Part shown: in pieces, positions 1-64,000 of the stretch
How the letters are laid out: each line of letters begins with the position of its first letter
How positions within the stretch are numbered: the stretch's first letter is position 1
NCBI GenBank assembly: GCA_031292355.1
Contig: JARLHI010000075.1
Location: 124,001 to 188,000, forward strand
DNA from: Candidatus Obscuribacterales bacterium
GTDB taxonomy: Bacteria > Cyanobacteriota > Vampirovibrionia > Obscuribacterales > Obscuribacteraceae
DNA length: 64,000 bases
Reading direction: 5' to 3'
Program-made: the position numbers and the translations under genes
The notes under the pieces: model-generated
The model's database searches: none
What the model saw: only the letters and a program-made list of their open reading frames with translations
What the model was told of the DNA's origin: nothing

Positions 1-814
1 TGGCTGCTTCATTAATCAACAAATTTTCGCCTGCGCGACCGATTACAATCACTCCCTCAGCCATACTATTGAGAATTGCTGACAGCCGAGATTCATTGGT
101 GCGCAGACGCCCGTGGGTCTGCTCGAGCAGCTGTATGGCGGCTTTAACCTGACTGACAGCCGGTCGAAAAATAACGACACCGGCCAACAGTAAAGACAAC
201 AGAGTCGCAAGCAAGAGAGCAAGCTCAGTATTTTGCAATTCATCAATTCGGCTTTCAGAACCAGCTTGATAGTCGTCGGCAATTTCTTTCATACCTTGAG
301 CAAATCGTCGCTCGGAAGGCAGTATTTGAGCAGCAAAAGTCGATAGCTCGTGAGTTTCAGCCGGCGCAAATTTCGTCATTTCGACATTTGCTAGCATTGC
401 CCGTGACGCTTTCAACATCGTTTGAAAATCAGGCTCGACTTGTTTGAAAACAATTTGATTGCGTCCCATCTGAGCATCTGGCAATTGCAAATCCGAGTTG
501 CCAAACTGCAAAGCTTCGGCATTTTGACTTAAGTCACGCAAAGCGACTTCCATCTCTTTAGCGTATTGTTTAATGCTGCCTTGATCCGCGGCAGTGTCAA
601 TGGCCAGTGCGCATTTGCCCACTCGTTCAGCAAGCATTCTTTGCTGACAGGCCAGATTAATTAAGTGTCCGTCGTTGAAGCGACGGTCGAGCCCCTGCTG
701 TACGGTCAACTGTCCACAAATTACCAGTAAAGCGATACCACTCAAAGTGATAACGTAAAGCCTGGTGAGCATGTTTTCGAAATAGCCGTATGTTGTTTGA
801 GAAACTATTTGCAT
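1..814 (-). CDS. Membrane sensor protein, N-terminal part (PilJ-type sensor domain + PAS), cut by left window edge
   Basis: Reading from an ATG at 814 on the minus strand the frame stays open to base 1, giving about 271 residues. A membrane segment at about residues 19-36 and another at about 197-216 enclose an extracytoplasmic helical domain containing CQQRMLAERV near residue 57; this RMLxxR signature is typical of type IV pili methyl-accepting transducer N-terminal (PilJ-N) domains. After the second membrane segment comes a short linker helix and the start of a PAS domain (residues ~243 onward, SAILNSMAEGVIVIG). The output module lies outside the window; a histidine kinase is most likely, a diguanylate cyclase is possible. 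No good ribosome binding site is seen, so the start is approximate. Confidence 0.75.
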   Translation of the reverse strand, partial: MQIVSQTTYGYFENMLTRLYVITLSGIALLVICGQLTVQQGLDRRFNDGHLINLACQQRMLAERVGKCALAIDTAADQGSIKQYAKEMEVALRDLSQNAEALQFGNSDLQLPDAQMGRNQIVFKQVEPDFQTMLKASRAMLANVEMTKFAPAETHELSTFAAQILPSERRFAQGMKEIADDYQAGSESRIDELQNTELALLLATLLSLLLAGVVIFRPAVSQVKAAIQLLEQTHGRLRTNESRLSAILNSMAEGVIVIGRAGENLLINEAA

Positions 815-970
815 GACAAAAAATGCTTCGCGAGAAGTTGAAAACGCTTATGAAAGGCTTCATTTCCATTATCCACAAAATGCCCGTTTGCTGACATTTA
901 ATCACCCGCCTCTCAAGCTTTTCCACACTTTTGGGTGAAGTCGGAAACGCCAGGGTTAAAGAGGCCTAAT

Positions 971-3900
971 TTAATGTCCACGCACGGTTTTCAAACGTGT
1001 ACGTACATCTGCAGCATAGCTACCTGTGGGTGCCAGGCGCAAATATGTTTCATACTCCGCGATCGCCTGAGGCTTCTTGACCATGGTTTCGTATACGGTG
1101 GCAAGGAAGTAGTGAACATCAGCATTTTTGGGATCTAGTTTAATCGCCTTGTCATACTCGGCGGACGCTTGAGGAAGCTTATTAGCGGCTTGATATGCCG
1201 TTCCCAGATTCATATGGGTGCTCGCGTCATCTGGATCCAGACGCAACGCTTCTTCGTAGTCCGCAATCGCTCCAGGCAAATCGTTTGCTTTCGTTTGTTT
1301 TTCGATCGCCCGATTAACCAGTGGTGCGGCTTTTGCTTGATTGGCCTGGCGAATCACTTGCTTGTAGGTAGGTTCTTTGGGAGCAAGAGCTGCTGCTTTT
1401 TTGTAATTCTCCAAAGCTGCATCTATGTCATTTTTAGCCTGAAATGCAGTTCCCATGCCATACCAGTAGGAAGCTTCGTTAGGCGAAACAGCAAGTGCTT
1501 TCTTGTAGCTTTCAATTGCTTCGTCCAATTTGTTTGCGGTTTGCAGTTTGACGGCTTCGTCATATGCAGCTTGCGCTTCACCAGACTTCTTGGTTTCAGC
1601 AGCTGTTGTAATTTTCTGGACCTTGCTTGGGTCAGCTCTCAAGGTGCTTAAACGTCCCTGCGCTTGTGCTGCATAAGTAGCGCGAGGGTTTGCAGCCACA
1701 TAAGCTTGATAGTCAGCAATTGCTTTTTGAGCTTGTCCTGCGTTTTCATCTAAAAGACCGATGAAATAGTAGTCGTCAGCCTCGCCTTTTTTGTCTAATT
1801 CAATCGCCTTCTGATAAGCAGCACGAGCGTTTACAAAATCATCGCTGGCTTGATAGGCACCAGCCATGTTCGTGTAGCCATGTGCGTTGTCTGGATTCAT
1901 AGCAAGAGCCGCCTTGTAGTCGGCGATAGCAGCTGCGTAGTCGCCAGCCTGGTGTTCTTTAACTGCTTTATCCATAATTGGAGCTGCTTGTCCGGCTTTT
2001 GCATCCTCGAAGACCTTCTTATAGTCTTTGTTACCAGGCTGCAGAGCCATCGCTTTTTGATAGTTCGCGAGCGCATTCGGTAAGTCACCATTAGCCTGAT
2101 AAGCAGTACCGAGTGCATACACGAAAGCGTCTTGATTTGGTTGCAATTGAACTGCTTTTTGATAGAGCGGAATAGCTAGAGCGAAACTGCCAGATTCTTG
2201 CAGTTTAAGAGCTTTGGTATAAGCGTCTTGAGCTTCAGCACCTGCTGCTTGCTCTGCCCGAGTAGCTAGATGTGCTACATCGCCTGGATTTTTCTGCAAC
2301 GCAGTCACTCGCGCTTTAGCCTGGGCTGCATACTGACCACCACCTGCTTCTTTCAAATAGCGTTGGTATTCACCAAGCGCTCTTGGACCTTGATTGAAGT
2401 TTTCATCAATGACGGCCATCAAATACATATCGCCGACTTCGCCTTTGGGATCTAGCCCATAACCTTTGTCGTATTCGGCACGCGCATTCTGGAAATTGTC
2501 AGATTGTTGATAGGCTGTACCAAGGTCAGTGTGAGCGCGAGCGTTATTTGGCGCCATCGTCAAAGCCTGCTGATACTTCGCTATCGCACCAGGTAGATCG
2601 CCTTTAGTCTGCAGCGCTACGCCCTCATCGATAATAGGATCAACGCTTGCACCAATGGCGGTGGCAAGAGCATTCGAATAATCTTTGTTCGACGGATCAA
2701 GCTGCATCGCCTTTTGATAGCACTCAATGGCCTTTGGCAAATTAGCTGCGACTTGATAGCAAGTACCCATACTGTATACATAGTCAGCATTCTTCGGTTG
2801 TGCCTGAACTGCTTTCAAGTACATGGCAATAGCTGAGTCGAAATTCTTTTGACTCTGGAAATTGACCGCAGCGTTGTAGGCATCTTCTCCAGCTTTGATT
2901 GCAGCAAGTTCCGATTCAGACTTGATGTGCACGACGTCAGAAATATTTTTATTGAGGGCAGTAACGCGCTCTTTGGTTATTGCCGCATACTTGGCGTTAG
3001 GGCCAGCTGTCTGAAGATACTTTAGATAATTCTGCAAGGCTTGAGGACCTTTGCCATAGTTTTCATCGATTGAGCCAATTAAATAGAGACAGTCAATTTG
3101 ACCTTTGGGATCGGCAGCTAATGCATGCCGATAGGATTCTTGCGCTTCGAGATAATTTTGTGCAGCGTACTGAGCGCTAGCAAGGTTGTACCAGAGGCTG
3201 CCCGACTTTGGTCTCATCGTCAAAGCTTGCATGTACAAGGGGATAGCGCCAGCATAATCTTTGTCAGCATGCTTTTTGATAGCAAGATCGATGATTGGCT
3301 GGGCCTTCGCATCGAGCGCGCCTTCCAGAGCCTTTGAATAAGAAGGATTTTTAGAATCTAGCTGAATTGCTTTTTGATATTCAGCAATGGCATTGTCGAA
3401 ATCTTTTTTGGCCTGATATGTAGCACCTAAGTCAAAGTGAACGCTTGGGTCATTGGGAGTGATTTGCAAGACTTGCATATATTTTTGAATGGCTGCGTCG
3501 AACTGACCTTGTTTGAAAAGATTGGCACCAGCCTCTGAACCATTTTTGACAATTGCATCTTGCTGACCAGCGGTTGCAGTCTGAATACCTTGAACTGCAG
3601 CAGCATTTTTAGGATTGATTTTTTGCGCTTGCTGATAGCACTGAATTGCGTTCGCGAAATCTTCTTTCGCTTGATAAACAGTTCCTAAATTGACCCAAAC
3701 TTGATCGTTTTGTGGATCGGCTTGCAGAGCCAGTTTGTATTCGCCAATGGCCTGGTCGTACATTTTGCGCTGTTGCAAATCAAGACCGGCATTGACGTGC
3801 TTATTAACAGCAGCGTCTTTCTGCATGGCACCAAGCCCCTGCAACAATCGAGTAGCTGTGGCATTTTGACGACCAGGACTAAGATTTATTGCCTGCTGAT

Positions 3901-4726
3901 ATTCGGCTTTGGCTTGACCAAAATCGCCGCGATAAGCGTATGCCTGACCTAAACCGATGTGGTTATCTGGAGCGAGTGGGTTTTGTTTGAGCGCTTCTTC
4001 CCAACCGGCAACGAGTGCATCTAAAACATCAGGATCATGATCGTTAAACTTCAAAGCTTGAGCGTAGGCAGCAATAGCGGAAGGCACGTCTTTTTTAGCC
4101 TGAAATGCTTGCCCAAGTTTTACTTCGACTTCCGCCGAATCTTGCACTTTTGCTGCTTGCTGGTATTCGGCAATCGCTTTGTCATTGTCGTCTCTGACAC
4201 GCAAGATATCGCCCATTTTGACGTGCAAACTGGCGTCATCTTTTATTTTGCAAGCTTCTGAATATTCAATCAGAGCTCCGATGAAATCACCGGACAATCT
4301 TGACTCGTCACCGAGAGCAACGCGATCTTTGAAATCTTTAGGGTTTTTACCGAGCATACCAATGATGCCATTGACGTTTTGCAAAGTCGTGGCATTCGAT
4401 CGGTCAAGATAAAGAGCCATATGAAACTGTTTGAGGGCTTCTTTAGGTTGGTTGCGCAATTGCAAACCGTAGTTATTGTGAGCGATAGCCAGGTTTTGCC
4501 TGGCCAGTGTATAACTGGGGTCGATTTTTAACGCGGCTTCGAATTTAGTAATAGCAAGCTGGAAGTTGCTGGAGTTGAGAGCTTTGACACCATCGTTATT
4601 AAGTGAAATCACGGCTGCGGAATCGGCGTAAGCAGCTGAAGACGTCGATTCAGACGACATCTGGTAGCTAAAGATTACTGCAAGCACCGCTTGCGTCAGG
4701 ATGAGCCGTTTTTTCCAATTATCCAT
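971..4726 (-). CDS. Secreted giant TPR-repeat protein (1251 aa)
   Basis: After an N-terminal signal-like segment (KKRLILTQAVLAVIFS, then a small-residue cleavage region around YADSAA) the protein is built almost wholly of tetratricopeptide repeats, with recurring A-Y-x-x-x-x-D-x-x-x-A-I-x-x-Y-x-x-A and DP/NP ends. A higher-order repeat of about 219 residues, each ending in a YAAxAKxRVTALxKN-like segment, occurs four times in the C-terminal two thirds. I use the ATG at 4726 because it begins the signal peptide; AGGAG lies about 14 bases upstream, and a TTG at 4750 would add eight residues. TPR proteins are protein-interaction scaffolds; no catalytic domain is visible and the partner is unknown. 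Confidence 0.85.
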   Translation of the reverse strand: MDNWKKRLILTQAVLAVIFSYQMSSESTSSAAYADSAAVISLNNDGVKALNSSNFQLAITKFEAALKIDPSYTLARQNLAIAHNNYGLQLRNQPKEALKQFHMALYLDRSNATTLQNVNGIIGMLGKNPKDFKDRVALGDESRLSGDFIGALIEYSEACKIKDDASLHVKMGDILRVRDDNDKAIAEYQQAAKVQDSAEVEVKLGQAFQAKKDVPSAIAAYAQALKFNDHDPDVLDALVAGWEEALKQNPLAPDNHIGLGQAYAYRGDFGQAKAEYQQAINLSPGRQNATATRLLQGLGAMQKDAAVNKHVNAGLDLQQRKMYDQAIGEYKLALQADPQNDQVWVNLGTVYQAKEDFANAIQCYQQAQKINPKNAAAVQGIQTATAGQQDAIVKNGSEAGANLFKQGQFDAAIQKYMQVLQITPNDPSVHFDLGATYQAKKDFDNAIAEYQKAIQLDSKNPSYSKALEGALDAKAQPIIDLAIKKHADKDYAGAIPLYMQALTMRPKSGSLWYNLASAQYAAQNYLEAQESYRHALAADPKGQIDCLYLIGSIDENYGKGPQALQNYLKYLQTAGPNAKYAAITKERVTALNKNISDVVHIKSESELAAIKAGEDAYNAAVNFQSQKNFDSAIAMYLKAVQAQPKNADYVYSMGTCYQVAANLPKAIECYQKAMQLDPSNKDYSNALATAIGASVDPIIDEGVALQTKGDLPGAIAKYQQALTMAPNNARAHTDLGTAYQQSDNFQNARAEYDKGYGLDPKGEVGDMYLMAVIDENFNQGPRALGEYQRYLKEAGGGQYAAQAKARVTALQKNPGDVAHLATRAEQAAGAEAQDAYTKALKLQESGSFALAIPLYQKAVQLQPNQDAFVYALGTAYQANGDLPNALANYQKAMALQPGNKDYKKVFEDAKAGQAAPIMDKAVKEHQAGDYAAAIADYKAALAMNPDNAHGYTNMAGAYQASDDFVNARAAYQKAIELDKKGEADDYYFIGLLDENAGQAQKAIADYQAYVAANPRATYAAQAQGRLSTLRADPSKVQKITTAAETKKSGEAQAAYDEAVKLQTANKLDEAIESYKKALAVSPNEASYWYGMGTAFQAKNDIDAALENYKKAAALAPKEPTYKQVIRQANQAKAAPLVNRAIEKQTKANDLPGAIADYEEALRLDPDDASTHMNLGTAYQAANKLPQASAEYDKAIKLDPKNADVHYFLATVYETMVKKPQAIAEYETYLRLAPTGSYAADVRTRLKTVRGH
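1012..3640 (-). repeat. Roughly 657-bp coding super-repeats, four copies, inside the TPR gene
   Basis: The junction coding for YAA-x-x-x-x-R-[LV] recurs near 1012, 1670, 2328 and 2985, a spacing of about 657 bases (219 codons). Each unit codes for about five TPR-like helix pairs plus the sequence DENxxxxxxAxxxYxxY before the junction. Boundaries are approximate because the copies are diverged. Confidence 0.6.
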
Positions 4727-4867
4727 CGCCAACTTTGCAACTCCTAGCAAAAGAACTTCACTTTAAAACTCAATCTGAAATCAGATCTGGATTCTAATTC
4801 ATACAGCCATCCGAAAACACGGTGTTTTCCATGGAATAAGACATTTTGCCAAAAATAGAAGTCAAGG

Positions 4868-4904
4868 AAAAGAGAAACAGCCACCGTCTTTAGACAGTGG
4901 CTGT
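4868..4904 (-). terminator. Rho-independent terminator after hpf
   Basis: ACAGCCAC at 4877-4884 pairs with GTGGCTGT at 4897-4904, with a further GTCT/AGAC inner stem. Read on the minus strand the hairpin is followed by a T-rich tract (TTTCTCTTTTCC). It sits about 36 bases beyond the hpf stop codon, and separates hpf from the TPR gene downstream. Confidence 0.75.
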
Positions 4905-4939
4905 AGATTTTTACAAGAGAGAACCCAAAAAGCCCAAAT

Positions 4940-5533
4940 TTAGACTTCAGGTTCAATCAAGCCGTAATTTCCATCGCGACGATGGTAGACGGTATTCACT
5001 TGAGAAGTCTCGGAATTGATGAACATAAAGAAGTCATGTCCTAGCAAATCCATATGTTTGCATGCTTCATCAGCAAGCATTGGCTTGAGGGGAAATCTCT
5101 TCGAACGAACTATCGTCGGTCTGACTTCATCGCTTGCCACGTCTTTGGCAATCTGAATGACTTCCAATTCGTCTTCTTCATTGAGTTCCGCTCGTTCATC
5201 CACTGCTGTGAATTCTCTAGCGGTTGTAGCTCCTTTATGCGAATAACGAGTTTTGTATTTGCGCAACTGACGCTCAATTTTGTCTGCCACCAGATCTATC
5301 GAAGCGTACATATTCTCAGTCGACTCTTCGCCCCGAATAACTGAGCCGTTGAGCTTAATAGTCACCTCAGCCGTTTGGCTGTCGGCTACTGAAGGATTTT
5401 TAGCCACGCTAAGTAGTGCCGAGACCTGCAAAGTCTGGTCAAAATGCTTCTGGGAGCGCTGCAGCTTATCAAGTAAATATTCCTTCAAAGCTGGCGACAA
5501 ATCAATATTGCGTCCGGACACAACCACATTCAT
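4940..5533 (-). CDS. hpf: Ribosome hibernation promoting factor, long form
   Basis: The 197-residue protein has the two-domain layout of long HPF. Residues 1-~100 form the S30AE/YfiA ribosome-binding domain (MNVVVSGRNIDLSPAL start, basic RQLRKYKTRYSHK helix). After an acidic linker, residues ~138-197 form the C-terminal dimerisation domain (IVRSKRFPLKPM, then VYHRRDGNYGLIEP). Long HPF binds the 30S subunit and pairs ribosomes into inactive 100S dimers in stationary phase or stress. GGAGG lies about 10 bases before the ATG. It stands alone between a terminator and a 385-base leader region. Confidence 0.95.
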   Translation of the reverse strand: MNVVVSGRNIDLSPALKEYLLDKLQRSQKHFDQTLQVSALLSVAKNPSVADSQTAEVTIKLNGSVIRGEESTENMYASIDLVADKIERQLRKYKTRYSHKGATTAREFTAVDERAELNEEDELEVIQIAKDVASDEVRPTIVRSKRFPLKPMLADEACKHMDLLGHDFFMFINSETSQVNTVYHRRDGNYGLIEPEV

Positions 5534-5918
5534 ATATACAACCTCCGCGGTAAGGGAAAATGACCGCTAACACAACTGCAGACGACCACGAAGGTCCTCT
5601 GCCGTCAAACCTTTTTATGGTGAGCTGTTTCAACCAGGGGCTCAAATGACGAACCTGCTTGAAAAGCTTTATCTGATAAGAACCAATGACTGTGCAGAAT
5701 AGGACTACACCTTACTTTCGAATTACCAACTCTGTACCCGAGAGACACGTGGTCAAACTCAACTGAGATACTGAGAAATTGACCATTCCTCGAGGCACTT
5801 GAAAATTTAAAATATCTCCTACGTCTTTCTAACTTTAAGTCTCTAGTTTACCTAAGACTATCTTACCCCTTCTCTAAAAGCGGAAACAAAACAATACCTC
5901 AAGCGGTGAGATTAAACC
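5534..5918. other. 385-base intergenic region upstream of hpf
   Basis: No coding potential is apparent. It contains the hpf leader with a hairpin at 5578-5602 and a 7-base inverted repeat TGGTCAA/TTGACCA at 5750-5785 with a 22-base spacer. The 3' end of the secreted barrel-like gene enters from the right. I could not assign a convincing -10/-35 pair. Confidence 0.5.
5578..5602 (-). promoter_or_regulatory. Hairpin in the presumed 5' leader of hpf
   Basis: GCAGA-x-GACC at 5578-5587 pairs with GGTC-x-TCTGC at 5593-5602, leaving a five-base loop that reads TTCGT on the minus strand. It lies about 45 bases upstream of the hpf start codon, so it may be a leader structure affecting stability or translation. 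Function is inferred only from position. Confidence 0.35.
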
Positions 5919-7274
5919 TCAGCGCAGGGCAGAGGAAGCCTGCAGAACTATCTGAGCCGCATCCAGGTAATTGACAGCGCGGGTTGATTGAGCCGTTTTG
6001 CCCTCTGCCGCATATGCTGGCTGAACCAGCCAGGCACCACCACGGCTGTGCTTTTTGACGCCTGGCGCTGGTGTTGCCACTTTTATTTCACCAGGAGCAG
6101 CCAACTCACCATTTTTGTCGATTAATTTAGCGACAACTTGCAACGCTTCAGATGATGTAATCGGAGAGCGTAAGACGGCTTCCAAATCGCCGCCTTCAGT
6201 CAGTTGAGCGATATAGTTGCCAGCTCCAGCTTTGCTCAAAATAGGCATCGCTTGCGCGCCGGTTAAGTCCTGCCCGAATTTATTCGGGTAGAGCTGATGA
6301 ACGAGCAAGCTGTAAAACTCACCGCGAGAAATAGCAGAGGAGGGATCGTTATTGTCTGGTCCTTTCAAACTACCCTGCTTGCGCAATTGCTTAAATGCGG
6401 CCAGACGAAAACGCGAATTGACCGGAAAGTAATTGCTGTACTGCGATGCGCAGTCCATTTGCTCGGCGGTCATTTTGTAATTGGGATAAATGCTAGCAGA
6501 CGTTACTTCAGCATCCTGACAGGCCTTGAAAAATGGCACAATAGTGTCTGCATGTGTGCCCATGCCATCGCCGATTACGTGAATTTCGACATCAGGTCGG
6601 CCACACAGTTCACGCACGCGGCGCACAGTCGAAACCGTGTAATCATAAGCATCCAGTTTTTTGTATTTACTGTTCCAGTAATTCATTGGGGCAATTACGT
6701 CATAGTAATGGTCGAGAGTCTTCCATGGAATATGAGCAACTTGGGGAGCACCATTTAGTGGACTATAAACAACCGCCACCATCGGGAAATTGGCGCCAAC
6801 AGCGTCGCGCATGCGTTTGCTGTAAGATTCGACTTTAACCTGGTCGAGATTCTTTTCCATATTTGCAGCAAGGGCATCTAGATGTTGCCCGGTCGGACTG
6901 AGAAAACGAGCGGCGGCAATGAGTTTGTCTGCATCAGACGAGGGATTTGTCAATTCAGCAAAAGACCAGGCAATCACGCGGATTTTATAAAAATGGCTGG
7001 CGTCAATTAGGGCGCCAAGCTGTTCAGGGTGCGTTATTGCTTCGGTATTGCTGCGAGAGGTTTGCAGGAAAATGTTGCGAATACCTTTTGCATGCAGGCT
7101 TTCACAATAGGCTTTGACATCGCCCTGGGGATAATTCCACATGTTGACCCAAATGCCCGGGCCATCAGCAAGACCTTCGGGTCCTTTAGTGGAGGCATCG
7201 CTCGGCGAAACACTCAATCCCAATAGAGACGTCGCAAGTGCAACCGAGACAATAAGGCGGCGGAATATCTGCAT
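5919..7274 (-). CDS. Secreted protein with glycoside-hydrolase-like (TIM-barrel) domain
   Basis: The ATG at 7274 opens a clear signal peptide (MQIFRRLIVSVALATSLLG, then SPSDAS); an upstream ATG at 7316 would only add 14 residues before it. Of 451 residues, about 35-270 look like a (beta/alpha) barrel of the putative glycosyl hydrolase (DUF4015-like) type: GIWVNMWNYPQGD, IRNIFLQTSR, IRVIAWSFAEL, and the conserved-looking YDVIAPMNYWN near the end of a strand. The C-terminal ~180 residues include segments like surface-layer or docking helices and low-complexity sequence with no recognised domain. The substrate is unknown, and assignment to a hydrolase is by fold resemblance rather than a proven catalytic pair. 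Confidence 0.65.
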   Translation of the reverse strand: MQIFRRLIVSVALATSLLGLSVSPSDASTKGPEGLADGPGIWVNMWNYPQGDVKAYCESLHAKGIRNIFLQTSRSNTEAITHPEQLGALIDASHFYKIRVIAWSFAELTNPSSDADKLIAAARFLSPTGQHLDALAANMEKNLDQVKVESYSKRMRDAVGANFPMVAVVYSPLNGAPQVAHIPWKTLDHYYDVIAPMNYWNSKYKKLDAYDYTVSTVRRVRELCGRPDVEIHVIGDGMGTHADTIVPFFKACQDAEVTSASIYPNYKMTAEQMDCASQYSNYFPVNSRFRLAAFKQLRKQGSLKGPDNNDPSSAISRGEFYSLLVHQLYPNKFGQDLTGAQAMPILSKAGAGNYIAQLTEGGDLEAVLRSPITSSEALQVVAKLIDKNGELAAPGEIKVATPAPGVKKHSRGGAWLVQPAYAAEGKTAQSTRAVNYLDAAQIVLQASSALR

Positions 7275-7565
7275 CGATACCTGTTTATTTCTAGAAAGAG
7301 CGAGTAAACACATCAATAACGGCTAGTAGAATCATTATACCCATTGACTTCCCAAAAGCTACTACCACTCTTGAATATAGAACTTAGCTAGCGCCTGAAA
7401 AATCCACACATTCTGCACATTAACGCATTCCTTATCAGGCACCCAACCCACATTAAATGTACTGGCTATGCGCTTGGCACCGTTTAATCTCCGAAAGACC
7501 GCATTCCAACGAATGGCAATGCGCGCAGAGAGCGGCGCGGATTTTGTGAAGGTTTTGTGCCACCT

Positions 7566-7586
7566 TATCTGGTGCAACACCAGATA
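7566..7586. promoter_or_regulatory. Perfect 9-bp inverted repeat, candidate operator
   Basis: TATCTGGTG at 7566-7574 is mirrored by CACCAGATA at 7578-7586 around a CAA centre. It ends five bases before the predicted -35 box, where an activator or repressor could bind. It could also be a weak hairpin; there is no T-run immediately after it. Confidence 0.4.
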
Positions 7587-7591
7587 GAATT

Positions 7592-7619
7592 TTGTTCTGA
7601 TCAAGGCTAGTGATATGCT
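7592..7619 (+). promoter_or_regulatory. Predicted sigma70-type promoter for the 7663-10978 operon
   Basis: TTGTTC at 7592-7597 and TATGCT at 7614-7619 are separated by 16 bases, and TG at 7611-7612 makes an extended -10. Transcription would start about 35 bases before the ATG at 7663. Confidence 0.45.
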
Positions 7620-7662
7620 AGATGTCGTTACAGCAATCGCTGGTCAGGGGTGACGAAGATCT

Positions 7663-8205
7663 ATGGACAAAAAGGACGAAGAAATTCAACGCAAGCTTCT
7701 GGAATTAGAAGCCACCGTGCTCAAGGAAACCCCGCAGGCATCATTACCAACAACACGAGGGGCAGGCTCCGGTGTGACTGTAAACACTCACACCGCAAGC
7801 GGACAACCTAAAACCACCGTAGGACAAGACCTCTGTTATTTTCTTGGACTTGGCTTGATTTTCACCGGCATCTTAATGTTTTTCAATCACGTGCGCGTTG
7901 GCACAGGCATGCTGCAAATGCTCGGCATGGGCGGTGGCGGCTTTGGTCTGTTGCTCATTCCATTGATGGTTGGTATAGGCTGGCTCATGTACGACTCTAA
8001 AAGTCGAGCGGCCTGGATCATTACTGCTGGCACCATTGGCACAGTGGTCTTTTCGGTGCTCAGTAGTTTAGTGATGTCATTACCTCAAATTTCTCTATTG
8101 GGCATGATCATGCTATTGTTGCCCTTTGCCGCTGGCGGTGCACTCCTACTCAAGGGAATAGGCGGTCCGAAAGCGATTCAGGACAAACTCTCCTCAAAAG
8201 AATGA
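7663..8205 (+). CDS. Small multi-pass membrane protein of unknown function
   Basis: 180 residues. The first ~60 are a charged, probably cytosolic region (MDKKDEEIQRKLLELEA). They are followed by four hydrophobic segments at about residues 61-78, 87-110, 118-138 and 143-163, some Gly- and Met-rich (LQMLGMGGGGFGLLL), and a charged tail. I do not recognise the family. Its stop overlaps the start of the FadB-like gene by four bases (ATGA), so the two are translationally coupled. Confidence 0.7.
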   Translation: MDKKDEEIQRKLLELEATVLKETPQASLPTTRGAGSGVTVNTHTASGQPKTTVGQDLCYFLGLGLIFTGILMFFNHVRVGTGMLQMLGMGGGGFGLLLIPLMVGIGWLMYDSKSRAAWIITAGTIGTVVFSVLSSLVMSLPQISLLGMIMLLLPFAAGGALLLKGIGGPKAIQDKLSSKE

Positions 8206-10391
8206 CGACGCAAACACCAGATTCAACTCTTGCAAGACCCAATATTCTCATCAGAAAGCGAGGCTCAGGCGTCGCTTTCATGATTTTGGACGCTGGCGGT
8301 AAGACCAACGTTCTCTCGTCGCTCGTAATGGACGAATTCAAAGAAGCAATTAGAACAGTTGACGAAGACGACTCAATCAAGGCTGTTTGCATAGTTTCTG
8401 GCAAAGCAGAATCGTTCGTCACAGGCGCCGATTTGCATGAAATCATGAAATTCACGGACGCCGCTCAGGCGCGAGAACTATCTGCGCGCGGTCAAATTGT
8501 TTTTAACAGTATCGCCAATCTTTCGAAACCTACAGTCGTCGGCATCAATGGTGTGTGTCTTGGCGGTGGTCTGGAACTTGCTTTGTGCTGCACCGAGCGC
8601 ATCGCCACTGATGTTCCTGGGACATTAATAGGTCTGCCAGAAACAAAACTTGGTTTTGTCCCTGGTCTTGGTGGCACCCAGCGTTTGCCGCGCCTAATAG
8701 GTGTACGCAATGCGCTCGAAATTATTTTAGCTGGCGACCCTGTGAGCGCTGCTCGAGCTCACGAGATGGGAATCATCGACAGTCTGACCACGCCCGATCA
8801 ATTGTTCGACCAAGTAGAAGCGGCAGCACTTCGATTAATCGCTCAATGGCAAAAAGAAGGTCGCACAAGAAGCGACGCCAATTCTTGCAAAGACGAACTG
8901 CCACCAGAAAAATTGAAATCGCTATTTGCTATGGCCGAACGCTCAGTACGCATTCGCACAAAAGGAAATTATCCAGCCCAGACGAAGGTTCTGGAAGTGA
9001 TGAAAGTGGGTCTGCAAGAGGGCCTTGAAGCTGGACTTGCTTTAGAAGCCGATGTTTTTGGCGAATTATCGGTGACCGACATTTCACGCAATCTGGTCTT
9101 TCTTGTTTTCACTTCCGAATTTGCAAAACAGTCAGCCATTGCCACTGGCAACAAAGAAAATACACCAAAGACAAAAACAGTGGCTATCATAGGCGCCGGT
9201 TTGATGGGTTCAACCATTGCTCAACTGGCTGTGGAAAAGGGTTTTGATGTTTTGCTCTCAGCGGTCAATGAAAGCAGAGCCTCTCGAGCCAAGCAAATTG
9301 TTGATGAAATTGCTACAAAGACGGATAGGCTCAAGGCAGAATCTAGTGCGGACAAAAAGAAAGAGTTTGGCAGCATTGCCGCTCTTAGTGGCGACAGTGA
9401 ATTGCAAAAAGCAGATCTGATCATCGAAGCCGGTGCCGAGGATGCGCAGGTAAAGCAGCAGATTCTCAGCCGAATTAGCAAAGCCATACGTCCGCAAACT
9501 CTAATTGCCACAAACACATCGTCTTTATCGGTGACCGATATGGCGAAAGGCTTACCGGAAGGCATTCAATTAGTGGGGATGCATTTTTTCCACCCTGTCG
9601 ACAAAATGCCTCTAGTTGAGGTAATTGCCCCTGTTGGCACTACTCGTGGTGCTACAGCCCAAGCAGTGAGTTTTCTTGCACATATGGGAAAGACACCACA
9701 GACGGTGAAGGATTCTCCTAGCTTTCTGGTCAATCGACTGCTTACCTGCTATATCGTCGAAGCCACCAGAATCATTGCAAGTGGTGTTCCTGTAAACTTT
9801 GTAGAAGAAGCGGCAGTCTCTTTTGGTATGCCGATGGGACCAATGGCTCTGATGGACGAAGTCGGTCTCGACGTGGCCAATATGGTTGCTATTTCTGTTT
9901 TTAACGCCTTCGGCGAACGCATGACACCACCGCCTCAATTACAAATGGCACTCGATGCGGGAATGATTGGCAAGAAAACGAGGGTTGGGCTTTATCTCTG
10001 GGACGAATCGGAAAAGCGTCTTGGTTTGAATCCACTATTAGTTGAGAAATTGAAATTTGTGATTACCGACGCCAAGGGCGATAAAGACGAGGCAGAACTG
10101 CTCGCGCGCCGAATGATTTTGCCGATGGTCGATGAAGCAGCTCGGTGTCTCGATGAAAAAGTGGTGCGCCGAGCGCGCGAAATAGATCTGTGCATGGTCA
10201 TGGGTATGGGTTTTCCTCCTTTTAGAGGCGGTCTGCTGCGCTATGCAGATGCCCTCGGCATCAATAATGTGATTGAGGAACTGGAAAAAATCTACGAAAA
10301 ATCGTCAATCAAACGTGAGGTTTCGCCTTTCTTACGCAAGCTGGCTACTGAAAATCGCAGTTTTTACGCTCGCTCACAAGACGAAATCTAA
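8202..10391 (+). CDS. fadB: Bifunctional enoyl-CoA hydratase / 3-hydroxyacyl-CoA dehydrogenase (FadB type)
   Basis: 729 residues, the usual size of the beta-oxidation alpha subunit. Residues ~10-200 are a crotonase domain with the oxyanion-hole segment FVTGADL and both catalytic glutamate contexts ([10 protein letters not shown] and GLPETKLGF). Residues ~325 onward are an NAD-binding 3-hydroxyacyl-CoA dehydrogenase with the Rossmann motif [11 protein letters not shown] and the catalytic histidine in GMHFFHPV, followed by two C-terminal 3HCDH helical domains. It hydrates enoyl-CoA and oxidises the product to 3-ketoacyl-CoA. No thiolase (FadA) is adjacent, so that step must be encoded elsewhere. 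Confidence 0.93.
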
Positions 10392-10393
10392 TT

Positions 10394-10978
10394 GTGCCAC
10401 GCTTATTTATTGGCACACTTGCAGACATTGACGAACAAAAACGGACCGAGCAGTTTCTGCCCGAATTGAATTCGACCGCACCTGCTATTTTTGCGGACGA
10501 CCTGACAATTAAGTTTACGGCTGTTCAGAATTTGCACATGACCTGGGCGTTTATCGGCGATGTGCCGCAAGACGCCATCGAACAATTATCGGTGTTGGTC
10601 CGTGACCAAATAACTGAGATGCGACCAATAAAACTGCCACCTCAACTGCAGTTTGATTCTATTGAATTCTGGCCGAACGAGATTCACCCGACACTGCTGG
10701 TTTTGACTCCGTCTGAAACACCTCAGCCCGTTCAAGATTGCGCACAAAAAATTCATCACATAGTCAGTCCGTTCAAGTCGCCGCCCGAAGTCTTGCCATT
10801 TCGAGCGCACATAACCCTCGCTCGCTTAAAAAAGAGGGCGGTATCCACGGATGCCGCTGTTATCGCTCTTAAATCTTTTCTGCCTTTTACACTGAAATTA
10901 ACAGATATCGGTTTGTTTGAGAGTATTTCAATTGGGCGCCAGAGTGTCTATCGAACGATTGCCCGATACGAACTGTAA
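10394..10978 (+). CDS. thpR: RNA 2',3'-cyclic phosphodiesterase (LigT/ThpR, 2H family)
   Basis: 194 residues starting with GTG two bases after the upstream stop. It carries the two H-x-T motifs of the 2H phosphoesterase superfamily: NLHMTWAF with His48 and RAHITLARL with His139. Family members hydrolyse 2',3'-cyclic phosphate ends of RNA. MPRLFIGTLADI matches the usual first strand (RLFIAL-like), which supports the GTG start. Co-transcription with a fatty-acid enzyme seems positional rather than functional. Confidence 0.9.
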   Translation: MPRLFIGTLADIDEQKRTEQFLPELNSTAPAIFADDLTIKFTAVQNLHMTWAFIGDVPQDAIEQLSVLVRDQITEMRPIKLPPQLQFDSIEFWPNEIHPTLLVLTPSETPQPVQDCAQKIHHIVSPFKSPPEVLPFRAHITLARLKKRAVSTDAAVIALKSFLPFTLKLTDIGLFESISIGRQSVYRTIARYEL

Positions 10979-10985
10979 ACCGGTA

Positions 10986-11029
10986 TTTGGGGAACACCCC
11001 AAAAATGATCACTAAATCAACTGATTTTT
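10986..11029 (+). terminator. Probable terminator after thpR (two small hairpins)
   Basis: TTTGGGG-aaca-CCCCAAA at 10986-11003 begins eight bases after the thpR stop, followed by AAATC-aact-GATTT at 11014-11027 with trailing Ts. Neither hairpin has a long U-tract, so efficiency is uncertain. Confidence 0.45.
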
Positions 11030-11038
11030 GCCGCAAAG

Positions 11039-11069
11039 GTGACAACGGATAAAGACTTCTTGTTATATT
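11039..11069 (+). promoter_or_regulatory. Weak candidate promoter for the single-domain response regulator
   Basis: GTGACA at 11039-11044 and TATATT at 11064-11069 are separated by 19 bases, slightly long. The predicted start site falls at about 11076, directly on the ATG of a 26-codon open frame (11076-11156) that ends seven bases before the regulator gene. Confidence 0.3.
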
Positions 11070-11162
11070 ACAAACATGAATACTCGCGACTCAGCTCACA
11101 CGAGTCGTCGTGCCCCACGCTCTTCCCAATTTGCCGGTCTCAGGAGCTTTAATTAGCAGCTT

Positions 11163-11618
11163 ATGACACAGAAAGACAAACGCGCACTCTCCATTGTCAA
11201 AGACCTTGCCAAACCAGAAATCGTAGAAAAGGAACCGGAACCAATTCTTGTTGTCGAAGACAACGACGTGCTCAGAAAACTTTTTATCACCCAACTGCAA
11301 GTTTTGAAACTCTCTGGTGAAGAAGCTGCCAATGGCCAAGAAGCTGTGGAAGCGGTGAAAAAACGCCAATACGGATTTATCTTGATGGACGTCAGTATGC
11401 CAGTCCTCGATGGTTTGGATGCGACCAAAATCATTCGACAGTTTGAAGAAGAAAACGGTCGCAAGCGCACACCAATTATTGCAGTCACTGGCATCTCCGA
11501 CCGGTCGACCTGCATCACTTCAGGAATGGACGACTTTATGAATAAACCATTTCTTCTCGAACACCTGCGCGCCACCGCCGCTCGCTGGTTAAAGCAAACA
11601 GTCAATTCCGAGCCATAA
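11163..11618 (+). CDS. Single-domain response regulator (CheY-like receiver)
   Basis: 151 residues. After a ~26-residue charged N-terminal extension there is one complete receiver domain: acidic pair in ILVVEDND, phosphoacceptor Asp76 in LMDVSMPVLDG, Thr/Lys switch residues in IIAVTG and MNKPF. No output domain follows. The sequence resembles receivers from hybrid kinases, so it may be a phosphorelay intermediate for a kinase elsewhere. AGGAG lies about 14 bases upstream. No kinase is adjacent. Confidence 0.9.
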   Translation: MTQKDKRALSIVKDLAKPEIVEKEPEPILVVEDNDVLRKLFITQLQVLKLSGEEAANGQEAVEAVKKRQYGFILMDVSMPVLDGLDATKIIRQFEEENGRKRTPIIAVTGISDRSTCITSGMDDFMNKPFLLEHLRATAARWLKQTVNSEP

Positions 11619-11649
11619 ACTTTCCCGTTATATAGGAAAGCATGCGAAC

Positions 11650-11682
11650 AGCTATATGTTCAAAACCGAACACATAGCTTTT
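11650..11682. terminator. Bidirectional terminator between convergent genes
   Basis: AGCTATATGTTC at 11650-11661 pairs with GAACACATAGCT at 11668-11679 with one mismatch, followed by TTTT on the plus strand. It sits between the response regulator and the convergently transcribed amidase, touching the amidase stop codon. Confidence 0.6.
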
Positions 11683-13159
11683 AATGAACGACGAACTTCA
11701 TTTCGCCTGAAGTGCCGCCTGGCACCTGCCCTGGCTCAGGCGCTGGTACACTATTGCCTTTGTCATTTACAGCAGGCTTGCCGAGATTGCGCAAATCTTC
11801 GGGCGCAACCTCAATTGGTCCTCGCAGAGTCGCTGGCATCTGGTTTTTGCCCGATTTAGACGACCAGGTGTAAGTCGTCGTTGAGCCAGAATCAGACTCA
11901 ACAGAATCAACTTTGGCTTGAGGTGGACCGGCCGACTCAATGGGAGTAACGACCTGCACTGGTAGCAGTGGCACAGCTGGATGAGTGGTGCTTACAGATG
12001 GTGCACCAGATGTAGTGCGAGTAACAGTGGTTGTTGTCTGCGTGTTGACTTTGACGGCTGGAATAGCAATTGAGGTGTGTGGTTGCAACAAAGTGGTGGC
12101 GGCTGCAGTTGTGCTCGTTTCTACAGCGTCTGGAATATTGAGGGGTTCGGAGTTGATTTTGCTAACCCGATAGGCGATAGCTTTATTGCGAAAGCGAGTT
12201 TTCTCGGCAAGGAAGCCTTCAAAATCAAAATAGACGGGATCTGTGTGATCGCCTTGCTGCGCATAGCGATGGGTAATGATATTGTCGTCGTCGACTTTAT
12301 AGCGGTCTTGCAAATACGTGACCAGCTTGATTACAGCTTGACGCTGCTCATAAGGATAATCCTGATGACCGCAATGGCACATCTCGATGCCTATACTATT
12401 ATCGTTATTGATGCCAGGCAATGTTTTAAAAATATTGATATGAACGGTAGCTAGATCTGGATCGACGGCCTGGTAAATAGTGCCATCTCGATCAACTACG
12501 TACTGCGCACCGGCATGCCGACGCCCCATCGAGCCCCAGCTGTCGATAACACGAGATGCCACTTGAGGAACACCAGTTTCTGTTGAATGCATAATGATGT
12601 ATTTAACTGGTTCACGCCGCCAGAAGATGCCACCATGTAAAGGATGATAGCTAACGAGTCCGGCGCGCACCAGAGAGCGAGCGGGATTGCTATCAGCATA
12701 ACCCGAATTGAACGAGCGTTGAATTTGGCTGGCAACTTCCGGGTTAAATGGAGTTTTTTCAAAATCAGGCGGCTTCAACATGAATATCCCAAGAGGATAG
12801 GCATAGCGAGTCTTGGGCTTCGAAGCTACATGCTCGACCGCTTCGTGGTGGCGTCCACGGTGACCACTTGCAACAATAGCGATGTGCTTGTGACTGCCTT
12901 CATATTCGGTGACAACATGATGACCGTGTCGGGAACCCGACGAGCTTGAGCGCCCATGGTGAAGGCTTACAGTGGTGGCGTGAACAGTGCCTACGTGGTG
13001 ACTGCTCACGACTGTCGAGTGAGATGTAGTTGAGTGTTTTCGAGCCCAGGCGTCATCTGTTGAGGTTTGCCAGAACAAACTCAAAAGCGTTGCCAATACC
13101 GAAACTTTGACTCTTTTCAAAAAATCCCCCACCGGCACAAATCGATACGCGAGCACCAA
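11681..13159 (-). CDS. Secreted N-acetylmuramoyl-L-alanine amidase (Amidase_2) with His-rich linker
   Basis: 492 residues from a TTG at 13159; the signal peptide core (VKVSVLATLLSLFWQ, residues 18-31) suggests the true start may be a later GTG/TTG within the first 14 codons. Residues ~41-110 are strikingly rich in His, Ser and Thr. Residues ~183-315 are an Amidase_2 (PGRP-like) zinc domain: His191 in YIIMHSTE, His297 in ITHRYAQ and Asp307 in GDHTDP look like the zinc/catalytic set. Such enzymes cut the MurNAc-L-Ala bond of peptidoglycan during remodelling or recycling. The last ~150 residues are Thr/Pro/Val-rich and probably disordered. Confidence 0.88.
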   Translation of the reverse strand: MVLAYRFVPVGDFLKRVKVSVLATLLSLFWQTSTDDAWARKHSTTSHSTVVSSHHVGTVHATTVSLHHGRSSSSGSRHGHHVVTEYEGSHKHIAIVASGHRGRHHEAVEHVASKPKTRYAYPLGIFMLKPPDFEKTPFNPEVASQIQRSFNSGYADSNPARSLVRAGLVSYHPLHGGIFWRREPVKYIIMHSTETGVPQVASRVIDSWGSMGRRHAGAQYVVDRDGTIYQAVDPDLATVHINIFKTLPGINNDNSIGIEMCHCGHQDYPYEQRQAVIKLVTYLQDRYKVDDDNIITHRYAQQGDHTDPVYFDFEGFLAEKTRFRNKAIAYRVSKINSEPLNIPDAVETSTTAAATTLLQPHTSIAIPAVKVNTQTTTTVTRTTSGAPSVSTTHPAVPLLPVQVVTPIESAGPPQAKVDSVESDSGSTTTYTWSSKSGKNQMPATLRGPIEVAPEDLRNLGKPAVNDKGNSVPAPEPGQVPGGTSGEMKFVVH

Positions 13160-13210
13160 CTGACTGCATTATAGTTTTTTGATTTAGTCTAAGCAACAAA
13201 AATAAAGTAG

Positions 13211-14386
13211 TCAGTCGATCCAACCGCCACCAAGAATGTAGGTATTCGTCTCATCGTATATACCTAATACCTGTCCAGGCGTAATCGCTGGTTGCGCTTC
13301 GCGAAATTTCACCATCACTTGATTGTCGGGCATTGGCGTAATCAAAGCAGGAGTGGCCTGGCTGTTATAGCGAATTTTAGCGAGAGCCTCAAAAGGCTCG
13401 GTCGGCGGCTCATCCATCAACCAATTAGTTTGCGACGCAGTCAATTCATCTCTGTATAAAGCAGATTGTGGACCGACGTATACAACTCGTAATTCTGGAT
13501 CTAAAGAAGTGACATAGAGCGGTTCGTCCGCTGCAATACCAATACCACGGCGCTGCCCGATAGTGTAATTGTGCGTGCCCTGATGTTCACCAAGAGTTTT
13601 ACCGGTAATGGTGTGAATAATGGGACCAGGTGCGGCCACAAGAAAATTAGAGAGGTAAGTCTGGGCTGTTTGTCCTTGCGGAATAAAACACAAATCCTGA
13701 CTGTCAGGTCTATTTGCTGACACTAACTGACCTTCCAGGGCAATTGCGCGAATTTCTTCTTTAGAGGTGTAATCACCAAGTGGCAATTTTGTTTTACGCA
13801 GTTGATCCATCGTAATGCCCCAGAGAACATACGATTGATCCTTTTTAGGATCAGCGGCCCGAGCCAGTCTTGTACCGTGTTCAGTTTCGACCACGCGCGC
13901 GTAATGACCGGTGGCTATATACGAAGCTTTTAAATACTTGATGCCGTAATTGAGCAAAGAGCCCCATTTAATCAAGGTATTGCACAGAGAACAGGGCAAT
14001 GGTGTTCTCGCTTTGGCATAAGAAGCAGGAAATTGATCCATGATTTCCGTTTTGAACAACTCGCGCAAATCAACCGCGTGGTGCTCGATTCCCAGCTGCT
14101 CGCAAACTCGAGCAGCATCAACCATTCCGGTATCACAACAACGACTGCCCGATTTAATTAACCAGCCTGTGACACCAACGACATCATAGCCAGCTTTTTG
14201 CATCAATAAGGCCGTGGCGCTGCTGTCGACGCCACCACTCATCAAAACTGCAACTCTTGTTTTGCCAGGCGGCACAGGTGTCACAGCCCGCGACGAAGCA
14301 AGCGCACAAACTTCAGCGACTTGCGACGCGTGAGGTATGGACGCTTCTTTAAGTTCAGCTTCTTTAAGTTCAGCTTCGAGCTGCAT
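13211..14386 (-). CDS. mnmA: tRNA-specific 2-thiouridylase MnmA
   Basis: 391 residues. The PP-loop ATP-binding motif is at 50-56 (SGGVDSS). The catalytic cysteine pair corresponds to Cys135 (TPLPCSLCN) and Cys233 (DSQDLCFIP). It also has the IATGHYA and DQSYVLWG family motifs and a C-terminal beta-barrel (YTIGQRRGIG, then GQVLGIYD). It activates U34 of tRNA-Glu, -Gln and -Lys and inserts sulfur. The N-terminal extension before the first strand is about 43 residues, longer than usual, and contains a duplicated AELKE unit, so a shorter product is possible. It lies 108 bases downstream of a TPR gene on the same strand. Confidence 0.95.
   Translation of the reverse strand: MQLEAELKEAELKEASIPHASQVAEVCALASSRAVTPVPPGKTRVAVLMSGGVDSSATALLMQKAGYDVVGVTGWLIKSGSRCCDTGMVDAARVCEQLGIEHHAVDLRELFKTEIMDQFPASYAKARTPLPCSLCNTLIKWGSLLNYGIKYLKASYIATGHYARVVETEHGTRLARAADPKKDQSYVLWGITMDQLRKTKLPLGDYTSKEEIRAIALEGQLVSANRPDSQDLCFIPQGQTAQTYLSNFLVAAPGPIIHTITGKTLGEHQGTHNYTIGQRRGIGIAADEPLYVTSLDPELRVVYVGPQSALYRDELTASQTNWLMDEPPTEPFEALAKIRYNSQATPALITPMPDNQVMVKFREAQPAITPGQVLGIYDETNTYILGGGWID
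14344..14373. repeat. Two-copy 15-bp tandem repeat in the mnmA 5' end
   Basis: The 15-base unit CTTCTTTAAGTTCAG occurs at 14344-14358 and again at 14359-14373 and begins a third time. In frame it codes for a doubled A-E-L-K-E segment at the MnmA N-terminus. Confidence 0.85.
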
Positions 14387-14494
14387 AATTCAATCCAGTG
14401 GCAACATTGCGCAGACATTCTGCAAGAGCAGGCATTGTACTACAATCGTTGCGCCTATTGACAGCCATGCAAAGTTTTTGCATTTTGACGTGGA

Positions 14495-15946
14495 TTATTC
14501 GATGCCGAGCCGCTTGAGACGGACTTCTGCCTGCTTAACGTTCAATCCACGAGGCGCAAGCGCTAAATAAGCTTTGTACTCCTGCACTGCTTCTCGGGTG
14601 TTATCCATGTGCTCAAGCAATATGGCCCGATTGTAATGAACGACTGGCAATTCCACTCCCGACTGCATAATAGCTCGCTTATAGGCACTGTCGGCGGCTT
14701 TATAGTCGCCTTTTTCTTTGAGCATCAGGCCGAGCGCATTTTGGGCGAGTGGATTGGGGGTGTGATTGGCTTTGCCGTTGTCAATTGCCGCTCTGAATGA
14801 CTTTTCAGCTCCGGCGTTATCATTCATCAAACGCAAAAGCTGACCCATGTTGTAATTGGCTTCGGCGAAATTACCATGTCGTAGACTCAAGGCCTGAGTA
14901 AAGGCTTTTTTAGCTGCCTGATAGCCGCCTGGTTGATGCATCAATGAAAATCCGAGGCTATTCCACAACAATGGATCGCCATCACCACCTTGCTTCAAAG
15001 CCACTTCAATGGCGCCTTGCGCTTGAGCCCACTGCTTACCTTTCAACATTTTCTCAATCAAAGCCGGCTCGTAATGCGAGCCCGTACCAGCATTGAGTCG
15101 CGCCGAAGGCAAAGTGCCGGCAGACAAATTGGCCATGATCCGGCGCGTATCATCTGCATATTGCTGACTCTTTTCATACTTCAAAGACTGTTCGAGCGCT
15201 TCTTTAGCCTCGGGAATTTTCTTCAAATAAGCAAGCGATAGACCCAGGTGATAGTAGGCTGTTGCATAGTCGGGCTTATGAGCAATCGCTTCCCGAGCCT
15301 TTTCGGCGGCTTCTTCATAATGACCATTGTCGAAATACATTTTGGACAAGCCGTTGTAAGCAGGAGCGAAGTCATTTTTTAAGGCAATGGCCGCTGCGAA
15401 GTGCTTAACGGCCTCATCAAGCCTGTGGGCGTCGCTGTAAGCATTGCCGAGATTGGTCTGCACTTTGTAGGAGTCCGGTCCTGAGTTTTCGAGGGCCTTG
15501 TTGAAGTAAGAGATGGCGTCATCATAATGCTCTTGCCGATAGGCGGCATTGCCAAGGTCGTTGAGGAGATTGGCGTCGTTTGGCTTGGATTTAAGCGCTC
15601 GCTTTAAATAGCCTTCTGCTGATTTATAATCGCCCTCGCTGAGGTATGTACGCCCCAGCCCGATTTGCGCTTCGCCACAATTAGGATCGCGTAAAACAAT
15701 CGTCAGATACTGGCGCTTGGCCTCGGTGATATTGCCTTGACTGAGACAGCTCTCGCCGTGAGCTAACTCTTCGGACAGAGAAAGAGCAAGAACAGGGTTG
15801 GCGCAGACGCTTGCAAGAACAGTGCTGCAGATACATGCCATAAGAAGACTTGACAGCATCGAGTTGAGCCTAGAAGCTGAAATTGTCGTAATTCCAGTTG
15901 ATTCGGCGTTCACCGTGACATGCAAGCTAGCAGTGCAATGTGTCAT
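14495..15946 (-). CDS. Exported TPR-repeat protein (483 aa)
   Basis: The N-terminus has an export signal (SSLLMACICSTVLASV, then NPVLALS). From about residue 60 on there are around ten TPR units, with a clear run such as LLNDLGNAAYRQEHYDDAIS, ending in AVQEYKAYLALAP. I use the ATG at 15946; an ATG at 15859 directly before the hydrophobic core has a better-placed TAGG and may be the real start. No catalytic domain is seen. The gene diverges from mfd across about 280 bases and shares strand with mnmA. Confidence 0.8.
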   Translation of the reverse strand: MTHCTASLHVTVNAESTGITTISASRLNSMLSSLLMACICSTVLASVCANPVLALSLSEELAHGESCLSQGNITEAKRQYLTIVLRDPNCGEAQIGLGRTYLSEGDYKSAEGYLKRALKSKPNDANLLNDLGNAAYRQEHYDDAISYFNKALENSGPDSYKVQTNLGNAYSDAHRLDEAVKHFAAAIALKNDFAPAYNGLSKMYFDNGHYEEAAEKAREAIAHKPDYATAYYHLGLSLAYLKKIPEAKEALEQSLKYEKSQQYADDTRRIMANLSAGTLPSARLNAGTGSHYEPALIEKMLKGKQWAQAQGAIEVALKQGGDGDPLLWNSLGFSLMHQPGGYQAAKKAFTQALSLRHGNFAEANYNMGQLLRLMNDNAGAEKSFRAAIDNGKANHTPNPLAQNALGLMLKEKGDYKAADSAYKRAIMQSGVELPVVHYNRAILLEHMDNTREAVQEYKAYLALAPRGLNVKQAEVRLKRLGIE

Positions 15947-16226
15947 ACCGTTGAATTTTACTACAATCTTGTAATCTCTCAACCTATTGATAGTTGTTTC
16001 CAGGTTGTTTACCGATTGTGCCGATTTTATAGTGCCCCACGAGTCCAACCTTGGGGAATCTCTTTACGATGCTCGATCGAATTTCGATTCTCTTCTTGCA
16101 ACGTGCTACGATATTACATCCCCAATTTTCGAGGAAAGCCCTGCAAATGGCGCCTCCAGTGATAGTTTCGTTGAAAATGGGTCGTTCTAGGCAGACGTCA
16201 GGCAGCAAGCAGGAACACAAAGACCC

Positions 16227-19200
16227 ATGCGTGAAAACGCCCTCGTAACCGCCCTCCATCAAAAGTTTTTGGAAAGCCCTCAATACGCCAAGCTCTTAGC
16301 AAGAACTGCTAAAGCGTCCAATAGCGAATTGAATATCGCTGGTCTAACCGATTCAGCCAAAACACTCATCCTTTCGTTGCTGATGCACGAAGTGAAGCGT
16401 CCGTTTTTCATGATTGTTCCAGACAATCACATCGGCGCTCGTTTTCAACAAGAATTTGCCAACATGAGCAGATATCCTGTGTTCTTTTTCCCGTCCTCGG
16501 AAGTATCGCCGTACGAGCAGGTATTGAGCAGCCCGGATAACACAGCTCCACAGATGGAATTGCTGCAGCACATAATGCAGCATCCTAAAGACCCGTATGT
16601 GGTGCTCGTGCCAGTACGCGCTCTCACTCAAAGAGTGCTTGACGCCGATACCTTAAAACGCAACAACATCCATTTAAAAGTCGGCGAAACCGTCGACTCA
16701 AACGGACTTGCACGGATGTTGACTCGTATTGGTTACACCAAAGAATCATTGGTCACATTGCGTGGTGAGTTCAGTATCAGGGGCGATATCATCGATATTT
16801 TCCCGTCTGCCGGCATGCCTATCCGAATTGAATTATTCGGCGACGAAATCGAATCAATTCGCGTTTTCAATATTGAAAATCAACGGTCAGTCGAAGAGAC
16901 ACCAAACGTTGTGATACCACCGCGTTACTGGATCATTCTCGACACTGACAAAGACGTTCGAGAAAAGCTCGCCCAACGCATAGAAGCAGTATCTGAGACT
17001 AGACAGGGCGAACTTGAAGAACAGGCTGCCGACACTTTGCGTTCGGTCATGGAAAATGATATCCATGCCTTGCGCATGGGTGCGTATCCAGAGTCGTCTG
17101 AATATTATGCGCCTTTTGTGCATGATACTTTCTGCACACTTTTAGATTACATCCCTGAAAATTCATTGCTGTTTTATGACGAATGGGACACTCTTCTCAT
17201 GTCATTAAAAACGTACGAAGAGAAGTTGCGAAACACATTTTCGGACGGCTTAAACACTGGACGCCTGTTGCCTTTGCCACGTCCATTGCACATGACACAA
17301 GCAGAATTCGTCGAAGCTACAAAGAGCAAACAAAAAATCTATTTATCGACCTTGCCAATTTTCTCGGAAGAAGCAGGCAAAGCGACAATTCAATTCGACT
17401 GCCATCCAGTTGAACGATTTGGCAATCAAATGACGATTCTTGTCGATCGTATCAGGCAGTGGCGTCGCGACGGCCATCGCGTGCTGATTTCTACGGACCA
17501 GCCGCAAAGGTTACTTGGACTACTCAAAGAGAATGATTGCCCAGGTGACTATGTACCGGGCTCACCTGAAGCTTCCAAAGATACGCACCTAGAGCCAGAT
17601 GCTCCAACCACCGACCCAGCCGAGAAAACTGTCGATACCAACGGTAACGGCAACGGTAATGGTCACACGCCAGTTACTCCGGCACCAGCTTCGATACCAC
17701 CAAGTGGCGCCACTCTCGATCAACTAATTAAAGCAGCATCTAAACCAGGCGCTGCCGACAATCCAGTATGGATAACAAGGAATGGCTTTCTATCAGGATT
17801 TCGCCTGGAGGAAGTGAATTTAGTTTCAGTTACAGACACTGAAATGTTTGGCTTAAAACGCAAACCAACAATTTACAGACGCCCGGTCACTGAAAAATCG
17901 GCTGAACGTTTCACATCAGTTACTGATTTGAAAATTGGCGATTATATCGTCCACATTAAGCAGGGTATCGGTCAGTTTATCGGTGTTCAACGCATCACTG
18001 TGGATGGTCAGCATCGAGAGTACTTAACCGTCCAATATGCAGGTGAAGACAGACTTTACGTACCGGTTGATCAAATCAACATGCTTTCGCGTTATCGTGG
18101 TGCTGGCGAAAGCGCTCCTAGACTTTCACGTCTTGGTGGTGCCGAATGGGAAACAACCAAACGGCGCGTCAAAAAATCTGTCAAAGCAGTAGCTGAAGAT
18201 CTGGTCAATCTCTACGCCATGCGGGCCAAACAAGAAGGCTTTGCAGCGTTGCCGGACACACCATGGCAGTACGAAATGGAAGAAGCTTTTCCATATGACG
18301 AAACGCCAGACCAGTGGCAGGCTATTGTCGATACAAAACGCGATCTAGAATCAACCAAACCAATGGATCGCCTGATTTGCGGAGACGTCGGTTTCGGCAA
18401 AACAGAAGTTGCCGTGCGCGCAATCTTCAAATGCATTATGTCAGGCAAACAGGCAGCCGTGCTTGTGCCAACGACGATCCTTGCGCAGCAGCACTTCAAC
18501 ACAGTCATTGAGAGATTTGCCTCATATCCAATTCGTGCTGGTCTACTAAGTCGATTCAGGACAGCCAAAGAACAACGAGAAGTTGTACAAAGACTGGCTT
18601 CTGGCGAATGCGATGTGGTGGTTGGGACGCACCGCATGTTGCAAAAAGACATCGGCTTCAAAGATCTTGGTCTTATCGTAATCGACGAAGAACAACGTTT
18701 TGGTGTTGCTCACAAAGAAAAATTGAAGCAGTTACGAGTGATGGTAGACGTCTTGACGATGTCTGCGACCCCGATTCCACGGACGTTGCACATGGCGCTA
18801 TCTGGCGCTCGCGATATGTCGCTAATCAACACGCCACCAGCAAACAGAGCACCAATTAAAACGCTCGTTGGCGAATACAAATTGCCACTGGTGCGCACGG
18901 CCATTTTGCACGAAATGGAACGAGGCGGTCAGGTGTATTTTGTGCACAACCGCGTAGAGTCAATTGAAGCAATCGCTGCCGAAGTCAAACAGCTAGTGCC
19001 CGAAGCGCGCGTGATTGTTGGTCACGGTCAAATGCAAGAACGTGAACTAGAAAACGTCATGCTCGATTTCATGGCGCATCAGTTCGACATTCTCATTTGT
19101 ACGACGATTATTGAATCAGGTCTCGACATTCCAAACGCAAACACAATCATTATCAATGAAGCTGACAAATTGGGTTTAGCCCAGATGTATCAGCTCAGAG

Positions 19201-19964
19201 GACGAGTCGGTCGCTCGAACGTTCAAGCCTACGCCTACTGTCTCTATCGTCCGCAAAAAGCACTCAGTGAAACAGCTCAAAACAGATTGAAAGCCATCCG
19301 CGAATTCACATCGCTTGGTTCTGGCTATCAAATCGCTTTGCGCGATATGGAAATTCGTGGCGTGGGTAATATCCTCGGCGCCGAACAACACGGTCATATG
19401 ATCGCTGTCGGTTTCGATCTCTATTGCAAACTGCTTGAAGAGTCAGTTGCTGAATTGAAGGGCGAGTCGGTCTCTGTAGACAATGAAACGCAAGTTGATA
19501 TCAACGTCACAGCGTTCCTACCGGAAAGCTACATCGCCGACAATGAACAGCGCTTGATCGAATACAAACGATTGGCAGCGGTGAAAACGGAACGTCATTT
19601 AACCATGCTGGTAGACGAGTGGAAAGACCGATTTGGCGCCATGCCACAAGAAGCATCGCAGCTGGTGTCGGTAGTGCGTTTGCGTTTGCTCGCCAATCAA
19701 GCCGGTGTCAGCGCAATCAAACCGGAAGCTCAAGGTATTCGACTATCTGTCAATTTCCGTCTACAACAATGGTTACCCGTTCAAACCAAACTGCCTAAAC
19801 ATCTTGGTCAGCGCACGACATACAAACCGGGCCAAGCCGGTGGTCACGGTGCCACTCCGTACATTTTGGTCCGTTCAGAAAATACAACTCCTTCAGAGCA
19901 ACTAAGTTTGCTCGAAGAATTGCTCAGTGCAATGGTCGCCGGTCCTCAGGAAAAAGCCAGCTAA
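16227..19964 (+). CDS. mfd: Transcription-repair coupling factor Mfd
   Basis: 1245 residues, about 100 longer than the E. coli protein. In order: the UvrB-like damage-recognition region (~1-430), a low-complexity insertion (~448-511) with an NGNGNGNG tract, the CarD-like RNA-polymerase-interaction domain (~565-625, starting LKIGDYIVHIKQGIG), the SF2 translocase with Walker A GDVGFGKTE (~718-726), DEEQ box, motif III ATPIPRT, motif VI QLRGRVGRS, and the TRCF C-terminal domain (~1050-1190). Mfd removes stalled RNA polymerase and recruits UvrA. The downstream foldase gene begins only 12 bases after the stop. Confidence 0.96.
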   Translation: MRENALVTALHQKFLESPQYAKLLARTAKASNSELNIAGLTDSAKTLILSLLMHEVKRPFFMIVPDNHIGARFQQEFANMSRYPVFFFPSSEVSPYEQVLSSPDNTAPQMELLQHIMQHPKDPYVVLVPVRALTQRVLDADTLKRNNIHLKVGETVDSNGLARMLTRIGYTKESLVTLRGEFSIRGDIIDIFPSAGMPIRIELFGDEIESIRVFNIENQRSVEETPNVVIPPRYWIILDTDKDVREKLAQRIEAVSETRQGELEEQAADTLRSVMENDIHALRMGAYPESSEYYAPFVHDTFCTLLDYIPENSLLFYDEWDTLLMSLKTYEEKLRNTFSDGLNTGRLLPLPRPLHMTQAEFVEATKSKQKIYLSTLPIFSEEAGKATIQFDCHPVERFGNQMTILVDRIRQWRRDGHRVLISTDQPQRLLGLLKENDCPGDYVPGSPEASKDTHLEPDAPTTDPAEKTVDTNGNGNGNGHTPVTPAPASIPPSGATLDQLIKAASKPGAADNPVWITRNGFLSGFRLEEVNLVSVTDTEMFGLKRKPTIYRRPVTEKSAERFTSVTDLKIGDYIVHIKQGIGQFIGVQRITVDGQHREYLTVQYAGEDRLYVPVDQINMLSRYRGAGESAPRLSRLGGAEWETTKRRVKKSVKAVAEDLVNLYAMRAKQEGFAALPDTPWQYEMEEAFPYDETPDQWQAIVDTKRDLESTKPMDRLICGDVGFGKTEVAVRAIFKCIMSGKQAAVLVPTTILAQQHFNTVIERFASYPIRAGLLSRFRTAKEQREVVQRLASGECDVVVGTHRMLQKDIGFKDLGLIVIDEEQRFGVAHKEKLKQLRVMVDVLTMSATPIPRTLHMALSGARDMSLINTPPANRAPIKTLVGEYKLPLVRTAILHEMERGGQVYFVHNRVESIEAIAAEVKQLVPEARVIVGHGQMQERELENVMLDFMAHQFDILICTTIIESGLDIPNANTIIINEADKLGLAQMYQLRGRVGRSNVQAYAYCLYRPQKALSETAQNRLKAIREFTSLGSGYQIALRDMEIRGVGNILGAEQHGHMIAVGFDLYCKLLEESVAELKGESVSVDNETQVDINVTAFLPESYIADNEQRLIEYKRLAAVKTERHLTMLVDEWKDRFGAMPQEASQLVSVVRLRLLANQAGVSAIKPEAQGIRLSVNFRLQQWLPVQTKLPKHLGQRTTYKPGQAGGHGATPYILVRSENTTPSEQLSLLEELLSAMVAGPQEKAS

Positions 19965-19976
19965 TTGGAGTTCAAA

Positions 19977-21557
19977 GTGAAAAACGTCAAGGTTATGCCC
20001 ATCCCTTCCATTAATGGCACATCCTTTGCCGTTTCATGTTCACTGGGTCTAATTCTCAGTTTGACAGGCTGTTCCAAAAGTGGCGAAAAGACTGAGACGA
20101 CCAAAACAGACACAAGTACGACTACGAGTACGGGTGCGAACTATTCGGTAAAAGACAAAGCTTCAACCGATAAAGCAGCTGAACCTACTAAAGATGCTCC
20201 GGCAAAAGCGAACGAAGACACGTCCACTTCTACAATTCCTGCACCGACTACTGTGGATGAGAAAGCGGCGCCCAATTCTGCTAAAGCCAACAACGATGAC
20301 ATACCTCAAATTAGCGCTGCCAGCAGCTTGGTCAGCTTGACCAGCATGCCCGATAGCAAAGTCATTTGTACCGTGAACGGCACGCCTATTACAGTTGCTG
20401 ACTACAAGCACGAATTCAAATTGCGTGAAGAGCAAACACAAGCGATGCTCACCGCTCAGCCCGAACTTGAGACCAGCTTACTAAACGACGCCAAATTGAA
20501 TAAATTGACTTTGACAGATGTCGAAAAACAACGCTTGCTCGAAAGCGCAAAAAAGGCACAAAACGGCAAAGCAGATGCCTTGCGCAAATATCTCAAAGAC
20601 AACAAAATCTCGCCAGAGCAATTCGATCAAAAGGTTTTGGACATAGGTCTTGCTTTAAAAGACGCAGCGCACCAAACACAGCAATCGTTGCTTGTTGAGC
20701 TCGTGGATCAGCAAATTCTGATTCAGTATGCTCGCAGCAAGGGCTACGCTCAAAAGGCATTCAACAAATATATGGAACTCAAGAGAACACCACAATACAA
20801 AAACTTTCTCAATCAAAGTGGGTTCAGTCCAGACGATGCACAAACACAACTGGTGAATCGTCAATTGATGATAATGGCCATAGATGACGTCAAAAAGAAG
20901 ACGCCGCAACCGACAGACAAAGAATTGCAGCAAGTTTATGACTTAAACAAAGCCAACCTTAAACATGGTGAGCGCATTCGGTTGAGTCAAATAATTATTG
21001 CCGCCCCTGAAAAAGATTTGCCAGATCAAGCAAGCCTGCGTACTCAAGTGAGCAAGCAAGAGCCCACCTTAAAAGGAGCTGCGCTCGATGCGAAAGTGAA
21101 AGAACAAGAAGAAGTGCAGAAAAATAAGGCTCAGGCGATTCTCGAAGAGATTCAAAAAGGTGGCGATTTCGCCAAAATTGCAAACGAAAAGAGCGACGAC
21201 GCGATTGCCAAGCAAGCAAAAAGTGGCGGCGATATAGGCTATAAAGACGTCACGCTGCTCGTTAAAGAATTCGCCAACAAAGTGAAAGGGATAAAAGTCG
21301 GCGAAGTGGTGCCAGAAGTGATCAAAACAGAATTCGGATACCACGTAGTCAAAGTGACGGGTCGTGAGCCAGCTGGTCCGATACCGATGGCTGAAGTGAA
21401 AGATGAAATCACAAACCAGTTGATGCAACGTAAAAATCTAAATTCTGTAGTCGAGTTTCTGACCAATCAGCATAAAGCGTCGCAACTGAAATTAGCTCCA
21501 GATTTTCAGGCAATGGTTGCAGCTGCCGCCAAATCTGGTGGCACAAAAACCAATTGA
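19977..21557 (+). CDS. Parvulin-type peptidyl-prolyl isomerase lipoprotein (PrsA/SurA-like)
   Basis: GGAG at 19967-19970 sits six bases before GTG 19977, which decides the start (a TTG at 19965 is less likely). The lipobox LTGC gives a lipid-anchored Cys at about residue 31. A Thr/Lys-rich linker follows, then a SurA-N-like chaperone region (~110-300, starting VICTVNGTPITVADY) and one parvulin domain (~320-470: RIRLSQIIIA, GGDFAKIANE, SGGDIGY, and FGYHVVKVTG). The role would be folding exported proteins outside the membrane. Tight linkage to mfd implies co-transcription. The total is 526 residues, longer than Bacillus PrsA because of the linker. Confidence 0.88.
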   Translation: MKNVKVMPIPSINGTSFAVSCSLGLILSLTGCSKSGEKTETTKTDTSTTTSTGANYSVKDKASTDKAAEPTKDAPAKANEDTSTSTIPAPTTVDEKAAPNSAKANNDDIPQISAASSLVSLTSMPDSKVICTVNGTPITVADYKHEFKLREEQTQAMLTAQPELETSLLNDAKLNKLTLTDVEKQRLLESAKKAQNGKADALRKYLKDNKISPEQFDQKVLDIGLALKDAAHQTQQSLLVELVDQQILIQYARSKGYAQKAFNKYMELKRTPQYKNFLNQSGFSPDDAQTQLVNRQLMIMAIDDVKKKTPQPTDKELQQVYDLNKANLKHGERIRLSQIIIAAPEKDLPDQASLRTQVSKQEPTLKGAALDAKVKEQEEVQKNKAQAILEEIQKGGDFAKIANEKSDDAIAKQAKSGGDIGYKDVTLLVKEFANKVKGIKVGEVVPEVIKTEFGYHVVKVTGREPAGPIPMAEVKDEITNQLMQRKNLNSVVEFLTNQHKASQLKLAPDFQAMVAAAAKSGGTKTN

Positions 21558-21744
21558 GCGAAGAAGTTCTGCCAATAAAAACATTCATGGGGTCCAAGAG
21601 CAAATTGACTGGTTCGGACATTGGCCGTCCTTTCACGATGCTGAAATATTGGACATGCGTATGAACAGGGACGGTCCTTCATACGTGCTCTTGACCTCTG
21701 AGCCCATCATCTGGTGTTGCGCAACGATGAATCTTCAATATTAA
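21554..21744 (+). pseudogene. Frameshifted, truncated Imm50-like remnant
   Basis: A TTG at 21554 overlapping the foldase stop opens LSEEVLPIKTF; shifting frame near 21587-21590 continues with VQEQIDWFGHWPSFHDAEI and ends at a stop at 21742-21744. The FGxWPSFHDAE motif is typical of Imm50-family proteins common in cyanobacteria, but those continue for another 60 or more residues. So this looks like a decayed copy with one frameshift and a lost C-terminus. The assignment rests on motif recall, and an assembly error is an alternative. Confidence 0.4.
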
Positions 21745-23140
21745 TTGGACACAAGGCTGGGTCTCCAATAAGAACATAAAGAAGCTCTGTGCGTCTGTTC
21801 TTGGCCTGGTTATCGCCAGCGTTTCTCAAAACGAATTCTTCAGGTTGCAGGCCGCTCGCGACGATTCGATTGTTCAACAAACGCTGGTATGAATCACCGG
21901 CACAGCGCCCCTGCAACAGATTTGAAAGAACGACATAAAGCTCAGGGAAGCCACCATTTGTGTCCATTTGTCCATAAAATAATGCGGCGCCATTGGCAAT
22001 AGCGCGACCAGCGAATTGCTCTCCTGTTTGCCGGGCAGAATTTGCTCCCGGTGCATCGTAAACTTGTTCAGGCGTGCTGTCAAAGTCCGAATGAACGGGC
22101 GACGTACAAAAACAAGAACCACACAAAACAATTTTGTTATTAAATGGCACGTTTTTGAAGGCACCAACATCGATACTACAAGTCATTCCCGGAATGCCGT
22201 GACCAAATAGTAATAACAAATTTGCTGCAGACAGCTGGCTCTTGGGAGTGTCAGGAAAGTCTTGCAAAAAGGTCGAACCAACATTTAAAACAGCTTTCTG
22301 AGCGTCAAATACTGGTGTCTCAATACCGGCTCGCACAGCTGCATTTGTCTTGAGAATGAGAGCATCGGTGGGACAGCCAATTTGCCCTAAGTATTTCTGC
22401 AACAGGGAGGCTTTAGCGACTGCTCGTGTGCCACCAGCGCGTGGTCCAGGCACCTGAGCAATAATCATCGGATGTAGAGATGGACCGCTCAGGGGTTTGA
22501 ACTGCAAAGAACGGTCGATCAATTGCTTAAAGGAAATCGCATCCGGGGCAATTAACCAACCTGGAAAGACAGCGATTTGACCGCTTTTATCCAGTCTGGA
22601 AAATACACTCCAGAGAGACAGCAAAACGTTTTCCCTAAAACTTTGCGTTCTGGGAGCAATCGCTACATACCGGGGCTGAGCAGCGACCAACTTTTGCAAG
22701 AGAATCTTGGCGACTGCGGGATCACTGTCCAGTCGACTGAGATCGGGTATCTGAATAAGAGTGCCATTGTGATACTTTTTCAGTTCGCCCAGTGGGTCCA
22801 AATAAGCGGGCTCCTGATGGTCTGTGATAATCACATATCCTTCGCCAAGAGTCTCGTGAGGCACACCTTGAAGCACAAAATTCCGACTACCGATAGTTGG
22901 TCCATTTAGCCCGGCTTCATTCAAAACGGTTGCTATGTTGTGTTGCGCCAGATATTGCCGACTGAACTGCTCAAGTTTCGAGCCTTCAGCCTGAGCTTGC
23001 AAAAAGCCCAAAAATAAAAGGCAATACAGCACGAGCAGTATTTTGAAGCGCTGATGTAGCAAATCTACCTCATCTCGCGTCGTTCTGAACAGCTTCCGAT
23101 TTTGCTTAAGGTAATTACACTGCTCTATAATACAAACCAT
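21707..23140 (-). CDS. Probable exported clan-CD cysteine peptidase-like protein (C25/gingipain-like)
   Basis: 477 residues with an N-terminal membrane/signal segment (KILLVLYCLLFLGFLQAQA, ~33-51). The C-terminal half has the hallmarks of the caspase/gingipain fold: strand then His-Gly at LLLLFGHG (His314), a second strand ending in the candidate nucleophile at IVLCGSC (Cys343), and a late IGDPAL motif that recurs in C25-type peptidases. No substrate-specificity domain is recognised. The N-terminal third has no known domain. The 3' end overlaps the pseudogene remnant, and its start lies only 19 bases from the divergent oxidoreductase gene. Confidence 0.6.
   Translation of the reverse strand: MVCIIEQCNYLKQNRKLFRTTRDEVDLLHQRFKILLVLYCLLFLGFLQAQAEGSKLEQFSRQYLAQHNIATVLNEAGLNGPTIGSRNFVLQGVPHETLGEGYVIITDHQEPAYLDPLGELKKYHNGTLIQIPDLSRLDSDPAVAKILLQKLVAAQPRYVAIAPRTQSFRENVLLSLWSVFSRLDKSGQIAVFPGWLIAPDAISFKQLIDRSLQFKPLSGPSLHPMIIAQVPGPRAGGTRAVAKASLLQKYLGQIGCPTDALILKTNAAVRAGIETPVFDAQKAVLNVGSTFLQDFPDTPKSQLSAANLLLLFGHGIPGMTCSIDVGAFKNVPFNNKIVLCGSCFCTSPVHSDFDSTPEQVYDAPGANSARQTGEQFAGRAIANGAALFYGQMDTNGGFPELYVVLSNLLQGRCAGDSYQRLLNNRIVASGLQPEEFVLRNAGDNQAKNRRTELLYVLIGDPALCPINIEDSSLRNTR
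23102..23131 (+). promoter_or_regulatory. Predicted sigma70 promoter of the oxidoreductase operon
   Basis: TTGCTT at 23102-23107 and a perfect TATAAT at 23126-23131 have an 18-base spacer. Transcription would begin near 23138, about 22 bases before the ATG at 23160. The promoter lies inside the first codons of the divergent peptidase-like gene, so that gene may start later than annotated. Confidence 0.55.
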
Positions 23141-23159
23141 AGATCACGGAGAGCAACCC

Positions 23160-25511
23160 ATGTCGACGCCGCCCGATCAGCCTAAGTCAGACTCCAAGAA
23201 AAAGAAGCAGTTTTCTCAAAAAGACTATCATCACCCCGCAGCGGCCTGGGGCGCAGCTTTGAGCGTGGGCGAAGTATTGGTCAAGCAAAATCAAGTTGTT
23301 GACGGTGTACGCGCGATCTTCGAAATGAATCACGAAAGAAGTGGCTTCGATTGTCCAGGCTGTGCCTGGCCAGATGATCGTCATGGGCTTAAGATGGACA
23401 TTTGCGAAAACGGCATTAAGCATGTCACATGGGAGATGACAGGCAAGCGGGTCGATCGCCAGTTCTTCGAAAAACATTCAGTGACCGAACTTATGAGCTG
23501 GAGCGAATTTGCACTGGAAAACGAAGGTCGCTTGACCGAGCCGATGGTCTATAACCCCCAAACCGATCATTACGAACCAATCACCTGGGCCAATGCTTTT
23601 AGTTTGATGGGGCGCCACCTCAAAGCTCTCGCCAGTCCCAATGAAGCTTCATTTTATACATCAGGCCGATTGTCTAATGAAGCAACTTTTCTCTATCAAC
23701 TATTCGCCCGAGAATTTGGCACCAATAACCTGCCTGACTGCTCAAACATGTGTCACGAAGCGAGCGGCCGTGCGCTTTCGGCTTCGATCGGCACGGGCAA
23801 AGGCACTGTCGATATCACCGATTGGCAAAAAACTGACGCTGTTTTTGTCATCGGCGTCAACGCTGCCACAAACGCACCACGAATGCTTTCGGCATTAGCC
23901 GACGGGGTAAAAGAGCATGGCACCAAAATCGTTCACATCAATCCCTTGATTGAAGTCGCAGCAACAACAGCGATCACGCCGCACGATATCCTGGACATGG
24001 TTACTTTCAGGGAAACCAAAACGAGCACTCTCAATTTGCAACCTCGCATTGGCGGCGACCTAGCCATCATGAGGGGAATCGCCAAATATCTAGTTGAAGA
24101 AAGTAAGACTGACCCTAAAGCGATCGATTCCATTTTCATCAAATACTACACAGCTGGATTCGAAGACTATAAAAAAATTCTTGAAGAAACTACCTGGGAA
24201 GAAGTCGAACATCAGTCAGGCGTACCGGTTCAACAAATCAAGGAAGCAGCAGAAATTTATCGTCAAGCACCGACTGCCATCATTAGCTGGTGTCTTGGTA
24301 TCAGTCAGCAAGAATTTGGTGTTGACACTATTCGAGAAATCTCTAACGTCTTGTTGATGCGCGGCAATATCGGTAAACCAGGGGCTGGCTTTTGCCCAAT
24401 TCGTGGTCATAGCAATGTGCAGGGTAATCGCACCTGCGGTGTCGCACATCAACCCAAGGAAGCATGGTTAGCCCGTATGGATGACGCGTGTGGTATAAAA
24501 TCACCACGCGAAAAAGGACTAGATACGGTGCGCACAATCGAAGGCATGCACGCTGGCTCAGTCAAATTTTTTCTAGGAATGGGCGGCAATTTTGCCATCG
24601 CCACACCTGACACCAGAATGACCTTTGAAGCTTTAAGACGATGCAACTTTACAGCGCACGTTAGCACCAAGCTTAATCGCAGTCATCTTGTCCATGGAGT
24701 CGAAGCGCTCATTTTGCCATGTCTTGGCCGTACTGAAATTGATATGCAAAAGGGTGGTGAACAATCCATCACTGTTGAAGATTCGATGAGCCAGGTACAT
24801 TTATCCAAGGGCATGAATTTGCCGGCGTCACCACATTTGCTTTCAGAGCTTGCAATCATTGCCGGCATCGCGCGAGCGACCCTCACCAACTCTCCCACTC
24901 CCTGGGAAGAGTACATTGGAAACTACGATTTGATTCGCGACAAAATGAGCGAAGCAATTGCTGGTTTCGAAGACTTCAATCGTCGAGTGCGCGAAAAACA
25001 TGGTTTTCGCCTCAAGCAGCATGCACGCGAACTGGTTTTCGATACACCAAATAACAAAGCCAATTTTTCTCTTGCAGCACTGCCGGATGCATTGCCACCA
25101 GCCGGCAAGTTGATGTTGAGCACGATGCGCTCCCACGATCAATTCAATACAACAATTTATTCAAACAACGATCGTTATCGCGGCTTAAAAAACTTACGCA
25201 CGATGCTGCTCATGAACGAAGCCGATATGAAAGAACTCGGGCTCGAGCAATTTGATTTGATCCACATCACAAGCTTCGGCAAAGACGGCAGCACGCGTGA
25301 GCTGGACGGCTTTCGCGCAGTCCGTTACAACATTCCCAAAGGCTGTGCCTCTGGCTATATGCCAGAACTAAACGTGCTCCTGGCTATTGGAAATTATAGT
25401 CCTGCAAGCGATCAACCGATGATGAAACAACTACTTGTGCAAATCAAAAAAAGTAGTTTAAAAGACGATGGTTACACGGCTAACCTGAGCACAGGAAGCA
25501 TGCCAAAATGA
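23160..25511 (+). CDS. Molybdopterin oxidoreductase, FdhF/YdeP family
   Basis: 783 residues. The N-terminal GFDCPGCAWPDD motif and the middle PDCSNMCHEASGRALS region are typical of YdeP-type members of the DMSO-reductase/formate dehydrogenase superfamily. The bis-MGD binding region continues through INPLIEVAATTAITPHDI and GAGFCPIRGHSNVQGNRTCG. The C-terminal beta-barrel domain includes STMRSHDQFNTTIYSNNDRY. Unlike true FdhF there is no complete N-terminal CxxCxxxC 4Fe-4S site, and no electron-transfer subunit is adjacent. The substrate is not known for this family; links to acid and oxidative stress are reported for E. coli YdeP. The stop overlaps fdhD. Confidence 0.88.
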   Translation: MSTPPDQPKSDSKKKKQFSQKDYHHPAAAWGAALSVGEVLVKQNQVVDGVRAIFEMNHERSGFDCPGCAWPDDRHGLKMDICENGIKHVTWEMTGKRVDRQFFEKHSVTELMSWSEFALENEGRLTEPMVYNPQTDHYEPITWANAFSLMGRHLKALASPNEASFYTSGRLSNEATFLYQLFAREFGTNNLPDCSNMCHEASGRALSASIGTGKGTVDITDWQKTDAVFVIGVNAATNAPRMLSALADGVKEHGTKIVHINPLIEVAATTAITPHDILDMVTFRETKTSTLNLQPRIGGDLAIMRGIAKYLVEESKTDPKAIDSIFIKYYTAGFEDYKKILEETTWEEVEHQSGVPVQQIKEAAEIYRQAPTAIISWCLGISQQEFGVDTIREISNVLLMRGNIGKPGAGFCPIRGHSNVQGNRTCGVAHQPKEAWLARMDDACGIKSPREKGLDTVRTIEGMHAGSVKFFLGMGGNFAIATPDTRMTFEALRRCNFTAHVSTKLNRSHLVHGVEALILPCLGRTEIDMQKGGEQSITVEDSMSQVHLSKGMNLPASPHLLSELAIIAGIARATLTNSPTPWEEYIGNYDLIRDKMSEAIAGFEDFNRRVREKHGFRLKQHARELVFDTPNNKANFSLAALPDALPPAGKLMLSTMRSHDQFNTTIYSNNDRYRGLKNLRTMLLMNEADMKELGLEQFDLIHITSFGKDGSTRELDGFRAVRYNIPKGCASGYMPELNVLLAIGNYSPASDQPMMKQLLVQIKKSSLKDDGYTANLSTGSMPK

Positions 25512-26407
25512 GAGAAGGCAAAAAAGAAACAGGAATTATAGAAGTCGACACTATTAAAGTAGTCGGCAATCACCTCCACTACGCAAAAGATACTCTCTCT
25601 GTAGAAGAACCGTTGGAAATCAGAGTGACAGCAGATGTTGGAGGAGAACGACTGACGCAGCCAGTCTCAGTGACTATGCGCACACCGGGCAATGATGGAG
25701 ATTTAGCCGCTGGATTTTTGTTCACCGAAGGAATTATCAATCTGCCGGGCGATATTGACGACATGGACCTCAGTCAATGCAATATCGTTGAAGTGACTAT
25801 CAAAAAGGGAGTGGCAGTCAATCCTAAAGTTTTTGAACGACACTCGTTCGTCGCTTCAAGCTGTGGCGTATGCGGCAAGAAATCAATTGATGCAGTAAGA
25901 ATCAGACGCAATTACTTGGCAGAAGATAATATACCTCAGCTCAAATCAGATGTTATCCATGCCCTGCCTGAGACCTTAAGAAAGGCCCAGGCTGAATTCG
26001 ATTCAACTGGTGGCATACATGCCTCGGGTCTGTTTGAAAGCAGCGGTAAGCTATTGGTGATACGAGAAGATGTCGGCCGGCACAATGCCCTCGACAAAGT
26101 AATTGGCTTTCAATTACAACAAAAGGCGCTTCCTCTGACTGACGCTATCCTCTTAGTTTCTGGAAGAGCCAGTTTTGAGTTAGTGCAAAAAGCTGCTCAC
26201 GCTGGTATTGGCGTTCTTGCCGCAGTTGGGGCACCGTCTAGCCTGGCCGTTGAACTGGCCGAAGAAGCGAATATGACATTAATTGGATTTGTGCGAAACA
26301 ATCGTTTCAATATTTATAGCGGTGCCCAGCGCTTTGTCGACCTGGTCGATTCACCAGAAAGTGGTGCAGTTTCAGAATCAAATGACAAATTCGTCATCAA
26401 TGTCTAG
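25508..26407 (+). CDS. fdhD: Formate dehydrogenase accessory sulfurtransferase FdhD
   Basis: 299 residues. The mobile sulfur-carrying loop has the CxxC pair in SSCGVCGKKSID. Other family motifs are VTMRTPGNDGDLAAGFL, STGGIHASGLF and REDVGRHNALDKVIG. FdhD moves sulfur from a cysteine desulfurase to the molybdenum cofactor of formate-dehydrogenase-like enzymes. Its ATGA overlap with the upstream oxidoreductase implies that enzyme is the client. Confidence 0.95.
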   Translation: MREGKKETGIIEVDTIKVVGNHLHYAKDTLSVEEPLEIRVTADVGGERLTQPVSVTMRTPGNDGDLAAGFLFTEGIINLPGDIDDMDLSQCNIVEVTIKKGVAVNPKVFERHSFVASSCGVCGKKSIDAVRIRRNYLAEDNIPQLKSDVIHALPETLRKAQAEFDSTGGIHASGLFESSGKLLVIREDVGRHNALDKVIGFQLQQKALPLTDAILLVSGRASFELVQKAAHAGIGVLAAVGAPSSLAVELAEEANMTLIGFVRNNRFNIYSGAQRFVDLVDSPESGAVSESNDKFVINV

Positions 26408-27494
26408 TTTCAAAACGTGTCTGCTAAGCGCCGCTTTATCCTTTCTGCAGGTGTCAGCCCAGGCTGCCGACACCGATCACAACGCCTATGTGCTTGCGGA
26501 AAACAACTACAATCAAAAACGATTCGAGGAGGCTCTGCGTGGTTTTGAGCAAGTGTTGCGCGAGAATTCCGGTAAAAACAAAGTCGTCGTCCATTATATG
26601 AAAGCCAATTGTCTCGTGCAAATGAATCAACCAACCGAGGCAGACAAAGAATATGCGATCGCTCAATCACTTGCTCCCGGCTCGCAAATTGCCAAATATT
26701 GCGAAGTGGCAAGAGCTAATATAAAACGACTAACTTTGACACAAAATGCGGCATCACAGACGATGCCCCCCAAAAAAGCAGACGACGAAGATGACGATGA
26801 AAATTCCGACGAGCAGAAAACAACTGCAGCATCAGTCCAGGCAAAAAACAATCCGGCCGTTTCTCCGGCTACGCTTGATTTGATCAAAAAGCAGGCCACG
26901 CTCGCCCGACAACGCGCTCTAGAGATTGGCAACATCGCAGCCGAAAACGAGCGTATCAAAGCAGCTAACGAAGGACGCTCTTTGCAAGCAAAACTCGAAC
27001 GGGCGGCATCTACACCCAGAGGCGGCACCGAGCCGGTCGCCTTGACACCGCAGCAAATCGAAGGGATCAAGAATCAGGCTACCGCAGGTTCCGAGCAATT
27101 AAGGCAAGCTGGCGAATGGAAAGCGCTGCAAAGAAAACAAGAGTCCGAAGATAAAGCAGAAGAAATCCGCCGACAGGCTGAAAATTTACAGAGTCAATTG
27201 ATAAACTATCGTCCTAACATCAATTCTGATATCAAACTGAATCCCATTGGCACCAATTTATATATTCGCAACTACTCCAAAGGTATAGCCCCAATTGCAC
27301 CATTGAAAGCTCAAACCCGAACGTTGCCAAGCTATAAAAACGCCACAGAGGGCATAAAAGGAACAGTGGTGTCTAAACAAACATCACTTAACAAGGTCGA
27401 TGCTCGAGGCACTTCAAGTGCCACCCCATCGTCTTTAACCGTAAAAGGACAGCTCATCGGTCTGCCAAAGCCGACTCAAGCTGAGCATCCTTAA
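26400..27494 (+). CDS. Exported TPR-containing protein with coiled-coil tail
   Basis: The ATG at 26400 overlaps the fdhD stop by eight bases and opens a signal peptide (SSFKTCLLSAALSFLQVSAQAA), which decides the start over an upstream ATG at 26283. Residues ~25-105 hold two or three TPR-like helix pairs (YNQKRFEEALRGFEQVL). An acidic patch (DDEDDDENSDE) follows, then long charged helices (~150-270) and a basic, Thr/Ser-rich C-terminus. I do not recognise a specific family. Overlap with fdhD suggests the same transcript, though a role in the oxidoreductase pathway is not shown. Confidence 0.75.
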   Translation: MSSFKTCLLSAALSFLQVSAQAADTDHNAYVLAENNYNQKRFEEALRGFEQVLRENSGKNKVVVHYMKANCLVQMNQPTEADKEYAIAQSLAPGSQIAKYCEVARANIKRLTLTQNAASQTMPPKKADDEDDDENSDEQKTTAASVQAKNNPAVSPATLDLIKKQATLARQRALEIGNIAAENERIKAANEGRSLQAKLERAASTPRGGTEPVALTPQQIEGIKNQATAGSEQLRQAGEWKALQRKQESEDKAEEIRRQAENLQSQLINYRPNINSDIKLNPIGTNLYIRNYSKGIAPIAPLKAQTRTLPSYKNATEGIKGTVVSKQTSLNKVDARGTSSATPSSLTVKGQLIGLPKPTQAEHP

Positions 27495-27620
27495 CCTCAA
27501 GAGACCGCAAAATCTGAAATATTAGCGGAAATTGGGCTGCGGGGAACAATTGGAATGGTAATATAGCCGTACAACTACAAATTGCACTCACGTGGCTACA
27601 ATGTGATCGGGGACACCGAA

Positions 27621-27869
27621 ATGACTAAATATATGACCAATAAGACGATTGCGATGCCCTGCACCTGGATCGCTGCAATCAAAAACACTATTCCATCAGA
27701 GTACGACTATCCTGAATTCGATCTCTGGCGCATGGATGTTCGCAATCAGGCTCTCGACTCGACAGTAAACGCACTGACTAAAGTTGACGGTTATTTGCAG
27801 AAGTTGGAAGACGCTGTTGAAAACCTACGCGGCTGGGTCAAAGAAAAATCATCAAGAAAATATCAGTAA
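27621..27869 (+). CDS. Small hypothetical protein (82 aa)
   Basis: GGGGA lies about six bases before the ATG at 27621; an upstream ATG at 27582 lacks a site. The product begins MTKYMTNKTIAMPCTWIAA, has a mid-region with acidic and aromatic residues (EYDYPEFDLWRMD), and ends in one amphipathic helix with heptad-like spacing (VDGYLQKLEDAVENLRGWV). There is no signal or membrane segment. A clean terminator follows, which supports it as a single-gene unit. The function is unknown. Confidence 0.6.
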   Translation: MTKYMTNKTIAMPCTWIAAIKNTIPSEYDYPEFDLWRMDVRNQALDSTVNALTKVDGYLQKLEDAVENLRGWVKEKSSRKYQ

Positions 27870-27927
27870 GCGACCGGCCACGCTAAAGACAGCAGTCTTG
27901 CCTTGAAACACTGTATGCGAAGAAGAG

Positions 27928-27955
27928 AAATTCCGCGATTCACGCGGAATTTTTT
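27928..27955 (+). terminator. Strong Rho-independent terminator
   Basis: AAATTCCGCG at 27928-27937 pairs with CGCGGAATTT at 27943-27952 around a five-base loop, running into a T-tract to 27955. It lies about 60 bases after the small hypothetical gene. Confidence 0.9.
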
Positions 27956-27993
27956 GGTATCTATAATGCTTTTAGCACCGGAGTTCGAGCGTC

Positions 27994-28602
27994 ATGAGCG
28001 CAGCCTCAAAAATTGACAACAGAAAAGGACGGTGCGTTTTACTCTCGTTCCAGTGTTTATTGTTGGCGTCATGGGCTTTGGCATTATCTGCGCCTTACGC
28101 TCAAGGGACTGAAAAAAACGACAGTGCTGGTGACACCGCATTAACCAGCACCACATCCAAGACCGAGCAAAAAGATGCCGTTGTTGACTGGTTCAAAAAA
28201 TACGATCAGATTCGTCGAGATGCAGAACTGAACTTTCTGGAAAAATTCCAGACAATGTCTTTTTGGGATAAAAATGTAGACCATGCTGCCGTTCTGCGCA
28301 AACGAGATCAGGAGCTTGTTGAGCGCATGAGCGCTAAATATTCAAGGGCTCTTGAGGAGATGCGAAATCTGCCGGAAGTTTCGGCTACGAAAGAACTCCA
28401 AGATGGCTATATAGATTATTTCGATCAAGTGCATCAAATTTTCACCGCATATTTAAAAAGTGCAACAGCAGAAGAGGCTCCTAGCTCGCACTCAACAATG
28501 CGGGAAAGACGCAGCGCGCTGGAAGAGCTTGATTTGAACAATAAGAAATTGGACGGCGAGTTGCGGCAAAAATTTGGCATCGCCAGACACAGACACAGTT
28601 AA
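27994..28602 (+). CDS. Exported protein of unknown function (202 aa)
   Basis: A basic N-terminus (KIDNRKGR) and hydrophobic core (VLLSFQCLLLASWALALSAP) followed by AQG form a signal peptide. The mature protein is mostly charged helix (DQIRRDAELNFLEKFQTM; RKRDQELVERMSAKYSRAL) with no cysteines and no recognised domain. GGAG lies about 10 bases before the ATG at 27994. It follows the terminator and precedes the dienelactone hydrolase by 69 bases. Confidence 0.65.
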   Translation: MSAASKIDNRKGRCVLLSFQCLLLASWALALSAPYAQGTEKNDSAGDTALTSTTSKTEQKDAVVDWFKKYDQIRRDAELNFLEKFQTMSFWDKNVDHAAVLRKRDQELVERMSAKYSRALEEMRNLPEVSATKELQDGYIDYFDQVHQIFTAYLKSATAEEAPSSHSTMRERRSALEELDLNNKKLDGELRQKFGIARHRHS

Positions 28603-28671
28603 TAGAATTGCTGCAGTCAAGATGCTAACATCGCCTGAACATGTCACTTCTAGCGGTGAGGCTAAATAAAT

Positions 28672-29370
28672 ATGGCTGGCAAAACTATCAGTATCACAAC
28701 CAAAACCGGCAAAGGTTTTACCGGATACTTAGCCACTCCTAAAGAAACTAAAGCACCAGGAATAATCCTTATCCAGGAAATATTCGGTGTTAATTCGCAT
28801 ATCAAATCAGTAGCGGATCTCTACGCCAAAGCCGGTTTTGTTGTTCTGGCACCAGATGTATTCTGGCGCGTTCAACCCGGCGTTGAACTTGGTTATACCC
28901 CAGAGGATGTGCAAAAAGGCATGGCCCTTATTCAAAAGTGTGATCAGGAGCAAATCCTCACTGATTTAGGTAGTGCTGTAGAAACACTGCGAGCACAGTC
29001 ACAATGCTCAGGCAAAATTGGTGCTGTCGGTTACTGCCTCGGAGGGGCGCTAGCATACAGACTGGCATGTCACGATCTCGTTGATTGCGCAGTTGGCTAC
29101 TACGGCGGCAGTATCGACAAATATCTCGACGAAGCGAAAAATCTACATTGCCCTATCATGCTGCATTTCGGTGCCAAAGATGCTCACATTACGCAAAGCA
29201 CAGTCGATAAGATTCGCACCGCCCTCGATGGCAAAGGTCATGTCGAAATTTTCGTATATGAAGACGCAGACCACGGATTTAATTGCGATCAAAGAAAATC
29301 TTATGATCGCGAGAGCGCCATGCTCGCTTATGGTCGCTCCCAAGTGATATTAAACAAATCGCTCAAGTAG
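28672..29370 (+). CDS. Dienelactone hydrolase family alpha/beta hydrolase
   Basis: 232 residues, the standard size. The catalytic triad is Cys122 in GYCLGG, Asp170 in FGAKDAH and His201 in DADHGF; the family glutamate is in IQEIFGVN. No signal peptide is seen, so it is cytosolic. Members open lactone rings of dienelactones in chloroaromatic breakdown but many have broader esterase roles. No aromatic-degradation genes are nearby, so a housekeeping hydrolase is more likely here. Confidence 0.9.
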   Translation: MAGKTISITTKTGKGFTGYLATPKETKAPGIILIQEIFGVNSHIKSVADLYAKAGFVVLAPDVFWRVQPGVELGYTPEDVQKGMALIQKCDQEQILTDLGSAVETLRAQSQCSGKIGAVGYCLGGALAYRLACHDLVDCAVGYYGGSIDKYLDEAKNLHCPIMLHFGAKDAHITQSTVDKIRTALDGKGHVEIFVYEDADHGFNCDQRKSYDRESAMLAYGRSQVILNKSLK

Positions 29371-29400
29371 GCAAAAGTCCGCCGTTAGCTTTGCAAGAGG

Positions 29401-29406
29401 TATAAT
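29401..29406 (+). promoter_or_regulatory. Possible -10 element for the chemosensory operon
   Basis: A perfect TATAAT stands 26 bases before the ATG of the first cheW. I see no convincing -35 box at the right distance, so this is only a candidate. Confidence 0.3.
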
Positions 29407-29432
29407 CTCCTTGTATTCAAGGCGTGGCGGTA

Positions 29433-29912
29433 ATGGTTGCACTGAAAGAGCTTTTGGCTTTCGAAATTGATGGTTTTCAGTTTGGTGTCCACCTGGAGTC
29501 CGTGATAAAGGTGGTTCAGGCTGTGGAAATTCAGCCAGTTCCTGATCTTCCGGAAATGGTGCTCGGACTGATCAATGTTCATGGCAGCGTCACGCCGGTT
29601 CTCAACACTCGCAAGCGGCTGGGTTTGCCTGAAAAATCGCTTGAGCTGACCGATTTTTTCGTAATTGCCAGCAACAGTCATCAACAGATTGCCTTGATTG
29701 TCGACTCGATCCATGGCGTAATTAACTATTCCAGTGATCAGATAGTAAAAATCGATTCGGTGCAGTCAAATGATGCTTCAGTTACTGTGCTGCGCATTAT
29801 CGATGGGATGCTACTACTTTACGATTCAGATAAGTCGTTAAACGTTGACCAGTGGTCAACTCTCTCCGTCGTTTTGCAGAAGGCCAGTGACGCCAATGCC
29901 GCGGGAAATTGA
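29433..29912 (+). CDS. cheW: CheW-like coupling protein (WspB position)
   Basis: 159 residues covering a single CheW domain: LLAFEIDGFQFGVHLESV, PDLPEMVLGLINVHG and TPVLNTRKRLG. CheW proteins tether receptors to CheA. AAGG at 29419-29422 is ten bases before ATG 29433, which is better placed than the GTG at 29424. It opens a six-gene operon and its end overlaps cheR by 17 bases, indicating coupled translation. Confidence 0.88.
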   Translation: MVALKELLAFEIDGFQFGVHLESVIKVVQAVEIQPVPDLPEMVLGLINVHGSVTPVLNTRKRLGLPEKSLELTDFFVIASNSHQQIALIVDSIHGVINYSSDQIVKIDSVQSNDASVTVLRIIDGMLLLYDSDKSLNVDQWSTLSVVLQKASDANAAGN

Positions 29913-31392
29913 ACGTCCCCAACTACTGCGTTTGAACGATCACCTTGCCGAGCACATAGGCCTGACATTTCCATCGGATCGCCTCGCCGATTTTCAACAC
30001 AAAATCACTGCCGCTGCCAAAGAATTTGGCATGGAGCCCGTAGACTGCGTAAATTGGCTCTTGAGTTCGGCTCTTACCGAAGCTCAAATTCACACCCTTT
30101 CTTATCACCTTACAATCGGTGAAACCTATTTTTTCCGTGATCCGCGCACGTTCGAAATCCTGGAAGACGAAGTATTCAGCAAGCTCATTCGACAACGTCG
30201 CCACGGGCACAAGTATCTGCGGATTTGGAGCGCCGGTTGTTGCAGCGGCGAGGAACCATATTCTCTAGCCATGTTGTTGACCCGCATGTTGCCAGACATC
30301 GAATCATGGCGGATATCCATTCTTGGTACAGACATCAATGCTGCGTTTATAAAAAAAGCGCAGCGTGGAGTTTACGACCCATGGTCGTTCCGTATTACAT
30401 CACCGGAAATGAAATCACGCTTTTTTACACAGTCGCAAGGGAAGTATCAGATTGCCCCCGCCATCAAGCGAATGGTTCACTTCAAACAGATGAACCTGGT
30501 CGATCCTCGCGTTCCGGAAGGTCTCATTCTTTCCTCTTTTGATCTCATTTTTTGCCGCAACGTCCTCATGTACTTTCATCGCGACCAGGCCGTGCGCGTG
30601 TTAACAAGGTTGCACGAGGCCCTTACAGAATCTGGCATTCTGGTGTCAACGCCATTTGAACTGTCGGCTATTCCAGATCAATTGTTCGTACGTTTGCCTC
30701 ACAAAGGCGCGGTTTTGCTAGGGAAACGCAGCCATTCATGTCCTTCAGGACTCGAAGGGGTGTCCCCAAAACCGACCGCTTACGTCGCGCCTGTGCCGGA
30801 GCCCGAAACTGTGGCGAAAAGCAAAGCCAGGCCAAAACATGAACATATATCCGGGCACAAAGTTGACAATAAAGTTGAGACACCGATTGCTCAAGCAGAC
30901 ATTGCAACACAGGCCAGAACCTTGCTTGATGCCGAAAGATTCGATGAATGCATCTCTCTTCTGGCTCCAGTCTGTTCTAAAAATAAAACCGACGCCTCGC
31001 TGCCATACCTATTAGCGAAAACTTATGCCAATCGAGGGGCTTTTGCCGAGGCGCTCTTCTGGCTGGACCAGTCACTTGAAATAGACAAACTCAATCACCT
31101 GGCGTACTTCACCCGTGCCACTGTCTCGCAAGCTCAGGGCAACGTGCCGGAGGCGGTTAGGTCTCTCAAACAGGCGCTCTTTCTCGAACCAGAGTTCATC
31201 CTCGCCGAATTCCACTTAGCAAGTCTTCTTCTAGGACTTGGAAAATTACAGGAGTCGCGCAAGCGATTTCAGGGTGCATTGAGCTTGCTCTCACAATATA
31301 ATGGGAACGAACTCGTGCCCGAAGGTGAAGGGATGACGGCAGAGGTTCTGGGTCAGATAATCAAATCATTGCTCAAAGAGACGGCTAAATGA
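29896..31392 (+). CDS. cheR: CheR methyltransferase fused to TPRs (WspC-like)
   Basis: 498 residues. An N-terminal helical CheR domain is followed by a SAM-dependent methyltransferase domain with IWSAGCCSGEEPYSLAM and DLIFCRNVLMYF; the catalytic half ends at about residue 270. A Pro/Lys-rich linker leads to three or more TPR units (~330-480, for example GAFAEALFWLDQSLEID). The CheR-TPR fusion is the architecture of WspC and FrzF-type methyltransferases, which methylate receptor glutamates. ATG 29896 is chosen because the protein aligns from MPREIERPQ. Confidence 0.92.
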   Translation: MPREIERPQLLRLNDHLAEHIGLTFPSDRLADFQHKITAAAKEFGMEPVDCVNWLLSSALTEAQIHTLSYHLTIGETYFFRDPRTFEILEDEVFSKLIRQRRHGHKYLRIWSAGCCSGEEPYSLAMLLTRMLPDIESWRISILGTDINAAFIKKAQRGVYDPWSFRITSPEMKSRFFTQSQGKYQIAPAIKRMVHFKQMNLVDPRVPEGLILSSFDLIFCRNVLMYFHRDQAVRVLTRLHEALTESGILVSTPFELSAIPDQLFVRLPHKGAVLLGKRSHSCPSGLEGVSPKPTAYVAPVPEPETVAKSKARPKHEHISGHKVDNKVETPIAQADIATQARTLLDAERFDECISLLAPVCSKNKTDASLPYLLAKTYANRGAFAEALFWLDQSLEIDKLNHLAYFTRATVSQAQGNVPEAVRSLKQALFLEPEFILAEFHLASLLLGLGKLQESRKRFQGALSLLSQYNGNELVPEGEGMTAEVLGQIIKSLLKETAK

Positions 31393-31462
31393 TGACTTGC
31401 GCCAATCAAATAGCATCAATGCACCGCTCACGGTGCCAACTCATAAGACTGGTGACAAGAGC

Positions 31463-31996
31463 ATGACGAAAGCAGACGAGCTCGAAAAACGCAAAATTTT
31501 GCAGGAACGGGCTCGCTTGTTGGCGCGCCACGAAGATGAAGAAGTAACTGCCCCTGATGACGAGTTTTATGCTGTGCAATTTGTCGTTGCCGGTCAAAAT
31601 TATGCCTTCGATGGACCTCTAGTGCGCGAAGTTAGCCACTGCAAAAATTTGACTCGCATTCCCTGCACACCCCCATTCATAGCCGGCGTGGTGAATATTC
31701 GCAGCGAGATAATTCCTGTTCTGGATACACGCAAGTTTTTCCAGTTGGCCCCTGGCTGGCCGGACAATTCCAAACTGATCATCTTGCAAGTTGATGATAC
31801 TAAGCTCGGTATCCTTGTCGATGACGTTGTCGGAGTCTCTACTTTTTCTTTATCGAAACTGCAGCTGCCCATGACTAACATGACGGCGGAGCAAACGCGC
31901 TATGTTCGTGGCATCGCTGAAGGACCGGTGATTGTTATCGACGCTATGGCTCTAATCAATGATCCGACGATTGAAGTAAACGAAACAGTCGACTAA
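31463..31996 (+). CDS. cheW: Second CheW coupling protein (WspD position)
   Basis: A CheW domain (~35-170: FYAVQFVVAGQNYAF, IPCTPPFIAGVVNIRSEI, PVLDTRKFF) follows a charged helix (ELEKRKILQERARLLAR) that is common on Wsp/Pil-type CheW proteins. ATG 31463 has AAGAG just upstream; a TTG at 31397 would add 22 unlikely residues. The product is 177 residues. Confidence 0.88.
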   Translation: MTKADELEKRKILQERARLLARHEDEEVTAPDDEFYAVQFVVAGQNYAFDGPLVREVSHCKNLTRIPCTPPFIAGVVNIRSEIIPVLDTRKFFQLAPGWPDNSKLIILQVDDTKLGILVDDVVGVSTFSLSKLQLPMTNMTAEQTRYVRGIAEGPVIVIDAMALINDPTIEVNETVD

Positions 31997-32020
31997 TCGC
32001 TAATGGCAGGAATATAACCG

Positions 32021-34336
32021 GTGGCTGATCCAGATTCAGATTTCTTGAAAAAATTACGTCAAGCGTTCGCGTTTGAGGCCAAGGAGCAGCTGCAAATCAT
32101 TTCCAGCCATCTCCTGAAGCTTGAACAGCAACAAGACGAAAAAATTCGCAAAGAACTGATAGAAGTCATGTTCAGACAAGCCCACAACCTAAAAGGGTCA
32201 GCTCGGGCTGTGAACATGAACCGGATCGAATCAGTTTGTCAGTCACTCGAAGCAGTACTTTCCGAAATGAAAAAAGGAGAAGTACCGGCGCCTAAAAATT
32301 ATCTGGACACTTTGCTCGCTTGCGCCGATGTACTGGAACGTTTGCTAGCAGAAGAAGATAGCGACTCGGAGCAATTGGAGTCAACTATCACTAGAGTTAA
32401 GCATGAACTCGGTGCCTTCTTTCCTACCTCTGGCGCGCCGGTTTCTGCCTCTGCCAACGAGGATGTGCTCGTTACTGATACAGTTGTTGCTGCAGACACG
32501 TCCGACTCTTCAGGTTCAAGTAAAGCCCCCGCCACCAGTGAGAAAACTGCCACCATAGACAGTGTTCGTTTATCGGCCGCTAAGCTCGATGAATTGTTGC
32601 TGCAATCAGAAGAAATGCTTTCAATTAAAAGGGCGGCTATTCAGCATGCAGCTGACATCGGGTCTTTAGCGAACGCAGCTGAACTCTGGAAAAAGGCCTG
32701 GCACACCTTTGCACCGAATTTGCGGGCTTTGCGAACTGCTGCAAACCGCGATCTAACAGAGGCCGACTTGCTCAGTATTGGAGCACAGCTAAATAAGGCA
32801 GTCGCTTTTCTGGATTGGAATCAATATCAGGTAAATGCCGGAGTTGCTCGCCTGCTAAATCAGCGAAAACTTGTATCAGCAGACACTCACGCCATTGCAG
32901 CCGGGGTCGACTCCTTTCTGGAAAGTACAAAAAAACTTTTGCTCACACCCTGTTCTGCTCTATTTGAGGGTTTTCCAAGATTAGTGCGCGAGATGTCCAG
33001 AGATCTGGGCAAGGATGTAGATTTAAAGATGCTGGGCACAGATGTCGAACTGGACCGACGTGTGCTTACACGCATGCGTGACCCTCTTGTGCATTTAATC
33101 AGAAATAGCATAGATCATGGAATTGAACCACCTGACGTCAGACTGCAGAAGGGCAAGCCAACCAGAGCCACTATTACGATAGCCGTTAAACAGGATGAAT
33201 CAGGAAAGGTAGAAATAAACATTGCCGATGATGGTGCCGGGATTGATGTAAGCAAGGTCACAGCTGCAGCAGTCAAATCAGGAACTATCAATCAGGCAGA
33301 ATCCCAATCCATGACCAAAGAGGACAAGATTGGTCTTATTTTTCAATCAGCGCTAACCACAAGTCCAATTATTACCGAAATATCCGGGCATGGACTGGGT
33401 CTAGCAATCGTCAAGGAAAACGTAGCAAACCTGGGAGGCCGAATCGAGGTTGATACCAGTTTTGGTGTCGGCACTGCATTCAAGATTTTTCTACCAGTGG
33501 CTATTGCTACCTTTCAAGGCGTTCTTCTAAGTACTGGCGGCGCCACGGTTACCGTTCCCAAGGCGAATTTGCTGCGCGTATTGCGTCTTGACGCAAGCAA
33601 AATCAAAATGATCGAGGACAAGGACGCTTTTGACTTCAACGGTGCGCTGCATCCGTTGCTAAGATTGTTCGATTTGTTGGAAATGGAAAATAAAGCAAAA
33701 GAGTCGGACAACCCTGAGTTTTTGCTGGTGGCCGTGGTGCGAGCCGGTGATGAAATTCTTGGCCTGATTATTGACGATGTACTTGAAGAACAAGAGGTGA
33801 TCGTCAAAAAACTGGGTAAACCACTGAACAGGGTGCGCAACATCGCCGGTGTAACTATCCTTCGAACCGGTGCAGCCGTGCCCGTTTTAAATGTTTCTGA
33901 TTTGATGAAGTCTGCCAAACGGCAATCAGGCAAACGTGCAGGTGCCGCCGCTGAGTACCTTTCGCCGCGAAACAAAAAGCGTATTTTGGTGGTCGATGAC
34001 ACACTCACATCCAGGATGCTGGTGAAAAACATCATGGAAGCAGCCGGATATGAAGTAAAAACCGCAGTCGATGGACTGGAGGCTTTCTCAACACTGAATT
34101 CGGAACCATTTGATCTGGTACTTTGCGATGTCGAAATGCCACGCATGAATGGACTGGAGCTGACCAAAAAGGTCAGAGAGACTACCAAAATTGCCGATAT
34201 ACCTGTGGTCCTTTTGACTTCGCTCGCTTCTCGAGAGCACCGAGAAAAGGGCGTGCAAGCTGGTGCCACCGCTTACTTCACTAAAGGCAGTTTCGATCAG
34301 ACAAGCCTGCTCGACGTTATCAAACGACTGATCTAA
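32021..34336 (+). CDS. cheA: CheA-type hybrid histidine kinase with C-terminal receiver (WspE-like)
   Basis: 771 residues from a GTG. The P1 Hpt domain carries phosphorylatable His55 (RQAHNLKGSAR). A Ser/Thr-rich linker (~140-175) replaces a recognisable P2. A helical dimerisation region follows, then the HATPase with N box LIRNSIDHG, G1 box ADDGAGID and G2 GHGLGLAIVK, the P5 CheW-like domain (~500-630), and a receiver with Asp703 (LCDVEMPRMNG). CheA-REC fusions typify Wsp, Frz and Pil-Chp systems that control functions other than flagellar rotation. The fused receiver may act as phosphate sink or relay. Confidence 0.93.
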   Translation: MADPDSDFLKKLRQAFAFEAKEQLQIISSHLLKLEQQQDEKIRKELIEVMFRQAHNLKGSARAVNMNRIESVCQSLEAVLSEMKKGEVPAPKNYLDTLLACADVLERLLAEEDSDSEQLESTITRVKHELGAFFPTSGAPVSASANEDVLVTDTVVAADTSDSSGSSKAPATSEKTATIDSVRLSAAKLDELLLQSEEMLSIKRAAIQHAADIGSLANAAELWKKAWHTFAPNLRALRTAANRDLTEADLLSIGAQLNKAVAFLDWNQYQVNAGVARLLNQRKLVSADTHAIAAGVDSFLESTKKLLLTPCSALFEGFPRLVREMSRDLGKDVDLKMLGTDVELDRRVLTRMRDPLVHLIRNSIDHGIEPPDVRLQKGKPTRATITIAVKQDESGKVEINIADDGAGIDVSKVTAAAVKSGTINQAESQSMTKEDKIGLIFQSALTTSPIITEISGHGLGLAIVKENVANLGGRIEVDTSFGVGTAFKIFLPVAIATFQGVLLSTGGATVTVPKANLLRVLRLDASKIKMIEDKDAFDFNGALHPLLRLFDLLEMENKAKESDNPEFLLVAVVRAGDEILGLIIDDVLEEQEVIVKKLGKPLNRVRNIAGVTILRTGAAVPVLNVSDLMKSAKRQSGKRAGAAAEYLSPRNKKRILVVDDTLTSRMLVKNIMEAAGYEVKTAVDGLEAFSTLNSEPFDLVLCDVEMPRMNGLELTKKVRETTKIADIPVVLLTSLASREHREKGVQAGATAYFTKGSFDQTSLLDVIKRLI

Positions 34337-34358
34337 TTCGCACTCAGGTAAGTAAGCA

Positions 34359-35387
34359 ATGATAAAAGTATTGATCGTCGAAGACTCACTGACAGCCCAG
34401 GTATTGCTGCGACAAATTCTTAGCAGTGACGGCGCTATTCAGGTTTTGGGCACCGCTCGTAATGGCTTAGAAGCGCTCGAATTCATGCGAAATCATCATC
34501 CTGACGTGATCACCATGGATTTGCACATGCCCGTCATGGACGGGTTGGAAGCGACGCGCACGATCATGGAAACAAAACCAGTGCCCATTATTATTGTCAG
34601 CAATGACTGGGATAGTGCAAATAAGGCCGATGCCTTTGACTATCTAGAAGCCGGTGCAGTAGCTGCGCTCGAGAAGCCGCAAGCCATCGGCGATTCTTCC
34701 TACGATGAATTGAGAAAAGACTTGATTCAGACAGTAAAAATCATGTCTGAAATCAAAGTGGTGAGAAGATTTCCGGCACGGAAAAGGAAACGCGAACGCA
34801 GCAGCGCTGAATTGCAGGAGCTAAAAATCGTCGTCATTGGAGCATCAACCGGTGGTCCGCCAGTACTCAAAACCATTTTGAGTAGTTTAAGCGAGAATTT
34901 TCCTGTACCCATCTTGATCGTTCAACACATAGCCCATGGCTTTCTTTCCGGGCTTGGGGATTGGCTTGATGCGTCTTGTGCGTTACCTGTTGCTATCGCC
35001 AGACAAGGGCAGGCTGCTTTGCCAGGGCACGTTTATCTTGCTCCGGATGAATTTGAAATGGGTGTTTCTCGCTCATTGCGTATTCATTTGAGTCCGCAAA
35101 AAACGACTATTGGACCATGCCCTTCAGTTGCCTTTTTATTTAGGTCAGCATTAGTACACTTCGGTCCTCAGGCACTGGGCGTGCTGCTTAGCGGCATGGG
35201 CAAAGACGGTGCTGAAGAATTGGCATTGATGAAAAACAAAGGTTCCGTGACAATTGCTCAAAATGAGGAGAGCTGCGTGGTCTTTGGCATGCCTGGTGCG
35301 GCGGTAAAATTGCAAGGTGCAACTCACATTTTGCCACCAGAGAAAATTGGACCGCTGATCGAGCGCACTGTTTTATCAAGGTTGTAG
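34359..35387 (+). CDS. cheB: Receptor methylesterase / response regulator CheB (WspF-like)
   Basis: 342 residues. An N-terminal receiver with Asp54 (TMDLHMPVMDG) is joined by a basic linker (ARKRKRER) to the methylesterase domain. The catalytic triad is Ser163 (IGASTGGPP), His190 (VQHI) and Asp283 (GMGKDGAEE). Phosphorylation by CheA should activate removal of receptor methyl groups. It lies 22 bases after cheA. Confidence 0.94.
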   Translation: MIKVLIVEDSLTAQVLLRQILSSDGAIQVLGTARNGLEALEFMRNHHPDVITMDLHMPVMDGLEATRTIMETKPVPIIIVSNDWDSANKADAFDYLEAGAVAALEKPQAIGDSSYDELRKDLIQTVKIMSEIKVVRRFPARKRKRERSSAELQELKIVVIGASTGGPPVLKTILSSLSENFPVPILIVQHIAHGFLSGLGDWLDASCALPVAIARQGQAALPGHVYLAPDEFEMGVSRSLRIHLSPQKTTIGPCPSVAFLFRSALVHFGPQALGVLLSGMGKDGAEELALMKNKGSVTIAQNEESCVVFGMPGAAVKLQGATHILPPEKIGPLIERTVLSRL

Positions 35388-35414
35388 AGATTACCGAAAG
35401 AGGAAAGATAAGGC

Positions 35415-35933
35415 ATGAGTCTTGCACATATTTTGCTGGTTGAAGACACTCTGACTCAGGCTTTGATGATGGAGCATATTTTGCAGTCCCAAAACTTTCA
35501 GGTATCGATAGTTAAAGATGGTCTAAAAGCATTAACATTTCTGAGCGCACAAAAACCAGACTTGATCCTGAGTGACATCTCGATGCCTGAAGTGGATGGT
35601 TATGAGTTGTGCAGACGTGTCAAAGAGGATCCACAAACTCGGGCTATCCCATTTGTCTTGCTGTCGTCGTTCCATGATGCAGCAGAAATAGTCAAAGTAG
35701 TTAATTCCGGTGCTGACAGTTTTATGCTCAAGCGATTCGATCAACAATATGTGATTGAGAACTTGAAAAACGTTCTCGCCAACGGTGCGTTGGAGCATTC
35801 GAGCGATAATATTTCGCTGAAACACAATCAGGTTGATTACAGTATTTCAAGAGACCCGCAGCGACTAGCTTCGATGCTTTTAGCAGCTTTCAAAACAGTC
35901 GTACATCTCATTCCTTTACTAAAAGACGAGTGA
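35415..35933 (+). CDS. Receiver-only response regulator ending the Wsp-like operon
   Basis: 172 residues. The receiver (~3-122) has the acidic pair in VEDTLT, phosphoacceptor Asp54 (LSDISMPEVDG) and a Ser-Ser/Lys switch (LLSSF and MLKRF). The remaining ~45 residues are a helical tail (RLASMLLAAFKTVVHLIPLL) with no recognisable output domain. In canonical Wsp operons this position holds WspR, a diguanylate cyclase. The stop lies eight bases from the convergent hub gene. Confidence 0.88.
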   Translation: MSLAHILLVEDTLTQALMMEHILQSQNFQVSIVKDGLKALTFLSAQKPDLILSDISMPEVDGYELCRRVKEDPQTRAIPFVLLSSFHDAAEIVKVVNSGADSFMLKRFDQQYVIENLKNVLANGALEHSSDNISLKHNQVDYSISRDPQRLASMLLAAFKTVVHLIPLLKDE

Positions 35934-35941
35934 TCAGTCTC

Positions 35942-37846
35942 TTATTCCGGCGTGCTCTTAGCGTAATCTTTGAGTACCTGGCGTGTTCGCAAAAGCGAAT
36001 CACAAAGAGTTAAGTAAACAGCTCCAAGTGCTTTCCAAGACTGTTTTACAGCCAGCTCTTCAACAGTTCTTGCGAGCTTCTGTCCTTCACTATCCATTAT
36101 CGACGCGCAACACCCGGCTAGTTTATGCATCGACCGGCGTACCACTTCTGTCTCCTTACCAGTTATTGCACCGCCCATGGTATCGAGAATATCATTCGTA
36201 TCTTCCATGAAGGCATTTGCTAAAGCTAGAGTGGTAGGCTTTCCTATCTTTTGCTCTAATTTTTCCAGGCGTTTTTTCACGTCTGCAACAGAGGCAACTG
36301 CTGCCTTTTCCAATTCGATTTCGCCAGTGACGATTTCGCTCGGATTGGAATCGTTCGATGAGCCAGAGTCAGCCCAACCAGCATAAACTAGACTTTCTGA
36401 TTTCTTCGCAATTTCTTCAAAAGCTGACTCGAGCGAATCGACTTCGAAGTCAGCATCAAACCATTTATTGCGCAGTGCAGCCGACGCCACTGTTTCGCAA
36501 AGGCTCGCAAGCTTAGTGCAACCAAGGCTGGCCGCTGGTCCCTTGATGCAATGGGCATAATGGTGCGCTGCCCGCACGTCCCTTTCAGCTATTACGGCCT
36601 TCAAACAAGCAATCAAAACCGAGGTAGTCTTCAAGAAAGACGGCAGAATTTCCTGCAGTTCTTTCCGTCCATACATTTTTTCCAGAGATGGCAGATCAAA
36701 TTCGCGTGCCGCTGATTGTTCATCGTCATCTTTGGCTTGATCGGCTCGAGCGACGATTGGCTCACCCTTTAGCACCGCTTCCGCCACTTTAAACAACTTC
36801 GTTTGGTCGATACTTTTGGTGACATATTCATCCATGCCAGCCGCCAAACATTTTTCACGATCACCTTGGCGGTCATAAATTGTCATGGCAATAATCGGCA
36901 CTCGCCTGCTGTCGCCCTCGGCTTTGCGAATGGCTTTCGTGGCTTCGTAACCGTCCATCACGGGCATATCGCAATCCATCAGGATGAGCGAATATTTGTA
37001 TTTGGACGCAGCATCCACAGCGGCTTGACCATTGGTTGCCGAATGCACCGCGAAACCTAAATTGGTCAAATAAGAGCCAAGTAAAATATGGTGCACCTGC
37101 ACATCATCGACCACAAGCGCTAGCTTTTCTTCTGTGTTCCCGCCCTCAGCAGCCTGCAATACAATTTCTTCTGGCGAATCGACTATATCCCAGTTCTTTT
37201 GGCCCATTTTGCCGAGCAGCTCAGTAAGTTCTTCGTGAACATTAGTTGTATCGGTGAGTCTTTGCTCGAGCTGGCGGCGCACATCATGGATGTGACTTTC
37301 GGCGAGCACACCTTCTGTGGTATCAGCGAAAATTGCTATCGCGCAACGCACACGTCCGTCAGAATCTTTAACTGGCATGGCTTCGATTTGCAACCATAAG
37401 CCATCAGGAACGCCTGCGCGCTTGACGAAAATTTTCGTCTCTGACACTTCTAACCCTTCGGCTGCCCGCAGCCAGGGCAAATTGCGACCACAAGGAGTAG
37501 CCTTATCGGCCAAAAAGAACGTATCATCCACGTCTGCTTCAAAGCTAAGCAAATGCTCGCCAAGTATTTCTCTGGCACGGTCATTAGCTTCGGTAATATT
37601 CCCTTTTAAATTAGTAGCGATGATGCCCAAAGAATGATATTCAGGCGCGGCATTCAGGGTCTGAAAAATCTCTGCAGTAGCAATTTGCTCGTTTTCACGC
37701 TGTCGCAAAAGCGCGCGCAACATCTGGCTTGCACCAGCAAGGGATGGATTTCTGGCTCCAGTGTCTTGAGTTAACGCTAGTGTCTCGTTGATTAGGTCCA
37801 GCTTTTCTTTTAGCTGCCCGACGTAAGCTTTCCAAACCTTTGTCAT
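35942..37846 (-). CDS. Kinase-less phosphorelay protein: PAS-REC-Hpt-Hpt
   Basis: 634 residues. A coiled N-terminus (1-60) precedes a PAS domain (~62-180: LGIIATNLKGNITEANDRAR), a coiled linker, a receiver with Asp291 (LMDCDMPVMDG), Hpt1 with His432 (HYAHCIKGPAASLG) and Hpt2 with His574 (SMHKLAGCCASI). No HisKA or HATPase motif (no SHELRTP-like H box, no GxGxG) occurs anywhere. It has a receiver plus two phosphotransfer domains but cannot autophosphorylate. It is last in the unit with the receptors and faces the Wsp-like operon. The Hpt residues next to His574 (KLAGC) deviate from the usual KG-S/A, so activity there is less certain. Confidence 0.85.
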   Translation of the reverse strand: MTKVWKAYVGQLKEKLDLINETLALTQDTGARNPSLAGASQMLRALLRQRENEQIATAEIFQTLNAAPEYHSLGIIATNLKGNITEANDRAREILGEHLLSFEADVDDTFFLADKATPCGRNLPWLRAAEGLEVSETKIFVKRAGVPDGLWLQIEAMPVKDSDGRVRCAIAIFADTTEGVLAESHIHDVRRQLEQRLTDTTNVHEELTELLGKMGQKNWDIVDSPEEIVLQAAEGGNTEEKLALVVDDVQVHHILLGSYLTNLGFAVHSATNGQAAVDAASKYKYSLILMDCDMPVMDGYEATKAIRKAEGDSRRVPIIAMTIYDRQGDREKCLAAGMDEYVTKSIDQTKLFKVAEAVLKGEPIVARADQAKDDDEQSAAREFDLPSLEKMYGRKELQEILPSFLKTTSVLIACLKAVIAERDVRAAHHYAHCIKGPAASLGCTKLASLCETVASAALRNKWFDADFEVDSLESAFEEIAKKSESLVYAGWADSGSSNDSNPSEIVTGEIELEKAAVASVADVKKRLEKLEQKIGKPTTLALANAFMEDTNDILDTMGGAITGKETEVVRRSMHKLAGCCASIMDSEGQKLARTVEELAVKQSWKALGAVYLTLCDSLLRTRQVLKDYAKSTPE

Positions 37847-37897
37847 GCCACCCTCACTGCCCTCCTCTGCATCTTACCTCTCATACCATTTTAACGG

Positions 37898-39676
37898 CTA
37901 GAGCAAGTGAATAAAATCAACCCGGTTCTCAGCTCTAGCGCGAGCGGCCGATTGAGCATCCCAGACATCATATCGATCAACCAGAGTTTTCAATTTGATC
38001 CCAATTTCATTTAAGCGATGCGCGGCAGTTTCTACGTGCCGTATAGCCTGCAAGTGCTCACTCGAGGCTTCCTTTATGCCAGACATCGCGTGCGCTACCT
38101 GGTCCACACCTGCCAGCTGCTGGTTGTTTGAGACAGCAATCTGTTTGGCTGCGAGCGCTGATTCCTGCACACTTGCGGCAAGAACCGCAATTGACCGCCC
38201 GGCCTGTTGCGATTGGTTGATTGCCGAGTCGACGGCTTTGCCACCAAGCTCTGTAGCCATGGCTGCTGCATTGGTCGCTTGCTGCATCTCTGTCAGCATA
38301 TGTCTGACTTCGGCGGTCGACTGTTTCGACTGCTGTGCCAAATTTTTCACTTCCTGCGCCACCACCCCAAAGCCCTTGCCAAATTCTCCGGCGGCGGCTG
38401 CTTCAATTGAGGCATTAACCGCCAACAAATTTGACTGCTTAGCTAAATCATCCACAGTGGTGATAATTTCAGAAATAGATTGGCTCTTTTCACTCAATCT
38501 GATCATAGCTTCGGCGATCAAATCCATTTGTTCGCGAATGCGCTTCATCCCTTCGATTACGTCTTCGGTTGCTTTACGACCGTCTTGTGTAACCTGGGCA
38601 GTCTTTTGAGCAGTTTCTGCAACTTGTTTCGCTTTCTGATTGGCGATCATTGAAGTCTGGCGAACTTCTTCTACCGTTGTCGTCGTCTGCATGGCGGCCG
38701 CTGCAGTCTCGGAAGCGCCTGCTGCAAACTGATTGACAGAGACTAGAATATCGCCGACAGCTGTATTCACAACCAGGACCGATTCCTTAAACTCAGCGGT
38801 AACCCGGGCGGTATTGCCTACCATTTGCTCGAAGGCCGCAGCCAAAGCATCCTGCTGTGAACGCGGTTTGAGAAAGACGGTCAGGTCGCCGTCGGCCACC
38901 TTTGAAGCGATGCTCACAGTATCGCGCCACGATTGAGCCATCGCTTGAAAGGACTTTGCAAGGGCCCCTACTTCGTCATTTCGGTCCATTTGCGGCAATG
39001 ATATTTCTAATTCACCTAATGCCAAACGATTTGCAGCTCGCGTTATTGCGCCGATTGGAGTGGCAATCAATCGGTGCAACAATAGACTCATGCTAATAGC
39101 TATAAATACGGCTACAGCCCCTAGCGCCGAAAGAATCACAACAGCTAGCTGTGTCCTTCCTTTAGCAATGGAGCTGGCATGATCGGCAAGTTCGTTGGTG
39201 CAGCGGGCGATACGTTCGAATCGCTGCCCTTGCATCTCCAAAGACAGCGTTCTTGCTTTCTCCATCTGATGGGCCCTGATTAAGGGAATTTGTTCGCGGT
39301 CGCGAGTATCGCAATACTGATGGAGCGTTGTCTCGAGATCATTGATCAGACCGGAAGCCATTGCATCCTGGGCCAGACGGTCCTTCAAGCGTTGTAACGC
39401 GGCATAAGTCGCCGACGTGTTTTTTTCCGCTTCGCCCAAATCATCGTCGAGCGCTATCATTTGGATATTGGTGTTGAGCAATATGGTCATCAAAGACAGG
39501 CGCATTTTATCTGCATCTATACGCAACTGTCTGGCTTCCAAAGCAATATTTAAATCATTAGTGACTTGCTCGATAGTATTTAGAGCACAGGCGATCACAA
39601 TTCCCAGGCACACGATGATTACTGTAAAACATGAAAACAGCTTCCATCCGATTGTGAGATTAGCAAACCACTTCAT
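37898..39676 (-). CDS. Methyl-accepting chemotaxis protein (4HB-type sensor)
   Basis: 592 residues. The first membrane helix (~10-29) and second (~177-203) flank an extracytoplasmic helical bundle of about 145 residues resembling 4HB_MCP domains. A HAMP domain and a long cytoplasmic coiled coil follow, with the signalling tip around SNLLAVNASIEAAAAGE and GFGVVAQEVKNLA. It would cluster with CheW and CheA and be modified by CheR/CheB. The neighbours are another receptor upstream and the phosphorelay hub downstream, with about 50-base gaps, consistent with one operon. Confidence 0.93.
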   Translation of the reverse strand: MKWFANLTIGWKLFSCFTVIIVCLGIVIACALNTIEQVTNDLNIALEARQLRIDADKMRLSLMTILLNTNIQMIALDDDLGEAEKNTSATYAALQRLKDRLAQDAMASGLINDLETTLHQYCDTRDREQIPLIRAHQMEKARTLSLEMQGQRFERIARCTNELADHASSIAKGRTQLAVVILSALGAVAVFIAISMSLLLHRLIATPIGAITRAANRLALGELEISLPQMDRNDEVGALAKSFQAMAQSWRDTVSIASKVADGDLTVFLKPRSQQDALAAAFEQMVGNTARVTAEFKESVLVVNTAVGDILVSVNQFAAGASETAAAAMQTTTTVEEVRQTSMIANQKAKQVAETAQKTAQVTQDGRKATEDVIEGMKRIREQMDLIAEAMIRLSEKSQSISEIITTVDDLAKQSNLLAVNASIEAAAAGEFGKGFGVVAQEVKNLAQQSKQSTAEVRHMLTEMQQATNAAAMATELGGKAVDSAINQSQQAGRSIAVLAASVQESALAAKQIAVSNNQQLAGVDQVAHAMSGIKEASSEHLQAIRHVETAAHRLNEIGIKLKTLVDRYDVWDAQSAARARAENRVDFIHLL

Positions 39677-39726
39677 GCCACCACCCAGGTCTAATTCAAA
39701 CCAATAAAATAAAACAAGGTCTCAAA

Positions 39727-41418
39727 TCACCGTAAGCGGTATCGGCCGACAATACTGCTGAGACTATTGGCTAGCCCGCTCAGGTTCTGAGCCGTGTCTC
39801 TTTGTTGAGCCGCACCAGTTACAGATTCATTAGCGGCCTCCGAGATGCTGCGCATACCGAGAGCCACCTGTTCTATGCCGACCACTTGCTGATTCGTCGC
39901 GGCTGCGATTGATTTAGCGGCGTTGGATGATTCCTCGATCACTCCATAGAGCTGATTGAAATTGGTGCCAATCTGATGCACCTGATTAACTCCTAATTCA
40001 ACTCTCTTTTTGCCCTCTTCGGTAACGACCACTGTGGAAGCAGTAGCCTTCTGAATTTCACCAAGAATGCCATTCACTTGAGCAGTAGCTCGCTTCGACT
40101 GACTGGCCAAATTCTTCACTTCCGAAGCAACAACACCGAATCCTCGACTTGCTTGTCCAGCTTTGGCTGCTTCAATTGCGGCGTTGACTGCTAGCAAATT
40201 TGACTGATCGGCAATATCATTGACTGAGGCTGTTATCTCACCGATCTGTATTGTTTTTTCGCGCAACTCAGCGATGTTGTCGGCAATTTCCTGAACTTGA
40301 TCTTTAATTTTCACCATTGCCGATACCGACTCACGAAGCGCATCTTGTCCAGCTTTGGAGACATCGAGAGAATGGTCAGCAATGTCCACAACCGATTTAG
40401 CCTTTTCACTAGCCTGTTGCACGATGGTGCGGATTTCTTCAAGAGTTTGCAATGACTGGCGAATGGATGTGGCTTGTTCAGAGATAGACGCGCTCTGTTG
40501 AGACGAAGTTGTGGCTAATTCAGTAGCGGCAGTGCTTAGAGCTTGTGCGCCCACAGACAATTCCTGAATAATGCCATGCAAACTTTCCACCATTTTTTTG
40601 AAGGCATTGCCAAAGACATCTCCATCGGAGCGCGCTTCAACTTTGACGCTTAAATCGCCTTTAGCAATAGAGTCGGCAACCTGGGCCATTTCGCGCAGAT
40701 ACGCCACCATGTTGTTCATTGATTGCAGTAACTGCCCAATTTCGTCGGTGCGGGTGACCTCAACCGTTTCATCCAGGTCTCCGCGAGATACTCTAGTGGC
40801 AAGACTGACAACGTCGGCAATCGGGCGAATAATTGTCTTATTAATGCGTGCAACGTAGATTGTTATTCCAATTAGTAATGAAAGCAACCCGATCGTGGCA
40901 ATTTGCAATTCTGCCTGCAAAATAGTCGACTGCAGTCTTTGACTAGAAATACCCACACGCAAGATTCCCACTTGCCCTGCTGTTGTGCCAATGGGCATGA
41001 CCATCTCAACGACGCCTGGTATAGGTGACTCGCGGCGCATGAATTCTGTGGCAGTAAGGGCCTGCTTTTCGAAATCGGTTTTGTTCAAACGCTTGTTCTT
41101 GTCTGCAGGATCGGTCGTGGCTAGTGCACGACCATCAGACGATAGTACGGCGGCATAACACAAATCTTGATCAGACTTTTCAGCGGCATCGATAGTCTGT
41201 TGCAGATGGTCGTATTCACCCATCGACAAAGGATCAGCAAGCACCGTTGCCAGATTTCTGGTAAGGATTTGAGACTTTTCATCGAGCGATTGTTTAAGCG
41301 AATTACTCATCGCCCAGCAAGAACTAATACCCAGAAGCAAAGTGCTGATTATTGAAATTACTACAAATGGGCTGATAAGTTGAGCCGCTAATCCAAGTCG
41401 AGAACGTCTATTTGGCAC
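39727..41418 (-). CDS. Methyl-accepting chemotaxis protein (Cache-like sensor)
   Basis: 563 residues. Membrane helices are at about 10-36 and 173-193. The extracytoplasmic region (~38-170: LATVLADPLSMGEYD, LCYAAVLSSDGRALATT and VVEMVMPIG) resembles a single-Cache domain that binds small ligands. HAMP and the conserved tip follow (SNLLAVNAAIEAAKAGQ, GFGVVASEVKNLA). It starts 17 bases after the upstream binding-protein gene, so co-expression with that protein is nearly certain. Confidence 0.93.
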   Translation of the reverse strand: MPNRRSRLGLAAQLISPFVVISIISTLLLGISSCWAMSNSLKQSLDEKSQILTRNLATVLADPLSMGEYDHLQQTIDAAEKSDQDLCYAAVLSSDGRALATTDPADKNKRLNKTDFEKQALTATEFMRRESPIPGVVEMVMPIGTTAGQVGILRVGISSQRLQSTILQAELQIATIGLLSLLIGITIYVARINKTIIRPIADVVSLATRVSRGDLDETVEVTRTDEIGQLLQSMNNMVAYLREMAQVADSIAKGDLSVKVEARSDGDVFGNAFKKMVESLHGIIQELSVGAQALSTAATELATTSSQQSASISEQATSIRQSLQTLEEIRTIVQQASEKAKSVVDIADHSLDVSKAGQDALRESVSAMVKIKDQVQEIADNIAELREKTIQIGEITASVNDIADQSNLLAVNAAIEAAKAGQASRGFGVVASEVKNLASQSKRATAQVNGILGEIQKATASTVVVTEEGKKRVELGVNQVHQIGTNFNQLYGVIEESSNAAKSIAAATNQQVVGIEQVALGMRSISEAANESVTGAAQQRDTAQNLSGLANSLSSIVGRYRLR

Positions 41419-41435
41419 ATAGCCTCCTCACTTAC

Positions 41436-42710
41436 CTAATGCGTCTCCAGTTGCTTCCAGTCATCAAAAGTGACGGGCTGTCCATCCTTGACTCTCGTGT
41501 AGTATACAGAATCAAAACCCTTGTGACGCTGCGGACCATAGTTCAATTTTAGATTAGGACCAAGACCGATATCTTTGTTATGCATAGATTCAATTGCAGA
41601 TATGAATTTCGACCTGGTCAAATCTGCTCCAGCTAACTTCAAGCCTTCGCAGACAACTAATGCATCTACGAAACCTTCGAGGCTAACGAAATTTGGCTTC
41701 TGAGAGGGAAAATACTGTTTCAACAATTTCTTATAAAGTACTACAGTCGGCAAATCATCACGATTGTAGGGTGGCACCACCTGGGTAATCACAGTGCCAT
41801 CTGCGTCTTTGCCGGCCTGTGCGATAAAAGCCTCCGTGCCAACGAAAGAGACTGTCGAAAAGTGCGGATGCCAACCTGCTGCATGGCTCTTCTTGACGAT
41901 TTCAGCAACCGGTTTGTAAGTACCAGCTAAAATAACGGCCTCCGGTGCTGAAGCATTCACTTGTTTAATGGCATCGCCTACATCTATGGTGTTACGTGGA
42001 AAAGAACCAAGTATGGTTAAAGTTTCACCATGATGCTCCAGAGCTTTTCTCACGCCGGCCAAAACTGCTGCACCAAAGGCATCATCTTGATAAATGACAC
42101 CAAATTTTCGAATACCTAAATCCTTCCAAAGATGATCGACCTGTTCTCGCGTTTCGTCGGCATATGATGCTCTAACGCTAATTACGTGAGGTTTAAATGG
42201 CTCATGCAAAAGTGCCGCCCCGGTAAACAGACCGACCAGCGGCACTTTGTTCGCCTCGGCCATCGGCACATATTTAGCCGCCGTTGGGGTGCCAACAAAA
42301 AAAGCTGCAGCAAAAATATTTTTCTGAAGCAAATGATTGAAACAGTCAATTGCTTTAGCGGGTTCGTATCCGTCATTGAACGTAATCAAATTGACTTTGC
42401 GTCCGTTCACTCCACCTGCATCATTTATATAATTTAGATATGCCTTCGCCCCCAAAACAGTTTGTTTCCCCAGTTCGCCAGCTGGACCATCGAGGGCACT
42501 GCAGGAGCCTATCAATATTTCTTTGTCTGTGATTCCATCGCGTTCATGCGAGCGCTCGGCGGTAGCAGTTGCCGCCGTACCGGCTCCTTCTTCGCTTGAT
42601 GGCATGCGCCCTTTGGCAAGCCTTGGTTGCTCGCTGCAAGCCTGAAGCATCAGAGTCATGACAATTGTCGAAGTAAAAAGTTTGAAGTAGATTTTCACAG
42701 TTCTATCCAT
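41436..42710 (-). CDS. Periplasmic ligand-binding lipoprotein, LivK/branched-chain amino-acid type
   Basis: 424 residues with a lipobox LQAC giving a lipid-anchored Cys near residue 25. The mature part is a type I periplasmic binding protein (GITDKEILIGSCSALDGPAG, VNGRKVNLITFNDGY, VPLVGLFTGA, FGVIYQDDAFGAAVLAGV). Such proteins normally deliver amino acids, amides or urea to ABC permeases. Here no permease or ATPase is adjacent, and the next gene on the transcript is a chemoreceptor, suggesting a sensory role. It is clearly paralogous to the gene immediately upstream. Confidence 0.88.
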   Translation of the reverse strand: MDRTVKIYFKLFTSTIVMTLMLQACSEQPRLAKGRMPSSEEGAGTAATATAERSHERDGITDKEILIGSCSALDGPAGELGKQTVLGAKAYLNYINDAGGVNGRKVNLITFNDGYEPAKAIDCFNHLLQKNIFAAAFFVGTPTAAKYVPMAEANKVPLVGLFTGAALLHEPFKPHVISVRASYADETREQVDHLWKDLGIRKFGVIYQDDAFGAAVLAGVRKALEHHGETLTILGSFPRNTIDVGDAIKQVNASAPEAVILAGTYKPVAEIVKKSHAAGWHPHFSTVSFVGTEAFIAQAGKDADGTVITQVVPPYNRDDLPTVVLYKKLLKQYFPSQKPNFVSLEGFVDALVVCEGLKLAGADLTRSKFISAIESMHNKDIGLGPNLKLNYGPQRHKGFDSVYYTRVKDGQPVTFDDWKQLETH

Positions 42711-42968
42711 ACAAGAGCTCTTCCCAACCTGGTATCACTTCATTCCGCCAAACCGGGCGTTATCTTTTAAAGTGATCCAATCAACAGGCTAGCTACCCAA
42801 CACTGGCGTAGCCAAATCGAATAGTACATCAATTTTACTCTCATACTTCCAGGCACATTGAAATCGCCCATTGAAAGATCGCCGGTTTAGGAGCGAATCG
42901 ATTCTTTCGAGAGCTACTGTCAACCCCAAAGGAAAATCCGGAACAATCACTACGTGTGCGATGTGGTG
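42711..42968. other. 258-base gap between the two binding-protein genes
   Basis: No coding frame with recognisable sequence and no strong terminator hairpin were found. It could hold a promoter for the downstream lipoprotein-receptor operon, but I cannot assign boxes with confidence. Confidence 0.3.
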
Positions 42969-44228
42969 CTATTTCTTCGCGGGCAACGCGAGCTGTCCCT
43001 TCCAATCCTTAAGCACAACGGGCAGGGCGTTGTGCACAATGGTATAGCAAACGTGATCGAATCCTTTGTGATCCGCGGGACCATAATTAAGCTTGAACTC
43101 TGCACCAAGCCCAATGTCCTTATTGTGGAACGATTCAATCGCTTTGATGAAATTAGAGCGCGTCAGGTTGCGACCAGCTTCTTGTAGACCATTGCAAACA
43201 ACCAGAGCATCCACAAATCCTTCGAACTGTGCAAAGGTCGGTTTCTGACCTGGTGTCGCGGTTTCTAGCAATTTTCGATAGAGGGCAACAGTCGGTAGCT
43301 GAATTTCATCATATGGTGGCACGACCTGAGTAATAACGGTGCCTTCTGCATCTTTACCAGCGAGCTTGATAAATGCCTCAGCTGGGAGAAAGGACACAGA
43401 GCTGAATAACGGATGCCAGCCACTTTCATGACACTGTTTAATAATTTTGACAATGGGAGGCGCGGTGCCATCAAATACAACTACTTCTGGATGATTTGGC
43501 TTGACCAAGTTAATTGCATCGTTAACCTCCAGGCTGCCACGCTCAAATGAACCTTGTCCCACAATTTCAGAACCATGGTCTTTCAAAGCGCGCTTCACAC
43601 CTTCGAGTGTAGCCGCTCCGCAGGCATCATTTTGGTAGATCACTGCAAACTTCCGGAATCCAACATCCCACAAATGATTGACCTGGGCAAGCGCCTCGTC
43701 GGAATAGGAAGCTCTAACGCCGATCACATTGTGGCGAAAAGGTTCGTAAATCGCGTCCCAACCGGTATAGAAACCTACAATTGGAAAATTATGTGTCGTC
43801 GCCAATCGCACATATTTTGTCGCCGGCGGTGCTCCGACAAAACATGCACCGGCAAACACTTTTTCTGCCTGCAGGCGCTCAAAACACTGCACCGCTTTGT
43901 CAGGATCGTAGCTATCATCGTGTGATAACAATTTGATTTGGCGACCGTTAATACCGCCCTTCGAATTTACATAATTAAAGTAAAGCATTGCACCGCTGAC
44001 AACTTGCTTGCCAACGACAGCCACCGGACCTTCCAGTGATGCGCATGAACCGAGCAGAATTTCTTTGTCTGTGATGCCAACTTTTTCGTCGACTTGGTTG
44101 GCAGCAGGTGGAGTCGGCTCAGCACTTAGTACTTGTGGCACCAATGTACCCGATGCAGATAGAACAAATGCAGCTCCAAGAATCACAACTTTCCAGTAGT
44201 GCATCTCTTGGAGCTTCACTTTGCGCAT
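42969..44228 (-). CDS. Periplasmic ligand-binding protein, LivK type (paralogue)
   Basis: 419 residues, preceded by AGAGGGA about seven bases from the ATG. A signal peptide (VVILGAAFVLSASGTLVPQVLSA) without a lipobox indicates a soluble periplasmic form, unlike its lipoprotein neighbour. The fold motifs are the same: GITDKEILLGSCASLEGPVA, GINGRQIKLLSHDDSYD, FAVIYQNDACGAATLEGV. The two share long near-identical stretches (for example GTVITQVVPPY), indicating duplication. A 258-base gap precedes the paralogue, so it may have its own promoter. No transporter genes are nearby. Confidence 0.88.
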   Translation of the reverse strand: MRKVKLQEMHYWKVVILGAAFVLSASGTLVPQVLSAEPTPPAANQVDEKVGITDKEILLGSCASLEGPVAVVGKQVVSGAMLYFNYVNSKGGINGRQIKLLSHDDSYDPDKAVQCFERLQAEKVFAGACFVGAPPATKYVRLATTHNFPIVGFYTGWDAIYEPFRHNVIGVRASYSDEALAQVNHLWDVGFRKFAVIYQNDACGAATLEGVKRALKDHGSEIVGQGSFERGSLEVNDAINLVKPNHPEVVVFDGTAPPIVKIIKQCHESGWHPLFSSVSFLPAEAFIKLAGKDAEGTVITQVVPPYDEIQLPTVALYRKLLETATPGQKPTFAQFEGFVDALVVCNGLQEAGRNLTRSNFIKAIESFHNKDIGLGAEFKLNYGPADHKGFDHVCYTIVHNALPVVLKDWKGQLALPAKK

Positions 44229-44330
44229 GACAAGTCCCTCTCGGAATTATTTATGAACTTGATAGTATCAAACAATGTTCAGTTAAATACTCGAACTAGA
44301 CCAAGGCCACACGAAACTATGGACGAGCCT

Positions 44331-46496
44331 TCAACCTGCACTATCCGATTTGACAAATGCAGGCAGAGACTCTGGTGACTTAGCTGACAGCCATTTATTC
44401 AAGATTTTTGAGAGTCTCTCAAGCGAAGTGGGTTTGCTCAGATAATCACTCATCCCTGATGCTAGACAACGCTCGCGGTCGCCTTCCATAGCATGCGCGG
44501 TCAACCCGATGATCGGTATATGCTTGCCTGTTTTTAGCTCCAAATTACGAATCTCCTGAGTGGCCTCAAAACCATCCATCTCAGGCATTTGGCAATCCAT
44601 AAAAACGAGAGCGTAATTGTTGCGACAAACTTCCTCTACGGCCTCTAAACCATTTGAGACAGTAACAGTGCGCATTCCCAGTTTGCGCAATTGTGCCATT
44701 GCCACTTTTTGATTGACGAGATTATCTTCAGCGAGCAAAATTTTCATTGACTGCATAGCCACATCAATGTCGACACCAGCCTCTTCATCAGCTGTCAGTA
44801 AGGTCGGAGCCACTCCATCTTTACTCGAGACTTTTTCTGAGACAAGACTTGCTATTAGGTTGAATAAGCGCGATTGCTGAACAGGCTTAGTCAAATAACC
44901 ATCAAACCCTTGAGTTGTAGCGTTTTCAGATTGCCCGGCAAGATCGTATCCTGTACACAAAACAAATTTTGTCTGCGCACATGCTGGCATTCGTCTGGCA
45001 TCTTCAAGAAATTCAAAACCATCTTGTTCGGGCATTTTCAAATCGGTTATTACCAGATCAAATGGCGAATTGGCTGCAGCTGCTTGCTCCAATAAAACAA
45101 ACGCCTGTTCTGGTCTTTCAACACAAATACATTCCATTCCCCAGGACGAAATATAGGCATTGAAAATCGCTCGCGCACTATCTTGATCGTCGACGACAAG
45201 AACTTTGGTATTTTCGAAACCAGTTTTATCAAATGATATTTTTGATGTAGGCTGACCAATTTGCAAAGGCACTTCAAACCAGAAAGTCGAGCCTTCACCC
45301 GGCACACTATTGACACCAATTTGACCGCCCATCATTTCGACCAATCGTTTCGAGATTGAAAGACCAAGACCGGTGCCACCAAATTTACGGGTAGTCGAGC
45401 CGTCAGCCTGAGAGAACGGTCGAAAGAGTCGAATTTTAGCTTCTTCAGTCAAACCAATGCCTGTATCGCTGACACTGAATTTGACATTGATCTGATTTGT
45501 AGAATCGCTGGACGCCACAGAAGCGACGCGAATTATCACTTCACCGGACTCGGTAAACTTCAATGCATTACCGACAAGATTTAGTAGAACCTGACGTAAA
45601 CGGCCTGGGTCGCCATTGAGAAATGGTGGCACTTGAGGTTCGATGAAAGTCATCACGCTCAGTTCTTTAGTTCTTGCTGTTTCGGCAAGCAACTCCGCCG
45701 TGCCTTCAACGAGCGGCACCACATGAAAATCGAGAGAGTCTAAATCAAGACGACCAGCTTCGATTTTGGATAAATCTAGAATATCATTAATAATAATCAG
45801 AAGTGCCTGAGCGGATTCTCTAATTATTTGAGCAAATTCTCGTTGCTCAGAAGACATGGGCGTATGCAACAAAAGTTCTGCCATACCGATGACACCATTA
45901 ATTGGTGTACGAATTTCGTGGCTCATGTTAGCAAGAAATTCAGTCTTCATCTGGTCAGCTTTTTCTAGTTGCAGACCCCGTTCTTCAAGCAATTGCCGCT
46001 CCATTTCTTTGCGCAGCAATTCTTCTTTGATATATTGCTTTTCTGCTTCCAGTCTTTCGCGTTCTTTTTCTGCAAGCAATTCGGTTTGTCGTCTGATTTC
46101 TCGCGTCTTTTTATATAACTCGACAAACACCTGCACTTTGGACTTCAAGACATCAGGAACAAATGGTTTAGTCAAGAAGTCGACCGCTCCCAGCGAGTAA
46201 GCAAAGGTAGCATCAGCATCTTCAGTGTACATAGCCGTCAAAAAGATAATAGGAGTATGCTTGGTGGCATCTCTCTTGCGCATAGTGGACGCAACCTCGT
46301 AGCCTGTCATATCAGGCATCTGAATGTCTAGAATCACAATGGCAAATTCGTTTTCCAGCATACGGATCAAAGCTTCACGCCCAGAGTGTGCCTTGACTAT
46401 GTTTTGACCAGTAGCGGTCAGAACGGCTTCAAGAGCCATTAAATTCTCAGACTGGTCGTCAACGAGAAGGATATTAACGGGAGGATCGTTGAGCAT
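44331..46496 (-). CDS. Hybrid sensor kinase REC-HK-REC-REC
   Basis: 721 residues with a perfect AGGAGG seven bases before the ATG, inside the end of cheB2 (23-base overlap). The N-terminal receiver has Asp57 ([11 protein letters not shown]). A charged coiled coil (130-185) leads to the H box with His193 ([11 protein letters not shown]), and an HATPase follows with [16 protein letters not shown] and [12 protein letters not shown] second receiver (~428-545, [11 protein letters not shown]) and a third (~590-710, [10 protein letters not shown]) complete it. There is no sensor or membrane domain, so input must come through the first receiver, presumably from the neighbouring poly-HAMP kinase. Confidence 0.93.
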
Positions 46497-47070
46497 TTTT
46501 GCCTCCTCTTATGTTACACATCTGTCGCAACACGCCAGCGATATTCTCCAGAGGCACCACGTGTGCATTATCCACAGCAGCTATTACGGCTTTCGGCAAA
46601 GTGACACTTTCAGCGGTAGCAGGATCCTGAACTATCAGCGCACCAGCTCGATTGACAATGCTTTTAGCTCCGGCCACACCGTCGATTGACGAACTTGTCA
46701 ATACTACACCAATCAAGTTACTGCCATAAGAAAGCGAAGCGGTGTCAAATGCCACATCAATGGAGGGTTGAGCATGCTGCACGGGCAGCTCGCAAGATAG
46801 ACTTATCGCTTTATTGTCTATTAACAAATGATAACTGGCTGGTGCGACGTACAAATTGCCTGCAGCTATTTTCATGCCATCATCAGCATCTTGCACCTTC
46901 ATATGAGTCGATCTTTGCAAAATCTGACTGAGCAAGTCTCCGGGACTCTTGTCTCGATGTTGCACGAGCACAATTGGTGTAACAAAATCGGTTCCGAGTC
47001 CATCCAAAATTATTTGCATGGCCTGAAAGCCACCGAACGAACACCCGAAAATAATCAATTCGTACTTCAT
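46474..47070 (-). CDS. cheB: Stand-alone CheB methylesterase (no receiver)
   Basis: 198 residues; its ATG overlaps the cheR stop in a TGATG junction, which decides the start over an in-frame codon nine bases upstream. The catalytic triad is Ser11 (FGCSFGG), His38 (VQHRD) and Asp130 (SSSIDGVAG). The loop before the Asp reads TSSSID rather than the usual TGMGxDG. Lacking a receiver, it cannot be switched on by CheA phosphorylation in the usual way. No chemoreceptor is encoded in the same unit. Confidence 0.88.
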
Positions 47071-47906
47071 CAGGCGCACCGCCTGTAGAGCTTTTCCGTT
47101 GCGTCCAGTTCTTCATAGGTGCGCCCGCGAGCCTCAGATGGCAACGTTTCTCTTTTGCCAAGCGCAAGAATTCCAAAAGGGCTCAGGCTCTGATGGACTA
47201 GCTTCAGCACATTTGCTCTCAAATCCTCGTTGAAGTAAATCAAAACATTGCGCATCAAAACTAGATTGAATTCATTGAAGGAACGATCTGTCACCAAATT
47301 GTGTTGGGCAAAAACAATATTTTTTCGCAGCGACTGATGCAATATCGCATGATCGAATTTAGCTGTGTAATATTCGGAAAAGGCTTGTTTGCCGCCGGCT
47401 TGAATGTAATTATCCGTATATTCTTTCATCTGTGAAAGGTGAAAAATGCCACTCTTTGCTTTGCGCAAAACAGATTCATTTAAATCAGTGGCGTAAATTC
47501 GACTCTTTTCGTAAATACCTTCTTCTTGCAACAAAATGGCCAGAGAATAGGCCTCTTCTCCGGTCGCGCAACCGGCATCCCAAATTCGGATAAGCGGATA
47601 TGTTTTGAGCAAAGGAATGACTTTCTCTCGCATCATGGCAAAGAACGCTGGATCTCTGAACATGGCCGTGACATTGACGGTCAAAGACAGCACAAAGCGA
47701 TCCATGATCGCTGGATCATGCATCACCGCTTCTTGCACCGACGATATCGTCGGCAAATTTTCGTTGTCGGCAAATCGTAGAATTCTTCGACGAATCGAAG
47801 CCAGAGCATAGTTGCGAAAATCATAACCGTAGCGCTTATAAATGCCCTGTAGAAGTAGTTCTACCTCTATAGCTTCGATTTCATCGATGTCATTTATCTT
47901 TGCCAT
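47070..47906 (-). CDS. cheR: CheR-type protein methyltransferase
   Basis: 278 residues. An N-terminal helical domain (YGYDFRNYALASIRRRILRF) is followed by the SAM-binding domain with IWDAGCATGEEAYSLAILL and FNLVLMRNVLIYF. It lacks the TPR extension of the CheR in the Wsp-like operon. It lies between the poly-HAMP kinase (35 bases upstream) and cheB2 (1-base overlap), so its substrate may belong to that kinase or to receptors encoded elsewhere. Confidence 0.92.
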   Translation of the reverse strand: MAKINDIDEIEAIEVELLLQGIYKRYGYDFRNYALASIRRRILRFADNENLPTISSVQEAVMHDPAIMDRFVLSLTVNVTAMFRDPAFFAMMREKVIPLLKTYPLIRIWDAGCATGEEAYSLAILLQEEGIYEKSRIYATDLNESVLRKAKSGIFHLSQMKEYTDNYIQAGGKQAFSEYYTAKFDHAILHQSLRKNIVFAQHNLVTDRSFNEFNLVLMRNVLIYFNEDLRANVLKLVHQSLSPFGILALGKRETLPSEARGRTYEELDATEKLYRRCA

Positions 47907-47941
47907 AACTATTGTTTTTTAGAGCGGATTGAAGAAAATTC

Positions 47942-50900
47942 TCACTGATACAACCAGACACGCAATAGCGACATCAATTGTTCTGTATCCACGGGCTTGG
48001 CGATGTAGTCAGATGCACCGGATTCAATGCATTTTTCACGATCACCTTTCATTGCCTTCGCTGTCAAAGCGATGATAGGCAATCTGCTAAATTGCTCCAG
48101 TTCTCTAATTCGCCTGGTTGTCTCATATCCATCAATTTCAGGCATCATCACATCCATTAAGACCGCTTCCGTATCAGGATGTTCCTTTAAAATCTCGATC
48201 GCCTGAAGGCCGTTCTCGGCGTACAGAACTTCCATTTGCTGATTTTCGAGAATGCTTGTCAAGGCAAAGATGTTGCGTACATCGTCATCGACAATTAAGA
48301 TCTTGCGACCAGCTAAAATCGGATCACGATTGTGAGCCTGCGCAAGCATCTTGCGTTTACCTTCCGGTAAATTATTTTCCACTCGGTGCAAGAAGAGGGC
48401 GGTCTCGTCTAGAAGGCGATCTGGCGATTTGGCCTCTTTGACAATGACTGCCTCGGTCATCTTTCTCAATTCGATTTCTTCAGCACTGGTGAGGTCTTTA
48501 CCGGTGTATACGACAATTGGCAAATGGACGAGATTGAGTTCATCTTGAATTTTCCTGATGAGCTCAGAACCTGTCATGTCTGGCAGACCAAGATCTATTA
48601 CCAGGCAATCGAAATGCTTGTCTGTCAGCAACTCCAGAGCCTCGCGCCCAGAGCCCACTGCTGTGGAGACAACGTCGCCATTACCGATTAATTCAATAAT
48701 TGCGTTACGCTGCACTTCGTCGTCTTCGACGATTAAAAGGCTCTTGGCTGGACGCTCAATAAAGTCTTTAATGGCATTCATCGCTTCATTTAGAGCTTCC
48801 TTGGTCACTGGTTTTTCCAGATAACCGATGGCTCCCTGTCTGTAGCCTCGTTGCTTTTGACTATCGGCGGAGATGACATTAACAGGTATGTGACGTGTTG
48901 TTGGGTCATGTTTGAGGCGGTCAAGCACAGTCCAACCATCCATATCGGGCAAGACGATGTCGAGCGTGATCGCATCTGGTCCAAATCGCTTCGATAAGGC
49001 AAGCGCAGAAGTGCCGCTTATAGCAACCAATCCTTTGAAGCCATTTTCGCGCGCTTCATCTAAAAGCAATCGGGCAAAATGCACATCGTCTTCGACAATG
49101 AGCAACACACGATCGCCTTTTTCAATGTTGCCGCGGTCATCGGCGACAACGTTATCGAGCATCAATGCCGATTCGGCAAGGGCGCCTTCTTCCTCTGTTG
49201 AGGGGCTGTGGGGCTGATGATGTAACGCTTGCATTGGGCGCGTAGCTCTCGTTGACGCAGGCGTAGGAGCAGCTACTGTAGGAACGTAGTTGAGCGGAAG
49301 GAACAAGGTAAAGGTGCTGCCTTCACCAATGTCGCTATCTACTTTGATTTCGCCGCCAAGCAGTGTCGCTATTTCACGACTGATTGGCAATCCCAATCCG
49401 GTACCACCATATTTGCGGCTGGTCGACCCATCGGCCTGTTGGAATGCTTCGAAAATAATCTTTTGTTTTTCAGGAGCAATGCCAATGCCACTATCTTTAA
49501 CAGAGAAGGCAATTACCGATTGAGCTTGATCCAGTGCTCCTTTATCGGGTGTCCAGCCGCTCTCTGCTTCAAACACAGAAAGTGACACGTCACCACTTTC
49601 GGTGAATTTAAATGCGTTGGAGAGGAGATTCTTGAGGACTTGCTGCAAGCGTTTGGAGTCTGTCCTCAGTGATCTAGGCAACGCTTCTGCAAATTTCAAG
49701 TTGAAGTCCAATTTTTTGCTTTCGGCCAGCTGCCTGAAATTGCGTTCGATACCATCGTGAAGATCGTCGAAAAGAACTTCGCCAATATCGAGAGAAATTG
49801 TGCCTGATTCAATTTTGGATAGATCGAGAATATCGTTGATAAGCTCGAGCAAATCAGAACCCGACGCATGAATGGTCTTCGCAAATTCCACTTGTTTGGC
49901 GGTCAAATTGGATTCTGTGTTGTCTGACAAAAGTTTGGACAGAATAAGCAAACTATTTAATGGAGTACGCAATTCATGCGACATATTGGCCAGGAACTCA
50001 GACTTGTATTTCGAAGTTAGAGCGAGCTGCTCTGCCTTTTCTTCGAGAGACATACGAGCTTGCTCGATTTCTCTGTTCTTGCGCTCCACTTCAGTGTTTT
50101 GAATGGCGAGCAATCTTGCTTTTCCTTCAAGCTCCTCGTTTGTTTGTTGCAGTTCTTCTTGTTGCTGTGTGAGCAGGTCTTCTGAAGCTTGCAATGTTTT
50201 TGCTTGCTGCTCCAGACGTCGGTTTGTTTCGGTCAGCTCGGTTTGTTGCGAAGTCAATTCTTGCGCTAAGGACTGAGACTGTTTGAGCAAGTTCTCAGTG
50301 CGCATCGTCGCTTCAAGTGTATTGATAACGATACCAATATTCTCAGTGAGCAAATCTAAGAATGCTAGATGAGTCTCACTAAAGGGCTGAAACGATGCAA
50401 GCTCGATAACCGCTCGCACTTCGCCTTCAAAGACAATTGGCAATGCCACCAAATTGAGTGGCGTGGCGTCTCCCAGACCAGAGCCGATTTTTATATAATC
50501 CGGCGGCACATCAGTAATGAGAATGCGCTGCTTCTCAAGCGCACACTGACCGATCAAGCCTTCTCTCAATCTAAATTTATCGGAGAGATTTTTACGTTTG
50601 TTGTAAGCATAGCTGCCCATCAACTTCAGGATTGGTTCGTCATCTTCCATCTCGTTAACAAAGAAGACTCCCATCTGTGCCCTTACCAGCGGTGCCACTT
50701 CAGAAAGAATCAAATTGGCGACTGTTAGAATGTCGCGCTGACCTTGCAACATGCTCGTAAAGCGGGCGATGTTCGTTTTGAGCCAGTCTTGCTCGGTATT
50801 TTTCTGAGTTGTTTCGCGCAGATTGCGAATCATCTCGTTGATATTATCCTTAAGGATTGCCACTTCGCCTTTGGCTTCAACAGCAACCGTTCTGGTCAAA

Positions 50901-53900
50901 TCGCCTTTAGTTACAGCTGTTGCTACATCTGCAATCGACCGTACTTGTGTCGTGAGATTGGCAGCCAGGTTGTTTACGTTATCAACAAGGTCGCGCCATG
51001 TACCCGATGCTCCTGGTACCAGAGCCTGACCGCCCAGCACACCTTCAACCCCTACCTCACGAGCCACACCCGTGACCTGGTCAGCAAATGTGGCCAATGT
51101 ATCGATCATCTCGTTGATGGTATCAGCTAGCGCTGCAATTTCGCCTTTGGCTTGTAATACCAGTTTGCGTCTCAAGTTACCTTGAGCGACAGCAGTCACG
51201 ACGCCTGCAATGCCTCGCACTTGTTCAGTTAGATTGCCTGCCATCGAATTGACGTTGTCCGTCAAATCCTTCCAGGTGCCACCAACTCCAGGTACGACAG
51301 CCTGCCCACCGAGTTTTCCTTCAGTACCTACGTCACGTGCTACTCGAGTTACTTCAGAAGCAAATGACGAAAGTTGATCAACCATTGTATTGATTGTGTT
51401 TTTCAACTCTAAGATTTCGCCGCGTACATCCACTGTGATTTTTTTCGTCAAATCTCCATTAGCAACAGCAGTTGTTACCTCGGCAATGTTTCGCACCTGA
51501 CCGGTTAAATTACTCGCCATCGAATTAACGTTGTCGGTCAAATCTTTCCAGGTGCCAGAAACCCCTTTAACAACGGCTTGCCCACCTAGTTTTCCCTCAG
51601 AACCTACCTCACGGGCTACACGTGTTACTTCTGACGCAAATGACCCCAGCTGATCAACCATCGTGTTGATCGTATTTTTTAACTCCAGAATTTCGCCTTT
51701 AACATCCACTGTAATTTTGCGAGAGAGATCACCATTAGCTACAGCAGTCGTCACGTCGGCGATATTTCTCACCTGAGCAGTGAGGTTGCCTGCCATGTAA
51801 TTTACAGAGTCGGTCAAATCCTTCCAGGTGCCAGACACTCCTTTAACATCGGCTTGTCCACCCAGTCGTCCTTCAGTGCCTACCTCCCTAGCCACACGAG
51901 TTACTTCAGAAGCAAATGATCCCAGCTGATCAACCATTGTGTTGATCGTATTTTTCAACTCCAGAATTTCGCCCTTAACGTCCACCGTAATTGTCTTCGA
52001 CAAATCGCCATTAGCTACAGCGGTCGTTACTTCGGCAATGTTTCTCACCTGACCGGTAAGATTCGACGCCATGTAATTTACAGAGTCGGTCAAATCTTTC
52101 CAGGTACCAGACACGCCTCGTACATCGGCTTGTCCACCGAGTTTTCCTTCAGTACCTACTTCTCGAGCCACACGAGTTACTTCAGCAGCAAATGATGAAA
52201 GTTGATCAACCATTGTGTTGATAGTATTTTTCAACTCCAGGATTTCACCTTTAACGTCGACTGTAATTTTCTTCGAGAGATCGCCTCGGGCAACAGCTGT
52301 CGTCACGTCCGCAATATTCCGCACCTGACCGGTCAAATTGCCAGCCATTAGATTTACGTTATCCGTCAATCCCTTCCAGGCACCAGTAACGCCCTGTACA
52401 TCGGCTTGCCCACCGAGTTTTCCTTCAGTACCTACTTCACGAGCGACACGTGTTACTTCAGCCGCAAACGAAGAGAGCTGATCAACCATGACGTTGATTG
52501 TATTTTTTAATTCGAGGATTTCGCCTTTAACATCTACTGTGATTTTTTTCGAGAGATCACCGGTTGCAACTGCCGTCGTGACTTCAGCGATATTTCGCAC
52601 TTGCGACGTCAAATTTGACGCCATGTAATTTACCGAGTCCGTTAGATCGCGCCAGGTGCCAGAGACTCCCTTAACGTCTGCTTGCCCTCCCAATTTGCCT
52701 TCTGTGCCTACTTCTCGAGCTACACGTGTTACTTCAGCCGCAAACGAAGAGAGCTGATCAACCATGACGTTAATCGTATTTTTCAGCTCCAGAATCTCGC
52801 CTTTAACATCGACTGTAATTTTCTTGGACAGATCCCCAGTTGCTACAGCTGTTGTTACTTCAGCAATATTTCGCACCTGTGACGTCAAGTTTGACGCCAT
52901 ATAATTTACTGAGTCGGTTAGATCTTTCCAGGTACCAGAGACACCTTTAACGTCCGCTTGCCCTCCAAGCTTCCCTTCAGAACCTACCTCTCGAGCTACT
53001 CTTGTTACTTCAGCGGCAAATGATGAGAGCTGATCCACCATGACGTTGATTGTATTTTTCAGCTCCAGAATTTCGCCTTTAACGTCGACTGTAATTTTGC
53101 GAGAGAGATCGCCTTTTGCAACAGCGGTCGTCACATCGGCAATATTTCGCACCTGAGAGGTTAAATTTGAGGCCATGTAATTTACTGAATCAGTCAAATC
53201 TTTCCAGGTGCCGGCAATACCTTTGACCTGAGCCTGACCGCCGAGTTTCCCTTCTGTACCTACTTCTCGGGCTACACGTGTTACTTCAGAAGCAAACGAT
53301 GAGAGCTGATCAACCATTGTGTTGATCGTTTTTTTCAGCTCTAAAATTTCGCCTTTAACATCAACTGTAATTTTGCGAGAAAGGTCACCATTAGCTACAG
53401 CTGTTGTTACATCGGCGATGTTGCGTACCTGAGTGGTCAAATTGGATGCCATCGAATTGACGTTGTCGGTGAGGTCCTTCCATGTACCAGAGACACCTCG
53501 AACTTCGGCTTGTCCACCTAGTTTTCCTTCGGTTCCTACTTCACGCGCTACGCGTGTTACTTCTGTGGCAAATGATGAAAGCTGATCGACCATTGTGTTG
53601 ATCGTATTTTTTAATTCTAGAATTTCGCCTTTAACATCGACTGTAATTTTCTTGGACAGGTCACCTTTTGCAACAGCTGTCGTCACGTCGGCAATATTGC
53701 GCACCTGCGCTGTCAAATTGCTTGCCATCGAATTTACTGAATCAGTCAAATCTTTCCATGTACCAGAAACGCCTTTGACTTGTGCCTGACCACCTAGTTT
53801 TCCTTCAGTTCCTACTTCTCGAGCAACGCGAGTTACTTCTGATGCAAAAGATCCCAGCTGCTCAACCATTGTGTTGATTGTTTTGGCGGTGCGTAAGAAT

Positions 53901-54307
53901 TCACCTTTAAGCGGTACTCCTTCAATTTCAAGCGCCATGCTCTCGGACAGGTCACCTTTAGCAACACTACCGATAACGCGAGCGACTTCGGTCGTCGGTC
54001 GAACAAGGTCACCAACAAGAGTGTTGACAGAGTTGATGCATTCTTGCCAGCCGCCAGACGCCTCACCAATAGACGCTTTTTGACCGATTTTCCCTTGCTT
54101 ACCGACCACGTCCCCAATGCGCTCGAGCTCTCCGCGCAAATTAGAATTCAACTCAGCAACGTTATTAAACGCTGCCGCTATTTCACCGGCGATGCCGGTT
54201 TCTTCCAGAGGTAGCCTGACATCGAAATCCCCGCGCGCCATTTGCCTGAGCGCTTTTAATAGCTGCCGGGCATCGAGATTTTCTTTAGAGGCGTTGGTGA
54301 TCGCCAT
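47942..54307 (-). CDS. Giant cytosolic poly-HAMP hybrid histidine kinase (Nik1/Os-1-like), 2121 aa
   Basis: AAGGAG lies seven bases before the ATG. Residues 1-157 hold HAMP-like units; 158-1169 are eleven consecutive 92-residue HAMP repeats (core [18 protein letters not shown] and [18 protein letters not shown]). A GAF domain (~1180-1330) and coiled coil (~1335-1435) follow, then the H box with His1444 ([11 protein letters not shown]), HATPase ([29 protein letters not shown]), and three receivers with Asp1783, Asp1905 and Asp2052. No membrane segment or signal peptide is present. The repeat matches fungal group III kinases, which sense osmotic and fungicide stress. Receiver 2 has KEAK in place of a clean K-P switch. 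Confidence 0.95.
50801..53836 (-). repeat. Eleven 276-bp tandem coding repeats (HAMP array)
   Basis: The codon pair starting each VTRVAR or VTGVAR unit recurs every 276 bases from 53836 down, giving eleven units without insertions. The last two copies (50801-51352) are the most diverged. Units 4 and 5 encode proteins differing at only two of 92 residues, yet their DNA carries more than twenty silent differences. Confidence 0.95.
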
Positions 54308-54612
54308 TGCGTTCTCCTTTTCTGAAAACGGTTATTTGGAACTCAGTCAAGCGGTCGTTTTAATTGTTGGACAAAGGCAAGAATGTGCAAGGATGAGCTA
54401 TTCGCAAGAGCTGCGACCGATAATAAATATCGAATCGGGTCTATACGCAAAGGTCATTATGACAAAGTATCTATGAATTCCGTACCCGAAATAGGGGCTG
54501 ACTGATCAAATTAAATCAATGCGCCAGAACTGAGAATTTGAGCCGAATTTTAAGCACTATCGGTTAATGCTTTGATAGATTCACAGGCTAGCTCATCAAC
54601 AGAGCGGCGAAT
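54308..54612. promoter_or_regulatory. 305-base region upstream of the poly-HAMP kinase
   Basis: It must hold the promoter of the 47.9-54.3 kb unit. An 11-base near-palindrome GTCATTATGAC lies at 54453-54463, about 150 bases before the start codon. No convincing -35/-10 pair, RNA gene or open frame was identified, and I see no clear terminator for the upstream hydrolase gene. Confidence 0.4.
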
Positions 54613-55242
54613 CTACGACAGATAAGGGTTTTTCCGTCTTTCTGACCAGATTGTAGTATCCGGGCCGTGTCCGGCAACCACACGCGTACTGTCATCTAAA
54701 GTCAGCAGTTTCGATTTAATTGACTTGATAATGTCATCAAAAGAGCCACCCCACAAATCGGTTCGCCCGATGGAGCCTTGAAAGAGAGTGTCGCCCGCAA
54801 AGAGCACACTTTCTTTATCGCTCAATTGAAAACAGGAGCTGCCTGGAGTGTGTCCGGGAGTATAAAGAACTGTCGTTTTGGAATTGCCGATGCTCAATTC
54901 CTCATCATCGTTGAGATAGTGATCGATAGGCAGCGGCTCATCGTATTCAAAGCCAAACATCTGGCATTGCATGCCCAGGTTTTGGTAGAGCTGCTCATCT
55001 TTTTGATGCAAGCAAATTTGAGCGCCTGTCGCTTCGCGCATCGCTCTCGAGCCAAGAATGTGGTCAAAGTGAGCATGCGTATGCAGCAAATATTTGACCT
55101 GCAATATATTCTTTTTACAAAAATCGAGAATTAACTCAACATCGCCGCCTGGATCGATGACAGCAGCCTGCCTGGTCTCTGGGCAACCAATGATCGAACA
55201 ATTGCATTGCAGCGGACCAACTGGAAAGCTTTCAACAATCAT
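54613..55242 (-). CDS. Metallo-beta-lactamase-fold hydrolase (glyoxalase II/YcbL-like)
   Basis: 209 residues. The zinc-binding HxHxDH motif is at His56-His61 (THAHFDH). Further ligands are in YTPGHTPGS and FAGDTLFQGSIGRTDL, and near the C-terminus VVAGHGPDTT. The length and motifs fit single-domain hydroxyacylglutathione-hydrolase-like (GloB2/YcbL) enzymes. The start codon directly abuts the prs stop, so the two are probably co-transcribed. Confidence 0.9.
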   Translation of the reverse strand: MIVESFPVGPLQCNCSIIGCPETRQAAVIDPGGDVELILDFCKKNILQVKYLLHTHAHFDHILGSRAMREATGAQICLHQKDEQLYQNLGMQCQMFGFEYDEPLPIDHYLNDDEELSIGNSKTTVLYTPGHTPGSSCFQLSDKESVLFAGDTLFQGSIGRTDLWGGSFDDIIKSIKSKLLTLDDSTRVVAGHGPDTTIWSERRKNPYLS

Positions 55243-56226
55243 TTATTCGAACAACTCGCTGACCGACGTATCGTCATGGATTCTGGCAATAGCCTCGCCC
55301 AGCAACTTTGCCACTGAGAGCACAACCACTCTTTTCGAACCTTTGCTTGAGTCTTGTGGAATGGAATTAGTCACAATCAAACGCTCAATTGGGGAAGCAT
55401 CAAGCCTCTCATGAGCTGGTCCAGACAAAACAGCATGGGTCGCGACGGCATAAATTGCCTTGGCGCCTTCCTTTTTGAGGAGTTCAGCGCCCTTTACAAG
55501 GGTGCCTGCCGTGTCGACCATATCGTCGACCATGATTGCTACTTTGCCTTTGACGTCGCCTACTACACTGTAGACTTCGGCAACATTGTGAGCGCTGCGG
55601 CGTTTGTCGATGATGGCGATTGGAGCATCATCCAGCTTTTTCGCAAAAGCGCGAGCGCGCGACACACCGCCAACGTCAGGGCTAACCAGAACGATATCCT
55701 TTTGATTTAACGAACGAATGTATTCGAGCAAAACAGGACTGGCGTATAGATGATCGACCAAGATGTTGAAAAAGCCCATGATTTGCGGAGCATGCAAATC
55801 AAGTGCGACAACTCGCTGCGCACCAGCAGTGGTGAGCAAATCGGCAATCAATTTGGCCGTAATCGCTTCACGACCAGCAGCCTTTCTGTCTTGACGACCG
55901 TAGCCATAATAAGGGATGACACAAGTGATGCGACCAGCTGAAGCGCGCTTCAGGGCATCGAGAAGAATCAGCAATTCCATCAAATTTTCATTGACAGGAG
56001 TACAAGTAGGTTGAATGACGAAGCAATCCATGCCTCGAACACTGTCTTGAACCTGGACGTAAATCTCGCCATCCGAGAAAGGCTTGATTTTGACAGGAGC
56101 GACGTTTAACTCTAAATATTCGGCGACTTCTTTCGCCAGTTCTGGATTCGCCGTGCCAGCAAGAATCATGATTCCAGCCTTACCAGGCGTATACAGTTTC
56201 TGCCTTGCCGGGAGCTGTGCAACCAC
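55243..56226 (-). CDS. prs: Ribose-phosphate pyrophosphokinase
   Basis: 327 residues from a GTG with GGAGG about eight bases upstream. Family motifs present include ANPELAKEVAEYL, the KPFSDGEI-type start, PYYGYGRQDRK, LDLHAPQIMGFF, and the PRPP-binding loop VDDMVDTAGTL. It makes PRPP from ribose 5-phosphate and ATP for nucleotide, His and Trp synthesis. The first ~19 residues are extra compared with short family members. Confidence 0.96.
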   Translation of the reverse strand: MVAQLPARQKLYTPGKAGIMILAGTANPELAKEVAEYLELNVAPVKIKPFSDGEIYVQVQDSVRGMDCFVIQPTCTPVNENLMELLILLDALKRASAGRITCVIPYYGYGRQDRKAAGREAITAKLIADLLTTAGAQRVVALDLHAPQIMGFFNILVDHLYASPVLLEYIRSLNQKDIVLVSPDVGGVSRARAFAKKLDDAPIAIIDKRRSAHNVAEVYSVVGDVKGKVAIMVDDMVDTAGTLVKGAELLKKEGAKAIYAVATHAVLSGPAHERLDASPIERLIVTNSIPQDSSKGSKRVVVLSVAKLLGEAIARIHDDTSVSELFE

Positions 56227-56317
56227 TTCGATTCCTCCAGAGGGTTAAGAAGACACTAAGTGAATTGTAGGGAAGAATTGCGCTTTAGGCTAGGTAATTA
56301 CTTCCCATGAAACAATT

Positions 56318-57595
56318 TTAGAGCTCGAGAAATGGGAATTCACCCACTGTGCTCAGCCTTAGAACATCTTCAAGAACGCACTTAACATGCAGATATGATA
56401 GTCCGCCCTGCAGAAATCCAGCGTATGGGGGGCGAATCGGTCCGTCAGCCGACAATTCAATTGTCGCCCCTTCAATGAAAGTACCGCCAGCCATGACGAC
56501 CTTGTCGGGATATCCAGGCATAGTCGAAGCCTCGGGGCTTACATGGCCATTAACGGGTGAAAATCTCTGCAAAGCCCTACAGAAATTGACCAGTCGCTCC
56601 TCCGTGCCGAATTCTATGGCCTGGATGATGTCAAAGCGCCGCTCAAGTGGATGGGGACGCACGGTTAAACCAAGATCCATCATACAGTGGGCAAAAAGCA
56701 TAATTCCCTTAACTGATTCGGAGACGGCGTTTGGAGCTGAGAACAATCCCTGCATAAGCAGACGATTCTGATTGAAGAGCAGGCCCAAATGGCCACCGAT
56801 ACCTGGCGCCGTCAGTCGATTAAGGGCCGCATCCACGCATTTTTTCTTGCCTGCCACATAGCCACCGCCGATAACGAGCCCACCGCCAGGATTTTTGATC
56901 ATCGAGCCAGCGATTAAATCGACAGAATTCGCAGTCGGTTCACTGGATTCAACAAATTCCCCGTAGCAATTATCGACAATAACCAGGCAATCGGGGTTGA
57001 CGGCTTTGACTGCGCGAGCCATTTTGCCGATTTCGACGTTTGATAAGGTGCGTCGCTCAAAGGAATAACCGCGAGACTTTTGTATGTACGCCACCGCGCA
57101 CGGTGACCAGACATGCAGCGCTATTTGTCGAATCAATTCGTCCTCTGAAACCTTAGACGGATCTATATCGACTTGCTGATAGTCAATGCCCTGAGCGCGA
57201 ATGGTCTGAGGCGCAGGTTCGGGCAAACCAATTACTTTGAGCATGGTGTCGTAAGGCTTGCCAGTTAAAGTCACCATGCGGTCACCATACTTCAAATTGC
57301 CAAAAAGAGCGGCCGCAATTGCATGTGTTCCTGACACGAACTGCATGCGCACCGCTGCCGCTTCTGCTTGAAAGGCTGCGGCAAATATTTTGTCGATCGC
57401 TTCACGCCCGGCATCATCCATGCCGTAGCCAGTTTTTTCAGCGAAGAATTCCTCTGAAAGGCGATTATCTCTCATCGCCGTCAGCACCCGCCTGTGGTTT
57501 ATTGCGGCAACTTTGTCCAATTCCTCAAAACGTTCTTTCAGTTTCAATTCGGCATTGGCGATGACCGAGGCAATGTCAAGCTCTTTTGCGGTCAT
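56318..57595 (-). CDS. PLP-dependent methionine gamma-lyase / aluminium-resistance family protein
   Basis: 425 residues. AAGGAA lies about seven bases before the ATG. The PLP-binding lysine is in AGSMIKNPGGG, and the cofactor-ring aspartate in LVIVDNCYGEF. The opening residues, GYGMDDAGREAID and VSGTHAIAAALFG match the methionine gamma-lyase family (YnbB/aluminium resistance) found in cyanobacteria and firmicutes. The physiological reaction is not established. It is the first gene of the minus-strand group that continues to prs, with a 91-base gap. Confidence 0.9.
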   Translation of the reverse strand: MTAKELDIASVIANAELKLKERFEELDKVAAINHRRVLTAMRDNRLSEEFFAEKTGYGMDDAGREAIDKIFAAAFQAEAAAVRMQFVSGTHAIAAALFGNLKYGDRMVTLTGKPYDTMLKVIGLPEPAPQTIRAQGIDYQQVDIDPSKVSEDELIRQIALHVWSPCAVAYIQKSRGYSFERRTLSNVEIGKMARAVKAVNPDCLVIVDNCYGEFVESSEPTANSVDLIAGSMIKNPGGGLVIGGGYVAGKKKCVDAALNRLTAPGIGGHLGLLFNQNRLLMQGLFSAPNAVSESVKGIMLFAHCMMDLGLTVRPHPLERRFDIIQAIEFGTEERLVNFCRALQRFSPVNGHVSPEASTMPGYPDKVVMAGGTFIEGATIELSADGPIRPPYAGFLQGGLSYLHVKCVLEDVLRLSTVGEFPFLEL

Positions 57596-57732
57596 TTGAG
57601 ATTCCTTAAACGGTAGTGCAGATAGATCAGAAGATTTTATCCATGACCTGAAAAAAATCTACCACGCTTTGAACCTTTTGGTGGTCTTCAACGTTTGAAG
57701 TAATAGGAGCGTAATTCGACGGAGGGCGTTTC

Positions 57733-58647
57733 ATGGATAGACTATCTGCAGCAATCAATGCTGCCCTTAAGGCTTTGGCAGGTGTCACGCGCCTGATTTG
57801 TTCATGCTTATGCCTGGAAAACTGCCGCATTTGCAAAAAAGAATTATCCCTGACACTTGGTTTCGATTATCAAAAGGAAACGCCGAAAACTCTGGTTGAA
57901 ACGCCGACATCTAAAATCGACCGAGCCATTGCTGGTATATCGCAATTAGTCTGCACAGAATCAACCTATCCGGCGCTTCTAAAGGCGGTGGATGCGCCCC
58001 TCCTCAGCACAGAATATTCAGAATGTCTGTGCTACGAGTGCTGGCTAAACCTCGAAATAGGAGAAGCGCTGGTAGGCACCTGCAAATTGAAAAATACCAT
58101 TCAAACCAAACTGCCGATAGTAAGCGGGGCGGCTTACGAAGGCAAGGTACGTGACTTGATTGGACGTTTTAAATATGACGGAGACAAATTACTCGCAACC
58201 GATCTTAGCTACATCATGGTCAATGCCTGGTCGGCTTTAAGCGAACGTATACCGGCATCGAATCTACTACTTGTGCCAGTGCCGTTGCACAAACATCGAC
58301 TGCGCAACCGCGGATTCAATCAAGCAGATCTTCTGGCTCGACACCTCTCGCTCGTAACTGGTGTTAAACGGGTCAATGCCTTATCTCGAACAATCTACAC
58401 CAGACCCCAGCAGACACTGGGAAGGCAAGAACGTTTGAACAACGTCAAAGGAGCATTCAAGGTTAACGCAAGATTGGTGCAAGGCAAAAACATCATTCTG
58501 GTAGATGATGTTTGCACATCAGGGGCAACACTAATTGAATGCACAGAAGAATTGCTCCAGCATGGCGCAGTCTCTGTTGCAGCTATTACCGTCGCGCGAG
58601 CAATTATTTATCACAATCAATCAGACAAAGCGAACGACGCAGCTTAG
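57733..58647 (+). CDS. comF: ComF family amidophosphoribosyltransferase-like protein
   Basis: 304 residues with GGAGGG about seven bases before the ATG. An N-terminal Cys-rich zinc region (CSCLCLENCRICKKE) and a second (CLCYECW) precede the phosphoribosyltransferase domain: GAAYEGKVRDLIGRFKYDG, VPVPLHKHRLRNRGFNQA, and the PRPP loop ILVDDVCTSGATL. In naturally transformable bacteria ComF handles incoming single-stranded DNA. No other competence gene is in the window. It diverges from the aluminium-resistance gene. Confidence 0.93.
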   Translation: MDRLSAAINAALKALAGVTRLICSCLCLENCRICKKELSLTLGFDYQKETPKTLVETPTSKIDRAIAGISQLVCTESTYPALLKAVDAPLLSTEYSECLCYECWLNLEIGEALVGTCKLKNTIQTKLPIVSGAAYEGKVRDLIGRFKYDGDKLLATDLSYIMVNAWSALSERIPASNLLLVPVPLHKHRLRNRGFNQADLLARHLSLVTGVKRVNALSRTIYTRPQQTLGRQERLNNVKGAFKVNARLVQGKNIILVDDVCTSGATLIECTEELLQHGAVSVAAITVARAIIYHNQSDKANDAA

Positions 58648-58676
58648 AATTTATGGTTTAACCGCCAAGTCTTTTT

Positions 58677-59534
58677 CTAATGCTCACCGACGAGTTTATA
58701 GATTCGAACCGACTTCACATGCATATCATGACCTTCAGCGTTATCAGGCACGCCATCGTAAATCAATGCACTCGAAAACATGACGTCAGCAGGGGCAATG
58801 ACTGCACCGTTTGTAACAACGGCAGCTATAGGTTCGCCATCAATTGCGAAAATCATTTCGTTCTCCTTCCATAGCACACCATAATCATGGAATGCCGCGG
58901 AGAGATCATCGGTGACGCTTGCTCCCCAGCCCATGCCACTATGCTTCACATCTGAAAGAGCGACATTGTCTTTCTTTGCTGGATATTGTTGTAATCCAAT
59001 GTGGTCATAACTGGGATACTGGCATTCACAAACATCGATTTCAAAATAGTCTCTGGTAGCCGGTTGATTCGCTGTGTTCATCCAGAAAGCATTATTCATC
59101 CCTTTGATGTCAGCAATTTTCATTTTCGCCTCAAAAAACCCAAACTGATACGAAGACTTACTCTGAATCGAGCCAGTTGACCAGTGATTACGTGGACAAT
59201 TAGTCGCAATCATCGTCTTGAGCGTTAGACCAGATTTGGAGACTTGCACGTTATCAGGAGTTCTGCAGATCTTGCCAGAATGATCCGTCATCAACCTCCA
59301 GTCAGACTCCAGTTCTTTAGGATCAGTGAAATCGGTTTGAAATACCGGCGCAAGAGTGCCCGAGCGATAGCGACGTATTTCTTCGCGGTCTGCGTTTGTG
59401 ACAGAACGTCTTTTGCCATAAGACTGATCTGGACTTCCCCAGCTGACCGGCTTCGCTAGTTTGATAGCATGCGCGGGCGGAACTAAAATCGTTGTCGCAA
59501 AGATCAAGAAGAACCCTATCCAGTGTCTCAACAT
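58677..59534 (-). CDS. Secreted family 16 glycoside hydrolase
   Basis: AGGAG lies six bases before ATG 59534, which is preferred over an ATG six bases upstream. A signal peptide (RHWIGFFLIFATTILVPPAHA) leads to a jelly-roll domain. The GH16 catalytic motif E-[ILV]-D-x-x-E appears as EIDVCE at about residues 165-170, following the NNAFWMNT strand; FGFFEAKMKI is the usual upstream strand. GH16 members cut beta-1,3/1,4-glucans or algal galactans. The sequence does not let me pick the substrate. It is convergent with comF. Confidence 0.85.
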   Translation of the reverse strand: MLRHWIGFFLIFATTILVPPAHAIKLAKPVSWGSPDQSYGKRRSVTNADREEIRRYRSGTLAPVFQTDFTDPKELESDWRLMTDHSGKICRTPDNVQVSKSGLTLKTMIATNCPRNHWSTGSIQSKSSYQFGFFEAKMKIADIKGMNNAFWMNTANQPATRDYFEIDVCECQYPSYDHIGLQQYPAKKDNVALSDVKHSGMGWGASVTDDLSAAFHDYGVLWKENEMIFAIDGEPIAAVVTNGAVIAPADVMFSSALIYDGVPDNAEGHDMHVKSVRIYKLVGEH

Positions 59535-59617
59535 CGTCATCTCCTAACATAGCGGTCTCTCCGACAGCGAACCAGTTTAACCGACTTCTGCTAAAGTTAA
59601 AATTGAGGACTACCAAC

Positions 59618-60118
59618 ATGTTTTTTGGAGTCGCAGTTTTGAATCAACTCGTTTCAAAATACGTTGAACAATTTCTGTCACGCTTAGAACCCACTCAGCT
59701 GGCAGCTGGGTTGACACAGGAATTGAGAAAATCCGCCTTTGCGTTTGCCAGAGATGAATGCGGCCAAGCAATACTTTGGCACCGTGGAATGATCTTGCAA
59801 TACATTTTGGATGAACTCAGAGGTTTCGGACCTCTGGAACGGCTTTTGCAGGATAAGGAAATTCAAGAAATACATGTTTATAGTGCGGAGCGGATTCTTG
59901 TGCGCAAAACTCATACGACCTTATTGACACAAGCATCGTTTACATTTTTGGGATCGAGTCAATACGACCGAGTCCTACAAAGGTTGCTTACAGCAAAAGA
60001 CGAGCTGGGAAATATCACGCTCATCGACGGTACAAGATTCAATATCGAGTTCACTAACGAACGAGCTAATGCACCACATTTTAAAATCCATAAAATTCTC
60101 AATGACCCGATTTATTGA
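59618..60118 (+). CDS. Isolated CpaF/TadA-type N-terminal domain protein (no ATPase core)
   Basis: TGAGGA is about nine bases before ATG 59618. The 166-residue product reads ILDELRGFGPLERLLQDKEI, then IQEIHVYSAERILVRK, matching the region of CpaF/TadA secretion ATPases just before the RecA core. It then has DGTRFNIEF, like their DGSR-N strand, and stops. No Walker A or B follows. It may be a truncated gene or a stand-alone adaptor. Its last 20 bases overlap the 3' end of the convergent prolyl oligopeptidase. Confidence 0.6.
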   Translation: MFFGVAVLNQLVSKYVEQFLSRLEPTQLAAGLTQELRKSAFAFARDECGQAILWHRGMILQYILDELRGFGPLERLLQDKEIQEIHVYSAERILVRKTHTTLLTQASFTFLGSSQYDRVLQRLLTAKDELGNITLIDGTRFNIEFTNERANAPHFKIHKILNDPIY

Positions 60119-62354
60119 AGTCATACGTGCGGAGTAATGCTCGCTCCCTCTCACTTTCGTCGAGAAGCTCTTCAAATAGAAACGCCCATTTATCGGTAGC
60201 TTCGTCAATTACTTTCTCAGTCGACTTTCCATGCCCGTGACCGGCTTTAGTATCAATGCGAATCAAAATTGGATTATCGCAATGCTCGGTTGCCTGAGCC
60301 GTTTGTAGCGCTGCCGCAAACTTAAAACTGTGACCTGGCACCACTCTGTCATCATGATCAGCGGTTGTAACCATCGTAGCTGGATAGCAAACACCTTGTT
60401 TGATGTTATGCAGTGGTGAGTATTTGATCAAAGATTTGAAATCTTCAGCGTTTTCAGGCGAGCCGTATTCTTGAGTCCACCCCCAGCCTACTGTGAATTT
60501 GTTGAAGCGCAACATGTCCATCACGCCTACGGCCGGTATTGCTGCCTGATAGAGCTCAGGTCGTTGTGTCATGCAAGCACCAACGAGCAAGCCACCATTG
60601 CTGCCCCCGCCGATCGATAGCTTTTCTTTGCAAGTATATTTTCGCGCAACTAGGGTTTCGGCGGCCGCGATAAAGTCATCAAAAACATTTTGTTTTTTGG
60701 CTTTCATGCCAGCTTCGTGCCAGGCTTCACCATATTCGCCACCGCCACGTAAGGCAGGCATGGCGTATATTCCACCAGATTCCATCCAGAACAAATTAGA
60801 CGGTGAGAAAGTTGGTAATAGCGAAATTTTAAAACCACCATAACCATATAAATAGGTCTGATTCTTGCCGTCTAATTTCAAGCCCTTTTTGTAACTGACG
60901 AACATCGGCAATTTAGTGCCGTCTTTGCTAGCAAAAAATATTTGCTCAGTGACAAAATCATCTGGATTGAAGTGTGTGTGCGGGGCAAAAAATACATCCT
61001 GACTTTCAGAGCCCTTACTCTCCACAAGCGCTTTTACATCAAGATGGTAGATCTTGGCCGGTGTATTGAACGAAGTATAAGAATAGTACGTCTCTTTATC
61101 ATCAAGTTTTCCAGCAAAACCAGCTACGGTGCCATAGCCAGGCAAAGCCAACTTGGTTAAGAACTTTCCATTCAAATCATGAAGAGTGACTAACGAGTGG
61201 GCGTCCTGCATGTATGAGCAAATGAAAGAGTTGTCGACGGTGGCAACATCCTCCAAGGTATCAGTCGATTCTTTTACCACTTCCTTCAATTTGTCTTTCG
61301 CGATACTGTCACTGCATCCAGCGATGGATGTCCAGCTTGTTTCGACGATGCGCCCGCGGGGAGCATCTTCATCGGTCAGAAACCAGAACTGTTCATTTTT
61401 CTGTCCCACAAACGTAAACATTGCTCGACCAACTGGCACCACTTGTTTGAGGACAGACTTGCTGTCTTGCAAATCCTGGAGCAGTACACCATTCTTAGGT
61501 GACGTGCCGTGAAAAATTTGCACGATCAGATAACGTCCGTCGTCAGTGATTGTTGGTGAAAATTCCCATTCTTTTTGATCTTTGCGTTCGTAGATCAGCT
61601 GATCCTTTGATTGGGCCTCACCAATTTTATGGAAAAACAATTTCTGATAATAATTAGCGGCCTGCAATTCTTGACCGGCAGCAGGCTCATCATAGCGACT
61701 GTAGTAAAAGCCACTGCCGTCTCTTAGAAAAGCGACCGAACCATTTTTAACAAATTTGATTTCATCATTTAAGTCTGTATTTTTAGAAATATCTTTGACA
61801 TGCCAGATTTGCCAATCTGAACCAGCCGAACTCAAACCGTAAGCCATCAACTGACCGTCATCAGTGATTTCATAATTTGCGAGATCGACAGTCCCATCCT
61901 TCGATAATTTATTGGGATCTAAAAGCACCGTACCTTTTGCATTTTTTTCGGACGCATCCTGCACATAGAGAACGTTTTGATTTTGCAGTCCGTCATTTTT
62001 GGAATAGAAAAGTCGAGTATTTTTCTTGATAGGAACACCGCAACGCTCATAATTCCACAACTCACTCAATCGTGTCTTTATCTCCGGACGAGCGGCAATC
62101 TTGGACAGAAACGCCGTCGTTACTTCATTTTCGCTTTTAACCCAAGCGGCAGTTTTCTCCGAATTGGCGTCTTCTAGCCATCTGTACGGATCTGCGACTT
62201 TTACACCGTTATAGTCGTCAACGACATCGCCTTTGTCTGTTGATGGATACTTGATTTCTGCGGCGCTAGATGAACTCGAAGAAAGCATGAGCCCGGAAAT
62301 TATCACAACCAGTGATAAAATCTCTCGTGACTTGAAAGAAGCAAAGGTCTTCAT
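60099..62354 (-). CDS. Exported prolyl oligopeptidase (family S9A)
   Basis: 751 residues with a signal peptide (SLVVIISGLMLSSSSSSAA). Residues ~30-75 carry YNGVKVADPYRWLED, the signature opening of S9A enzymes. A beta-propeller region runs to ~480 and the alpha/beta-hydrolase domain follows, with the serine in GGGSNGG (near residue 585), Asp in DHDDRVVPGH and His in AGHGHGK. It cuts short proline-containing peptides; export suggests periplasmic peptide use. Confidence 0.94.
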   Translation of the reverse strand: MKTFASFKSREILSLVVIISGLMLSSSSSSAAEIKYPSTDKGDVVDDYNGVKVADPYRWLEDANSEKTAAWVKSENEVTTAFLSKIAARPEIKTRLSELWNYERCGVPIKKNTRLFYSKNDGLQNQNVLYVQDASEKNAKGTVLLDPNKLSKDGTVDLANYEITDDGQLMAYGLSSAGSDWQIWHVKDISKNTDLNDEIKFVKNGSVAFLRDGSGFYYSRYDEPAAGQELQAANYYQKLFFHKIGEAQSKDQLIYERKDQKEWEFSPTITDDGRYLIVQIFHGTSPKNGVLLQDLQDSKSVLKQVVPVGRAMFTFVGQKNEQFWFLTDEDAPRGRIVETSWTSIAGCSDSIAKDKLKEVVKESTDTLEDVATVDNSFICSYMQDAHSLVTLHDLNGKFLTKLALPGYGTVAGFAGKLDDKETYYSYTSFNTPAKIYHLDVKALVESKGSESQDVFFAPHTHFNPDDFVTEQIFFASKDGTKLPMFVSYKKGLKLDGKNQTYLYGYGGFKISLLPTFSPSNLFWMESGGIYAMPALRGGGEYGEAWHEAGMKAKKQNVFDDFIAAAETLVARKYTCKEKLSIGGGSNGGLLVGACMTQRPELYQAAIPAVGVMDMLRFNKFTVGWGWTQEYGSPENAEDFKSLIKYSPLHNIKQGVCYPATMVTTADHDDRVVPGHSFKFAAALQTAQATEHCDNPILIRIDTKAGHGHGKSTEKVIDEATDKWAFLFEELLDESERERALLRTYDFNKSGH

Positions 62355-62513
62355 CGCGTATTCCTCGTTGAGCGGTGCCTGGCAAAGATTACCACTTTAA
62401 ATAGATTGATAGCGTCAACACAATTTCGCGTGACAAGGGCATACATTAAGTCACTTTACGGCTACACTAAATGACCTGTCGCGACCATTCACCCAGGTTG
62501 TCAATCTAGCTTC

Positions 62514-64000
62514 ATGTCACTTCTCTATAACACCCGCAAAGATGGCTCGTCGGTACTTTTCATCGATGGCGACTTGCAATTCGATACGCGAGACGAAGCC
62601 GTTTATCACGAGAGTCTGGTGTTTCCGGCTCTTTCAGTTTTACAAAAAAGGCGACCGCCTCAAGCCACCTTTAAAGGATTGATTCTGGGCGGTGGCGACG
62701 GTCTGGTCGCCCGCGAAATGCTCAAAAGTAATTGCTTCGACAATATCATGGTCGCTGAATATGACGCTTCTGTCGTTGCTCTTACTCGAGCAAAACTGTC
62801 ACAGCTGAGCAATAACAGTTTTGCAGATCCTCGGATAGATCTGCAAATCGGCGATTGTCGCAATTTTATCGACTATGCCATCGCAGATGGTGCACAGTTC
62901 GATTTAATCATTGCCGATTTAACTGTGCCTCAATCGCTGGACGCAGCCAGCTTACACAGTATAAATTTCTACGAGAAGATAGGTCAAATTCTAAAACATG
63001 ACTCAGTCTTTGCCACGAACGCGCTTTCCCCAACTAAATATCCAGACGCGTATTGGTGCATTTACAACAGCATCCGCAGCGCGAAGATTTACCCACGTCC
63101 ATATCGGATTGCGATGCCTTCGTTTCAAGCCGAAGGGTATGGACCTGATTGGGGATTCTTTCTAGCCTCGCCAGCCCCAATCGGGAAATCAGAAATAGGC
63201 GTCGATTTTGAATTTCCTGAAAGCAATACGCAACTGAAAAATGCTGAGCAAATGCAGCGGCTCTTCCATTTTCCTACGTTCATTGCAGCCAGACGCGAGC
63301 TGTCACTGCCAGCTGGAGCCAACAGCGACATTCTTCTCCATTATTTGAGCAAGGCTAATGAAGAAAACGTGGCTCATCAAACCGACTGGAACTCTCTCGA
63401 TTTTTCAATCGACGCTACAGCAATTCCGCGAGTAGACCTCGGCGATCAAGTTTTGCCGCACGATGTATGCACATTGCTCAAAGAGAGCATCGACAAAGAC
63501 ACTGTCTTCGAGCAGATTATCGACTTGATGCCGTCCTTGCAACGAGACCAGACAAAAGAAATGGTTGGCGCGTTTCTCTTGAATCCGGCTCGTTTTTTGC
63601 AGGCTATCGATTTACCGGCTCTGATTGACAGACTAATCGCTAGGGCCGAAGAGCTGCCGCGCAAACTACTGGCAGAATTAAAAGAACTAAGAATCAAATT
63701 AGAAGAACTTGCAGGAGACTACGAGCGTTTACTGCAACTTGGACTTAAGGTAGTGACCATCGCCACTCTCGTCGTTATTGTAGGCAACCTGCTGTCGCCA
63801 GATGCGGTTTATGGCAAAGGCTCATCAGGTGGTGGCACATATGGCACATTTGCTAGCGATGCACATGGATTTTCTCAGCTCTCGCATACAAAAATGGACG
63901 TTTCGTCATCTGAACCCGAGCTTGCAACCGGCATGGGTTTCAGAAGTCGACAAGCCTCATCGATGTGCCTGGACGAAACTGGAACAGCATATCCCACTCG
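62514..64000 (+). CDS. Spermidine-synthase-like methyltransferase-fold protein with membrane tail, cut by right window edge
   Basis: The frame opens at ATG 62514 and stays open to 64000 (about 495 residues seen). Residues ~1-235 match the spermidine synthase fold: QFDTRDEAVYHESLVFPAL, GLILGGGDGLVAREML, ADLTVPQSLD. The GGGDG nucleotide loop is intact, followed by EYDASV. Residues ~240-400 are not recognised. A helix-rich charged stretch (~385-410) leads to one membrane segment (VVTIATLVVIVGNLL, ~416-430) and a Gly/Ser-rich tail (GKGSSGGGTYG). The polyamine-synthase assignment is by fold; membrane-anchored forms of unknown role occur. Confidence 0.75.
   Translation, partial: MSLLYNTRKDGSSVLFIDGDLQFDTRDEAVYHESLVFPALSVLQKRRPPQATFKGLILGGGDGLVAREMLKSNCFDNIMVAEYDASVVALTRAKLSQLSNNSFADPRIDLQIGDCRNFIDYAIADGAQFDLIIADLTVPQSLDAASLHSINFYEKIGQILKHDSVFATNALSPTKYPDAYWCIYNSIRSAKIYPRPYRIAMPSFQAEGYGPDWGFFLASPAPIGKSEIGVDFEFPESNTQLKNAEQMQRLFHFPTFIAARRELSLPAGANSDILLHYLSKANEENVAHQTDWNSLDFSIDATAIPRVDLGDQVLPHDVCTLLKESIDKDTVFEQIIDLMPSLQRDQTKEMVGAFLLNPARFLQAIDLPALIDRLIARAEELPRKLLAELKELRIKLEELAGDYERLLQLGLKVVTIATLVVIVGNLLSPDAVYGKGSSGGGTYGTFASDAHGFSQLSHTKMDVSSSEPELATGMGFRSRQASSMCLDETGTAYPT

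Follow-up and report, generated by a model that had tools for sequence, protein, structure and literature searches.

A Wsp-like chemosensory operon of Candidatus Obscuribacterales belongs to a separate CheA lineage and adjoins a kinase-less PAS-REC-Hpt-Hpt protein

Judging from sequence, the chemosensory locus of this Candidatus Obscuribacterales bacterium works on a plan similar to Wsp but is a separate lineage; its new element is a kinase-less relay protein tied to this type of CheA. The locus lies in a stretch of 64,000 nucleotides, here called the window. We consider it reasonably probable (about 0.6) that the CheA, in concert with a receiver-only protein encoded at the end of the operon, drives a kinase-less phosphorelay. 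The output would thus likely consist of the receiver-only protein and the kinase-less phosphorelay protein.

Six co-directional genes with intergenic gaps of -17 to +27 bp formed one operon on the forward strand (29424-35933). Pfam matches identified a CheW adaptor of 162 aa (29424..29912; E = 6e-22), found in the same place in relatives; a CheR methyltransferase of 498 aa with C-terminal TPRs (29896..31392; CheR E = 5e-51); a second CheW adaptor of 199 aa (31397..31996; E = 4e-27); a CheA-REC of 771 aa with Hpt, HATPase, CheW and REC domains (32021..34336; also placed by the tree below); a CheB of 342 aa with REC and methylesterase domains (34359..35387; E = 2e-55); and a receiver-only protein of 172 aa (35415..35933). 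The catalytic residues of CheA were present (H55 in the Hpt domain and D703 in the REC domain), and the protein lacked a P2 domain. A preliminary description of this DNA had matched the order and domain architectures of the first five genes to wspB-C-D-E-F and had noted that the operon ends in a receiver-only protein and holds no diguanylate cyclase; both observations were confirmed with Pfam. No MCP was found as gene 1 of the operon, and the gene ending at 29370 resembled, by eye, a dienelactone hydrolase.

The six-gene operon stood as first described, but the system did not end with it at 35933. Only 8 bp further on, a convergent gene set began on the reverse strand (35942-42710). Its member nearest to the operon encoded a PAS-REC-Hpt-Hpt protein of 634 aa (35942..37846), the proposed phosphorelay hub, in which Pfam found PAS_4, REC and two Hpt stretches and no HisKA or HATPase domain. 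Next to it were two transmembrane chemoreceptors with HAMP and MCPsignal domains (Pfam), namely MCP1 (592 aa, 37898..39676, with transmembrane segments near residues 14 and 177) and MCP2 (563 aa, 39727..41418), whose signalling hairpin counted about 20 heptads from tip to C-terminus and was 40H-like. The gene 17 bp upstream of MCP2 encoded a periplasmic binding protein (Peripla_BP_6, 41436..42710; E = 2e-57), a candidate ligand receptor for the system. A second Peripla_BP_6 gene on the same strand (42969..44228; E = 2e-49) lay 258 bp beyond the convergent set, and its association with the chemosensory system is uncertain. The receptor genes shared an operon with that of a periplasmic binding protein, and nothing in the sequences indicated surface contact, so that the surface-sensing role first assigned to the system was not supported.

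A profile search of the 6.6 Mb genome recovered three CheW domains, all of them in the operon, showing that the locus is the sole chemosensory system of the genome. Its CheA was the only one encoded, and the two MCPs of the convergent set were the only MCPs. FliG_C was not found in the genome (95% complete), indicating, together with the sole CheW domains and MCPs, that the array is self-contained and has no flagellar role. The host bacterium appears to lack flagella, and the system may control some motility other than flagellar.

Bona fide Wsp operons were obtained from plasmid collections. The Mesorhizobium operon comprised MCP, CheW, CheR, CheW, CheA, CheB and a PleD-type regulator, and that of Azoarcus ended with a diguanylate cyclase. 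WspE proteins across genera were 48-56% identical to Mesorhizobium WspE, while other proteins dropped cleanly to about 32% and below; the window CheA shared about 28% identity with WspE proteins. In a CheA-core tree of 65 rows, made by quick search and with FrzE and R. centenum CheA3 left out, the WspE orthologues formed a single clade with a support of 100 and a long stem. The window CheA fell outside it, in a clade of 19 rows with a support of 98, together with 16 other loci of the same family, a plasmid locus of Niveispirillum and one genome from the phylum at large. Forcing the window CheA among the WspEs was rejected in the AU test (P = 3e-6); placing the WspE clade and the window clade as sisters was not (P = 0.32). 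Deep supports were moderate in this quick-search tree, and therefore only the status as a separate clade is firm. The window CheA grouped with other CheAs of the "alternative cellular function" (ACF) type, apart from the flagellar and Tfp references and with moderate deep support; the system is of the ACF type in the broad sense. A grouping with Pil/Chp, named in the preliminary description as one outcome that would speak against Wsp, was not observed, since the CheA did not fall in the Tfp clade of this tree without FrzE. All published Wsp clusters (794/794) end in WspR or WspH (PMC8552884). Neither was present here, showing that the locus is not Wsp by the published definition. Membership in Wsp was thus not supported, given the separate clades (supports of 100 and 98), the AU test, the absence of wspA as first gene and the absence of WspR and WspH. 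A scan of the genome collection with the window CheA as query gave matches in the receiver domain only.

The receiver-only protein carried the receiver residues E10/D11, D54 and K106, which were invariant in 16 homologues, and had no Pfam match beyond residue 116. Its AlphaFold2 model (mean pLDDT 89) showed a REC domain (1-123) followed by a beta-hairpin (131-146) and then a helix (148-170). The protein had been described as a REC with a helical tail in place of WspR; the receiver-only character held, but the tail was not purely helical. This tail aligned with the linker between REC and PAS-HisKA-HATPase in L049 and L052, two same-family loci from a sister clade of CheA. The best solved relative, both by profile and by fold, was the histidine-kinase receiver 3gt7, with a profile E of 1e-35 compared with about 1e-25 for PleD and about 1e-20 for most CheYs. 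A tail like a kinase linker and a best match to 3gt7 make the protein look like receiver and linker of a receiver-kinase whose kinase half is missing. Its equivalent in a CheS3-like receiver-PAS-kinase would be the N-terminal receiver together with the linker, here encoded as a protein on its own. The same two features ruled out a truncated WspR.

The hub was followed through 53 genomes of the order, using thresholds of E <= 1e-38 for its PAS-containing N-terminal domain and E <= 1e-66 for the clade-A CheA, the type found in the window. Strong PAS-domain matches occurred in 20 of the 53 genomes, the CheA in 20, and both in 19. The kinase-less PAS-REC-Hpt protein was therefore present in 19/20 genomes with the window CheA type but in only 1/33 without it (Fisher P = 3e-12, uncorrected for shared ancestry; the 19 genomes span nine genera). 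The exceptions were a genome with a weak hub match only (G048) and one, 77% complete, in which CheR was present and CheA was not found (G044). In the 19 shared genomes the hub gene lay within about 5 kb of cheA, the two being on separate contig ends in G012. The core, the receiver-only protein and an adjoining PAS-(variable linker)-REC-Hpt protein were seen together in same-family loci L043-L048, L050, L124, L126, L128, L130, L131, L134 and L136; L047 and L048 were cut by contig ends with the hub still visible, and L043 showed only its first part. None of these proteins had HisKA or HATPase domains, and a separate Hpt gene often came next. The kinase-less form was family-wide, ruling out a decayed hybrid kinase specific to the window. 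The L044 homologue, which from its length could have been a hybrid kinase, had a low-complexity linker without kinase motifs in its middle. As to conservation of the six-gene order, a check proposed at the outset, same-family loci kept the core and the receiver-only gene; the Niveispirillum locus lacked the latter.

Beyond the family, a search of 289 genomes of the class and 244 of the phylum gave no match to the hub PAS domain at E <= 1e-38. The best match outside the family was a complete PAS histidine kinase, an observation noted here beside the reading of a lost kinase given below. Genomes of the sister CheA clade had no kinase-less hub; three of the four sister-clade loci examined (L049, L051 and L052) carried a receiver fused to PAS-HisKA-HATPase, and the fourth was cut by a contig end. 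All hub copies kept the catalytic residues of the REC. At the position of the first Hpt histidine, the window and genus g14 had H and most other relatives N or Y. By contrast, the second Hpt histidine was kept in every copy, although its motif in the window was HxLAG rather than HxLKG. Relatives encoded this second Hpt separately, while in the window it was fused to the hub, an indication that both Hpts act together. The hub gene was on the opposite strand, in another operon, in the window, whereas in several relatives it followed cheB and the receiver gene in the same direction. An AlphaFold2 model of REC-Hpt-Hpt was good for REC and Hpt1 and poor for Hpt2, and was used for the former two only. 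A literature search on REC-Hpt proteins paired with chemosensory systems found nothing relevant.

Having no kinase domain, the hub cannot phosphorylate itself, and CheA or another kinase must supply its phosphate. We infer the stimulus, the transfer steps and the final output as follows. The two membrane receptors, perhaps informed by the periplasmic binding protein, would control CheA autophosphorylation. Phosphate would pass from CheA to CheB for adaptation, to CheA's own REC, a domain that is often a phosphate sink in kinases of this kind (PMC10782961), to the receiver-only protein and to the hub REC. From the last Hpt of the hub (Hpt2) it would reach a final response regulator, perhaps the receiver-only protein, perhaps one encoded at another site. 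In R. centenum, the N-terminal receiver of the kinase CheS3 takes its phosphate from CheA3, and CheY3 is phosphorylated by CheS3 alone (PMC3868531); the hub would take the place of CheS3, as a protein without a kinase. The location of all CheW domains and both MCPs at the locus and the hub linkage (19/20 against 1/33) argue for such a relay, as do the conserved REC residues and second-Hpt histidine of the hub, its absence from sister-clade genomes, the tail of the receiver-only protein with its likeness to a kinase linker, and the R. centenum precedent. Against it, other hybrid kinases of the genome, two of them in the window alone, could phosphorylate the hub, which in the window sits in the other-strand operon and has the HxLAG motif in its second Hpt. 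A plausible though tentative extension is that CheA replaced a lost sensor kinase, so that a family-confined PAS-REC-Hpt relay, inherited with the CheA type, would connect the receptor array with a regulator by phosphate transfer.

The receiver-only protein might instead be a diffusible regulator of type IV pili of the CheY/PilG type, with the PAS-REC-Hpt-Hpt protein as a phosphate sink. Its catalytic residues are intact, FliG is absent, the genome encodes several PilB/PilT-type ATPases, and a phosphate-sink function is common among receiver domains of chemosensory proteins (PMC10782961). However, the kinase-type linker in its tail is unlike a bare CheY, no pilus genes were found near the locus and the CheA lies outside the Tfp clade, making this reading unlikely. 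It is likewise doubtful that the receiver-only protein acts as the switch of an unlinked histidine kinase, on which it would dock by its tail. Fusion of the same receiver-linker module to PAS-HisKA-HATPase in L049 and L052 agrees with this idea, as does R. centenum Che3, which works via such a kinase (PMC3868531), but no candidate kinase was found and the module accompanies the kinase-less protein, not a kinase.

The genome contained 29 GGDEF matches. The receiver-linked ones included two REC-GGDEF proteins (L137 and L142), one Hpt-REC-REC-GGDEF (L138) and one Hpt-3xREC-GGDEF (L007), all encoded apart from the chemosensory locus; the GG[DE]EF motif was intact in three of the four, both Hpt-containing proteins included. 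Because of these intact proteins, the statement that the output must differ from c-di-GMP synthesis is unproven. A Wsp-like system in which CheA phosphorylates an unlinked receiver-GGDEF protein, with the receiver-only protein as a modulator, is compatible with this complement but quite improbable, since no such gene is linked to the system, the GGDEF motif is missing from the only protein with the size and layout of a simple WspR (L142, 305 aa), and the conserved linked partner is a kinase-less relay protein, not a cyclase.

Receiver-only and kinase-type outputs were known already from R. centenum Che3 (PMC3868531) and WspH (PMC8552884). Wsp of beta- and gammaproteobacteria shares with the window the order CheW, CheR-TPR, CheW, CheA-REC, CheB and long-type MCPs, and the output protein of WspH systems is also without a cyclase; the window differs in a CheA outside the WspE clade, in having neither WspA first nor WspR/WspH, and in its kinase-less relay partner. 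R. centenum Che3 (CheA3, CheS3, CheY3) resembles it in the CheA-REC core, two CheWs, a stand-alone receiver (CheY3, to which 35415-35933 corresponds by layout), a PAS-containing output protein and a role other than flagellar chemotaxis. However, CheS3 is a kinase (REC-REC-PAS-HK) and the PAS-REC-Hpt-Hpt protein has no HisKA/HATPase; the Che3-type receiver-regulated histidine kinase was seen only in the sister clade (L049, L051, L052), not in the window. ACF-type clusters of Azospirillum, Indioceanicola and Sinorhizobium (L066, L068-L070) have a CheR-CheW-MCP-CheA-CheB core, in Azospirillum with a further CheW first and a non-cyclase output (a DNA-binding regulator plus a hybrid kinase), but CheA identity is about 30% and the output proteins are others. 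The plasmid cluster of Niveispirillum cyanobacteriorum (L064) shares the CheA clade (34% full-length identity) and the core order, but neither a receiver-only gene nor a relay protein follows cheB there. The Pil-Chp/Tfp class also has a CheA with a C-terminal REC, in a separate clade and with another gene order. A Wsp-like gene order is thus common to separate lineages with different outputs, indicating that order alone is unfit to call a system Wsp.

For most non-flagellar chemosensory systems the output has yet to be found, and the path of the phosphate has been traced in only a handful. With a single system, two receptors and one linked partner incapable of self-phosphorylation, the target of this CheA is directly testable with few purified proteins. 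If CheA did replace a lost sensor kinase, one receptor array would drive a multi-step phosphorelay.

Two Peripla_BP_6 proteins were encoded directly upstream of the MCP genes (41436-44228, minus strand), suggesting that the MCPs may respond to a small-molecule ligand rather than to surface contact. A second Che-like cluster was also observed in the window (44331-54307, minus strand). Its first product, 2121 aa long, combined 11-12 HAMP domains with a GAF domain, HisKA-HATPase and three RECs. Next came CheR, a receiver-less CheB and a protein of HisKA-HATPase-3xREC layout. Elsewhere in genomes of the family, proteins of approximately 2100-2300 aa with similar receivers were present, apparently with no linkage to cheA.

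The named CheA nearest to that of the window (34% over the full length) was encoded by L064, a plasmid locus of the alphaproteobacterium Niveispirillum cyanobacteriorum; the strain was isolated from cyanobacterial aggregates, and horizontal transfer is possible. Plasmids of Mesorhizobium and Novosphingobium encoded WspE orthologues with 51-100% identity to the Mesorhizobium query (matches H61-H66, H69, H75 and H76). By contrast, Wsp has been reported to be restricted to beta- and gammaproteobacteria.

In the first Hpt of the kinase-less hub protein, the phospho-accepting histidine was replaced by N or Y and the K-G-P motif was retained in related loci L045-L047, L050, L128, L130-L132, L134 and L136, making this domain a conserved pseudo-Hpt. 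Two cyclases carrying their own Hpt, an Hpt-REC-REC-GGDEF protein (L138, G000:C6) and an Hpt-3xREC-GGDEF protein (L007, G000:C32), are possible end points of the proposed relay. Loci L049, L051, L052 and L135 formed a sister CheA clade within the same family. The three that were complete enough to read (L049, L051 and L052) encoded a fusion of receiver and PAS histidine kinase 3' of cheB and lacked the kinase-less hub, pointing to a switch of output inside one family.
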